A stretch of DNA of 64,000 bases from Hypoxylon rubiginosum. Its lineage: Eukaryota; Ascomycota; Sordariomycetes; Xylariales; Hypoxylaceae. The position numbers and the translations under genes are program-made. Within the stretch, counting starts at the first letter, position 1, and the number at the start of each line of letters is the position of its first letter. Where the stretch lies: NCBI GenBank assembly GCA_902806565.1, contig CADCXA010000043.1, positions 62,001 to 126,000 of the forward strand. Reading direction: 5' to 3'. Below, in pieces: positions 1 through 64,000 of the stretch. The notes under the pieces were generated by a model. It was not told the origin of the DNA, ran no database searches, and was given only the letters and a program-made list of their open reading frames with translations.

Positions 1-2050
1 AAAAAAAAAGAAAAAAGGAAATAATTTATTTTAATTAATTAAAGATTATTTTAATATGGTATTTTAATCCTTTAATTTTTTGTTTATTTTAAAGTAACTT
101 ATTAAAAAGATTTAATAAAAGATTTAAAAATAAATATTATATTAAATATAAATTATTTTTATATAAATAATTTTATTATAAATGGTTTTACTATAAATAA
201 ATTAAGTTAATAAAAGTGATTATAAGAATTTTTAAGAATTTTATAATATATGTTATTTTAACATTTAACTTATAAAAGGTTTTTATTTTATTTAACCTTA
301 TTATAAGTTTTTTAATTATATTTATATATTTAAAGTGTTTTATTTTATAAATGGTTAAATATTTAATATTTATTTATAGTAATTAAATTTAACTTTTTAT
401 TTATAAATAGTTAAAATTAAAATATTAATATATTTTTAAAAGAATATCTTTTTTATTATTTAAATAATAATATTATTAAATTTATAAAAATTAAATTTTA
501 TAATAAATAATATAACTTATTTTTAATTATTAAAAATAAAAATATTAGTAGATGTTTAAAAAAATATTTTACTAGTTATAATCTAATAAAAATTAAATTT
601 TATAATAAATAAAATAGTTTATTTATAAATAATAAAAATTAAAATATTTATATATTTTTATAAAAATATCTTATTGGTTGTTTTTTTATAAAAGTTAAAT
701 TTTATAATAAAATAAAAAGCTTATTTAAAACTAGTGAAAATTAAAATTAAAATATTTAATTATTTTTATAAAAATGTTTTTTATATTATAATAAAAAAGG
801 TAATATTAATAAAATATTAGTTATTATTTATAATGTTATTATACAACCGATAATTATTAATAAAATATAACTTCTTTTTTTTATTTAATAAGCGATATTA
901 AAAATTATTATATATAGGTTTTTATATTTTTTTTTTTTTATTAAAATAAAAACGTTAATATAATAAACATAAAAAAAAGTAACGTTATTTTATATTTGTT
1001 GTTACGTGATATAAAAACGTGTATTTACCCTATTAAAAACAAAGTTAAATATAATAATATTTAATTTAAGTTTATCGGCGTTTAATATATCCTGTAATTA
1101 ATCACTAAGTATTTTTATTAAGTTAATATATGTTATTAAACTAATAATAACTTAGTTTTTTTTAATTTAATTAATAAAATATTTATTAAAACTGTTACTT
1201 TTTAACTTTATAAAAAACTAAATAAATAAGATTTTTTTATTATATATAACCTTAATAAATATATATATAAATATATTATTTTTATTAAGTTTTAATTATA
1301 ATATATATATTATAATTTTATATATTAACGATTTTAAAATAATATTAAATATTAATATAAAAAGTTTCTATAAATTAAACTATATTTTTTTAATAACTTT
1401 ATTAAAAAAAAAAAAAGTGTGTTTAAATATAAATGAATTTAAAACTTTTTTAATTAAATTTTAATTTATATAAATGTAATTATTAAATATTATATTTTAA
1501 TAAACTTTTTAAATAACAGCTTTTTTTATTATAATATTTATTTTTATATTTTTATTTTATTTTTATTTTTTTTATTAATTACTTATTTAACTTAAATTAT
1601 TATTTAATTTAAATTTTTTAAGTATAGGTTTTTTAACTGGTGTTGTTTTTTTAAATTTAATTATTTTTATTTTATAATGTATTTTTAATGATAGTTTTTT
1701 AAATTAGTTATATATTTATTTAATTTTTACGATGGTGTTTAAAGTTACTACCAGCGTATTATAATTATTTTTACTAAGAAATTTATTATTAAAAATAATA
1801 TTGTTAAATTTAAGCCTTAATTATTAAAAAAAAGTATTAAATATTTTATTTATATTAAACTTTTATGTTTTTTTTATATACTTAGTTTATTTTATAGTAA
1901 ATTTAAAAGTTATAATATATTAAAAAAATAAAATATATTAAAAAGATAAAAATTTAATATTTTAAATTTTAATTATATTATTAAATAGTATAAAAAAAAG
2001 TTTATTATTAAACGATAAAATAAAAAGGTAATTATTAAATAATAAAGCGG

Positions 2051-2152
2051 AAAGTTTTTTATTAAACTTTAAATCGAACATATTATATTTAAATAAAATA
2101 AAAAGTTTTTTATTAAACTTTAAATTAAACACGTTATATTTAAATAAAACGG
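2051..2152. repeat. 51-bp direct duplication
   Basis: Two adjacent copies of a 51-bp unit begin at 2,051 and 2,102. They differ only by C/T and G/A changes. The unit is 17 codons long, so it may be a relic of a coding repeat, but no frame is preserved. Confidence 0.6.
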
Positions 2153-2578
2153 ATAATTTTTTTTTAAATAATAATAAAGTAACGGTTAATTTTTAGTTTA
2201 ATTTAAATAATAATAATAAAAACGGTATTATTAAAAAAAAGTTTATTAATATAAAATTAATTTTAAAAAAAACGTTATTTTTAAATTATATATTAAATAT
2301 TTTTACGTTTAAAAAAAGAATAAAATTAAGTTAATGTTTTAAAGTAATATTAAATAATATAATATAAATATTTTAAATATTTAAAATATTATAAATTTAA
2401 AAAAATAAAATATATAATTTAATTAAATAAGTTAAAATAAAATATTATAATATATTTTATATATATTAATATATATTAATATAATAATATTTAATTTTTA
2501 ACTTATATATTAAGTTACTTATATTTTATAAAGTTTTTTTAATTTTTAAGATTAAGGTTTTATTATTAACTTAATTAA

Positions 2579-2800
2579 TTAAAGTTTTTTTATAAAATAT
2601 AAGTTAATTTTATTTAGATTATATAATTTTTTATTAAAAAATAAGCTAGTTTTTTTTAATCTTTTTATAGTAAATAAATTAACCTTGTTTAAATTATATA
2701 ATTTTTTAATAAAAAACAGGTTAAGTTTTTTTAATATATTACGTAGTTTTTTTAAAAAAAACAAATCGCTTTTATTTTTTAAACTATATAGTTTTTTAAA
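2579..2800 (-). repeat. degenerate 75-90 bp repeats with a Lys/Leu/Asn open frame
   Basis: A motif of the form AAATTATATAATTTTTT recurs at about 2,616, 2,691 and (degenerate) 2,781, giving spacings of 75 and 90 bp, both multiples of three. The minus-strand frame reads as repeated FFIKKLYNLNK-like segments. It may be a RIP-mutated relic of a repeat-containing coding region. Composition alone could also keep the frame open, so no gene is called. Confidence 0.35.
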
Positions 2801-4410
2801 CGGTAGATCTTTTTTTTATTATAAAAAAATTACGGTTTAAAAAAACTTTATAATTAATAAAAAAAGGCATTTTTATAAGTGTAATTAAAGTAAAATATAT
2901 ATTTATAGTTTTTTATATATTAAAGTTACAAAGTGTTAAAAAATATATAAATTTTTATATTTTAAACTAAAAATATAGTTTTTAAAAACAGGAATTAAAT
3001 GTTTTTATAATAACGGGAGATATAATGGAAAATCTAAAAGGCTAGGCCAGTTAATAAAATAAATGCTGTAATTTATTTTATATTAATAATATAAAATAAA
3101 ATAAAGAAAATAATAATCGGTTAAAATATTATTAATATTAAAAAACCGGAGGAATATTTAAGAAAATTTTACGAGGGTTAAAAGAAACTAATAAATATAA
3201 TAAGATTTAATAAAAATAAAGTTATATAATAAGTTAATAATATAATTAAATAGTAAAACTTAGATATAAAATGTTTAATAATTATATAATATTTTTTACT
3301 AGTGTAATTATAAAAAAAAAAAAAAAATACCTTAAAGTTAAAAATAAAAGTAATTAACACTTATTAAAATTATAACTTTACTAAAAATAAAAACCAAGTA
3401 ATTAAACTTTTATTAATATGTTTATTTTTTTTATTATAATATTAATTAGTTAAAAATATTTATATTACTTTTTATATTAAGGTTAAAAAAACGAAATTAA
3501 TTAATTTAAAAGTATATAAAGCCGCGGATATATTAATATATTTGTTTTTTTTATAGATTTTTTTAATAATATTATATATTAGTAAAAGTTTTACTTAAAA
3601 ATAACAGCTTTATTTTAAATATATATTTTTATATTATAATAATATATTTATAATTACTAGATATTTTTTAGATTTTTTATTTTTTATATAATTATAAAAT
3701 AATTAGTTGACTTTTTTCTTTTTTTAAAAAGTAATTTATTTTATAGTGATATTTAATATATTATATTATATATATAAAATTCCACGTATAGTGATATTTT
3801 TTAGATTATATTTATATAGTTAATTAAGTTTTAAATGTTAATATATATCTTAGAAAAAAAATAAATTTATAAATTATAAGATTTTAATAATAAGAAACAA
3901 GTGATTTTTATATTTTTTAAGTTATAAAAAGATATTTATTATATTTTTAGTAATAAAAGTAACTAATTAAATTAAGGTAAATATATAAAAAAATATAACC
4001 TTATTAAGTTATATTTATATATTTATATTAAATTAAGTTATTAAATAAATATATAAAATATAATAAAGGTTTTTTTTTTTTTAATTAGTATTATAAATTC
4101 TTTTTTTAAATATTTTATTTTAAATTAAATTTATATTCTTTTTATTTTATTTTTATAATAAATATTAATAATTAGCTAAATTTTGTTATTATGGTAAATA
4201 ATTACTAAGTTTTATTATAAAAGTTTATAAAATATATTAACTTATTTATTATATAGTAAAATAATAAAATCTTAAATATATTTTATATTATAAATAACTA
4301 AATATAAACTTTAAATATATAAATATAAAATATAAATATATATAATATTTATTTAAAACTATAATTAATTAATTAATAAATTTAAAGTTATAAACTATTA
4401 TATTAAAGTT

Positions 4411-4533
4411 ATAAACCATTATATAACAAATAGGTTTTAAGTTTTAAATAATTATATTAAAACTATAAATATTTACATTAAAATTATAAATTATTATATA
4501 ATAAACAGGTTTTAAACTTTAAACGATTATATT
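4411..4533. repeat. 75-bp spaced direct repeat
   Basis: A 48-bp segment beginning at 4,411 recurs at 4,486, a period of 75 bp. The differences I can see are all transitions. A further partial copy lies just upstream from about 4,390. Confidence 0.55.
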
Positions 4534-6307
4534 ATAAATAAAATCATAGTATTAAATAAATAAATAAATACGCGTTTTAAAAAACTAAAAATATAATTAG
4601 TAATATTATAAATAAAATAATACCTTTTATTAATAATAACTAGGTTTTAATATATAATATAAATAAAAATACAAATAATATAATATACTTAATAAATAAT
4701 AAAATAAATATATTTATTATTAATTTATAGTTTTTTTAAATACTAAAAACTAATACTTTAATTAAGGATTTTTTATAAATAATATTAATAATTAATAATT
4801 TAATTAATAAATATATATATATATATTATATTTATTAATATTAAAAGTATTTATTATAAAAACGGAATTTAATTATTTTTTTAAGTTATTAAGCTTAAAT
4901 TTTTATAGTATACTTTTTATTAAATATAAAAAGCTTATTTAAATATATAAAATAATTATTTTAAGCTTGAAATATATAACTTAATTTATAAAAAAAAAAA
5001 AAAGATATTTTTAAAGATATTTAAAGGTTATAAAAGCTATAAAAAAGTAATTTAAAATTTTATATCTTTTATAAATATTTATAAATAATAAGTGGAGGAT
5101 TTAAATAAATTAAAAAATATTTGTTTTATAATTATTATAAATAACTTTATTTTAATATTATTTATATTATTTATTATATTATTTTATATAGTTTTATATA
5201 TTATTTTTTATATTATTTTTTATATATTTATATATAATTTTTAACGTGGTTTTTTAATTACTTTTATTATTTTAATATTAAATAAATTATATTTTAAATG
5301 TTTAAATAAGTTAAATAAACCTATATTTTTTTAATAAAAAATATAATAAAAAAAGTTTAAAAAATAAAATAAAATAAAAATAAAATTATAATACCTTAAA
5401 TAATTAATTATATAACTTATTTATATAAACGTAAATTAAAAATTAATTCCTAGTAAGTTTTTATTAATAACCTTATAATTAAACTTTAGCTTTAATTAGT
5501 TATTTATTTTTAGTTTTTTTATATTTAGTTCTTTTATTTTTAATTATTTTATTTTTAGTTTTATTGTTTTTATTATATTTATTATTACCGTTTTTATTAC
5601 CACCGTTTTTACTATCGTTTTTACCATATTTAACTTAAATAAATACTATATAAATTAATCTAAACTTTTAATTTTTAAAATTAATTAATACCTATTAATA
5701 TAATTATTTTTTTTTATTTTAAATTAAGAAATTACATGGTAATTTATTATTATAATATAAATTTTATATAAATAAAATTAATAGCCTTGTAAAATTAATG
5801 TATTTTATATTATTATATAATAAATAAAATAGTTTATTAAATTAAAAAAAAAGTATATTTTAATTATTAGTATTTAAAAGTTTAATAAATATATATAAAT
5901 ATAAGCTAATAATTTCTTTTTATATTACGTTTTTATATATAAGTAAAATAATTATATTAAAAAAAAGTTTAACGTTTAATATTATTAAATGTTATATTTA
6001 TAATTTAAAGTTAAATTATATTATAAACTGTTATTAGTTTAATTAATTAACGTAAAAAGGTTTTTATATTAAATCCGGTTTTTTAATATAATAAAAACCT
6101 TACGTTTAATTATAAAGCGGTTATTTATAATTAAATTAATAAGTTTAATAAATAATTAAATAATTTTATGTTTTTAAATAAGTTTTTTATAAGGTTATAA
6201 ACAATTAATTAATATAAGCGTTTTAAAAAAAGATTTTTTAATAGATAAATTTTTAATAAAAATATTTAATCTTATATTTTGTTTTTTTATTAACTATAGA
6301 TAAATAA

Positions 6308-6480
6308 ATGGTTTTTTTTTTTTTACCTTTTTTTTTATTTTTTTTTTTATTTTTTTCTTTACCTTTTTTTTTACCTTTTTTTTTATCTTTTTTTTTACCT
6401 TTTTTTTTATCTTTTTTTTTACCTTTTTTTTTACTTTTTTTTTTACTTTTTTTTTTGTTTTTTTCTTTGTTTTTTTTACT
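6308..6480. repeat. polypyrimidine tract, T-runs spaced by ACC/ATC/ACT
   Basis: About 170 bp are almost pure T and C on the plus strand, built from runs of 9-10 T separated by ACC, ATC or ACT at a period of about 12 bp. The open frame through it encodes only Phe/Leu/Pro/Ser and is not a credible gene. A tract like this can form unusual DNA structure. Confidence 0.75.
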
Positions 6481-9443
6481 TGTTTATAAGTTTATTAATA
6501 ACGTGAAACTAATAATAAAATAGGCTTTTTTTTTTAATAGGAAAATAATATAAATAATAGTTTTAATATAAAAAACTTTTAATGTTTTTATTTATTTTAA
6601 AAAGCTTATTTTATTTTTAACGGGGGTAAGTTTAAAATTAATAACTATATAATAACTTATTTTAAAATTTTTTACTTTTTTTTATATATTATTATATAAG
6701 CCTTAAAATTTTTTTTTTTTATATTTATTATTTTAAATTAAAACATTATATTTTTATTATAAAAATCGCTAAATATTATTAATTTATAGTTAAAAAGTTT
6801 TATTATATAAAAATGTTTTTTAGTTTAAATTTAAAGGTGTTAAATAAACTAGAAATATTTAACTTTTTAAAAATAAAAAAGTAATTTAAAATTAAGTTTA
6901 TAATAAATATTATTATAAAGTTAATAATATATAAGTTAATTATTATTTTTAGAAAAAACTTAAACTCGGTATTTTATTAAAATTTATATGTTAATTAAAT
7001 AAAAAATTATATAAGTTACACGGATTTATTATTAATTATTTTATAAACTGGTATATATAATGTTTCCTTATTAATTTTTATAATAAAAAAAATATAAAAA
7101 ATAATTTTTACTTATAAAGTTATTTAATTTTAAAACTAATTATATATTAAATATTTTACCTTTTTATATATAGTTATTTTTTCTTTTAAAACATTAAATA
7201 CACGTATAATATTTTTATTAGTAATATTAAAATTTTTAAAGTAATTATATTATAATATATTTTTATTTAATATACTTTTAATTAATATATTTTTAATTAA
7301 TATATTTTAAATTATTTTATCTTTTTATAAATTAATAAAAAGTTATATAAATATATTTAAACTTATTATATAAATTATATTATTTATACTATTTATAATA
7401 TAAAAAATAATAAATATATTAAGTTAAATATTAAACGTAACATACTATTTATATTTTTTTTTTATTAGTTAATAACTATAATATAAAATCGTAGACGGTA
7501 ATATAAATATATTAAATAAAAACTTTTATTAAAAAATTTATAAATATTTTTATAAAAATAATTTAATTAACGTTTATATTTATTAAATATTATTTATTAA
7601 TTGTTTTTTAAGTAGTGATTTTAATATAAAAATATTATAAAAAGTAAAAATATTAAAGTTATTATAAATAAAAATATAATATAAAAAAATTAGTAATTAT
7701 ATAATTAAAAAAGTTTAATAAAAGTAATAATTATTTTTTTTTTACCCTTTTTTATATTTCTCTATAAATGGTTTTTTATTATAATTAAAAGATAATTAAA
7801 TTACTTATATTATATAATAATTTACTAAGTTATATATTTTTATTTATAAAACCACCACGTTAAGAATAAAAAGTTATATATATTTAAAATCGAAAAAATA
7901 AAGTTAAAAAACTAGTGGTTAATAATTTTACTTATTTTAATTAGTTATATTTTATTAATTATTTAAGTAAAGATATTTTTTTTAAACGTAAAATTATTAT
8001 ATAATGTTTTACTTTTTTAATAAATTAATAATAATATATATAACGTATTAATATTTAAATAACTTTTAAAATAAATTAAATATAAATTAAAAAATATATA
8101 AAAAATTAATATATAAAAGTTAATATATATAATTATAATTAATTAAAAATATATAACCTAATTAAATAAATTTAAAAATAATATTAAAAAATTTATAAAA
8201 AAGGTTTTTTATTATTTAAAAAAAGGTGGTAATTTAATTTAAACTATTAATAAAAATTTTATTTTTATTATAATAAAAAATATATTTTTATTTTAAGTTA
8301 TTAAAAAAAATTCCATTTATATTATAATAAAAGGTAAATTTTTAATTTATAACTTTTTAAATAAAAAGTTTTTAATAGTTTATATTAAAATAAACTATTC
8401 GTTATAACTAAAAATATAAATAAATACCTTAATATTAAATATATATTAAAAATATTTTTTTTAATATAATTAAAAATAATTTATTATATTAGTTTATTAA
8501 AACCTAAAAAATTCCTTTTTATTATATAGTAATAATTAATAAAAATATTTAACGTATTGTTTTTTAAATTTTAAAGTTTTATTAAAAATCTTAAATATAA
8601 TTTTTAAAAGTTATAAAATAGTAAAATAATAATAAAAGTTTATTATTTTAATTTCTTAGAAAGCTAGTAGTAAATAGATTTATTTAAACCGGTAAAAAAA
8701 TTTAAACTAGTTTATAATAATATTAAGAAATTATTTTATACGTTTAATCGCGAAGTTAACACCAGTAAAAAGCTTATTAATATAAAATAAAAACTCGTTT
8801 ATACTTTTTAATTAGTTTTTTAAGTTAGCCGAACCCGTAAATTTAACACGCGTTAAAAATGTTTTTATTTTATTTTATAAATATTAAAACCGGTTATTTA
8901 AAAGCACCAACTTGTTAATTAAGTTTAATAAATCGCCGAGGAAATTTTCCGTGGTTAATTTTACACGTTTAATTATCCGTTTTTTTAAGTTATTTAATAA
9001 AATATATTTTACTATATTATTAATATTAATATAAAGGTTTTTTAACATTAAAAACCTTATTAAAAAAGTATTTTATAAATATTATACGTTGTTTAAAGTT
9101 TAAAATAAAATCTAGTGGTTATTATTTATATAATTATTTATTATATTTATTATAATAGTTTAATTAATATAAAAAAAAAAAATAAAATTAGTTAAAACTT
9201 AAAACTTTTTTAAAGTTTTATATTTATAAAAAATAAAAAGTGGTTTATAAAAAAAAATAAATAATAATATATAATATATAAAATAAACTAAGGTAAATAA
9301 GGTTTTTTAATAAAATAATTAATAAATTAATTTATATATAATTTAATATTATTAATATATAACTAATATTTTATATTTAAAATATTTAAAGTTTAAATAT
9401 TAATATATTATTTTTTATTATTTTTTAGTTATATAAAAATTAA

Positions 9444-10440
9444 ATTATTTAATAATATTAATAAAATTATTTATTTTAAAATAAAATCTATTAAAAATTT
9501 TAATAAAAGTGTAATATTTATATTAACATATAAATTTTTTAACGATACTTATTTAAATATAATTATAATTTTAATAAACTTAAAGAAATTATTATTTAAT
9601 AATATTATTAAAATTAGTTAATTAAAGTTTAAATTTTTTAAAAACTTTAATAAAAATATAATATTTATATAGTTTTATAAACTTTTAAATTATATTTAAA
9701 TAAAGGTAATTTTAATAAATACAAGGAAATTCTTATTTAATAATATTAAAAAGAAAAGTTATTTAAACCCGATATTATTTAAAAACTTAAATAAAAATAT
9801 AATATTTATATTAACTTACGAATTTTTAATTAATATTTAAATAAATATAATTTTATTAAATTTCAGTTTATTTTTATTTAATGGTATTAAAAAGATTAGT
9901 TATTTAAAAACGTAATTTTTTAGAAATTATAATAAGAATATAACGTTTTTATTAATTAAAGAATTTTAAAGTAATATTTAATTAAATATAATCTAGGTTA
10001 AATCGAGGATATTTTTATTTAATAATATTAAAAGGATTAATTTTCTAAAAATATAATCCTTTAAAAATTACAATAAAACTATAATATTTATATTAACTAA
10101 AAAATCTTAAAATAATATTTAATTAAATGTGATTTTAATTAATAAAAAAAGATTTTTATTTATTAATATAAAAAAAACTAACTATTTAAAATCGTAATTT
10201 TTTAAAAACTTTATAAAAATTATCGTGTTTATATTATTTTATAAACTTTTTATTAGTATTTAACTTAATGTAATTTTATTAAATTTAAAAAAGTTATTAT
10301 TTAATGGTATTAAAAGAATTAATTATCCCGTTAAAAAATTATTAAAAAACTTTAATAAAAATATAATATTTATATAAACATATAAACTTTTTAATAATAT
10401 TTAAATTAATAAAAGCTTAATAAAAACAAAATTAATATTA
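9444..10440. repeat. fossil tandem array, 141-bp period, about 7 copies
   Basis: The anchor TTATTTAATAATATTA (or close variants) lies at about 9,445, 9,592, 9,733, 9,874, 10,015, 10,156 and 10,297. The spacings are 147, then 141 five times. A second anchor, AATATAATATTTATAT, follows each at a constant distance. The unit is exactly 47 codons and the one length change is 6 bp, so the array may descend from a repeat-protein coding region later destroyed by RIP. No reading frame survives. Confidence 0.8.
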
Positions 10441-13400
10441 ATAATATCTAGGTAAATATATTTACGTTTTTTAAAATAAAATTACCTTACTTTAAAATTA
10501 TTAATTATTTAATATAAAAGTATTTTAATATTAATTTAATATTATATTCTTTTTAATATAAGTTAATATAATAAAATATAATATAATATAATTCAATGAA
10601 ATATAAAAAGAAAATAAAGAAATAAATATAAGATTATTTTTTCTATATAAATTTCCGCGATAAAACCATCTTTAATTATTTATAACTTATTAAAAAAATT
10701 AATATAAGTTATACCTTTTTTATTAAAATTTATTTGGAAAATAATATGGAATAGAAAGTTATTAATTTAACTAGATATAAGTAATATAAAAATAACGTAA
10801 TTAAGTTTTATTATAATTATAAATTTAAATTAAATATATTAATAAATATAAGAAAAAATTTAATATATAAACTAATATATATAGTTATAAAATAACTTAT
10901 TTTTAAAAGTATAATTTAATTTAAGTATATTTAAATATACTTAAAAACTATAAATTATTAATATAATTAAAAAAAAGTTTATTATAATAAAAAGCGGAGA
11001 TTTTTTTTAGTTTTAAAATTAAATTAGTTATAAAATATAAATGGGTATTAAAAATTTTATTTTATTAGATTTAAAATCTATATAAGTATTAATATTTATT
11101 TTTATAAAATTATATAATATAATATTAATAAATTTAACAGTTTATTTATAAATATAATTAATTAATATTTTAAAATAATTATTACACTAAGATTTTAACC
11201 TTAAATAACTTATATAAATCATAGAATTAAAACTCCTTTTATAGTTTAAATATAATATTAATTAGTTATATAAACTAGGCTTTAAGTAATTATACGGTTT
11301 ATAAATAAAATAAAAATAAAATATTTATAAAATGTGTGTATTTTAAAGTTATATAAGTTTTATATAAGTTAATATAATATAAAAATTAAGTAATAATGGT
11401 TTTTTCTTTAAATTAATATAATTAATTACTAGATTATAAATAAATTAATATCCACGTTATTAAATATTAATATTAATATTATATTATTAATAATATTTTA
11501 AAAGTTTATATAATTTAAATTTATTTAAAAAGTATTAGTTTTATATTTAAATTATAATATATATTATCTTTAAAAATTTATTATAATAAAAAATAACCTA
11601 ATATATTTATTTATAAAATACTTATATTATTAAATAATAAAAAAATAAGGTTATTAACTATATTAATAAACTTTAAATAAACCTAAGTAATATAAAAATA
11701 AAGAATTATACTATAAATTTAACTTTTAATTTTTTGTTATTAAAATTAATATATTAATTAAAAAAACTAATATATAAATATAATTTTAATAGTTTTTTAA
11801 CCTTAAAAATATAACAAATCTATAATAAATAATTAACGTAACATCCATTAAAATTTATTAAAAATAAAAACCATCTATATTTTAATAAATATATTAGTTT
11901 AAAAAACTATTTAAAATAATATAAAAAGGATAAAAAAAAGTTAATATTAATATTTAATAAGTTTCTATATAATAAAATAATATAATATATAACTTAATTA
12001 AATAAAATAAAAAAATAAATAAAAATAAAATAAATATAATTATATAATTATTTATTAAATATTTTAAAAATAAAAAAATAAATTTAAAAAATATTAGAAA
12101 TTTATATATTATTTTTTATAATAATTATAAATTATTTATTTCCTAAGTATATACTTATAACGTAAAGCCGTTAAAATAATAAAAATAGTTATTTTAATTA
12201 TTAACTATTTTTTATTTAAATAAATATTTATTTAGTTTACTAGGTATTATTTTATTATTTAAAATATTAATATTTAAATATATATTTAAATAAATAAATA
12301 TTAAATAAATAAATATTAAATAATAAAAATTATTATTTTTATTTATTAAGAGTTTTAATTTTATTAGTTTTTTAAAGTTTATATAATTTTTTTTAGTTTA
12401 TTATAATAAAAGTTTTTTTTTATATTATATTTAACGTTATAATAAATAAAAATAATCTAGTTTTTATAAATTTTTTTAAAAATATATTACATATAAAGTT
12501 ATAATTAAATTATTTATTTTAAATTATAAAAAAAAAATCTTATTTTAAATATATTTTAAATATCTTATAAATTAAATTATAAAAATACATATAATAATAA
12601 TTTAACCGTTTCTATAAGCTTTTTTTAATAAACTTATATTTAATATATAAAATCTAAAATGTTATTTAAATTACTATTAATTTATTTTTTATAATAATTT
12701 ATATTAATTTTTTTAAAATTAAAGTTTTTTAAATGTTAATTACTATAATATTAATATATAAATTTAAAGGTTTTTTATATTTATTAAAATTAAGGTCTTA
12801 TTATAAAAACCTAGCCTTTATTATTCAAAAGGTTATAGCTTTTAAAATAGTGGTATTAAATGTTTATATTATTAAAAATATTAAAAATAAATATAATAAA
12901 TTTTTTTATTTAATAAACTTTTTTATTTATTATTTTTATATATATAAAAATGTTTATAATTATTAGGTTTATCGCTTTTTATATAATAATATCTTAGTTT
13001 CTTTTATTATTTAAACGGTTTTATAATAATATTATTATTTTATAATATTAATATTCCTATTAATAAAATACCTTATAATAATATTTTATATAATATTTAA
13101 TATTTTTTTTTATTTAATATTTATTTAAATAAGAGATAAATTAAATATAAATAATATTTATTTATAATAATTATTTTATTTATATTTATAAGTTTATATT
13201 TTAAGGTTTTAAGTTTTTATAACTAGTTATTTTTAAATAAATCTTTAAAATTATAATAAAAATTTTAACTTATTTTAATTAATAAGTTATATAAGTTATA
13301 AAAAAAACTAATTAATTTTTTAATATATAGCTTTTAAATTTAATTATATATATATATAAAACTTATTATTTAAATAATAAAATTATAAATTAAAAAGTTA

Positions 13401-13514
13401 TTATATTATTTTAATATTAAGATTTTATATATAAATAAGTTTAGTTTATATTTTTTTTAATACTAATAAATTAAATTTTTTATTTAAATTATAAAAATTA
13501 TATATTTTTTATTT

Positions 13515-13660
13515 AAATTTTAAATATAATTTAATAATAGTTTAATTATAATTTAATAATAATTTAATTATAGTTTAATAATAACTTAATTATAATTTAA
13601 TAATAATTTAATTATAGCTTAATAATAATTTAATAATAATTTAATAACAATTTTATAATA
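13515..13660. repeat. short AT minisatellite of TTTAATTATA/TTTAATAATA units
   Basis: Alternating 11-12 bp units of the form TTTAATAATAA and TTTAATTATAA repeat about twelve times, giving a higher-order period of about 23-24 bp. It is purely AT-type satellite with no coding sign. Confidence 0.65.
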
Positions 13661-13840
13661 ATTTAAATGTTATTATAAATATTTTATAAATATAATAAAT
13701 TTAATTTTAAGTTTAAATATAATTATAATTAGCTGTTATATATTTTTTATAATTTAAATTAATAAAGTATATTAATTTATTAAAAACCTAATGTATTTAT
13801 ATAATATAGGAATTATATATATTATAGTTTTAGCTTATTT

Positions 13841-14290
13841 TATAGGTTTGGTAGGTTTGGTGGATTTGGCGAACTTGGCACTTTTGTCACTTTAGCGGTT
13901 TAGCGTAAATTTATAGCGGAGCGATCCGGACCGGGTAAGCCCCCGTAATTCGACTTATTACATACGGAAAGCCAGAACAGAATTTCCTATCTGAGGATCC
14001 GAAAAAATTCACGACATCTTGGGTACGTACTGCTGCTGGGCTTCTTTCCCTCGTTTTACGCTACGTTTTCGGCAACCCCTTGTCAACCTAAACATCCAGG
14101 GCGGCAAGATCGTCGTCGATATCGCCTACTAGGTACCTTACGTTAGCGACCTCGCGACCATTGAAGTATCATTTCTGCAAGATCTAGTCAGTGTTCTCAG
14201 TATTAGTTCGACCTTCACATCTATGGGTGCCATGTACCAGAGGAGGCTACAAGTGTTTCCCTTGTTGGAAATATGTCCTCGGAATTAGAT
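13841..14290. other. gene-free edge of island 1
   Basis: Normal-composition sequence downstream of the NLR-type gene. It opens with imperfect TAGGTTTGG/TGGATTTGG repeats at 13,846-13,880. A plus-strand frame of about 44 codons ends at TAG 14,130-14,132 and contains the stretch RQPLVNLNIQGGKIVVDIAY. It might be the 3' end of a gene lost in the AT block, but I do not recognise it. Confidence 0.4.
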
Positions 14291-17200
14291 TTAAACTAGG
14301 CCTGCGCATTTAACAACGGCAACCTCTCCATTCCTTGGACAAAGAAAACAAATTTCCGCTTCCCAAATAGTACATAAAGAGAGGCAGTCCATGCCAATCA
14401 AGTCTCCCGGAAGGCAGAATAGCTCTTTGAATGGCTTCTTCACGGCAATATTGGTTCTATGATGGTTAGGATAAAGTGACAAGTTAGCCGTTGCTATGCT
14501 ATTCCCAGCTCTAGGCGTAGGCATAGTATTAGACGAGATAAGTTGCCAGGAGCAGATTGAATAGTCTCTGGAGAGGAATATGAGACGATTGTGCGAAAGA
14601 AAGGAGAGCGGAATTGCGATTTCAGATGACACAGCGTATGGGAGGATAGTTGGATTTATCACATCCGGCTTCCTTTGATGTTCGGTTCCCAGGGTTTCTT
14701 CGAATGACGTTAGGAATTCTGCCGTTTTGAAACAATGGAGTGTCCGTTCTTTCTTGTTGTGGTTACGAGAAGATACTTGGACTAACACGTGTTCCCTATC
14801 CTGCGTGACGAGGACCTTATCTATCGTGGCGTAGTCCAAGTGGTTCCAAGGGCCAACGGTGATGGAGTAAATCTCAACTAGCTTCCAGTACAATATCCGT
14901 ATTTCGTTTGGTCCAAATCCAACGACCAGTTCTGGATCTTGCGGGTGCGCAATCCATACGCTGTGATCGAATTCTGCTAATTCCAGTGAATGTTCTACCG
15001 ATGATGATGTGAGCGAGATAGAATGTATAGTATTGCCGATCGATATCAGGAGAACGCTCGAATTGTGGTGGAAGAGCAACTGGGTAATTGGCCCCTTTCC
15101 CTTGCCTTTCATTGGGATTTCTGCCATGGCCTCTACGGCCAGTTCGGGTGTTTCCGCGTATTCGGGTACTCTCATGATGAAAATCCTTTTGGCCGAGTCG
15201 GAGAAGCAGATGTACCGTCCGTCACTGCTCCAGCTTGTTTGTTCAATGCTCAAAAAGCCTCGAGACGCATAGATGTCGAGAGACTTCTCCTTATGCAAGT
15301 CTACCAAACGCACCACTCCTCTCACTGTTCCGTAGCTGTAGAGGTGCCCAACCGGAGATGCACCAAGCACCGTGATAGAGTCGATCCTCCGGGATGAACT
15401 GATATAAGTCGAAAGGCTCTGACTCAGGTGCTCTGTCTCAAATCCGCTCTCACCTTGGCCTGTCTGCTCTGCAAACTTCAGCAGGACGTTTGGCTCCCAC
15501 ACGTTCCTGTGGTCACCTCTGATATCGAAAAGGCGCTTCTGATCGGGGATGTTAACTGATAGATTAGACCGAGGTTAGACGCAGTAAATATTTTCACTGT
15601 CCCACGCGCATCGCCGGTTGCGAGGAGGTTTCCATCTCTGCTCATAGCCAGTCTAGCTGCTCCTGTAGCCATCTCAACGACTTCACCATCATAAGGACAC
15701 CATTTGAACAGCACACCCTCGATGTAGAGACCCAGGAGTTCAGGAGAGTGAGGATGCCAGACGGCGCCGATTACATCGCCTATAGCAATTCGCTCTCTTT
15801 TTCGCCAGCAAGTGCACTGGCCCTTCCAGCTCCCACGCCGAAAGCGGGTAGCTTCGGTACGCTACGGCGACTAAAGTGCCATCCTTATTTAGAGCCATGT
15901 AGCTTGATGATTGTGCGTAATACCCTTCGAGTTCCGGTTCGTCTAGTTCAGCTACAAGTTTCCAGGTCGGATGCTGTTGGTTCATGCCAAGTGATCGTAT
16001 TCTCCGGTTTTCAGCACCGACAAGGAGAGTCCTGCCACTATCTTTAAATAGCATGGTTAAAGGTCGAGGTCGTGAAGTTACGTTGTCAACCGATATCGTA
16101 CAGATACCAGTAGAAGTTTCCCATATCTTCGTCGTTCGATATCCGTAGGTAGCAAAGAGAGCGCCTGAACTATCAAGTTCCATTCGGTATACTCGTTCGC
16201 CATGCTTCATTGGAGAGGCCGTCGTTTCTTCAAATGTTGAGTCGTATATAAATACACTTCCCGGAGAAGCAAGGATAGTAACTAGAGCACCAGATGACAA
16301 TATAGATGATGCATAGCTGCCATGCGCCAGTGATATGCGCGCAACTGAATCGTCCCAATCCTCAGCTGATACACCTGACAGTGCGATATGCTTTGCCTCT
16401 GCTTTCCCAAAGAGTTGATAGATTGAGGAATTGCGAGGGCAGAATGGAGGGACGAGCTTGTATATCGCTTCAGGATTTCGTTGCAAGCTAGCACCGAACA
16501 TCCCTACCAGCTTCACGAAATCTGTAGACCAGCGTTCAAGAAGTTCTTGCCCTATAATATGTTGTCTCATGCCCCTTGAAGTTGCGGCGAACTTTCGGCG
16601 TCGAAGACAATATTTCGAAAGGTTTATTGAAGATTCGACGAGTACGTGCTGCTTTTTACTAGCAGCAAGGATTTGTATCCATGTAAGAACCCAGTGGTTA
16701 GTCAAGAATTTCCCAAGAACCTTATCGACCTGACCATCGTTGAGTAACGCGGTTACCAAGTGTGAAGATCACCAGCTTGAAGCATAACCCACGAAATCAG
16801 AGATTTGGTTCCGGTTTATCTGGCTCCGAAGACCGATAGTCATGAGACACTTCATACAGCTCAAGAACATACGCTCATGGGCGTAGCCAGGATCAATATT
16901 AAAAGGCCGCTTGGTGTTACTTAGTAGATACTCGCGAGCGGTATGATGTATTAGTGTGACGTTGCCACCGTTATCAACAGCCACGAAGCCGCCGCAGAGA
17001 TCCACTATCAAGCGTTCAAAGTCCAGGAGTTGAGACGTATCTTCATCCAATGACCGTGATAATCCGGCAATCTTCAATCCACGAAATGAGCAAGTAACGA
17101 ACTGCAAAATGCTCGATGCTAATCCTCTATTCGTTGCCGAGGAGTTTTGTGCAATCGACAAGGCCATGCGGTCATAGAGGGCTTCCATCCCAGTCGGTAG

Positions 17201-19146
17201 CTCTTGGAGTGCGAGCTCAACACCGGTGAGTCGATGGCATGAATTCAGCTTGTCTACAGCAAGCCGCACCCACTAGAAGTTATCAGTCCAAGCTAACGCC
17301 GGGAGAATAGTTTCCTATCATGAGGACTTACAAGAAAGTTATTCTGCGATCCTTCCACAACACGTTTCACAACACTTTCTCTGAAATCAGAGTCTCCAGG
17401 CATGCTAAGTTCTTGGCGAACGTAGCGCTGTAAATCTTCTAGATGGCCCTTAATTCCGATCATTTTCAGACTTAACGTATTTGGAACCTTTTGAAAAGTA
17501 GCTTCGATCTCGGGGGTACTACGTCCCACGAGAAGTATACGGAGCGGTACAGAGGAAGATGAGACGTCCGAGAGCAACTTAATGATTGCCCGAGGGTCGT
17601 GCGCCTCATCTAGTCCATCGATGACCCAGTACAGAGGTCTAATACCCTCCATTTTGAAGAGAATGGATCTGAAAATGCGATCCCAAATCGTTCTAGGGTC
17701 TGCAGTTTCGTAGTCAATGGCTTCACTGGTGAGCTCAAGTGGTTTTCCTAGAAATTTCGGTATCATCTGGGCCATTTGATAGACAATTGAACGCAGAAGA
17801 GCACTGAGAGTTCGTTTCTTCTGGTCGCCGATTCTTATGAAGAAATATTGACAACAGGCGCCTTTTTCAACAAGACTGTTGATAATGAATGAAGACAGCA
17901 CTGACTTCCCATTTGCGGCTCCTCCATATAGAAATAAAAGAGTGGAAGTTGACTCGGGTGCCTGAAACCATTGGACAAAGTCTTCGTTCTGGAAAACCCA
18001 TTCGCAAGTCCCCGGAGTCCATTGGTCCCGGAAGAAGCTGTAATCAGTGGATGGAAGCTCTGTGATGGCCAGCAAGGACTTCAGATCATGTGGCGCATCT
18101 CGGTATGATAGAGTTGTTTTTTTATAAGTGCTAGATGAGATGACCTTTTTAACAAGCGGAATGAGGACGTTTCTGACAATGATGTAATTAGGATCATTGG
18201 GGCTTTCATATTTGCAAACGCCATGATGATCTGCATCTAATGCCTTCGACGTCTCTCCAGGATAACCAAGTACTGACGAGTCCTTTTCCAGTACCGTCTA
18301 CAGAGCATTAGCAGAGTCGGGTGAAGCTTTAAACGTACTTACAACTCGAGCATTGAGAAAGATCGATGTAGGCTGGGTCTCATAGAATGAAATGATGTCT
18401 AGCCGAGTTGCAATGTGACGAAATTGTTCATTAAGTCTTTGCAGAGTAATTGAGTTTTTGGCAAGCTCAGATATGTACAGTTTCGAGTTGACAATCATCG
18501 TGGTTTGTAGAATTCGGTTTAGTGTCTCGGCTAGATGCGTTCCGCGATGTGGTGTGGAAAGGAAAGCAATCGCTGAGATGGATTTAATAATAGACTCGTA
18601 CTCGGGGTCGTTCTGGCCCCGCATATACGCCTACGAGGTATGAGTATAGAAGCAGACATATCGGTGACTGGACATTGCTACCTCCTTAACTATAAGCCCT
18701 CCCATGCTATGAGCCACGAAGATTAGGGGCACCTGGTAGCTAAGTTAGATATATCCGAAGCCATGATACTGATATTTTATACTCACGCTACCCATACATA
18801 GATCTTCCTTTTGTTCATCCCTCGCGTACTTGAGATTAAGCAACAGATCTTTAGCGAAATCAAGTACCGTCGTGCTAACACTTCCAGTCTTGCGAAAATT
18901 GGCATTGTAGCCAAAGGTCGAGATTCTTGCCTGGCAGATATCAGGCTCGAAGGGAAGAAATTTCGAAGGCCAGAATAATTCCGGATCTTTATCTTTTGAC
19001 CATGTCCACCGACTTGTTCCACCAAGACCGTGTATGAAAACGATGTCCGCCTTGTGGTCATTTTGTGGGGTATATACGACAGTAAGACCGAGAGGCCCGG
19101 CTTCCGTCTCATTCCTCTTGTGTGGCTGAGCGCTTCTCGCCGTCAC
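14291..19146 (-). pseudogene. NLR-like gene: SesB-type hydrolase - NACHT - WD40-like tail, broken
   Basis: Exons read from the ATG at 19,146: 19,146-18,787; 18,732-18,682; 18,630-18,343; 18,297-17,332; 17,272 onward. All four introns have GT-AG ends and keep phase. The N-terminus is a SesB-like alpha/beta hydrolase with VFIHGLGG and the nucleophile elbow AHSMGG across exon 2, plus FLSTPHRGT. A NACHT ATPase follows, with P-loop GGAANGKS and Walker B WVIDGLDEA in exon 4. A TGA at 16,769-16,771 stops the frame after 722 residues. Beyond it the family-like sequence continues in the same frame, then shifts near 15,805-15,820 and again near 15,550 (where roughly eight expected residues also seem missing), and runs to a normal end at 14,291 (GEVAVVKCAGLV). 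The tail holds WD40-like stretches such as LATGDARGTVKIF. Fungal NLRs of this type act in non-self recognition and cell death. A hydrolase-NACHT product of 722 residues remains possible. Confidence 0.8.
16769..16771 (-). other. in-frame TGA in the NLR-like gene
   Basis: The codon follows ...GYASSW and precedes SSHLVTALLND, both of which fit the family. The frame is unbroken apart from this codon, so this is a nonsense codon and not an intron or exon end: no GT donor and AG acceptor in phase surround it. Confidence 0.7.
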
Positions 19147-19767
19147 CGCCGATTGAGATATGTGAGGGCGTAGTGTGGTCTCAACTTGAACCTGACGGGT
19201 TGTGCCAGAGACGACAGATGGACTTGAGTCAGAACTTCGTGGTTCAAGCGTATCGGTAGTCCGTTGGAATCGTAGTAAACGATTTTCATCGCGGTCTTTC
19301 CTTCTGAAAATATGCAGTTTACGAAACTATAGAAAGGATTAGTTTTCAAGTCACTGGAAGCGAAACCAGTGACTAACCATATTACAAAGAGGTCAGTCCA
19401 AACCAAGTATTAGTCTCGTGTATGTCATATACATACATAATCTAGCCTTAGCTAGAAACAAGACTAAAGGGTGAGGTACTAAGGGGTAAGGTTGGCATAG
19501 CTGTGGTAAATTGGTTTGAATGTTGGCAGACAGATATCTCAGGATGCAGTGCGCTTATGTACGTGATCTGCATGTGCTATAAGGGGGGCTATGCGCCATC
19601 CAACTTATTATTGGACGCCTCGTCTTGATAGGCGTGCCCGCCTCAACGGGTCGGCGCTTATGCGCTACGGCCCGGAGCTGGTGGCGCCCGCATCGGGAGC
19701 GTTTTCACTTAGATAAATATCAAGCTAGGTTTAACGTGCTTCTAGCCTTTGTTTGAGTCTTCCTGCA
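19147..19767. other. intergenic region between NLR-like gene and split kinase gene
   Basis: This is the shared upstream region of two divergent genes. A minus-strand frame at 19,143-19,406 (87 codons) overlaps the NLR start but has no recognisable content. The notable part is a cluster of five small hairpins at 19,599-19,697, listed separately. The hairpin region is GC-rich and unlike its surroundings. Confidence 0.5.
19599..19697. other. cluster of five consecutive short hairpins
   Basis: Inverted repeats follow one another: TCCAA/TTGGA (19,599-19,615), ACGCCT/AGGCGT (19,615-19,635), CCCG/CGGG (19,637-19,650), GCGC/GCGC around TTAT (19,654-19,665), and CCCG/CGGG around CAT (19,687-19,697). 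Stems are perfect. This could be a structured RNA, the end of a small mobile element or a regulatory structure. It matches no tRNA or 5S pattern that I can see. Confidence 0.4.
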
Positions 19768-20007
19768 ATGTCTAGCCACGGGAAAGAGGAAAGATGTCGT
19801 TTGATTCTACCGGATAAGAAATGGGAATTAAAAGGGACTTTCCCATCAATAAGACCGTTGTTAGGGGTAAGTGCAAACTATTCTATACATGCCTAACCTT
19901 AGCTAACGCGTAAAATCGACTTTCAGTTATACCCAACGGAACCAGAGTCGTTTCTGCTAAGTTGAGCGGTGTATCAACCTGGGCGAAGATTACGAAAGTG
20001 TCGGTTA
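19768..20007 (+). pseudogene. fructosamine-kinase-like gene, 5' part (split by insertion)
   Basis: Exon 1 is 19,768-19,866 (MSSHGKEER...LLG). A canonical 60-bp intron follows (GTAAGT, CTAAC branch site, CAG) and exon 2 runs from 19,927. In exon 2 the frame IPNGTRVVSAKLSGVSTWAK fits the N-terminus of fungal fructosamine-3-kinase/aminoglycoside-phosphotransferase-like proteins, which phosphorylate ketoamines on glycated amino groups. Host coding sequence stops at 20,007, where the mobile element begins. The rest of the protein resumes in frame at 35,558. There is also a one-base frame conflict at the exon 1/exon 2 junction: exon 1 ends in phase 0, but the kinase frame needs one more base. Reading straight on gives only a 45-residue peptide ending at 19,965. 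The gene is not functional as it stands. Confidence 0.7.
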
Positions 20008-20019
20008 CTAGCTACGTAA

Positions 20020-20043
20020 CCCGGCCGTGTAAGCACGGCTGGG
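20020..20043 (-). repeat. 3'-terminal hairpin of the Helitron-like element
   Basis: Arms CCCGGCCGTG and CACGGCTGGG surround a TAAG loop (plus strand). Nine of ten pairs are perfect. It lies 8 bases inside the CTAG terminus at 20,008-20,011, the position expected for a Helitron 3' hairpin. Confidence 0.7.
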
Positions 20044-23000
20044 AGGGAAGCTGTGGGTTTTTTTTTTAGATTATATAAATATTTTATTATTATATTATAT
20101 TAATTTTATATAATTTAAATTAATTGGAATTTATTTATAAAAATATAAAATAAAAATTATAAAACTGGTATTTAATTATTAAGTTTATTATTTTTTATTA
20201 GAATTTTTTATTAATTTATATTATTTTTTTTTAATTAATATATTTATATTAATTATTTTACTTATATTTTATACCTTATATTTATATTTATATTTATTTT
20301 TTTTAAACTTTTATTTAAATTTTATTATTTCTTTTTTTAGAAATTTTTTAATTAGTAATTATTTTTTTTTTTAATTATTAAAATATTATTATATTTATAT
20401 TTATTAAAGTTTTATTTATTATTAATTTAAATGTTATTATTATTATTAATAAAACTATTAAATAATAAAATTAAATTAATATTTAATTTAAATATAATAT
20501 TATTAAATATAAACTTAAGTTATTTAATTTTAATATAAGTTAAAATCGATATTAATTTTATATATTTTATTTTTAGTTTTTTATTAGTTTTAAACTTTTT
20601 TTTATAATTATTATTACTAGTTGTTAATTTTAATTTATTTTATTTTTATATAATAAGGGCTTTTTTATAATATTAATAATAAATATTAAAATTATTATTA
20701 TTAAATTTTAAATTTAAATTTAAAAAGCTTTTTTTTAAAACTAAAAAATAATGTTTATAATTATTTTTTAATTACTAACTTTTTAATTTTAAGCTTTTTA
20801 ATTTTAAGTTTTTTAACTGCTAGTTTTTACTTTGTTTTTTCCCCTTTTTTTAATTATTTATTTTTAATATTTTTATTTATAATTTATATATTTTAATTAA
20901 AATTTTTAATAGTTTTTATTTATAATATTTATTTTTTTAAAGTTTTATTAATAATAAATTAAATTTTTAATTTTTTATTATTTTTTTATTTTTAAATAAT
21001 AAGGTTATTTTATTATATATTAAACTTTAAATAAAATATATAAATATATATTAAAAAAACGTTTTTAAAATAAAATAATATTTAATATTATAATAAAAGT
21101 TTAAATATAATAAGTTTTTATTAATAAAAAGTTTTAATAAATTTAATATATAAATTTATAATATATATAACCTATTTAATTTATTATTTTTATTTTTATT
21201 TTCTTTTAATATTATAACTATATAATTATAATTAAATAAATAATAAATATTATTTTAAATTATTATTTAATTTTTATTATTATTAAAAAAATTATTTATA
21301 TTTAAAAATAAAGTTATAAAATATTATATATAATAATTATTAAATTAAGTTAAATATATTTTTAATATAATATAAGTTATTTTAATTTTAATTAATGTTT
21401 TTATAAAATAATAAATCTTAATTAAAAAGTTATAATTATTTATTAGTTTTTTTAAGTTTATTATAATTTTAATAATTAAAACTTATAAAAATATTTTCTT
21501 ATTATTTAAAATTAACTTATTTAAAATTAACTTATTTAAAATTAGTTTATTTATAATTAATTTATCGTGTTTATATTTTAAGCTTATTATTTTTTTTATA
21601 GTAAAAATAAAATAATAAATATTATTTATTAATTAAAATTTAAATAAAAAATATAATTATTTATTAATATTATTTTATTAATAAATTTAAATAATTATTA
21701 TAATATTATAATAAAAAAATATTTAATATTATTTATTAATTAGATTTATTAATAATTATTAAACAGTAAAATCTTATAATTAAATATAATAAATAATTTA
21801 TTTTTAAAGGTTTTTAAAATATAAAAATTATATTTATTTTTATATATTTATAATATATTAATATTTCTTTTTAACGTTAAATATTAATAGTTACTAATAA
21901 TAATAATATAAATAATATAAACTATTTTATAATTAATATTAAAAGTTATATTAAAGTAATTTAAAAAGTTAAAATTAAATAATAACTTTATTTTTAAGTA
22001 TTTTAAATAATATATATTAAGTTTATATTATAATTATATATATAAATTATATAAAAATAACTTATAAATTAAATAATATAATTTATTAATATTATTTATT
22101 TTTAAATATATAAATATAATATATATAAATTTAAATATATATAAATAATAGAAAATTATATTTATTATAATATAAATAAAATTATAAGAATTTATTTATA
22201 TAAGTTATTTAAATATTTAAATAATAAGTTATTTTAAAGTTTAAAATATTAATAATTTATTATTTATTTATATATATAAATAAGTTATATAATATATAAA
22301 TATTTTTTAACATTATTTTTTTTATTTTTTATTTTAATATTTACTTTTTATTAATATATTTTTTATTAATATAAAATATAAAATAAATTTAAAAAAAAAA
22401 TTTATAGTTACTATATTTTTTAATAATAATAATAATATATTTAATTAAATTTAAAAAGTTATTTATATTTTTTATTTTAAATATAATTTATTATATATAT
22501 TAATTATTTTATATATTATTAATAATAATAAACTTTATTATTTATTATTTTATAAAACTTATATAATTATTATTAAAAATATTTAAAATAATATTAAAAA
22601 TATATAAAAACTGTATTTTTTTTTATTTATTAATTAAATTATTTTTTATTTGTTAATATTTTAAAATAATTTAATTAATATTAAGATTTATTATTTTTAC
22701 GTTTTTTATAAAAGCCGTGTAAATATAAATTATATATTTAAATATTATAATTAGTTTTAAATATTATATATATATAATTATATTAATTATTTTTATTATA
22801 ATTAATATATTATATTTAGTAATTTTTTTTTAGAAGTATTAGTTTTTTTTTTATAAAAATATATTTAAGCGATAAAAAGAAATATATATTAATAATTTAT
22901 TTAATTATATTAATTTTAAATTTAATTTTAATTATAGTTATTACGTTTTTATATTATAATTAATAAAATTAAAAAATAATTATATTATATTTAAAATTAT

Positions 23001-23517
23001 AAATTTTTAATTATTAGTTAATTAAATATATATATATTTTATAAAAAATTTATTAAATGTTATTTATATTTTTTTTTTTAACTATATGTTTTTTTGTTAA
23101 AATTTTTATTATATTTAAAATAAAAATTATATTATTATTTATTTAAAATTAAACTTTAAATAAAAAAATAAACTTTATTTAATATTATATATTTTTTAGT
23201 TATTAACTAAGTATTATAATATAAATATTAAAATATATATATTATTTTATAATTATTTTTTTTATTTAATCTTTTATATTTTAATTAAATTTTTATTTGT
23301 TTATTTCGCTTAAGTTTTATTTATTAAAAAAGTAATTAAAATGTTTAATAATAATATTTTTTATTAAAAATATTTTATTATTTTTTTTAAATATAAAGGT
23401 TTTTATAATAAATAATTTATATAATAAATAATAACGGTAAAATAACTTTTTAATTTTAAAATAAAAGTTATTAATATTAAAAAAGTTAGTTAAAAATGTA
23501 ATATTAATAAAGTTTTA

Positions 23518-23645
23518 TAAAATATAAATAAAATTAAAAAAAAAAACGCGAGCGAAGCTAAAAAAAAGAATATAAATAAAATTAAAAAAAAAATATATAA
23601 ATAAAATTAAAAAAAAAACGTAAATAAAATTAAAAAAAAAAGCGA
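23518..23645. repeat. tandem ATAAATAAAATTAAAAAA units
   Basis: Four to five copies of a unit of about 25-27 bp ending in a long A-run, some followed by ACG or AGCG. It lies inside the AT-rich element and carries no gene. Confidence 0.65.
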
Positions 23646-23784
23646 TATTAAATATTTAAATAAACGCTTAGTTTATTTAATATATATTAAGTAAATAAAG
23701 TTTAATAATAATAATAATTTTAAGTATTTTTTTTAAAAATATTATTATAAAAAATTAATATTTTTAACACGTATTAAATAATTT

Positions 23785-23810
23785 AAATTTATTAGTAATA
23801 ATAATAACGG

Positions 23811-23857
<47 letters not shown>

Positions 23858-23858
23858 G
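23785..23858. repeat. (AAT)n microsatellite
   Basis: An almost uninterrupted run of AAT/ATA triplets, with GGT and AAA interruptions near its left end. Simple repeat. Confidence 0.8.
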
Positions 23859-26800
23859 TTTTAACTTTTTTTTTTTCGGCGATTTAAATAACAACTTTTA
23901 GTTTAATTAAAAGGAAAAAGTTAAATTTAATTTTTTATATTTAAATATTAAAATTAAATTTATATTATTTTATTTATTTATTAATTTTAATTTTATTTTA
24001 AAGTTGTTTATATTTATATTTAGTTTAATAAATAATAATAATTAAAGTTTAAATTATTATAAAAATTATTTTATTTTATTTATTTTTTATATAGTTTTTA
24101 TTAATATTAAATTCTTTATTAATATTAAGTTTTTTATTAATATTAATTTTAAGGTTAATTATAAAGTTATTTCCAAGCGTATTTATAATAATTATATTTA
24201 TTAAAAGGTTTAATTTTTTTTAATGTTTTATTTATAAAAAATTAGGTTTTTTTTAATATATTATAATTAAAAAGGTTAGATTTTTTTTATATATTATTTT
24301 TTTATATATATAATTTATAATATTTTTTAAATAAATGTTTTTATAAAAATAATATTTTATAAAATATATACGTATAAATAAAAGGAAAACAATTTAATAA
24401 ATTAATTTATTATTTTATATATTATTTAATAAGAATTTTAAGTTAATATTTTTTTATATTTTTAAAATATAAGATTTTTTTTTATATTATAACTTTATAA
24501 TATAAAATTAAAAACATTTAATTAAATAATTTTTACTTATTTAAAACTTATTTTTAATATTAATTAGTTTTATAATTATAATTTATTTAAAACTTTTATT
24601 TTTTTTATTATTTTATATATATTTTAAACTAGTTTATTTTTAATATATAACACGTATTTAATTATTATATATTCTTTTAAATTATTATTAAAATATAATT
24701 TATATAATATTAATTTTAAATTATTTAGTATTTTTTTTACTTGTTTAATTTAAATAATTATTTAATTTAAATTTTTAAATTTTATAAACTTTTATAATTA
24801 TTTTTAATTAATATTATTTAAATTTATATAGTTTATAAGATCTTTTTTTAGTTTATAAAAAATGTTTTTTAAAAAACTTTATTAATTTTAAAAAACCTTT
24901 TAATTTTATTTTAATTTTTTTATATTATAAAAATAATATTTATAATAATTATTATTATTAAATTAAGAAAATAATTTTATAGTTTTATAAATTAAAATAA
25001 TAATAATTAATATATTAATTTTTATTTATTAAACTTATTATCTTATAATATAAACTATTTTAATTTTTTTAAGTTTAATTAAAAATAAGTATTAATTTTA
25101 AATTAAAATAAATTAAATTATTTTCTAGCTTTATTTTATACGCTTAAAATTTTTTATTATATTAATAAAAATAATAATTATTTTATATTAAAAAATAATA
25201 AAAATTTAGTTAAATATATATAGTAAATTTTAATTAAAATTAAAAAAATAAAAATAAATAATATTATAGTTTTAATATTTAATAATTTATATATATATTA
25301 AACTTTATTATTTTCTTAAATAAACATTTTATTAATAATTTAATAACTTATTATTAAATGGATTTTTTTATTAAATATATAATATAAAAACTAGGTTTAT
25401 TATTATAAAAAAATTAAGTTAAATAAAATATTAACTATTAATTATAAAAATAAATTTATATTAATTTTTTCTAATTAATTTAAAAGTTTTAATTACTATT
25501 AACTACTTATATATAAATATATAATATTATTTTATTTTTAAAATAAAGTTATATTAATTATAAGGTAAATAATAATAAATTTTAATATTATTTTATTTTA
25601 TTTAATTATTTTAATAATATATATATTAACTGTTATTATAATAATACTAAAAGTAAATATTTTTATTAATTTAATATATAATATATAAATATTAATAAAT
25701 TTAAATAATAATAGTTAATTTTTTTAATAACTATTAATAAATATATTAAAATAAACGGTATATTAATTAATATTTTTATATTAATTTTAATTTCTTTTTA
25801 ATATAACTTTTTACTATTAATAATTAAAGAAAATATAAAGTTTACGGTAAAATAAAAACCAATTAATATTTATTTATTTAAAACGATTAAAATAATTTAC
25901 GGTTTATTATTTTAATTATTTAATATAATAAAAAAAATAAAATAATTAAAATATAATAAAACTTTTTATTTTAAAAAAAAAAATTAAATTAAGTAATTAA
26001 TTAAAAACGTTTTATATATATATTAAATATAATATTATTTATAGTATTTTTTTTTAATTATTTATTAATTTTTATAGAATTTTAAGATATATAATATTTA
26101 ATAATTTATTAAATTTTATTTTTAATATTTTTAAAACTTTTAATTTTTAAATAAACTTAACTTTTAATATAGTTATATAAAACTATTTATATATAAATAT
26201 AGGAATTTTTTAATTAATATTAATTATATTAAAAAATTATTTTTATAACTTATTTATAGTTATAATAAAGTAAATTAATATTAAAAACTATTATTTAAAT
26301 TATATAAATAACTGGTTTTTATTATTTTAAATTAATTTAACTTTTAATAAAATATATTTTATTTTATTAAATAACTTACTAAGAATTTTAATTTTTATAT
26401 TATATTTATTAAACTAAATTATAATTATTTAAATATTATTATAAAAACCTTAATTAAGATTTAAGTTACGTAATATTATAATAAAAAGATTAACTTTTAA
26501 TTTTAATTTAACTAATAATATTTTTTTTAATTATAAAGTTTAAATTATTTTAATTAATATTTTTTTAATTTATTAGTTATTTATTTTAATAAATTTATTT
26601 ATTAAAAAATATTTTTATTTCTTTTTAAAGATATTAAATAATAAATTATTATTAATTTTTTATATAAATATATTATATATAAATAAAATAAATTTAAAAG
26701 TAAAAATATTTAAATTATATAATATATTATTTAAAATTTTCTTTAAGTAAATATAATTATAAAAATCCTTAATATTATTAAATATTTTTATTATATTAAA

Positions 26801-28014
26801 TAATAATATTAATTTATTAATTTTAAAACTATAAAAAATTATTTAAAATTATTATAAAAACTTTATATTTTTTATATTATTTTATTAAACCTTTATATTT
26901 TTTATTAAATATAACTTTTAAATTTTAAATTATAAAAATAAATTTTATAAATAAATATTAATAATTTATAATTTTAATCCTTTTTTAACTATAAATAGAA
27001 TTTATATAAAATCTTTTTTAAATAAAATAAATATTTTATTAAATAAAAATTAATTTTTTTATATATTATATAATATTTTATAAATTATTTTAAATATATA
27101 TTTATATTATATAATAACTTTATTTTAAATAATTAATAATATTTATTAAAAGAGATTTATTTTTATTAACCTTTTTTAAATATTATATATTAAATTATTA
27201 TTTAAAGTAATAAAAATTTTAAATTATAAATAAGTAATTTTTTTACTAGGTAATAAAAACATTATAATATTAAATAAAATTATATATAATATAATTTTTT
27301 TTTAATTAATAATAATAATAAAATATTAAATATAAGAAGATTTTTTTAATTTTAATTAAGTTTTATAAATAAAAATATATAAAAAAAAAAGTTTATTTAA
27401 TAATTATTATAATAATATTATATATAATATATTAATTATTATTTAATATTAAAAACGTTTTATTATATAAGTTTATTTTAACGTTATAATTATAATTTAA
27501 CTTTTTTTTAAATAAATAATTAATATAAACCTTTTTTTAATTAAATTAAAATAAAAAGAAATTTATTTTATTTTAATCTTTTAAACTTATAGTAATTATT
27601 TTAATTAAATATAAATTATAATTTAAATAAATAGTTTTAATTAAGTTAAATAAACTTTATATTTTATTAAATATTTATATTAAATTATTATATATAAACT
27701 TTTAAAATTTATTTTAAATATAAACTAGATTTTAAATATCGCTTTTTTATAAAATATATATAAAAATAACTTTTAATTAACCGCCGGTTAAAAATATTTA
27801 CGTTTTTTTAAAAAAATTCTTTTAATAATTATTATTTTTTAAAAAGCTTTAAGCTTAATAAACGTTTTAAAACATTAAGTATTAAATATTATTATATTTT
27901 ATTAAATTAAATTAACTTTTAGTTTTAAAAATTAAAATAAAAAATATTTATAAATAAAATCTTTTATTAGTTTTTAAATAAATAAAATATATCCGATTAA
28001 ACTTTTTTATTATT

Positions 28015-28073
28015 TTTTACTTATATTTTATTTATTTATTTTTTACTTATATTTTATTTATTTATTTTTTACA
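28015..28073. repeat. 29-bp tandem duplication
   Basis: The unit TTTACTTATATTTTATTTAT plus a short T-rich tail occurs twice in direct succession, followed by a partial third copy. Confidence 0.6.
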
Positions 28074-31000
28074 TGTTATTAAAATAAATATAAAAAGTTT
28101 TAATATAAAATATTTTAATTATCCTTATAAATTTTATTATATTTAAATTATATTATAAAAGTTATATAGTTTTATTTTAAAGTTTTTATTATTAACTTAA
28201 AGTTATTTTTAATATAATATTTTATTTTATCTTTTTTTTTTAAATAAACAACTAAAAATTAAATAAATAAATATATATTATAAATTAAAAATTTTAAAAA
28301 ATAATATATTAATTTATATAATTTAATAAAACAATTATATAAATATTTATTAATTTTATTATAAGGTTAATTTTAATTTTAATTTTATTATAATAACGTT
28401 TTTTTTTAATATAAGTAAATTATAATTTAATTATTACTTTTATAAATATATTTATAAATATATTTAATTATTTTTATAATAATATAAATTTTAATATTAA
28501 TATATATTTAATATTTTTAGTTAAAAAAAAGATTATATAATATTATTTAATTATTATTTTACTTTATTAGTTTTAAATAACTTAGGATTTTAATATATAA
28601 TTTTTATTTATATATTAAATATTTATTTAGTTTAATTATAATTTTAAAGTAAAATAATTTTAAATTTATTATATTATAAGGTTTATATATTATATTAAAT
28701 AATATTATTTACTATAAAATATTATTTAAATTAATATTAATCCTTGAAATTTTAGCTTATATAATATAATTAATATTTATAAATTTTATAAATTAATTAT
28801 AATTTAATAATAATAAAAAAACTAAGTAATATATATAAAATAAGCCTTTTTTTAATATTTAATTATTTAAATTATATTATAGTATTTATTAAAATAATTT
28901 TTTTTTATAATATTATCTAAAAGTATTTTTTATTTTTAATTAAAAATATAAATATTAATATTAAATTAATTACTTATAATTTAACTTAAAAAAAGCTTAT
29001 TTTTTATTTTTAATTAATTTAAATTAATAGTAAAAATAATAAAAAGGATTAATTAATTTAAATAATAAATAACAACTATTAAATTTTAATAATAATAAAA
29101 TATAAATTTTTTATTACTAATAAATAAAAATAACAAATATATATTATAATTAATATTAATTAAATTAATATTTTTAATTAAAACAACGTTATAAAACTTA
29201 TTTTAAAAAACTTTTTATAAATTATTTTATTTATATTTTAATTATTTTAAAATAACTTATTTTATAATAATTTAAATATTAATTAAATATTACTAAAAAA
29301 GTTAATTAAATATAAATAAAATTAATATTTTTTATTTATAATTATATAAATAATATTAAAAATATTATTATAAAAATAAATTCCTTTTTTTATAATTTTT
29401 ATTATAAAATTATATATTTAAATTATAATTAATTTCTTTATATAGTTATATTAATATATAAATAAATAATATATATACTAAATAATTTATAAAAACATAT
29501 ATATAAAAAAATAATATTCTTTTTATAATAACTTATTTAATTAAAATAATTTTTTTTTATTATTAATTTCTTTTTATAATATTTAAAATAATATTAATAA
29601 TATTTTTAATTTTTAAAAAGTTTTTATATTACTAATTTACACTTTTTTTAAAAATTATATTTAAATTAAATTTTAATATAAACTAAATTATAAAATTATT
29701 TATATTTAAGTTTTTTAAATTATTTACAGCTTTTTATATTTATTTTTAAATTATAATATATTTTTTAATATATAAATTATTTATATAAATTTTTTTAAAA
29801 AACTATATTAAAATATTTAAATTTAAGTTATTATTATTAATAACAAATTAATATTAAATAACTAATTATAAATTATAAAAATATAATTAAATATATTTAA
29901 ACCGCTTATTTTACGTTATTTTTAAAAAGCTAGTTATATAATATAAAGTTTTTTAAATTTAAAAATAACTAGGATTTAAACTATTAATATTATAATTAAT
30001 AAATTTATATAAAATAAATATAAAAAAAAAACAAAGTTAAACCGTTAAATATTCTTTTAAAATTTTTAAACTTTTAAATTAAAACTAATTAATAATAATT
30101 ATAAAAACTTAGGAAATTTATAGATTTTTATTAATTATATATTTTTATTTTTATAATAAAATATAAAAATCTTATTTTCTTTTATTTTCTTTTTAAAATA
30201 TTTATTAAATTAATAAAATATATTATAAAAATTATATTATTTATTTATAATATTAATATTATAAATATTTATTTATAAAAGTTTATTATTATATAATTAA
30301 ACTTTATAATATTTAGTAAAATTTAATTACTTTTTATAATAAAAATATAAAAAATATAATAAATAATTTTATTTTAAAAACTATTAGTTTAAAATTTAAA
30401 ATAATTATAAAAAATTTTAAAACTTAAACTATTATTACCTAATTACCTTATTTTTTTTAGTTTTAAATTTTTAAAAATATTTAAATTAATAAAATATATT
30501 TAAACTAATTTTATTTAATAATTAATATTGTTTTAAAATATAATATAAATAATAAATATAATAAAAATTTTTTATATAAAATTTAAAAGTTATTTTAAAT
30601 AATATATAAACCTTTTTATATTTAATATAAGTTTTAATAAACTTATATATATTTATTATATAAAAATAAAAAGAAAATAAATAATATATAATTATAATAA
30701 ATTGGTTTTAAATAATAATAAATTTTAAAAAAATTTAGTTATATATTAAAATATAATAATATTTATATATTAAAAATAAATAAAATAATAATAATTAAAA
30801 GAAGTATTTAATATTAATTAAAACTAGAAAATATAAATAAAAAGTTTAAATAAAAAATAAAAAAACTTATAAATAAAAAAAAATATATATAAAACTTATT
30901 TTTTTTTAAGTTAATATTTTTAAAACACGTTTAATATATTTTATTATAATATGTTTTATTATATAAAAAACAAATAAAATAAAAAGTTTTAAAAAAATAA

Positions 31001-32439
31001 ATATATATTAAAATTATTTAAATATTTAAATTATATATTAATATATTATTAATTTGTTTTAAATTTTATTAAAAGTAATTAAATATTATTAAAATATAAT
31101 AATTAAAACTAAATATAAATATATTTTATTTTAACTTTTATTTTAATATATTTAATATTATTAGTTTTTATTTAATTTTATATTTAATATTTTTAAGTTT
31201 TAAAAAAAAGTTAAACATTTTATTAAATTTTAATAAAATAAACGTTAATATAAACTTTAATAAAAAACTTAAGTTATTATTTATTATAATTAAATTAGTT
31301 AATATTAATAACAATAAAAAACTATTTTTTTTAAAAATTATAAATAAAAAAAACAAATTATCCGGTGAACTTATAAAAATAAAAGCTTTTTTATTTATAA
31401 ATATAACTAGAAATAATATTAGTTTATAAAAATTATTTTTTTAATAAAACTATTTTTAATATAACTTATTAAAATTTTAAAAGAGGTTAAAAAATAAGTT
31501 TTATTTTTATAATAATAAGTTTTTATTAACTAAAAAAAAAAAAAAAAAAATTATAATATAAAGCGGTTTTTTATAAAAAAAATATTAAAAGGTTTATTAA
31601 AAAAGTTATTAATATTATAAAAATTTTATATATATAACTAAAAATATTTATTATTAATAAAAACTTTAAAATATTATAATTTTATAAAATAATTATTTAT
31701 ATTATTTAATAAATAATTATTAAAATTTTAATTTAAAAAGTAATAATTAAAAACGATTTTTACGGAAAATTTATATAAAAAAAACAGGAAAAAATTTAAA
31801 ACTAAATAATAAAAAAATAATTTTATAGTTTTAAAAAATATAAATTAATAAGTTAACTTTATTTATTTAAAGTTGGTTTTATTATTATTATTATTATTAT
31901 TTTTAATTTAATATTACTAATAAATAATTATTTTTTATTAGTTTAAAATATAAAATTATTTAACAGATTTAATTTTTAAATAAATTTAATAAATATATAT
32001 ATATTTTTAAAAAAATAAATTACGATAAATAAAAAAGTTATAATAATAATATATTAACCGTTAAAATAAAAGGTAATTATAACATTAAAAATAAAAAAAA
32101 ATATTTATATATTTTAAATTTAAAAAAGTTTTATAATTAGGTTTTAATATTAAAAAATGTTTATTTTATTATATAATTTAATAAGTTAAATAAATATTTA
32201 TTATAAATATTAAAAATTAAATTATAGTTAAATAAAAATAAAAAATAAAACTTAAACGTGATAAAAATAAAAAAAATAAAAAATTAAGAAAAATAAAAAA
32301 AAATATATAAAAATAAAAAAATAAGTTTATCTTTTTATTATATATAAATATAAATATAAATTAACGTTTTATTATTAATATAACATAAAATACTTAAAAA
32401 ACATCCACGGTTAAAAGTTTAAATTAATATAAATAATTT

Positions 32440-33060
32440 ATTTTTAAATTAATATATTTTATTTTTAAAAACTTAATTAATTATAAACTATTTATTTTTT
32501 AAATATAATTAATTAAATTTTATTAAATATATTTATTATTTTTAAAAACTTTAATAATTATAAATTATTTATTTTTTAAATATATTTAATTAAGTTTAAT
32601 TAAATATATTTAAATTAAAATTAAAATTTAAATGTTTTTTTATAAACTTTATAAATATAATAAAAAAAGTTTAAGTTAATTAAATAATAAAAATAATAAT
32701 TATTTATTTATTTTTTAATTATAATTAGTTAAATTTAATTAATTATATTTAAAGTTAATTAAAAAATTAATACTTTTTTATAAAATTTATAAATATAATT
32801 AAAAAAATAATAAGTTAATTAAATAATTAAAAGTTAAATAAATAAAAGTTACGTATTTTTTAATTATATTTAATTAAATTTAATTAATTATATTTAAAGT
32901 TAATTAAAAAATTAATATTTTTTTATAAAACTTATAAATATAATAAAAAAACTATAAGTTAATTAAATAACTAAAAATTTAATTATTTATTTTATAAATA
33001 TATTTAATTAAATTTAATTAAACTTATTTAAAAATATTTTAAATATATTAAAATTTTATT
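32440..33060. repeat. degenerate tandem array, about 140-155 bp period
   Basis: The anchor TTATAAACTTTATAAATATA (or variants) lies at about 32,640, 32,778 and 32,933. Each is followed by AAGTTAATTAAATAA and then TTTAATTAAATTTAATTA. Earlier partial units start near 32,440. A related single copy lies at about 34,640-34,930. This is a decayed minisatellite inside the AT-rich element. Confidence 0.6.
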
Positions 33061-33111
33061 TTATATATTTATATATTTTTTTAAATATATTCAATTAAAT
33101 TTAATTAAATA

Positions 33112-33372
33112 TTATAATAAAGTAAAACTTTAATATCTTATAATTAAAAGAAGATATTATAAATAATAATAAATATAAAAGATATATTAAAAATACGTTA
33201 ATTAGTATAAATATTTAATTAATATTAAAGTATTATATATAATAAAAATAATATTTAAAGAAAAGGTTATTTAAGTGTAATATTTAAATAAGTTATATAG
33301 TAAGTTTAAGTTATATATAGTTTAAAATATTATATAATATTTTAATATTTTAATATCTTAATTTTATTATAA
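33112..33372. repeat. 261-bp direct repeat, copy A
   Basis: The partner is 34,379-34,639. The two align end to end without gaps at a constant offset of 1,267 bp. Every difference I can find by eye is a C/T or G/A transition, which is a direct RIP signature. They could be the long terminal repeats of a small element or a simple duplication. Confidence 0.75.
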
Positions 33373-33537
33373 CTTTTTTTTATAATAATAATAAGTTTTT
33401 ATTAAATTAAAGTTATATAAAATAAATAAATAAATAAATAAATAAATAAGTAACTAAATATATAATTATTAAGTTTAAGTAAGCTTTAAAAAAAAAAAAA
33501 TTTTTAGGATATGTATATTAATAAACTTTTTTTTTAT

Positions 33538-33598
33538 AGCTTTTTTTTTTATATTTAATATTTTATAGCTTTTTTTTTTATATTTAATATTTATATTT
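33538..33598. repeat. 29-bp tandem duplication
   Basis: The unit TATAGCTTTTTTTTTTATAT plus TTAATATTT occurs twice in direct succession. Confidence 0.65.
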
Positions 33599-33769
33599 TT
33601 TTATATGTAATTAATGTTTTAATTAACTTGATATTATCTTGGATTTTTTTTTTAAAACCTTAAAATTTTAATACCTAGGATTTAATTTAATTTAAACTTA
33701 AATTTAAATTTAAACTTAAATTTAAACTTAGATTTAGATTTAAAAAAGTAATTATACGGGGTATTTTAA

Positions 33770-34070
33770 GCTTTAAAATTATTTTTTTATATTTGATTTT
33801 TATTTAATATTTTACTTAGTATTTTAAGTATTTAATATTTTTATAGTTAATATTTTAATAATTAAGATTTTATAAATTTTAATTAATTAGTATTTTATAA
33901 TTAATATTTTATTTGGTATTTTAAATATTTAGTATTTTTATAATTAGTATTTTAATAACTAAGATTTTATAGGTTTTAATTAATTAATATTTTATAATTA
34001 GTATTTTACTTAGTATTTTATTTAATATTTTATTTAATTGGTATTTTATAATTAATATTTTATACAATTA
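33770..34070. repeat. 97-bp tandem repeat, about 2.5 copies
   Basis: AAGTATTTAATATTTTTATA at 33,826 recurs as AAATATTTAGTATTTTTATA at 33,923, and the rest of the unit matches. A shorter partial copy follows. The differences are mostly transitions. Confidence 0.65.
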
Positions 34071-34378
34071 ATAAGTATTATTTATAACTAGTAATATTAT
34101 ATATAAATTAATCGGTATTATATTAATTTAACTGGTAAATATTATAAATAATTTTACTTATAAATATTTAAAAATTTTTTAATATATAAATTTTAATATA
34201 ATAAAAAAGAAAAATAATAAAAAAAAATAAAAAACTTTAAAACTTTTATATTTAAAAACTTATAATATTTATTTTAATTAATATAATATAAAGTTATCGT
34301 ATTAATTAAAATAAATATAAAATAAACGGTTTTTTTAAAACTGTAATTATATAAATTTAAGTTTAAATTAAGTGTTAA

Positions 34379-34639
34379 TTATAATAAAATAAAATTTTAA
34401 TATTTTATAATTAAAAAAAGATATTATAAGTAATAATAAATATAAAAAATATATTAAAAATATATTAATTAATATAAATATTTAATTAATATTAAAATAT
34501 TATATATAATAAAAATAATATTTAAAGAAAAAGCTATTTAAATATAATATTTAAATAAGCTACGTAGTAAATTTAAATTATATATAGTTTAAGATATTAT
34601 ATAATATTTTAACACCTTAGTATTTTAATTTTATTATAA
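34379..34639. repeat. 261-bp direct repeat, copy B
   Basis: Partner of 33,112-33,372, same strand, gapless alignment. Copy B keeps C and G at some sites where copy A has T and A, and the reverse also occurs, so both copies were mutated independently. Confidence 0.75.
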
Positions 34640-35079
34640 TATATTTAAAAATAATAATTAAAATATATTAAAATATTTTTTTATAAATTTATATATTTTT
34701 TAAACATATTTAATTAAATTTAATTAAATTTATTTATATTATAATTAAAAAACCAAGTTATTTTTTTATAAGTTTTATAAATATTATTAAAAAAACTATA
34801 AATTAATTAAATAATTAAAAATAAAGTTATTTAATTTTTTAATTTTTAAATATATTTAATTAAAATTAAATAAATAATTTTAAATAATTTAAATATCTTT
34901 TTATAAACTTTATTAATAATATAAATTAATTAAATATTATAAATAAATAATTATAAAAATAATAACTAATAATATAATTTAAAATATTATAAATATTATA
35001 AAATTTATTTAGTTTTAATTAAAAAAAAAAAAACTATATTATAAGTTTATATAATATTATATTTATTAAAATAAAAGTT

Positions 35080-35270
35080 ATAATTAAAAATTAAATTTAT
35101 TATATTTTTTTATATTATATATAAAATTTATATTAATTAATTAATTATATTTTAACGTATGTTTTTTAAAAAAAAAATTATAATTAAAAGTTAAATTTAT
35201 TATATTTTTTTATATTATATTAATATTTATATTAATTAATTAATTATATTTTAATATATATTTAATAAAT
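35080..35270. repeat. 100-bp tandem duplication
   Basis: TTAAATTTATTATATTTTTT at 35,091 recurs at 35,191 with its downstream TTAATTAATTAATTATATTTTAA. The copies differ by a few substitutions and a small length change. Confidence 0.65.
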
Positions 35271-35557
35271 TTTTTATAAAATTAATTAATTTATTTTATT
35301 ATAACTTAAAAAAATTAATAATTAATATAATTTAATAAAACTTGTTTTATATAATTTTTTTATATTATTTACATTTTTATAGATTTTATTATAATAAAAC
35401 CGTAAAAGAAAATGTCGAAAAGTGCGGGGTAATTTTAAGTATATGATTGGTCGGTGAAATTGTGACAATACTAATAAAATAAAGAGAAGTTGATACTACT
35501 AGATAAAAGTCCGAAGATATATTTTCTAAAGGTAAACCACCTTTCGTCGCCGTAGGA

Positions 35558-36669
35558 TTGAGCGCACGTTGACTCAACATGGTACGATGAAGTGCGCGAC
35601 AGGTCAAGGTGCCCAAGCTGTGACTAAAGGTGAATATCACTCGGCATTTACCATCAACGAAGCCCTATCTGGGTTTGTCCCAAAACCGGTAGGATGGGGC
35701 AAATATCACAACGGTGAATCACTCGTATTCTTCTTCCTGGGAGATTTTCATGATATGCATCTTTCCATCGCTCCCGAGCCGGCCAACTTCATGTCGAAAA
35801 TAGCAGAACTCTATCAGAGCACTTCCCCAAACGGCATGTTTAGATTTCACGTTCTAACGGTATGTGGGAAAATGGAACGAACGGTAACTGTAAGTAATTT
35901 TAGCTGTCCGACTCACTCTCTATCCCTATGTATCGACTTGGGATTAGCCTTTTTACGGAATGAACTCGTTAGGACTGATTCAGCAGATATCCAGGCTTAC
36001 AGCGTTATCTTCATTGTGTAGTGGGAGGGAAGCTGGGCCGAATCCTTTACCCATCAGCTCAAGGATGTCATAAAGTATGACAATGAGACGAACGGACCGT
36101 GGCCAGAATACGACGCAGCATGTAAGCAACTTATCGACATGGTTATACCGACACTTCTAGGCGCTCTGCAGTCTGACGGAAGGAATATTACCCCATCATT
36201 GATACACGGTGATTTGTGGGAGAATAACGTTGGGACCGACGTTGAAACAGGCGAGACGGTCCTGTTTGACCCTGGATGCACCTACGCCCACAATGAAATG
36301 GAATTCGGTACCTGGAGGTGCACATGGACATGTTACTTCAACACGCCCGCCTATATGCAGATGTACCAACGCCATATCAAGCCCTCGGAGCCAGTAGAGG
36401 AATGGGACGACCGCAATCGCCTCTACAGCATCCACCCGTACCTAAATGATTCGGCGGGACATGCAGGAAGCGCTTCAAGGGAAATGTTAATAATATTCCC
36501 ATAATACTTCGCAAAATCTCAGTAACTAATCTATCTTAGAGCTTACAATGACATGCTATATCTTTGCGAGAAATACGGCCCGTTGGACAGCTTAGAGAGA
36601 TACGACCCAGGACAGGATATAAGCGTTACAGGAGTTCATACCTCATTTGTCATAAAACAGTTAGAATGA
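35558..36669 (+). pseudogene. fructosamine-kinase-like gene, 3' part (split by insertion)
   Basis: Exons are 35,558-35,889, 36,022-36,485 and 36,540-36,669. Both introns keep phase (GTAAGT...TAG and GTTAAT...TAG). The protein contains KCATGQGAQAVTKGEYHSAF, then FLGDFHDM, the catalytic-loop-like LIHGDLWENNVG (HGDxxxxN) and the metal-site-like LFDPGC, ending FVIKQLE. This is the fructosamine-3-kinase fold (phosphotransferase family), expected to act on glycated amines in the cytosol. The first in-frame ATG is at 35,587, but homologous coding begins right at the element boundary, 35,558, so the gene lacks its own N-terminus, which lies at 19,768-20,007. If transcribed from a new start, a protein without the N-lobe beginning would result. 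Confidence 0.8.
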
Positions 36670-37091
36670 AGTTTATCGTTGCTGATCGTAGTAAATCAAG
36701 AGCGGCTGGCCTGCTTTTAAATCACAGAGGTGATTGCGAAGTGGTGAAGAGGTGAAGATGACTGTCTGACTATGAAAAAGGGGGCAGAAATGACGATACA
36801 AATCCGAGCCGACAATGCAGCAACGGTGTTTCGGCAAATACAGTGCCTAGCAGGCCGCACGGCTCGGCCCACATTAATAATCTAGCTGTGTAAGAGCATC
36901 CACGACTTCGGAGTTACGACGCTCGGAGGTATGCAGAGTACAATCCGGGACTGGACAAACGATAGTGAACGAACCCCGACGCACAGAGAAGAAAAGGAGC
37001 CAGTAATTCCTTTAGAGCTCGAGGCTGACATGGCTTTTGTTAGACTTGTTAGCTTTCGAACAGGTGGTGATCCTGTTGTAAGAATCTCCCA
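36670..37091. other. intergenic, upstream of AIM32
   Basis: No gene seen. It probably holds the promoter of the downstream gene. Short open frames here have no recognisable content. Confidence 0.5.
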
Positions 37092-38260
37092 ATGTCTCTG
37101 CGACCGCTAGCTAGAGCAGCGTGGAGGCTGCGCGCCGCCGCCCCGAGACGAAGCAACGTAATTACACTTGCGCCGACGCGCCGATGTTTGAACACGGTCC
37201 CGAAGTGCCCAGAGCCGACATGCGACTGCGCGGATACACCGTCGATGCCATGGGGCAAGGGAATTGACAAGGACGCCAACCTCAACGGCCTTATCGCAGC
37301 CTACGCCCAGCAGGTCTTGATCTGTACCGGTAAGGACGACTGGGCCTCGCGCATAGAGGAAGACAACAGTGGCGACAACCTAGCCGCTGACCTGAAGGAG
37401 CTGATCGGTCGGGGAGGTGTATATAGTGATGTGAGTCCAATTGCTCAGCTCTTCCGAGGGACTGGCTAAGGAATTCCGTGCGCAAGTCCCAGGTTGCGGT
37501 GGAATGATGTGTACATTTTGCTAACGGTAAGTGATAGCCCTTCCACAACATCTCTATCGCGAACTCTTCTTTCCCCTCCGCAATCTCTAGACGACCAGAG
37601 ATACAATCCACTTCCGTCTACCTACTTCCGAGCTTCAAATACATACCCTTCCTGCCGCGAGTGTCTTTCGACTCTGTGCAAGCTCTGGTCAAGGGGTACC
37701 TGCTGCCGGAGAAGCTCCACCCGATGAACGACGGCCTGTCGCCCATACATAAGGACCGGCTGCTTAGAAAGGAGGCTTATCAGCACGCCCTCTACGGCGT
37801 GCGTGATGTAGACGATGTGCTCGTTCTAATATGCGGACACGGACAACGAGACCAGAGATGCGGCATCTACGGGCCCATCTTACAAGCGGAGTTCGAGAGA
37901 CAACTGCCGCAGGCAGGAATAGACGTCCTCCAGGGGCCGGCGTTAGACGAGAGCATCTCAGCGCCACGACTTTCCGGTGCTGCAACAGGGACGGAGGAAG
38001 TACCGCGCACGGCGAGGGTAGCCCAGATCAGCCATATTGGCGGGCACAAGTACGCAGGCAACGTCATCATCTATCTACCGCCGAGCCTGACGAATAACGC
38101 CGGTAACCCGCACCCCCTGGCCGGCCACGGTATCTGGTACGGGCGCATAGACCCGAAGCACGTAGAAGGGGTCATTAAAGAGACTATAGTAAACGGCAAT
38201 GTTATTGCTGACCATTTCCGGGGCGGGATCAACCAGGACGGGAAAATCCTTAGATTATAG
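37092..38260 (+). CDS. Aim32-like thioredoxin-fold ferredoxin, mitochondrial
   Basis: Two exons, 37,092-37,430 and 37,538-38,260, with a phase-0 intron (GTGAGT...TAG), give 353 residues. The first 25 residues are Arg/Ala-rich with few acids, like a mitochondrial presequence. The N-terminal part has CPEPTCDCADTPSMPWG. The C-terminal thioredoxin-like domain carries the family [2Fe-2S] ligands as C212-x8-C221 (CGHGQRDQRC) and H279-x3-H283 (HIGGH), then AGHGIWYGRI and HFRGG. Yeast Aim32 and Apd1 belong to this sucrase/ferredoxin-like family. Aim32 is a mitochondrial redox protein linked to thiol quality control of imported proteins. All expected ligands are present, so it should be functional. 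It lies head-to-tail with the next gene about 520 bp away. Confidence 0.85.
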
Positions 38261-38783
38261 ATATACTGGTTTTTGGCTCGGCGGAGACGCTGCTCCGTAT
38301 ATAGACTCACGTTCTTGTGTATTATATCGAAATCTCCAATGGCGTGGGCATTGTGTCTTAGAGGAGAAGGTAGATATGGGAAAAGGCATGGTGGTACAGT
38401 TGGGATACAGCAGTAAGATACTATGCGATCTCAACTCTGAATACATCTATGAGAGACGAAACACATTACCTTTCACATTATCAATCTCACCTTGATCTAC
38501 ATAATAGTCGCTCGTAGTACTAAATTTGATCACTCCATGACGTCGTATTCCACTAATTAAAAGCATCTCGACTTTAAATGCTGGCAGAAGATGTAATTCA
38601 CTAGGGATCCAGTTCCAGGTCTATCCCCAAGCGCGGTTTCAAGCGCCGGGCCGCTACCAGCTGGCACTTTAAATATTTTACAGGACTTATTCAAAGTTCA
38701 CCAACATTTACGGTGTGGTCACAAACATTTGTACAACAAAAGAACCCCTAGCAATTACAAACATTAAACATGAGTAGATATCG
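38261..38783. other. intergenic between AIM32 and CYC2-like gene
   Basis: About 520 bp without a supported gene. It contains the 3' end of the AIM32 transcript and the promoter of the next gene. Two short open frames are composition artefacts. Confidence 0.5.
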
Positions 38784-40451
38784 ATGAATCATCACTTAGC
38801 ATCGAAATGGGTCGGTCATATGAGACCGTGCCTGTCGGGCCCGCAAGCAGCTCGCCTTGGATATAGCAGCCTGGCTACACAATACAGACATCAACGCCCG
38901 GCCTCAGCAAACACTCAGAGCTTCCCTCGTCTCCCCATACCGAAACGCCAAATCTCAAGTCAGCCCCCGCAGCAAAATCATGAACCGCCATTGCAGCCGT
39001 CAGATGCCGAACCGCAACCTCAGGACCAGCCTCCAAGGAAACAAGGCACGCTCAAATCATGGATCCTCTTCAACATCGCCGGCCTCAGCGCCGTGCTCAT
39101 AACCGCCGTCGTGCTCAAGAGCGCCGGGTTCAGCGGCGGCGAGGATAAGAAAGTCATCAACAAGACGTCCTTTAGCCCCTTCACCATCGTCTCGAAGGAG
39201 CAGGTCTCGCCGACGGCCTTCATCCTGAGCGTCCGCGCCGCGAAAGGCGACGGTAAGGGAGACGGCGATTCGGCGCGGGCGTTCCGGGAGGCCTGGGACC
39301 ACGGCCTGTGGTCCGTCGAGGCCAAGCAGCCGCAGCTGCAGATCGCGCGGCACTACACGCCTTTACCTCCCCCCCCTTCTCCTCTTTCGTCCCCATCATC
39401 ATCATCATCGTCGCAGCTTAGTAACGAAAACATCGAATCACCGCTGCCGCTGCTCAGGTTCCTCATCCGCAGGGTCGACGGCGGCGAGATGTCGACGTAC
39501 CTCGGCAAGCTGCGCGCCGGCGACGCCGTGTGGCTGCGGGGCCCGCACCTCGGCTTCGACGTCGAGAGGCGGCTGGGCGATGGCGCCGGGCGCCGCGTCG
39601 TGTTCGTGGCCGGGGGCACGGGGATCGCGCCCGCGCTGCAGGTCGCGCGGCGGCTTCTCGACGGCGGCGGCGGCCCGGGGGGGAGAGCCGCCGGAGGAGG
39701 AGGAGAAGGCGACGGAGCCGAGGAGCGGCGGCCTACCGTGTCGATCCTGTGGGCGAACAGGCGAGCCGCCGATGCTCTGGGCCGGGAACGACGTGCCGTT
39801 TCTACCGGCGGAGGAGGAACCGGCCGGTGGTTCTCGAGCTGGTGGCGGCGCGGGGACGAAGCACCGTCACCGTCACATCACGTAGGGGAACAACAGCAAG
39901 GGCGGAAACAAGCCGAGGTAGAAGAAGAAGAAGAATCGTCATTCGCGCAGCAGCAGATCCGAGACCTGCAGCGCCGGCACCCCGGTCGCTTCCGGGTCTC
40001 GTACTATGTCGACGAGGAGGGGAGTTTTATCGGGGCGCGGGACCTGCGCGCGGCCCTGACGGATGGGGGAGGGACGCATTCATCGTCGTCGTCGTCATCA
40101 TCGTCATCGGCGCTACTACCGCTCTCCAAGACCTGCCCCTGGCACTCCCCCGCGGCTCTGGCGAAGCTGCCGGACGACGACGACTTTGCGCGTCGGGGTG
40201 TGGAGTGCAGATGCGGCGGCGGCGGCGGAGGAGCGTCATCATCTACGACTACGACGGCGGGGGCAGGGGCAGGAGCAAACCTAATCTGCGTGTCCGGGCC
40301 CGACGGGTTCATCGAGGCGTACGCGGGTCCGAAGCGCTGGTACGCGGGGACCGAGATGCAAGGGCCCGTGCGCGGTGTGTTAGGACGCATGCTGGCGGAC
40401 GGCGGCAATGGGGCCGAGGTCGAGGAGAACTGGCTGGTTCTCAAGATATAG
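38784..40451 (+). CDS. Cyc2-like FAD/NAD-binding reductase, mitochondrial
   Basis: A single 555-residue frame. It has a Ser/Gln/Arg-rich presequence, one membrane segment at about residues 93-112 (WILFNIAGLSAVLITAVVL), then a ferredoxin-reductase-type module: FAD-binding RHYT (189-192), GEMSTYLGKL (234-243), and the nucleotide-binding GGTGIAPAL (277-285). The C-terminus has CVSGPDGF and NWLVLKI. This layout matches fungal Cyc2, an inner-membrane flavoprotein that helps cytochrome c maturation. A less specific label is cytochrome-b5-reductase-like protein. Long Gly-, Ser- and Glu-rich insertions interrupt the core (about 200-215, 290-315, 360-385 and 420-490), making it longer than yeast Cyc2. 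Third positions are very GC-rich. Confidence 0.75.
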   Translation: MNHHLASKWVGHMRPCLSGPQAARLGYSSLATQYRHQRPASANTQSFPRLPIPKRQISSQPPQQNHEPPLQPSDAEPQPQDQPPRKQGTLKSWILFNIAGLSAVLITAVVLKSAGFSGGEDKKVINKTSFSPFTIVSKEQVSPTAFILSVRAAKGDGKGDGDSARAFREAWDHGLWSVEAKQPQLQIARHYTPLPPPPSPLSSPSSSSSSQLSNENIESPLPLLRFLIRRVDGGEMSTYLGKLRAGDAVWLRGPHLGFDVERRLGDGAGRRVVFVAGGTGIAPALQVARRLLDGGGGPGGRAAGGGGEGDGAEERRPTVSILWANRRAADALGRERRAVSTGGGGTGRWFSSWWRRGDEAPSPSHHVGEQQQGRKQAEVEEEEESSFAQQQIRDLQRRHPGRFRVSYYVDEEGSFIGARDLRAALTDGGGTHSSSSSSSSSSALLPLSKTCPWHSPAALAKLPDDDDFARRGVECRCGGGGGGASSSTTTTAGAGAGANLICVSGPDGFIEAYAGPKRWYAGTEMQGPVRGVLGRMLADGGNGAEVEENWLVLKI

Positions 40452-41047
40452 ACTTGGTCTTTCTGGCTACTCCCGAATATGGCATATCTGTAGAATTTAC
40501 TTATGGAGATACAAAATATCTGGAGTGTACATTAGACTGCCGGGTCCGGGGGGTACGGCAGTAGACCGTGATAGAAAAGAGGTTTGTCGGCTTACTACCG
40601 ACTTGATCTTGGCAAGTATATTGCATTTATTAAAAAATACTAATAGAATGGCTGGTTATATGTTAGTCCAAAGACAGACCCTTCAATCTATGTTCAGATG
40701 GCAAAATGGTGGGAGGCATAGACCAGGACAGTGTAGGCTTCTGCATGAACGGAGTTAAGAGTGAATTTTGCATTGCAGTACGCATGTCACGGCTCCTTCC
40801 GTCCACAGTTAACATTTATATGCAATGTCAAAGAGGTACATGTAGCTTTTGACTTGCGTCTCTTGATTCTATCAACGACATATATATCCAGCCAGTACGT
40901 AGTCTACAAGCCAATATGCACCCACAAAGCTAATCAGCGAACCTTTCCCATATTGCCGTGTACCACAAGCACCCAAATGAGTACTTGAAAGCTGGCAGAC
41001 CCTCATCTCAGTTCCTACAGCTGCAACTAGAGTCTAAGTTGACCCCA
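40452..41047. other. intergenic between convergent CYC2-like and HUS1
   Basis: Both genes end here, so this is shared 3' sequence. Open frames at 40,408-40,988 have no recognisable content and overlap transcript ends. No strong terminator-like structure was seen. Confidence 0.5.
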
Positions 41048-42295
41048 TTACAAGCTGTACGAAGACACGTAATACTAAGATGCATCAGCATATAACGTTC
41101 ACATATCAATCTGCCATATAGCATAGCAGGAGCAGGAGGCGACTTACCGTCACGACGGAGTCGTCCGCGGACCCGGTCTCGTCGTACTGGGGTATGTAGA
41201 CGTAGATGATGAGGGCGTGGTCGTCGGCGAAGCACGCGATGACGCGCCCCTCGAGCCGGCCCACGCCGAGCACCTTGCTCCAGTCCTTGCCGTCGACGCG
41301 CACCGTGGCCCACTTGTCCGGCCCGGCCGCCCGGAAGCGCGTGCTCGGGTGGTCCTCGAGCGCGCACGTCAGCAGGCTCGGGTCCAGCTCCGGGTTCTCG
41401 AGCCCCGTCCACTCGCTCTCGACCTGCAGCGTGTCCGTGTCGAGCCGCAGCCGCAGGCCCCCGTGCATGTTGGCGCTGAGCTCGAGCTTCGGCGAGATCG
41501 AGGCGGTGGTGGAAGAAGTCGACGTCGTGGAGGTCTTCTCCGCGACCGCGAGCTTGGTGAACCGGTCCGATATGGCTTTTAGCTGCAGAAGAGGGGGCAG
41601 CTGGATGTGCACGTCGGGCTCGCGCACTTTCGGCTGCATAATGGTCTCAACGGTGTCTGGGTGCAACACACGCACGGGTATGTCCTGCGTGATGATCTTT
41701 TCGCGTTCACGGTGAAGGTTCGTTTCTAACGGCTCATGCACGAACATGCCGTCTTCGTCGTCGTGCCCGCGGCCACCTGCATTCTGGTTGACGCCACCGA
41801 AGCGGGCTACACCTTGAGCCTCTTTCGTCGGCGCAGCAGTGGTCGTAATGGTCATAGATAAAATAGGAATCCCGTCTTTCTTCGTCAGGCGAATCGACGC
41901 CGAGACGCCGTTCAGAGCCGACCTCAGGGCCCGTTGGAGAGGCCCGAGAGGGAGCTCGAGGTTAATGACATTATTTGGCTCTTGCGATTGTAAGGCATAG
42001 TTATCGAAGATAAAGTCCATGGACAACGTGCTAGTCGGAAAGGTTAGAACGGCACTATAAAGTCAAGGGCAAAGTGGTATCTACGAACGCCCAAACTTGC
42101 GATCCGGTATCCGGGATCACGGTAAAGCGTACATTCTCATCGTCAAGACGCAACCAGGCAATCTTCTCGAGAGACGAGAGAGCGGCTACGAGTTCTACTC
42201 AGGTTAGTTATCACAAGCAGAAATTACATTAGAGAAGCCGTGTTTAGCTCACTTGAGAAGGTGCGTACGTTCTTGAGATTCGATTTGAATCTCAT
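41048..42295 (-). CDS. Hus1-type checkpoint clamp subunit
   Basis: Four exons from the ATG at 42,295: 42,295-42,253, 42,194-42,089, 42,030-41,148 and 41,074-41,048. All phases agree and give 352 residues. The start [20 protein letters not shown], then [61 protein letters not shown] and the end YYVSSYSL are typical of fungal Hus1. Hus1 forms the Rad9-Rad1-Hus1 ring that is loaded at DNA damage and activates the ATR/Mec1 checkpoint in the nucleus. The second donor is GTTCGT, weaker than usual, but it is the only one that restores phase. Two Ser/Thr-rich or charged insertions (about residues 105-130 and 210-220) are fungus-specific linkers. Confidence 0.9.
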
Positions 42296-43001
42296 GTTGA
42301 CGTCTTGACGCGACGACGCATCATGGCCTTGGCGCGATTTGGTGATGATTTAATCTCACATGAAAATAAGACGCGATGAAACTCTGCAGGTTAAAGGAGA
42401 AATTGATGACGGACGAATGATTATTCGATTTTCGGTTGCTTGGTTGGTCAGAAGAGATAGAGTTCTGATTAGCTTGGTTGCTTGGATCGATAAGCTTGAG
42501 CTAAGCTTGACCTTGATCTTAGCTCTCGCATATACTGTGGTAGCACGCGTAGAGGGACCTGGGCTGCTGGGCTGGGCAGGCGGGAGAAGTCCGTGATAGC
42601 AGGCAGTGCGGGGTGAATATGCGGAAGCTTACCCCTTCCCCTGTCCGCCCCATCCGGTATGCCTTGTAGGACCCCACCAGACAGTAACCCCTCCTACCTT
42701 TCACCCCACCTCCTTACTGTGCGCTCGCTGTATTAACAAACAAAAACGACGAGAGTGGACAAAATACCCCGCCATCAAGTCCTAGATTGCATCGAAGCTG
42801 AACACATTCAAATGTCACCATCTAGGCAGCCTTGGGCGGATCCTTGGGCGGATTAGGCAGCGGGAAATTCATCAAGCATCAAGGGGACATTTCCCAGTTA
42901 TTGAACCGAGCCGACCTTACATGATATGATATGATAGAACCTAGCCTGATTCCCTTAATGCAATCGCGATAGCAACACCAACGAAACCAGATCCTGTGTA
43001 G

Positions 43002-43034
<33 letters not shown>

Positions 43035-43328
43035 GGCCCAGCCTTAAAAACTCCGCTATAGCATCATGAATGAGTCGTCGCGTACCCTCAACCAACTGTA
43101 TAGGTGGAGCTATCCATCCTGAACCTGATCCTGATCCTATGTAGATGGATTCACCATCCAGCCATCCTATAGTCCCGATGGAAAAAAACATCAGAAAGAC
43201 TAACCCGAAACCACATCCAGTGTCCTTCGTTCTAGTAGTCATCCCCTCTAAACCCGTAGACAAATTGTAAATATAGCCAAGTAAAGAATGCTGCCTGCCC
43301 GCCGCACCGTGATCGCAGAGACGAAACC
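42296..43328. other. intergenic between HUS1 and RING gene
   Basis: About 1 kb. It holds the HUS1 promoter on the left and the 3' region of the RING gene on the right. The only striking element is the 31-C homopolymer at 43,002-43,032. Open frames through it (poly-Gly) are artefacts. Confidence 0.5.
43002..43032. repeat. poly(C) tract, 31 bases
   Basis: An uninterrupted run of 31 C on the plus strand (G on the minus strand), in non-coding sequence about 300 bp downstream of the RING gene. The length is likely to be unstable and may be inaccurate in the assembly. Confidence 0.85.
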
Positions 43329-43599
43329 TCAGATGCTCAGACGTCTACTATTGTACGACGGCGGCGGCGTCGGGCGGCGCGTGATGCCTCTCGACGAGAT
43401 CTGCGTCGTGTTTCCGTAGCAGGTAGCCCGAGACTGTCTCCCTCCTCCTCCTCCCCCTTCGTGGTGGTGAGGATCGACGCCCATGTGCACGACGGTCGTG
43501 CGGACCGTGTGCGTGGACCGCTTGAGACCGGGGATGATGGACTTGATGGCGGCGGCCGACCGGCTGCCGGCGCTCGCCGTCGACTCGCCCGTCTGCTGG

Positions 43600-43631
<32 letters not shown>

Positions 43632-43804
43632 CTCCCGCAGCTTGTGCACGCGCGCGTCGAACTCGGCGTTCTCGGCGCACGTCCTGCACTCGCCGACGAC
43701 CTGGGCGCGGCGCAGGGGCTGGGGCGGCGGGCGGAGCGGGTGGCCCGCTCGTCGGGTCAGGCGGCGGCGGACGGGCTGGTGGTGGTTATGATGGTAATGA
43801 TGGC

Positions 43805-43835
<31 letters not shown>

Positions 43836-44285
43836 GGGCGGCGAGGGGGGCGGGCGCGGGGACTGCCAGCCGAGCCCGAGCTGGATGCTGGGGAACAGCG
43901 GGGGGCTGACGAGATGGCCGCACGGGTGCTTGGCCGTCGCACGGCAGATGGGGCAGCTGGGGCTCGCGCCCGGGTCGCGGTTGAGGGACTCCTGCAGCCA
44001 GGTCTGGATGCAGTGGGTGCCGAACCGGTGCCCGCAGTACAGCTGCGTCCACGACTCGACGATGCCCTCCGGGTTCGCCAGGCCGACGGGGTCGTGGCAT
44101 ATCGGGCACTCCTCCGGAGGCTCGGGCGCCGGCGACGACGACGACGACGACTGCTGCTTCTTGCTCTTGGGCGAGACCTCCTCCTCTAGCGTCTCGGGGG
44201 TAGGAGTTCGGTCGACATCGTCGGTCTTTTTCGATAGGAGTTTCTTGAGAAACTTGAGGCTGACCTTGACCTTGAGTACCCTCAT
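43329..44285 (-). CDS. RING-type zinc-finger protein (putative E3 ligase)
   Basis: An intronless frame of 318 residues starting MRVLKVKVSLKFLKKLLSKK. The RING domain spans about residues 60-114: CPIC (60-63), LYCGHRFGTHC (C84, H86, C92) and CPIC (111-114). The fifth ligand position, usually His or Cys, is Gly89, with His91 nearby as a possible substitute. Such proteins usually transfer ubiquitin from an E2 to a substrate. The C-terminal half is low complexity, with a poly-Gln run followed by His/Arg-rich sequence (CAG repeats, about 43,808-43,835) and a second poly-Gln run (about 43,602-43,628), separated by a CRTC motif. The substrate is unknown. The start is the only ATG that fits ahead of the RING. 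Confidence 0.75.
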
Positions 44286-44762
44286 GGTTGTTGTCTGTCT
44301 TGATTGGATATTTTGACTAGTGGGTGGTGCGTTGTGTGCACGACGCGGAGTCAGGTAGGTGTGAAGTTCGGGTAGGTAATGACGAGATTGGAAGAATTGT
44401 TGGCTTGTTGGCTTTGTTGGCGAGGCTAGAGTTGCTTGCTCGCCCTGTCTGGACTCTCTGCCTTATCTGTCTGCCTACCTGCCTGAGATAGGTGAACTTG
44501 TGCAGTTGTGCAGAAATGCAGAATGCAGAAGCAGAAGGTTAGGCCACGATGCCTAATAACTTTCGAGCAACTGTAAAAATTGACAAGGTGAGCTGCAAGC
44601 TGCAAGCTGCAGTATATTAACACAGTCAGACAGCTGTTAGCCTGTTTCGGCTTTTGGTTGGGGAATCCGATCCAATCAATGAGCGTCAGGTCTGACGCTT
44701 CTGTTTTCTGAGACCGGGCCCTATCCTTCTTGTTTGCTTCGCCTGATGGTTGCCGTGGTCCC

Positions 44763-44794
44763 CCTTTGCCCTTTGCGACCTTTGCCCTTTGCGA
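44763..44794. repeat. 16-bp tandem duplication
   Basis: CCTTTGCCCTTTGCGA occurs twice in direct succession, followed by a degenerate third copy to about 44,810. Confidence 0.75.
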
Positions 44795-45208
44795 CCTCTG
44801 ACCTTTGCGCAGCTTGGGTTGACCTTGCTGGGCGGAATTGTTTGGTGGTCCGAATTCTACTAGAGACTATAGACTTATAGACTATAGCAACCGGTGCCTT
44901 CACTATTATGGAAGGATTAAGTAGAGATGAGAATATGTAGGGTAGATTACTGAGGTACAACCCAGCTAGCCCATATCATTTCCTAATGATGTGATCAAAA
45001 TGATTCGGATACGGTCGCGGCCAAAAGACGATTGGTTGTTAGGTATGCCTCAGGCCTGCTTTTAAGACGCTTGGATATGCGTCCAAATGCAGCCTCATTC
45101 GAAGACCGGATAGGTCGAAGCAGAAGCTCTTGTGGACCTGTTGGGCTTGAATTCGAGTTAGTCTGAGGTTTAAAGAGGGAAAACGGTCGTGCAGCGTTCC
45201 AAGATAAT

Positions 45209-45240
45209 CTCGTCTGTCTCGTCTGTCTCGTCTGTCTCGT
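45209..45240. repeat. 9-bp minisatellite CTCGTCTGT
   Basis: Three full copies and a half copy of CTCGTCTGT, in non-coding sequence. Confidence 0.8.
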
Positions 45241-46881
45241 TTATCTCTGATGTCTCTGATTTTATCCTGACGTCGAGACCCAGAGAGACCCAGAGCAACT
45301 AGAGCGAAAGCGACTTACAAGAGCGACTTACAAGCAAAATGCGAGCTTACATCTCTCTATATCTATACGACGGGTGACTGGCTGCTTCGTTGCTTGTCCG
45401 AGTCAGCTCCACCACCATTAGGAAATCATGTGGATTTCATCGTAGTAAAAAAGGCTACCAAGGCAGATAAGCGTCTTCATGTGCTTGTTTTTTACCCTTT
45501 CGAGCCGGCCGAATTCGTGATGGTTGCCGGGATGCAAGATAAGGCTGGAATGTGATGTTGCCCACGTGCATCTAGGACGCAACTGGATTTATTGGGCACA
45601 TTGCTTTGGACTCGGGTATAACTGGGCGCATCACCTAATAAACTTGTATCATTCCGCATGCGGGCATGTAGATCCTCTTGTCTAAATCCTACTTGTACCC
45701 GCGCCAGCCTCCGAAATATCTAGGATCCGGGTAGAGAAGTCGGATTAGTCCTATTAGTCCTATCCTATTCGTAAAGGTCCGGAATGAAGCGCAATTCCCG
45801 TTACTTTATCCACTCACGGGTGTTTGCTGGTTTGCTGAGCCAAGGTCGGATGTATATGTGTAAATACTACACTTTCGCTTTTCTAGTTCTTCGCATCTTA
45901 TAAGTTTGTCATATCACGACATGAACGAATTGTTTCTTCGTCCAACTCCGCCTACCTAATATCTAGTAATATGGTATCGTAGTAACAATAGATTCTTGTA
46001 AATCATTTTGATGATGGTTTCGATTCTTGATATTGGACACAGTTCATTTGGAAAGGGGAAGTAATAGAAAGCCGAGTTTAGTCGTAGTAGTTTGTGCAGA
46101 TAGAGGATAGGAGAATAGTAGGACTATCTGAATATGTTAGCTCTATCTCGTCTCGTTTGTGTTGTTGTAAACTAAACCTAGTAATCTCTTAGTACCGTCC
46201 CATGACTATGTCCACACCAAGGATCTACGTACCGAATGATCTAATCTCTTCCGTCTCAATACAGTTGCATCTAATCTTGCATCGCGGTAAACGTTAGCTG
46301 CCGCGATCGGACGTTATCTGTTTGGCATGCAGAAATATTCCGGTACTGTAGTGTACCAAGACCAAGACCGTGGTGCTATGACTTCGTGGTGTTAAGGGCA
46401 TCTTCATCTTGTAGCAAGCCATATCGACGGCGATAACTTAAAAAGCTCGACTTAAGCGTATGAAGTATCGGTTGATTCATTTTTAGATAATCCATGGTCA
46501 ATATCGCAGTATACGCGATATGTAAACCGTTGAACTACATCCGTCAAGCCATTTCAACTAGGCTAAAGTATGAGTTCTAGTACATATAGAAGACTCATAA
46601 ATTCGGGTATACTCTTCAGTCCCAGCCCTATAGTTCGAGACATAGGTGGATTGTATCTGAAAAAAAACGAGGATCCATTCAAGACCCCAAACTCACGAAC
46701 TGTTGTACAAGATCCAGCCACGCCGCGCTTGCTTCAGCATAACCAATATTCAGACGAACCAAGAGCGCGGCTGTTCCCTAGGTATTTCGAGAAGCAGGCC
46801 ATTCATTAAGTGCGCGGAAGATGCCGTGGTTGCTTGGCGGCTATATCGCCCATAGCTGCTAGGGGGGCGAGGAGAGGTTTG

Positions 46882-47472
46882 CTACCGTGCGCTTCGATGC
46901 GCATTATCATCTTCTTCGTCACTATCATCTCGGAAACCCTCTTCCAAACTGCGTAGGTCGTTGTAGTTAGCTCTGTATCGCAACCCAGACTTTACAAATG
47001 CTTTCGGAAGCCTTCTCGACATACTCTCTGCTTAACCTCCTCATGCTATCTGTGCCGTCAACGTGGTGCGTGTCGAGCGAAAGCGCGTGCCGGCGGTCGT
47101 CATCCACCTCATCTAGCTCTTCTCCTTCTTCCGAGCTAAACCCTAAGTCGGACGCATCGTCGGCCCCCACGACTACTCGATCGCCGCCACCGATCCGCCA
47201 TCTTGAGGGTATTAACCATCGGGCTATCGCATCTTGGATTCTGACTCGCATAGACGACGTATGGTTCGATATCGTGTCGAGTGGGAGGTAATGGCTATAC
47301 CGAGCGTGGTAAAACCGCCATAACGGGACGAGGACGTAGCTGGAGAGGAGGAAGAGGATAAGGGAGATGACGGCGGGTACGATGAGTGTCTATATTTATT
47401 AGAACCGTGATGCGCTACCGTTTATGACCTATAATGCGAACATACCTTGACGACGGAGATTGTGGGGCCCAT
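46882..47472 (-). CDS. small single-pass membrane protein, conserved in fungi
   Basis: Three exons, 47,472-47,446, 47,389-47,025 and 46,948-46,882, phases matched, 152 residues. The start is MGPTISVVKT. One membrane segment (about residues 9-30, TLIVPAVISLILFLLSSYVLV) is followed by a juxtamembrane WRFYHARYSHYLPLDTI, a helical RVRIQDAIARWLIPSRWR and an acidic tail (EEGEELDEVDDDRR ... DDSDEEDDN). The last intron (GTATGT...GCAG) was found because it joins LSR to DLEEGFRDDSDEED. Without it the frame reads into an unrelated end. I know this pattern as an uncharacterised fungal membrane protein, and the function is unknown. The gene is divergent from the formin. Confidence 0.75.
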
Positions 47473-49808
47473 CCTTTTGGTAGTATTACCTACAAATACG
47501 GATGACCTCTTCTATCAGACAACCATAATAGGAAACCCAAGTTTGACGTATCGTTCCGTCCTAGATATAGTGATAGGGAATCAACGACACGTGTGACGGG
47601 CCTAGGCTGGCTGGATTACGGAGGTAAGATATACTGGTCGGGTCAAATTTTAAGAACGCATGGGTATGGAGCCAGGGATGGGATCTAGGACGAAGCAATA
47701 GGCAGTGGCTGTCCAGTTGGATATTCGTACAACATCTAATAATCGAACATGAATAGGCGAGGACAAAACGAGAGGAACAAGTGCATCTTCCACGCCACGT
47801 AGGAGTAATATTTCTTGAACCGAAGTTCCAAGGTTAGTAAGGCTGAAGATGGAGACAGTTACGTACGCGCAATCGCAATTTGCTCCAAGAAGGCTTACAT
47901 AATAAGACATCCAAGTCTGATGGAGATCTATTTTCAGGTCTCTTCGCTATTGGCTAAGGGGCCTTTAGGGGTCTTAGCGATCCCAGACGGCGCCTTTCCC
48001 CACGACTATCACGGGTCTCTAGCCGTACCGCAGTAATAACCTGGATCGGAACTCATCATGGGGCTGAAAAGTATGGATTAGATGCTTAAGAATTTCTAAC
48101 AGCAGTATCACTTGAATAATCATCAAAAATAGCCTATCGTAGAGTGAGTAGTAAAATAGTAATGTTGCTTTTGGCTGAACCTGAATCATTATTTCATTAT
48201 TACGGCAACGGCAGAGACGGCAGAGGAAACTCGTAAACTCAATAAAAGTCCGGCCCCCATCTCGAATAGCCCCGAGGGGCGAAAAAGAATCGAGCTGAAA
48301 ACCCCTTTTCTGCGCGTCGGCTAAAGATCTTCATCAGCTAGAGCGAGAGCCTTCACACTACCTATTCTGTAGGTACCTGATGTTTGCTAGTCATCCGATT
48401 CAAGCTCCCGTTGCACATTAGAACGAGCAACCTCGGTGTTGTTAGATTGCTAGAACCAGGTTTTCGTTCGTATTATATGTTTGAGCCTAACGAGTCTGGA
48501 TTTTTAAGCAAGCTAGTAACTTCAGATGGCATCATTATCGTCATTGCTAGGATATTAGATCTTTCAGGGGCTCATGTTCCACCTGAAGTTTCAGAAACGT
48601 CCACATCTGCTCATGTCCCACTGGCACGGTTGTATCGTGGGCGTGGGGTATATCAATAGAAGATATGTCTCTAGACGGATTGCACAAAATAAGATCTGTA
48701 CGTTGTCGAAATGTCAAAATGTCGAAATTTGGGAATGGAAGCGCATTCGGTAAGGGGTGTTGTTAAATATATCTGACTCCTGATCTGTCATTTGCTCAGA
48801 TACCCAGCTCATATACGAAGAACCCAGAACTAAGGAATTACGACAGCCACGTTGCGTTAAAGACATCGATGACTCTGATTGGAACTAGACTTGTACCACA
48901 CTCCCGCTTTAAGACAATTCCATACGCGCTTATCGCAAATTGGGGGCAGTTGGGATATCGACGTGTAAATTGGTAATCTGCCATGTACCTTGTAAGTTGT
49001 GTCCCCGCCAACCGTTAGTGTTATGTGCCGTATAGGGTACCTCCCGCGACATTGAGCGCTGGCTGCAGGTGGTCTGCTGGTACTGCTGGTACGGCTACGG
49101 CTGGTACTAGCATCGGCATTAGCATCAGCATTAGCATTACACATTACACCAACCCGTAACCTTGCATCTTTCCAATGCGTCTGATCAGACGGCAAGAACC
49201 TCCTTTGAGCAAAAAAGGTTGACAATTATCACATCCCCCGATTAACTGACGGCCAACTCTGTTTTTCCATCCTTCCCGAATTTTTTAAATCCTCAACAAC
49301 GGCATTGGTGACCTAATGACCTAAATGACGAGAAACTTCCGACGTTAGAATTCCTGCATTTTCTTCTAGTGTTGCGCGTGCTCTTGTTCTATGTATGTAG
49401 GAAAACGCCCCCCTTCTTCCTTGCGCATTATCGTCTCCCGACTCCTTTCACAAAAATCGCTAAATTTTACCCTTGCAAATGCCTTTGCTACCTCGTCGCC
49501 AGGCATCATGCTAATTCTGTTACCGTCAATTCATGCAGGTCTTCGTGCGATTCCCGATCTTCAATTTCAGCCTGTAAATTTGTTACCAAGTTTATATCCA
49601 TTGCGAGACAACACGATGCACTTCACCCTACATTATCGACATCCAATACATTAACGGCAGGAATCCGACACCCACCATAAGTTTCGATTGTTTCTGTCTC
49701 CCCGCCCCGAACCCTCGATCGAGATATTCATTGTGCGAGTATATAAAACATTGCTAGCGAGCGATCGGAGCGCCGGCGTCTCAGCGCGCTCCCTCTACCG
49801 GCCCAGTT
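47473..49808. other. intergenic between membrane-protein gene and formin
   Basis: About 2.3 kb, the divergent upstream region of two genes. Open frames of 70-120 codons (47,650-48,036; 48,384-48,659; 48,857-49,225; 49,369-49,680) have no recognisable motif. The last lies in the probable 5' leader of the formin. GGTACTGCTGGTACGGCTAC and GCATCAGCATTAGCATTA repeats occur at about 49,070-49,145. Confidence 0.5.
49740..49748 (+). promoter_or_regulatory. TATA-like element upstream of the formin
   Basis: TATATAAAA lies about 61 bases before the formin ATG. The short distance makes the leader very short if it is used, so it may be one of several start regions. Confidence 0.35.
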
Positions 49809-52800
49809 ATGTCATCTGCCGACAAGTCCAGACAGTTGTCTGGTGGTAAGGGCTTCTTTTCTAGGAGTAAACATAGGAGTGATAAAAGAAACACCGGCAG
49901 CGAAGAAGGTCGGCACCTTGGCTCGGACCACGACTTGACGTCGCGTACTTCTCGACATGTTAGAGACTCGTCGATAGTATCGATAGACCGGCCAAGCTCG
50001 CCCGATGCCGGCGTAAACAACAATGCCGGCGTCATTACCGCAATCCCCTACGACACCACGCATGCGAACCAGCGAAGTCCGATACCTGTCGAGTACCTTC
50101 CCCGAGGCGAGCAGATGCCCGTGCGACGGGACCCCTTACCTCACCAGCTAAATAAAGCGACTGCCGACTTTCACCAATATCCCACCTTTGATGCGAACAC
50201 GCTCGCAAGCGTGGCCGGCTCTCATACTTCGGCCATGCGCCCTCCCGGCGGTAATATTACGATGGCTTCTACTGGTCGCCAGGCACAATTCCACCAGTGG
50301 GGTCCGGCCTCGGGCGGCTCGACACCTCGAGGAAGTACGGCTTCTTCGATGGCCCCTGGCTTCGCCGAGAGGTGGGATTCTCTCCCCGGCTACGGTATGC
50401 CCGGCTTTGGTAGAGCGTCTAGACAAAGCGACCAGTCCAGCATCTTTTCAGGTAACAAAGTGCCCCCCGAACCTGCCTCAGCCAAGCGCTCATCCAAAGC
50501 AGCACTACCCAGTGCCACATCCCAGAGTTCGATTGCATCGCACCCTTCGAGTAGAGATTCGCATCGCTTAACTAAATTTCCAGGGGCTACCCCCGGCTAT
50601 CAACCACCACCTAGCGCCGGAGATGGCCTTTCGCTTGTTCGACCGGACGACGACAGGGTCACGGAGCAAATGTTCTACGAACTAATGAAAAAACGAGGAT
50701 GGCACAACCTGCCCGAGCAGGCAAAGCGACAAATGCAAGCGTATCCGGCATCGAAGAAATGGACCCTCATTCACCAAGATCGCCTCACCGAATTGCAAGG
50801 CGAGCAGAAGAGAAGGCAAACAGCGAGGGCGGGACAGTATTCCGACGTCAATGTTGTCATATCTTCCGACGAGGAGGGTTCCCCCGAGTGGTACGTTCGG
50901 AAGGTGATGGATAACAGCTTAGACTTGAAAGGCCTCGGTAGCCTCGAGGTCAACCTGCGGACGCAACAGATCGGCTGGGTGAGGCGCTTTATCGAATGCC
51001 AGGGGCAGGTGGCTCTCACGAACGTTTTGTTAAAAATCAACCGGAAAAGCGCGGTGGGACCTGCGGCTCCATCGGACGCGAAGACGAGCGACAAGAATCT
51101 CGACAAGGAATATGATATCCTGAAGTGTCTAAAGGCTTTGTTAAACAATAAGTACGGTGCCGACGATGCGCTCGCTCACCAGCAAGTGGTTGTGGCTCTT
51201 GTCACCTCCCTCATCTCGCCGAGGCTCACGACACGAAAGCTTGTCAGTGATGTGCTGTCCTTCTTGTGCCACTGGGATGGCGGCGAGGGCCACCTGAAGG
51301 TTATCCAGGCTATGGATGTAGTGAAGACCCAGCAGAGCGAGAACGGTCGATTCGATGCCTGGATGCGACTTGTCGAAGTGACCGTGGATGGTCGGGGGAA
51401 GATGGGTAGTCTTGTCGGGGCCAGCGACGAAGTCCGCAGCGGTGGTATCGGCATGGAGAACCTCTTAATGGAGTATGCGGTTGCAACCCTCATTCTCGTT
51501 AACTCGATCATCGACTCGCCCGAAAATGACCTCCAGCTCCGTATGCATATTAGGGCGCAGTTCGGCGCTTGTGGGATCAAGCGGATCCTCACGAAGATGG
51601 AGGGCTTTCAGTATGACTTGATAGACAAGCAGGTAGAACGGTTCCGGACAAACGAAGCTATTGACTACGAGGACATGCTCGAGCGGGAGAACAGCAGCAT
51701 CAAGGACAGCATTGAGGGCGAGGTTAAGGATCTCAACGACCCTGCTCAGATCGTTGATGCCATTCAGCAACGATTGCAAGGCTCTAAGACGCACGACTAC
51801 TTCGTATCCGCACTACAGCATCTACTACTAATCCGAGATAATGACGGAGAGGAGCGGTTACGCATGTTCCAACTCGTCGACTCGATGCTCAGCTACGTGG
51901 CCATGGATCGGCGATTGCCGAACATGGACCTCAAACAGAGTCTGAATTTCACGGTTCAAAATCTCTTGGACAAATTACATACTGATTCCGAGGCACGGCA
52001 AGCTTTGGATGAAGCTCTCGAGACTCGGCAGATCGCCGATGCCGCCATGGCGGAGCGAGATGAGGTGAAAGCGCAGTTGGAGTTGGGTGCTGATGGTCTT
52101 GTTGCCAAGCTCCAGAGACAACTGGAAGAACAATCCCGCTTCATCGAAGCACAGAAACGCCAGGCAGATAGTCTGAAGGCCGAAATCGAGAGTATGCAAA
52201 CAGTGCGCGCAAAGGAGGCGCAGCGGTATGAGCTCGAGACGAGAGAATTATATCTCATGCTTAGGGATGCGCAGGACGTCGCTGCCTCACAGGCTGTCAA
52301 GGGCAGTTCTGGAAGCAAGATCGCCGACGAGAGTCCCGCTCAGATGCAAGGTATATTGGATCGTGAAAAGCTTATGGACCGACTTGCGATGCAGCTCGAA
52401 CGGCAGAAGACCCAGTATAAACTCGAGGGTAGAGTCTGGGGCGAAACCATTGGGCCTTCGGATCGCCTACGTGCGCTACGCGAAGAGATGGATGGTGGCT
52501 ATCAGGATGAATATCCTGGCGCACCCGAAGGCGCAGGGCTTCCACCTCCCGGCCTGGGTGCTGGTGTGCTTGGGTCCGTTAATCGGCAGACCAGGTTGTC
52601 GAGAAAACCTGTCGGCTCGGCAGGACAGCATACCCTTCGCACCGACGATGGTAGTGCTGAGGGTGAAGATGACGTCGTATATGAGAAGCCGAGAGTTGTC
52701 GAGATTAGGAGACCCGTCATGGACCCTAAGCAGGCCTCGAACCTTATGAGCGAGATCCAGGCCAAGGGCAGGAAGGACTACATTAGCGACTCTGAAGAGG

Positions 52801-55096
52801 GTGATGGAGCAACTACCGGTCCTTCGCATCCAAGTCTTGAGTCCCAATCACCCATCACACCAAGCGAAATGGAGCCGCCAAAGATCCAAATTAGCGATAC
52901 GGGTGCTCCTCCGCCTCCGCCACCTCCACCGCCTCCGAGGCCAGGTCAAATCCCGGGGGCTCCACCGCCGCCTCCGCCTCCGCCCCCGTTGCCGGGGATG
53001 CTCCCGGGAGCTGCTCCACCACCACCACCTCCCCCGCCGCCCCCTCCGATGCCTGGAATGTTATCACCCACATCTGCAGGAATGCCTCCTCCCCCACCCC
53101 CACCCCCACCTATGCCTGGCGCTGCAGGAGGGATGCCTCCTCCGCCACCCCCGATGCCTGGGGCTATGTCTGGTCACTTCTTATCCGCACAGAACAACTT
53201 TCCCACGTCTCCTTCTATCGGTCTCCCTATTGTTAGGCCAAAGAAGAAGCTCAAGGCCCTTCATTGGGATAAGGTCGATGCTCCGGAAACAAGTCATTGG
53301 GCAGCGCATGCCCCTTCTGTCGAGGAAAGAGAAGAAAAATATGCCGAACTTAGTAAGAAAGGTATTCTGGACGAAGTTGAGAAATTGTTCATGGCCAAGG
53401 AGATCAAGAAGATTGGAGTTGGCGCCTCTAAGAAGGATGACAAGAAGCAAATCATTTCTAGTGATCTTCGGAAAGCTTACGGTAAGCACAGACTTAAAAG
53501 AACACTAAATCCCCTCAGAATGCTGACTCTATGCCAGAAATTGCTTTTGCCAAATTTTCTCAGCACTCTGTAGAAAGGGTTGTGCAGATGATTATTCACT
53601 GTGATACAGACGTGCTTGACAATTCTGTCGTAATGGAATTCCTTCAAAAGGATGATCTATGCAACGTCCCGGATAGTACCGCGAAGCTTATGGCACCGTA
53701 CAGCAAAGACTGGACTGGGCCAGAAGCCAACAAGGAAAACCGCGAACAGGATCCGACTGAACTAACACGACAGGATCAAATCTACTTATACACTGCCTTT
53801 GAACTACATCATTACTGGAAGAGCAGGATGAGAGCATTAGCTCTAACGAGAAGCTTCGAATCTGATTACGAGGAGATCAACGAAAAGATCCGGCAAGTTG
53901 TCACGGTATCGGAAGGGCTGCGTGACTCTGTGTCTCTTATGAACGTTCTCGGCTTGATTCTCGACATAGGCAATTACATGAACGATGCCAATAAGCAAGC
54001 ACGAGGATTCAAGCTTAGTTCGCTTGCTCGGTTAGGGATGGTGAAGGACGACAAGAACGAGTCGACCCTTGCGGATCTCGTCGAGCGTATCGTGCGGAAC
54101 CAATATCCTGAATGGGAAGGTTTCACAAATGACATCCAAACTGTCATTACTGCTCAGAAGATCAACGTCGAGCAACTGCAAGCGGACGCCAAAAGGTATA
54201 TCGACAACATCAAGAACGTCCAGATGTCGCTAGACAGCGGCAACCTCAGCGATCCTAAGAAGTTCCACCCCCAGGACCGCGTCTCGCAGATCGTCCAGCG
54301 ATCTATGAAGGACGCACGTCGAAAGGCGGAACAGATGGCTCTGTACTTGGAGGAGATGATCCGCACATATGATGACATCATGATCTTCTATGGCGAGGAC
54401 CCCAAAGACGACAATGCCCGTCGCGATTTCTTCGCCAAGCTAGCAATGTTCCTCCAGGAGTGGAAGAGGAGCAGAGACAAGAACGTACAGTACGAAGAGA
54501 CGCGACGCAGAAACGAAGCCAGTATGAAACGGAAACACGCACAACTCAGGGTTGCAGGCAGCGTAGAAAGTGGCCCGCCGTCGCCGGCGTCTGCTGGTGC
54601 AATGGATTCTTTACTTGAGAAACTACGTGCTGCGGCGCCGCAAACAAGGGATCAACGAGATAGAAGGAGGCGTGCGCGTCTCAAGGATCGCCACCAAGTA
54701 CGTATCGCCTCGGGCCAAAAGATTCCCGATCTCAACGAGCTTTCCGAGGCCGAAGTTGTCCTCCGTCCCGAGGGCACCAATGGGGCTGGAGATTCCGGCA
54801 GCAACCCTCTCAGCCCGGACCTATCATCTCCTGGAGATGCTCCTGCAGGAGCCGGAGAAGACGGTTTGGCTCAAAGAGCCGCGATGCTACTTCAAGATAT
54901 GAGAGGCGGAGATGGAGTAGAGGACGAGAATCCCGAAAAACGCGACAGCTTAAGAAAATCAGCAGCAGAAGAAAGGAGAGCCAGACGCCGACGATTAAAG
55001 GGCGGCTCCGGCGCAGCCTCTACTATCGGAGATGGGGATGAAGCAATGAAAAGCCCAATACCCGAGGAGCCTGCGATTGCAGCATCGGAGGAATGA
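49809..55096 (+). CDS. Bni1/SepA-type diaphanous-related formin
   Basis: Two exons, 49,809-53,481 and 53,538-55,096. The 56-bp intron restores AYEIAFAKFS at the start of the FH2 core. The product is 1,743 residues, close to other filamentous-fungal formins. Order: a disordered basic N-terminus; GTPase-binding/FH3 region from about residue 278 (VTEQMFYELMKKRGWHNLPE) to about 700; coiled coil about 735-860; FH1 with long Pro runs about 1,030-1,117; FH2 about 1,136-1,545 (LKALHWDKVD, LGLILDIGNYMN, GFKLSSLARL); and a DAD-like autoregulatory motif near 1,580-1,625 (MDSLLEKLRAA followed by RRRRARLKDR). It nucleates linear actin cables at the hyphal tip and at septa. Rho GTPase binding should release DAD inhibition. 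Confidence 0.95.
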
Positions 55097-55916
55097 ACAA
55101 ACGAAGACACGAGGAACGGGGTCAAATCGATTTCTTCGCTGCTTAATATATCCAAACGATACGATATATAATGTCTACAATACTATTACAGCTCACCCTC
55201 CAAGGAGGGTGAGTATGCCAGTCACCGCAAGCAAGAAGTCCGAAGCTTCTTCAAGCCGTTCGAAGTCGGGGAGTCGTATATGAAATTGAAGCGTTGCCTC
55301 CGCAACCCTCTACATAAGCCAGCTGGTCCTGGGGCCTGCCAAAAGGTTTAGCAGATGGACCCCTTGGAGAACTTTATTTCGAAACGCAGTATTGAAGTTG
55401 AGCAGAAAGCCATTGCTTGTGTATTGTTTGTTGTGGAACGGTGTTCATATTGGCTTGCTGGTAGGCATGACGAAACCTAGCTGTCTACATGCCAGAAAGC
55501 CGATTCAACTAGGGGTTTCAGACTTCTAATGCCTTAATACCTTCCCTCCACTCCACTTTGTGAAACATGGAGGAACAAGGGTCGCAGAGATACGTTCTTA
55601 GCATACTTGCTGCAAAAAGGACACGAGAGACTTATAAGCCACGTGTGCTTAAACCGCCAAAGGGAGGGTTGGGATGAAATACCGGAAGTGGAGAGCAAGC
55701 AGAACGGCGGAAGTGAGTCAATGTGTATAGGTGTAGTTTATACTACTTAAATACGACAATGTCACTTAATAACCCTCAATTCTGAGTTTGTCTTAATAGT
55801 GCTACGTTGAAATCTGCCTCCTCTTTGCCGGGGGGTCTCGCAATAATACTAGATACGAGGCACATCATGGCGTGTCCGTACCGATCCAAACCGGACCCGA
55901 GGTGCAAGTAAGCAGG
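55097..55916. other. intergenic downstream of the formin
   Basis: Contains 3' sequence of the formin and, on the right, the end of the minus-strand secreted-protein gene. No gene seen. A perfect 22-bp inverted repeat lies at 55,192-55,213. Confidence 0.5.
55192..55213. terminator. perfect hairpin in the formin 3' region
   Basis: CTCACCCTCC and GGAGGGTGAG are exact inverted copies separated by AA, about 100 bases after the formin stop. It could form a 3'-UTR stem. A bacterial-type terminator function is not implied. Confidence 0.4.
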
Positions 55917-57201
55917 TCACCTGCGCGGGTGCATGTTGCTTGAACAAATCCAATACCTATGGCGTCGTAGGAGGGTCTGGCATATTGTTAGCGGGGCATT
56001 TTGCTCAAAAAGGGGGGGCTGTATCACGTACGAGTCGCTACAAATCCAGGTTTGCGTAATCGTAAGGACTATCGCCGTTCAAAAGTCAGTAAAACGCACT
56101 ACCTCAGCGTCCAGAGCCGGGGGCGAGAGCAAAAAAAACTCACAGTCCGTCTCCGGGTCGAACGTGAACACGGCCGTAGTCGGCGAAGTGCTGTTCCCCT
56201 CGCCGGCCCAGGTACAGGCCCCGCTGAAAAGGGCCGAATTGGCACCAGCGTCAGGAGAACCGGGGGCGCACGCGAACACGTCGCTGTTGGCCATGTTGCG
56301 CAGGGTGAATGCCGGGCCCGTGTCGGCCGACGGCGTCTTGGTGCCCGGGGCCAGCGCGTACCGGCGCGTCCACTGCTCCAGCTGCCACGACTGGTACAGG
56401 GACGCGTCGTCCGCGCAGGCCGTGCCCGAGGATGCGTGCGCGGGGCCGCCGCGCGTCGCGATGACGGCTTTCGGGGCGGGGGTGGACGGGTTCAGGGTGC
56501 AGCTCTCGCTGCTGGATTCGGTGGCGGGGGCGCAGGCTAGGTCTAGCTGCGTGGAGCCGATGGCTAGGGCTTCGGAGCTGTTGGGGGTTTGGTTTGTGAG
56601 TGTGAGTGTGGATGAGTTGGTGGTTGGAATGGGTGAGTGAGGGGGAAGGTGAAAAGGGGGTGGTGGTGGTGACGGTGTTGACTTACCCTTCAATATCCGA
56701 GCACGCAAATGTATGCGACACGTACATAGTACGGTTCTTCCAGTCCAGGGCGAACGAGACCGTCGTGTCCGAGTTGGGTCCGTTGCCGGCCCAGATGCAG
56801 TCACCCCATATCTACCACAAACAAGAGTCAGTGTCTCTCTTCACCCAATTCAAGCCAATTTCTAGTAGTCTCATTACTCCTAGGACGAAAAAGGAGGTAT
56901 TCATAGAGCTCAACATCTAGAAACTCACAAGCTTGTCTCCGCCTTCGTACCAGCCGGCCCATGCCTCTGGCCACTCCCCCATGCACTCGAAAAACGTGCT
57001 ATAGCCGCTTCCGGCCGTGGGCATGATGCTGAACGACACGGTGGCGGTGCTGTCGTCCACGCCCGGGTCCGCGCCGTCGTACCGGCCGTCGCCCACGGTC
57101 CACTGGTACGTCGAGGACGAGTTGGTGCCGCAGACTCGGGCGGCTGTCGCGCCGGCCGCGAGCGACAGCGCCGCTGCGAGAGTTGCTGCTGCGTTTCGCA
57201 T
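55917..57201 (-). CDS. secreted protein with two repeated lobes, function unknown
   Basis: Four exons from the ATG at 57,201: 57,201-56,929, 56,811-56,687, 56,577-56,144 and 56,068-55,917, with phases consistent. An alternative ATG at 57,222 adds MLPPSFT before the signal peptide MRNAAATLAAALSLAAGATA. The mature protein has two similar lobes. WAGNGPN-SDTTVSFALDWK...MYVSHTFACSD (exon 2) matches WAGEGNSTSPTTAVFTFDPE...LTITQTWICSD (exons 3-4). The second lobe only becomes complete with the last intron, which has a TACTGAC branch site, and this supports that exon. The tail after the second lobe is less certain. Cys-rich with several N-glycosylation sites. I recognise no enzyme. The gene is divergent from the DUF1996 gene. 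Confidence 0.65.
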
Positions 57202-58196
57202 CGTGAAGGAAGGAGGTAGCATGTGCCGATATTTCTTTTTCAGTTTTCGGGCTTACCCAAGGATTGTCGGACGGGATCGTGACCTCTCTCGTGTGCGTGT
57301 GTGTGTAGGTAAGCCTTTAAATCCCACTAGCCCGGGCAGTATCTTCTACCATCGGCGAATGAGTGATAAGAAAGGGGGGTCTGCTGCTGCTGCCCCTTAC
57401 GATCGACTTGCCGGTAAGTTGAGGGCCAAACCTGGCCTTTGCTATTTTGAGAGCACCATCAAGTACCGCGGCCTGCCTCTTGGTCGTTGCATTCTAATCT
57501 GGATGAATGGGTTTGGTAATTACCCCTATTCTACCGCGTGGTGGCGACGGACTATAAAGGACCCAATCATCGCACTACAGGAGAAGCAGTTAGGCTCAGC
57601 TAGATAAGTGAATATCCTTAGCGACGCTTAGTTTGCGAGATTTGGAATCTTTTAGGACTCGTTATTTTATTCGATCGCGTTGAATCTGATTCGTATTGGG
57701 CAGAGACTCCTAAGAAATTCAAGGGATTTTGTAGTCTAACATGCCTCAAGTATCTGATAGGATTTGGCATCTTGCCTAAATCAGGATCACTTTCTTACAG
57801 CTTGCTACATAATCTGTATCTTCAAATGTGTGATACAGCAGAGCAGCCTGTTCATTGGGAAGGCTATTTACCGGATAGATCGACGGATCTCGGCAGTATG
57901 TAGCATCGTGCAGGGGAGACCGAGCTTTTGTCTGACCGGTTCGAAGATTATGTGCCGGCCCTCTAATCAATATACCTGGAGATTAAACCTGTGGGATAAC
58001 GTCTTAGCGGTCCTCGGTCGGCATTATTCCAGTCATCCTAGGAAGAGATGGGCAGGTCCGCGTATATAGGAATTGCAATCCAGAACATCATATGAGTAGT
58101 ATTCTAGCTTCCTTTCGGTTTTGAGGCCATTCCCATCGTAGCGTTGCCCCTTTCCCTTCCGCGTAGCAGACCAACTTGCTACCGCTTTCGTTCAAG
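57202..58196. other. divergent intergenic region between two secreted-protein genes
   Basis: About 1 kb. A plus-strand open frame from ATG 57,359 to 57,607 (82 codons, MSDKKGGSAAAAPYDRL...) has reasonable composition but no recognisable domain and lies in a promoter region, so it is not called as a gene. A CGTGTGCGTGTGTGTGTAG-like run lies at 57,291-57,308. Confidence 0.45.
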
Positions 58197-59553
58197 ATGC
58201 AGTGGAAAGCCCTCGCCGTGGCGCTTGTCGCGCAGACGGCCGCAGCGCAGCAGATGATCAGGTTCGGGTGCTCGCAGCTTGTGATCGGTATGTATGAAAC
58301 ATGTCGTGTTCTCATTTTCAGCCCTGGTTTCCCGAACCTCCTTTCAATGTTTACCTACCTACCGGTTCGGCGAAAAGGCGCTCAAGTATTAGGAGGAAAA
58401 TGCTAACGCGACACGGCTCTAAGAGCGTCTTGACCCGCTCGTCAACCCGGGCGCCCTGGAGTCGCCGCATCTTCACCAGATCGTGGGCGGGAACGCGTTC
58501 AACGCGTCCATGGACCCGGCGAGTCTCGACCTAGTAGCGGACTCGACGTGCACGAGCTGCACGTTCTCGGAAGACTTCTCGAACTATTGGACGGCGGTGC
58601 TCTTCTTCCGCGCACGCAACGGCACGTACAAGCGGGTACCGCAGTTCCCCAACGTCGGGCTCCGCGCCGTCGGCGGCGTCACCGTCTACTACATCCCGCC
58701 GTACGACGGCAAGACCAAGGTCACGGCCTTCAAGCCGGGCTTCCGCATGCTAGTCGGCGACGCCGCGCTGCGCAAGGCCGACGGCATGCAGCGCCAGCTG
58801 TGCCACCGCTGCTACGGCGCCGAGAACTACGAGGGCGGCGACAGCGGCGGCGCGCCGTGCACCGGCTCCGACACCCAGAGCCTGCCGCCGGTCCAGTGCA
58901 ACGGGGGCATCCGCACCACCATCACCTTCCCGACCTGCTGGGACGGCAAGAACCTGGACAGCCCGGACCACAACAGCCACGTCGCCTACCCCAGCAGCGG
59001 GACGTTCGAGTCCGTAGGCACCTGTCCCGAGACGCACCCCGTCCGATTACCCCAACTCATGTACGAGGTCATGTGGGATGTGAGTGCTGCGAATTCCACT
59101 GCTGCGATGTCCCTGCAAGCCAAAGCTAACATGTATTAACTACAGACCACCCCCTTCAACGACCCCGAGCTATGGCCCGAGGACGGCTCGCAGCCGTTCG
59201 TGTGGAGCACGGGAGACTCGTGAGCGTCCCCTTCTTGGAAGCCCATACTTTTTTTCATGGCGAACTGACAACGCGCGTGATTATAGGAGCGGCTTTTCGC
59301 AACACGGCGACTACGTCTTCGGCTGGAAGGGAGACTCCCTGCAGCGCGCTCTCGACGCGCGATGCAACAACGCGGTGTGCAAGGAGCTCAAGGTCCAGTC
59401 GTCCGAGGACGCCATGATGTGCACCAAGGCGCAGACCGCAGTCGAAGATGTGGATGGCTGTAAGTCATTCCGTCGATCTTGGGCACTGACGAGAATTTAA
59501 CTGACTATTTTGTAGGGCTCCAAAGCATCCCGGGCCAGCCTATGCTCGACTAG
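58197..59553 (+). CDS. secreted DUF1996-domain protein
   Basis: Five exons: 58,197-58,287, 58,424-59,079, 59,146-59,219, 59,287-59,459 and 59,516-59,553. All are phase-consistent, giving 343 residues ending GQPMLD. The signal peptide is MQWKALAVALVAQTAAAQQ. The DUF1996 hallmarks are SPHLHQIVGGNAFNASM, DLVADSTCTSCTFSEDFSNY, TFPTCWDGKNLDSPDHNSH, PQLMYEVMWDT and SQHGDYVFGWKGDSL. The family is widespread in ascomycetes, usually secreted or cell-wall-associated, sometimes with an added WSC domain. Its biochemical role is unknown, and this copy has no extra domain. The first intron (136 bp) has a CTAAC branch site. It is intact in all five exons. Confidence 0.9.
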
Positions 59554-60175
59554 ATGGATTTGTGTATTGTTTTTGGTTTCTGGATAGAAGAAATGTCGTT
59601 TTACGTAGTAGAGTGAACCATTAATACCAGCTTAAATCAATAGATCCAATTTGGATCGCGTCGTTAGAATGGTATATCGTTGTATTAGTGACCGAGCTTA
59701 GGACTCCGAACTTGAATACTGATTGTTTGATCTTGAGGTCAACTCTTCTCACTGGTCCCTCCACACTCGGATTCGACTATATCTGGGGAGGTTTCGCTTG
59801 GTGATTGCGCTGCTTACCTTAGGTAGGTAGACAATTGCCAATGGGCGATGCTAACAGATAGACTAAGCTAGAAGAGTTGCCGAGGAATAGAGAGAATTCA
59901 GGGTTGCATTAGTAGGTCGTTAATTTAAGTATAATCGGATGCTCTTCGGAGTTGTCGCTATAAAGATCGTATTGGTCGCTATTACTAGATGCCATATAAT
60001 TATAAAGAACAGATCGATATCAGGAATACCTACGCCTTTCTCCCCTTACCACACTTGGTATTTATGGACCGCCCCTTATTTGTGAAGGACACCACATTAC
60101 CAGGTTTTTCCCAATGTTCTAATCGACAACAGTAGTTCATCGTCACGAACGAGTGGCTCCCTCTTTCTAGCCGGC
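59554..60175. other. intergenic, convergent between DUF1996 and C2H2 genes
   Basis: About 620 bp of moderately AT-rich 3' sequence. No gene, repeat or RNA seen. Confidence 0.5.
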
Positions 60176-61782
60176 TTATATGCGGTACATGGGGATGCCC
60201 CTATTTCTGTAAACAAAGACGGAGCGGACGGCGTTACTCAAAACGGTTTCACCTTCTTCAGTCTTCATATCGCTCTCGGACTGAGCATGCTCCTGCTCTG
60301 GGAAATTTCCAGGTTCTGGTAAGTCTTGGTGGACATCAACATTATCCTCAGATATCGTTTTCTCTCCGAAATCGGGCTCGCCATCCCGCGTGCTTGGCAA
60401 AGCCATCAGCGCAATCTGCTCCAAGTGCCCCCCGATGTGCTTCTCGATTCCCACACTAGTGTATATTTCCTTTTGACAAAAGGGGCAGTGGGCCTTGGCG
60501 TTATGTATAATTTTGCTGCTCATTGCGGCTCTCATATCTACTGGTTTTGTCTTCTTGGTGTATGGGAGATGTACTTTTGGGCGACGTATTTCGGGCATAT
60601 AGCGTTGCAGCTCACGAGGAGTTTCTATAGTCGTAAGGCATCCGTCTAAGACATTGATGGCTTTAGGGGGTCCGTTAAGGGGTCGTCACTGTCGCCAGTG
60701 GTAATAGAGCTCGTGCTCAAACCATGATTCTCGGCTGGAGTAAAGCTTTCCAGGTTCGCATGTGCAGTTTTCGAAGGTGCAAATGTAAGGTTGGAGGTCT
60801 TGCAGAATATGGTTCCTAAATCAACATTAGCATTGGCTAAGCTCGATATCCCAGTTCTAAGAGAGACGCGGTGACATACTTCCACACATCCTCATTCGGG
60901 ATTGGGAGAGGCAGGAGACAAGCGATGCACACTCGGCAATCTTCCTTGACTTCCTCTGGGAGTGGTGGTACCCTAAACCTGGAGGACATATCCCCCAAGA
61001 TATCGGAGGCTGAGAACGTGGAACTCGTACGGCCGACGGTAGATGCCAAATCTGGATCTGGGACGTGAGACTTGGTAGACGATGTCCTATCCGGTGCTGT
61101 ATAGTTTGTTCTGGTTTGCGGGATCTTCATCGCGATGTTCAATTTCTTATGATAGTCTTGTGTTTGTTTAAGCAGGCGTCGCCTTTGCAAGCTCGCCTCT
61201 ATGAGCCGACTCCTCAGGGTCTGCGCCAGGCCAGGAAAGAGTTGAGTGAATAGTTTATCATGTTCTCTCAAGAATAAATCCTCTTCTGAGAGCTTAGTAT
61301 TCTGGGCTCTCTCGTACTGAATTACCACCTTGGCGCGGACCAAAATATCGATCATTGCTTCTACGTGGATAAGAGGCTTACCCAGCCCAGCACAATACAA
61401 AATACTCATCAAAGCTGGGTTCTCGGCTTCTACAAACGAGTGAGCAGATAGTAAGCAGATGCTTTAAGAGATCACTAAGATATCGGAATATTTACTTACC
61501 AGCTTGTGCGTATAGTCGCGGCCCTAATGGCTCGCGTAGTGTGGCTTCTATGCTCCCGAGGCATTCGAGAATCGATTTCTTGACTTTCGAGTCGTCTCGA
61601 AGCCAATCATCAAGCGATTGAGGTCCTTCAACTTGGGCGCCGACCTCATCACACCACTCGCCAAAACGTTTCGATAAACTCCGGGCTTCTTGGGATGTGT
61701 CCGAGTCAAATTCATGTGCGAGCTTTCCTAGTAGTTCTGCACATTGCTGCGCTTCTAGAAATATCGTCGCCTTTCTAGACAT
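60176..61782 (-). pseudogene. fungal C2H2 zinc-finger protein gene with in-frame TGA
   Basis: Exons from the ATG at 61,782: 61,782-61,500, 61,429-60,880, then 60,815 onward. Both introns are canonical and phase-matched. The N-terminal helical region (MSRKATIFLEAQQCAELLGK, AENPALMSILYCAG, PLPIPNEDVWKNHILQDLQP) leads to a first zinc-finger-like segment, YICTFENCTCEPG ... WFEHELYYH. The codon after HWRQ, where relatives carry Trp, is TGA at 60,686-60,688, ending the product at 320 residues. The same frame then continues without other stops through LQRYMPEIRRP to a second finger, HCPFCQKEIYTSVGIEKHIGGH, and ends at 60,176. A TGG to TGA change fits a RIP-type G-to-A mutation. No intron can remove the stop in phase. 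The central finger seen in relatives is not recognisable. Confidence 0.65.
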
Positions 61783-62200
61783 ATTCAGTAGAAAGAAGAC
61801 TCAAAAACAATTGTCGTGGTCTTGTTTGCGAAATGGCTTTGATTGCTGGTCTTAGCGTAGCTAGGCGAAACGGTTTGATGGGAGTAAAGGTTCGTCGAGC
61901 TTCAATTGTCAGCTCTCTTATATCCTCATTCGTGGCCAAGGCGTAGTTAGATCCGAATGGAGATATATTTAAACCTAGGGATATCCAAATTAAGGGTAGC
62001 AATCGCCAGTCACACACCCGTCATATATACGTAGCCACCCGGTAGGACTATTGGTCTAGAAATACGATAGGAGGTAGGTCTCTTTATACTTACTAGAGGC
62101 TTCTTTGTTTTTACCCCTGTATATACGCGGAGCCTAGTAGCCGTTTGGTTAATAGTTTTTCGTGCAGTTTATATTAACTAGATTACTAAGATCAGCGGTT
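61783..62200. other. upstream region of the C2H2 gene, edge of island 2
   Basis: A minus-strand frame of 80 codons (61,775-62,017) overlaps the gene start and has no recognisable content. Composition grades into the AT-rich block near 62,170-62,220. Confidence 0.45.
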
Positions 62201-64000
62201 AAATTAAATTAATCGAGTTAAATAAATTACCTTTATTTAAATTAAATAAAGTTAAATTAAATATTTAAATATTAGTGATTAATTAAAATAATTCTAACCG
62301 GTTTAATATATTTAATTAATAAAAAAGTTTTTTAAGTTTAAAAATTTATAATTATTAAATAATAAAAAATTATTTTAAAAAACCTATTTAAGTTTTATAT
62401 ATAAATTAACAATTAAAATTATAATAATTTTATTATAAGGTTATTTTAAAAAATTATAAAAATATATATAATTAAAAAATATATATTTAATATATAAAAT
62501 TAACCTTTTAATTAAATATATATATTATTTAATAATTAAAAATTTTATTTATTTAAAAATTAAAAAATTATATATAAATAATAATATATAATTTTTAATT
62601 AACTAAAAACTATAAAATTATAAAATAATTATATTAATAAAACTTTTTATAATTTAAATTTAATTAATAATAAAAAAAATAATATATTAAAAATAATAAA
62701 AAAAAAGGTTTTTTATAATAACTTAATTAACTAGAAATAATAAAATAAAGAATTTTAAATAAAAACTATTAACTTAAAACTTTAAAAATATATTAATTTT
62801 ATAGAAATATTAAAATAATTAAAAAAGCTATTTTAATTAAATGTTAATAATTATTTAAAAAAAGCTTAATAAATAATATAAAATTTATTAAATAATAATT
62901 TTTAAATAATAATAAATAAAAGTTAAAAAAAACAAATTAAAATAAATAAAAGATTTATAAGTTTAATAAAAATAATAAAAAAAAATAAAGTTATTTATAA
63001 AAAAGATTAAACTTTTTATAATTATAATTATAAAATTTATTAAATTTATTAATAAATAATTAAAAAATTAAAAAACTAAGTTATTAATTTTATATTTTTA
63101 AATTATTAAAATATATATTTTAATTTAATAAATATTTTATATAAATAATATAAAAAACTATTTATTATTAGTAAAATATATAATAATTAATTAAAGTTAT
63201 AAATTTAAAAACAATATAAAAAAATAATATAATAATTAATAAAAATACTTAAAAACTTTAAAATATAAATAACTAAATAAAAATTAATTATTATAAATAT
63301 AAAAGTAAAAAATTTAATAAATATTACTAATAATTAATTATTAATAAAAATTTTTAAAGTTATATTTAATAATATTTTAAATAATTAAATAACTAATTAT
63401 AAACTATTAAATATTAATAAAATTAAAAATAATATATTTAATTATTTAAATATAATAGTTATTTTATATAAATATATATTTTTATAATTAATTTTTATAT
63501 AATTTTATTTTATAAAAAAAGTATTTATTATTTAATTTAATAATATAAAATTTAATTATAATAAAAACTTAAATATTAAATTAAAATAAAAAAAAAACGC
63601 CACTTTTAAACCTTTTAATTAATTAAAATAAAATAAAAATAATAAAAACTACGGTAAATTATAAGGTTAAAATAATTTAAATAAATAAATTAAATTAATT
63701 AAAAAAAAACAAACCGATATATTTATTAATTATTTATAAAAAACTAACATTTTATATTTAACTTATTATAATTATTATAAAATTTTTAATTATTAATATA
63801 TTATTAAAAATAAAACTTTAAAAAACTAAACTTTAAACTTTATTATAAAAAAAATAATTAAATATAAGATAATTAAAAATAATATATTTATTAAACTAAT
63901 TAAAAAAACAAAAAAAAAGTTATTTATATAAAATAAAAATTAATTAATTTAAGTAATTAAAAAAATAAAAAAAATATTTTTAATTTTATAAATTATATTT
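62201..64000. repeat. AT-rich RIP-degraded block 3
   Basis: Same character as the other blocks: near-total loss of C and G, no gene, no readable element. It continues past the end of the window. Confidence 0.8.

Follow-up and report, generated by a model that had tools for sequence, protein, structure and literature searches.

A Helitron-type insertion with RIP-like hypermutation in a fructosamine kinase gene of Hypoxylon rubiginosum

In this study, we analysed a window of 64,000 nucleotides from Hypoxylon rubiginosum and found strong reason to conclude that a Helitron of canonical type inserted into exon 2 of a fructosamine/ribulosamine kinase gene without target duplication and was then hypermutated, probably by RIP, to 6% GC. 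The element lies on the minus strand at window positions 20008 to 35493 (15,486 bp), and its body has a GC content of 6%. Its boundaries and target site can be read directly, as can the continuity of the gene across it, the family of copies to which it belongs and the direction of its mutation, while rolling-circle transposition, RIP as the mutagen and loss of kinase function are what we infer from them.

The break in the kinase lies at 20007|20008, where the initial annotation had also put it (after A 20,007), and the host sequence resumes at 35494, the joint splitting an isoleucine codon as A|TA in place of the A+TT codon proposed before. No base of the gene was lost or duplicated at the insertion site, for which the predicted uninterrupted host sequence is ..GTCGGTTA|TACTACTAG.. 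(also written GTCGGTTA|TACTACTAGATAAAAG). The joined gene model, on the plus strand, consists of exon 1 (19821 to 19866, start codon uncertain), exon 2 before (19927 to 20007) and after the insertion (35494 to 35531, encoding ILLDKSPKIYFLK), exon 3 (35593 to 35889), exon 4 (36022 to 36485) and exon 5 with the stop (36540 to 36669). With its first exon re-framed, it yields a coding sequence of 1056 nt and 351 codons with four GT-AG introns and no internal stop. The product shares about 80% identity with a protein of Hypoxylon cercidicola, and homologues run continuously across the corrected joint; the single alignment of the fused kinase to its relatives that had been predicted is thus found with the corrected join, and the continuity of the gene there upholds the claimed lack of target duplication. 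A start at 19768 was rejected, as exon 1 fits the relatives in another frame: reading from the ATG at 19821 gives MGIKRDFPINKTVVRVIPNGTR, which aligns with the relatives' GIKGNFPINKAVVEVMPSGTR, while the earlier frame aligns poorly (a comparison made without a statistic).

At its 3′ end, the minus strand of the element reads ..GTAGCTAG|T, with the terminal CTAG at 20008 to 20011 followed by the host T. A subterminal hairpin with a 4-nt loop (20020 to 20043, minus strand) lies 8 bases inside CTAG, with 12 nt between it and the 3′ end. Both the CTAG end at an A|T site and the position of the hairpin are as first described; its full 10-bp pairing is not, 9 of 10 pairs being formed in the window copy (DNA fold −9.7 kcal/mol, z −3.3). 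AGCTAG|T is found at the 3′ end of each of the 39 siblings fetched, a uniformity to be read with the way they were gathered, by similarity to the window 3′ end (40 scored of 41 candidates), which favours like ends. Genome-wide, the siblings' 3′ end pattern GGTTRCRCAGCTAGT has 63 exact matches and its reversed control none.

The 5′ terminus, TCA at 35491 to 35493 on the minus strand with A preceding it, lies 64 bases away from where it had been drawn. According to the initial annotation, the element reached 35557 and the host restarted at T 35,558. A minus-strand A|TC is indeed present at that point, and an open frame does run on from 35558. Nevertheless, when window 35300 to 35700 was used as query (40 scored of 201 candidates, not counting 11 additional short, weak matches), 36 of the 39 listed sibling matches stopped at query 194 to 199, equivalent to window 35493 to 35498, the other three ending at query 181, 203 and 222. 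The 64 intervening bases, moreover, comprise the conserved kinase segment and the start of an intron. Because 35494 to 35531 is kinase exon and 35532 to 35592 is intron (GTAAAC..AAG, 61 bp), the peptide IERTLTQHGTMK, part of the earlier translation, is intron sequence read as protein. Of 120 relatives listed, the comparison took in the 78 with an alignment beginning no later than residue 30, and every one of these scores higher with the corrected join, by a mean of 16 bits; likewise, the PF03881 (Fructosamine kinase) profile gives 103.4 bits for the corrected join versus 95.9 for the earlier one (cut-off 22.4). We consequently give an end at 35557 practically no credence and take the A|TC at 35558|35557 to be a coincidence inside host DNA. 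In-frame continuity is recovered at the corrected junction, the base-for-base agreement claimed between the two lines of evidence fails at the 5′ end, and the other copies do have a different 5′ end from the one first assigned. At the corrected boundary, siblings start with T(C/T)AA(C/T)TT, a pattern that fits 37 of 39, preceded by A in 36 of these and by G in one; the two unanchored ends are those of L039 (one base off the pattern) and L042 (altered). TC opens the window copy and 19 of the 37 anchored siblings, and the other 18 carry TT, its C-to-T form.

By its terminal motifs (TC..CTAG, one 3′ hairpin, A|T site), the element would be classed as Helitron1-like. The A|T target site is canonical for Helitrons. 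Canonical elements lack terminal inverted repeats, and Helitron2/Helentron elements have asymmetric ones with a hairpin at each terminus. Insertion without target duplication, a hairpin at this distance from the 3′ end (about 10–12 nt in the canonical type), the CTAG (CTRR) terminus and a PIF1-type helicase, the last in a sibling, are further features in common with Helitron1, from which the element differs in its size of roughly 14–15.5 kb, its hypermutation and a Rep that was not detected. A non-canonical Helitron2/Helentron-type element is an alternative with some backing: passages of PMC5148889 describe most identified fungal Helitrons as grouping with Helitron2, and that type is reportedly predominant in Pezizomycotina. 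However, the background given there lists TC..CTAG ends and a 3′ hairpin as Helitron1 motifs, and these are the ends found here, while the target TNAT|A and 3′ ATTTT of the FoHeli type are replaced by an A|T site and a CTAG end; we therefore consider a Helitron2-type element improbable. The Helitron2-like FoHeli elements of Fusarium oxysporum, as portrayed in those passages, are likewise fungal Helitrons with non-autonomous relatives, and differ in their asymmetric inverted-repeat termini and other target sites. Copies with repeated 5′ termini are also described among them in the same text, and one family copy here (L055) has repeated 5′ termini.

The Helitron1-like element belongs to a family with at least 63 3′ ends in the genome, and 19 of 26 paired siblings measure 13.9–14.2 kb. 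A segment of 1,530 bp (33113 to 34642) in the window copy is missing in the C53 sibling. Four short relatives of 346–352 bp share the 5′ end of the family and have 47–48% GC. Regarding coding content, a mutated PIF1 helicase (PF05970) is readable in the C27 sibling (read-through E 5.1e-16), and alignment maps its site to 26873 to 27446 on the minus strand of the window; in the window copy, PF05970 finds no match. The multicopy family, the like 3′ ends of all 39 siblings and this helicase remnant bear out the Helitron-type insertion first proposed. For Rep (HUH), profile PF14214 has seven matches in the genome, none within a paired family copy. A RIP-tolerant codon-alignment search of the element, using Rep-Hel from two further Helitron types present in the genome, reached 46.7 bits at best (best control 41.7), and a second such search stayed at shuffle level in a version that also missed the helicase known from C27 and is hence insensitive. 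Searching for homologues with an open reading frame of the unmutated C10 relative returned 373 candidates, none of them significant. Across 21 of the 26 paired siblings, joined flanks gave no sign of further split genes (longest open run 91 codons on average versus 90 for mismatched flanks), and the other AT-rich blocks of the window share no 24-mer with the element.

The composition of the element might be ancestral instead of a product of RIP. Such a reading can draw on the involvement of all CpN contexts, not mainly CpA, and on a TpA/ApT ratio of only 1.15 (from counts that include 64 host bases). Against it, the C10 relative L119 has 40–53% GC in 500-base steps, and the scores of its two best stretches imply 3 mismatches in 1,956 purine/pyrimidine positions. 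Copies also differ by transitions, with 982 of these versus 36 transversions in the alignment to the C53 sibling. Finally, the changes are one-directional: compared to the unmutated C10 relative L113, C/G has become T/A at 582 of 683 sites, and the reverse is seen at 6 of 849 A/T sites. Ancestral AT-richness is thus very unlikely. By context, 161/169 CpA, 108/118 CpG, 155/177 CpT and 132/160 CpC sites are changed, a near saturation that hides any preference. Relative to unmutated relatives, 82–95% of C/G sites are mutated in the interior, in every context; the figure drops to 6–37% in the terminal 60 bp on the 3′ side or 80 bp on the 5′ side. Together with the 47–48% GC of the four short relatives, this pattern agrees with a RIP process that has a length limit and spares the edges of a repeat.

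The same C:G to T:A change over long repeats is described for RIP-affected repeats of Neurospora and Stagonospora in the consulted sections of PMC2621366, from which the present case differs in the near saturation of every CpN context and the spared termini. Those sections put the length needed for RIP in N. crassa at over 400 bp; for one Stagonospora family they mention a slight increase of RIP near the ends, and they also describe an affected 275-bp repeat. RIP hallmarks have also been noted for FoHeli1 in F. solani (passages of PMC5148889). Our full-text search found no literature joining RIP, Helitron and Xylariales, and for Hypoxylaceae with Helitron it brought up a single paper, on Pseudoxylaria.

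Taken together, the element is best explained as a Helitron1-like rolling-circle transposon from a family in which many copies are about 14 kb long. It most likely inserted within an ATA codon (Ile), between its A and the following T, in the second exon of the fructosamine/ribulosamine-3-kinase gene. Being one of many near-identical repeats, it was thereafter hypermutated, probably by RIP, a defence of the fungus itself that seems to have left it unusable. With 15.5 kb of AT-rich DNA inside exon 2, the gene very probably yields no working kinase in this strain. More tentatively, and with the odds somewhat against it, RIP may very quickly saturate nearly all C/G in repeats above the length limit and spare a fringe of ~60–100 bp as well as copies below 400 bp, so that the family would come to consist of dead giants and live dwarfs. 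The spared fringe would comprise the very sequences required in cis by a Helitron (TC end, hairpin, CTAG). RIP might thus kill the coding body and leave ends still usable by the Rep-Hel of another Helitron, and would favour non-autonomous derivatives of ~350 bp.

In conclusion, the insertion described here is defined to the base and open to testing, lies in a conserved kinase and could serve as a strain marker. Within one transposon family, the same 5′ end occurs in copies that are long and mutated and in others that are short and unmutated. With such copies side by side, the length limit and edge effect of RIP become measurable in nature; ordinary as an insertion, the element has its value as a natural RIP experiment.

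Comparison with sibling copies in the same genome (48.3 Mb, 70 contigs searched) sets the limits of the minus-strand Helitron-type element that interrupts the fructosamine/ribulosamine-3-kinase gene. At its 3′ end (minus strand) the element reads ..CCCAGCCGTGCTTACACGGCCGGGTTACGTAGCTAG and is followed by host T. In line with the initial annotation, AGCTAG|T closes 39/39 fetched sibling 3′ ends, which were gathered by similarity to the window's own 3′ end, and the pattern GGTTRCRCAGCTAGT has 63 genome matches vs none when reversed; the window's own end, having one further change, falls outside these 63. The 5′ end had been placed at 35557, which is incorrect. When window 35300-35700 was used as query (40 matches scored of 201 candidates, with 11 further short, weak matches left aside), 36 of the 39 listed sibling matches ended at query 194-199, equivalent to window 35493-35498, the three exceptions ending at query 181, 203 and 222. 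Because most sibling matches end at window 35493-35498 and siblings begin at the place of 35493, the element is window 20008-35493. The sibling start is T(C/T)AA(C/T)TT, a pattern that anchored the 5′ ends of 37/39 siblings; L042 has an altered start, and that of L039 deviates by one base. Anchored ends are preceded by A in 36 cases and G in one, and open with TC in 19 and TT in 18. Canonical Helitrons target A|T. Target duplications are reported as absent for Helitrons, and the motifs described for Helitron1 are TC, CTRR and a hairpin positioned 10-12 nt inside the 3′ terminus (PMC5148889). One sibling (L055, C25:2474256-2475944) repeats approximately the first 20 bases of its 5′ end in tandem ahead of the element, similar to the multiple 5′ termini reported for FoHelis (PMC5148889).

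With 20007 joined directly to 35494, an ATA codon reappears together with the segment KVSV-ILLDKSPKIYFLK; a 61-bp intron and then CATGQGAQAV come next. The corrected coding sequence (plus strand; exons 19821-19866, 19927-20007 + 35494-35531, 35593-35889, 36022-36485 and 36540-36669) comprises 1056 nt with no internal stops and four introns, GT-AG in 4/4. It replaces the junction first proposed, which resumed at 35558: the corrected join scored higher in 78/78 relatives compared (those of 120 listed whose alignment begins at residue ≤30, the other 42 being dropped), gaining 2 to 23 bits (mean 16), and its score against the fructosamine kinase profile PF03881 was 103.4 vs 95.9 bits. The closest relatives are proteins of Hypoxylon and other Hypoxylaceae, with the best match, from H. 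cercidicola, having 80% identity across 95% of the query, so that a Hypoxylaceae-like fungus is the probable host; other long genome matches to the H. cercidicola protein are at most 42% identical, with a 31-residue piece adjoining the 42% match at 65%. Clear decay of the gene was not seen: among 143 columns that are invariant in the other sequences it has 7 changes, and ten relatives have 1-8 changes at 144-151 such columns. The start at ATG 19821 is uncertain, because in the corrected frame window 19794-19820 reads MSFDSTG*E, placing a stop ahead of this ATG near the Trp position of several relatives. Profile matches also place an NPHP3_N fragment (PF24883, E 2.3e-43) of a NACHT-type NTPase next to the kinase at 17293-18297 (minus strand), and a sucrase/ferredoxin-like protein (PF06999, E 1.9e-48) at 37538-38260 (plus strand).

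Pairing the listed 5′ and 3′ matches gave 27 pairs, window copy included, and left 13 ends without partner on each side. Most paired siblings (19/26) are 13.85-14.21 kb long; the other seven, of 14.5-43.7 kb, may contain nested DNA or represent mispaired ends. In a copy on contig C27, a PIF1 helicase is still recognizable (48.3 bits despite 19 stops; 59.4 bits on read-through), and its position corresponds to minus-strand window 26873-27446. The family yielded no Rep domain: 0/7 genome matches to PF14214 lie inside paired copies; contigs C10 and C60 hold 5/7 of these matches. Long open Rep-Hel frames of 2108, 1439 and 1412 aa occur elsewhere in the genome at L098 + L114 (C25), L099 (C66) and L095 (C60); they look like two other Helitron types and are possible helpers for the short copies described below.

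The body of the element bears RIP-like mutations, RIP being the fungal defence that changes repeats from C:G to T:A. Insert GC is 6%, with (CpA+TpG)/(ApC+GpT) of 0.18 and TpA/ApT of 1.15 (counts over 20008-35557). Since transitions keep the purine/pyrimidine pattern unchanged, relatives were sought in this two-letter form; controls scored up to 35-38, and further matches of chance-like character up to 39. This turned up unmutated relatives on C10: L112 (first 262 bp of the element), L113 (last 1.6 kb; longest stretch 558 bp, score implying 17 mismatches) and L119 (~2.5 kb of another copy; stretches of 680 and 1,276 bp, scores implying 1 and 2 mismatches). Relative to L113, the window copy has T/A at 582/683 C/G sites, opposite changes at 6/849 A/T sites and transversions at 44 sites. 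Every CpN context is hit: CpA 95%, CpG 92%, CpT 88% and CpC 82% (last 180 bp excluded). A 501-aa ORF lies antisense to the element in L119 (565-2070, plus strand) and has a below-threshold HNH_2 match (E 0.016). Two further AT-rich blocks (window 1-13850 and 62200-64000; ~3-19% GC) share no 24-mers with the element and are probably other RIP-affected repeats.

Mutation is weaker toward the ends. In 20-bp steps inward, the mutated fraction was 6, 19, 16, 42, 40, 48, 72, 82, 89 and 94% at the 3′ end and 81-93% beyond (40 copies), and 31, 17, 37, 33, 57, 82, 76, 80, 91, 82, 97, 89 and 90% at the 5′ end (38 copies), in copies chosen by similarity to the window's ends and so biased toward less mutated ones. 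Changes opposite to the RIP direction were 194/7,097 (3′) and 78/5,541 (5′); alignments and references are imperfect, since transversion-type mismatches amount to 1,315/13,940 and 575/9,880. In contrast, one Stagonospora repeat family is reported to show slightly stronger, not weaker, RIP toward its ends (PMC2621366).

The unmutated 5′ reference is part of a 346-bp C10 element ending TCACGCAGCTAG. Searching with it (40 scored of 167 candidates) listed 41 matches, itself included, at 82-100% identity over nearly full length, a search that would miss more strongly mutated short copies. The four best, once excised, measure 346, 346, 346 and 352 bp, have 47-48% GC and sit between A and T. Two short copies lie in the same orientation 16 bp apart (C41:555972-556316 and 556333-556675). 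RIP in N. crassa is reported to require >400 bp, and a Stagonospora repeat of only 275 bp is nonetheless described as affected (PMC2621366). The pieces of this family on C10 (L112, L113, L119) are free of RIP mutation, and the long ones among them, of 1.6 kb and more, do not fit a pure length rule; C10/C60 is possibly an accessory region or one sheltered from RIP.

The window and C53 copies share 12,749 identical sites and differ by 982 transitions, the window copy also having 1,530 extra bases in a single block. Because transversions separate them at just 36 of 13,767 aligned sites, RIP appears to have acted soon and strongly after insertion. The interruption would have left the kinase inactive in this host.
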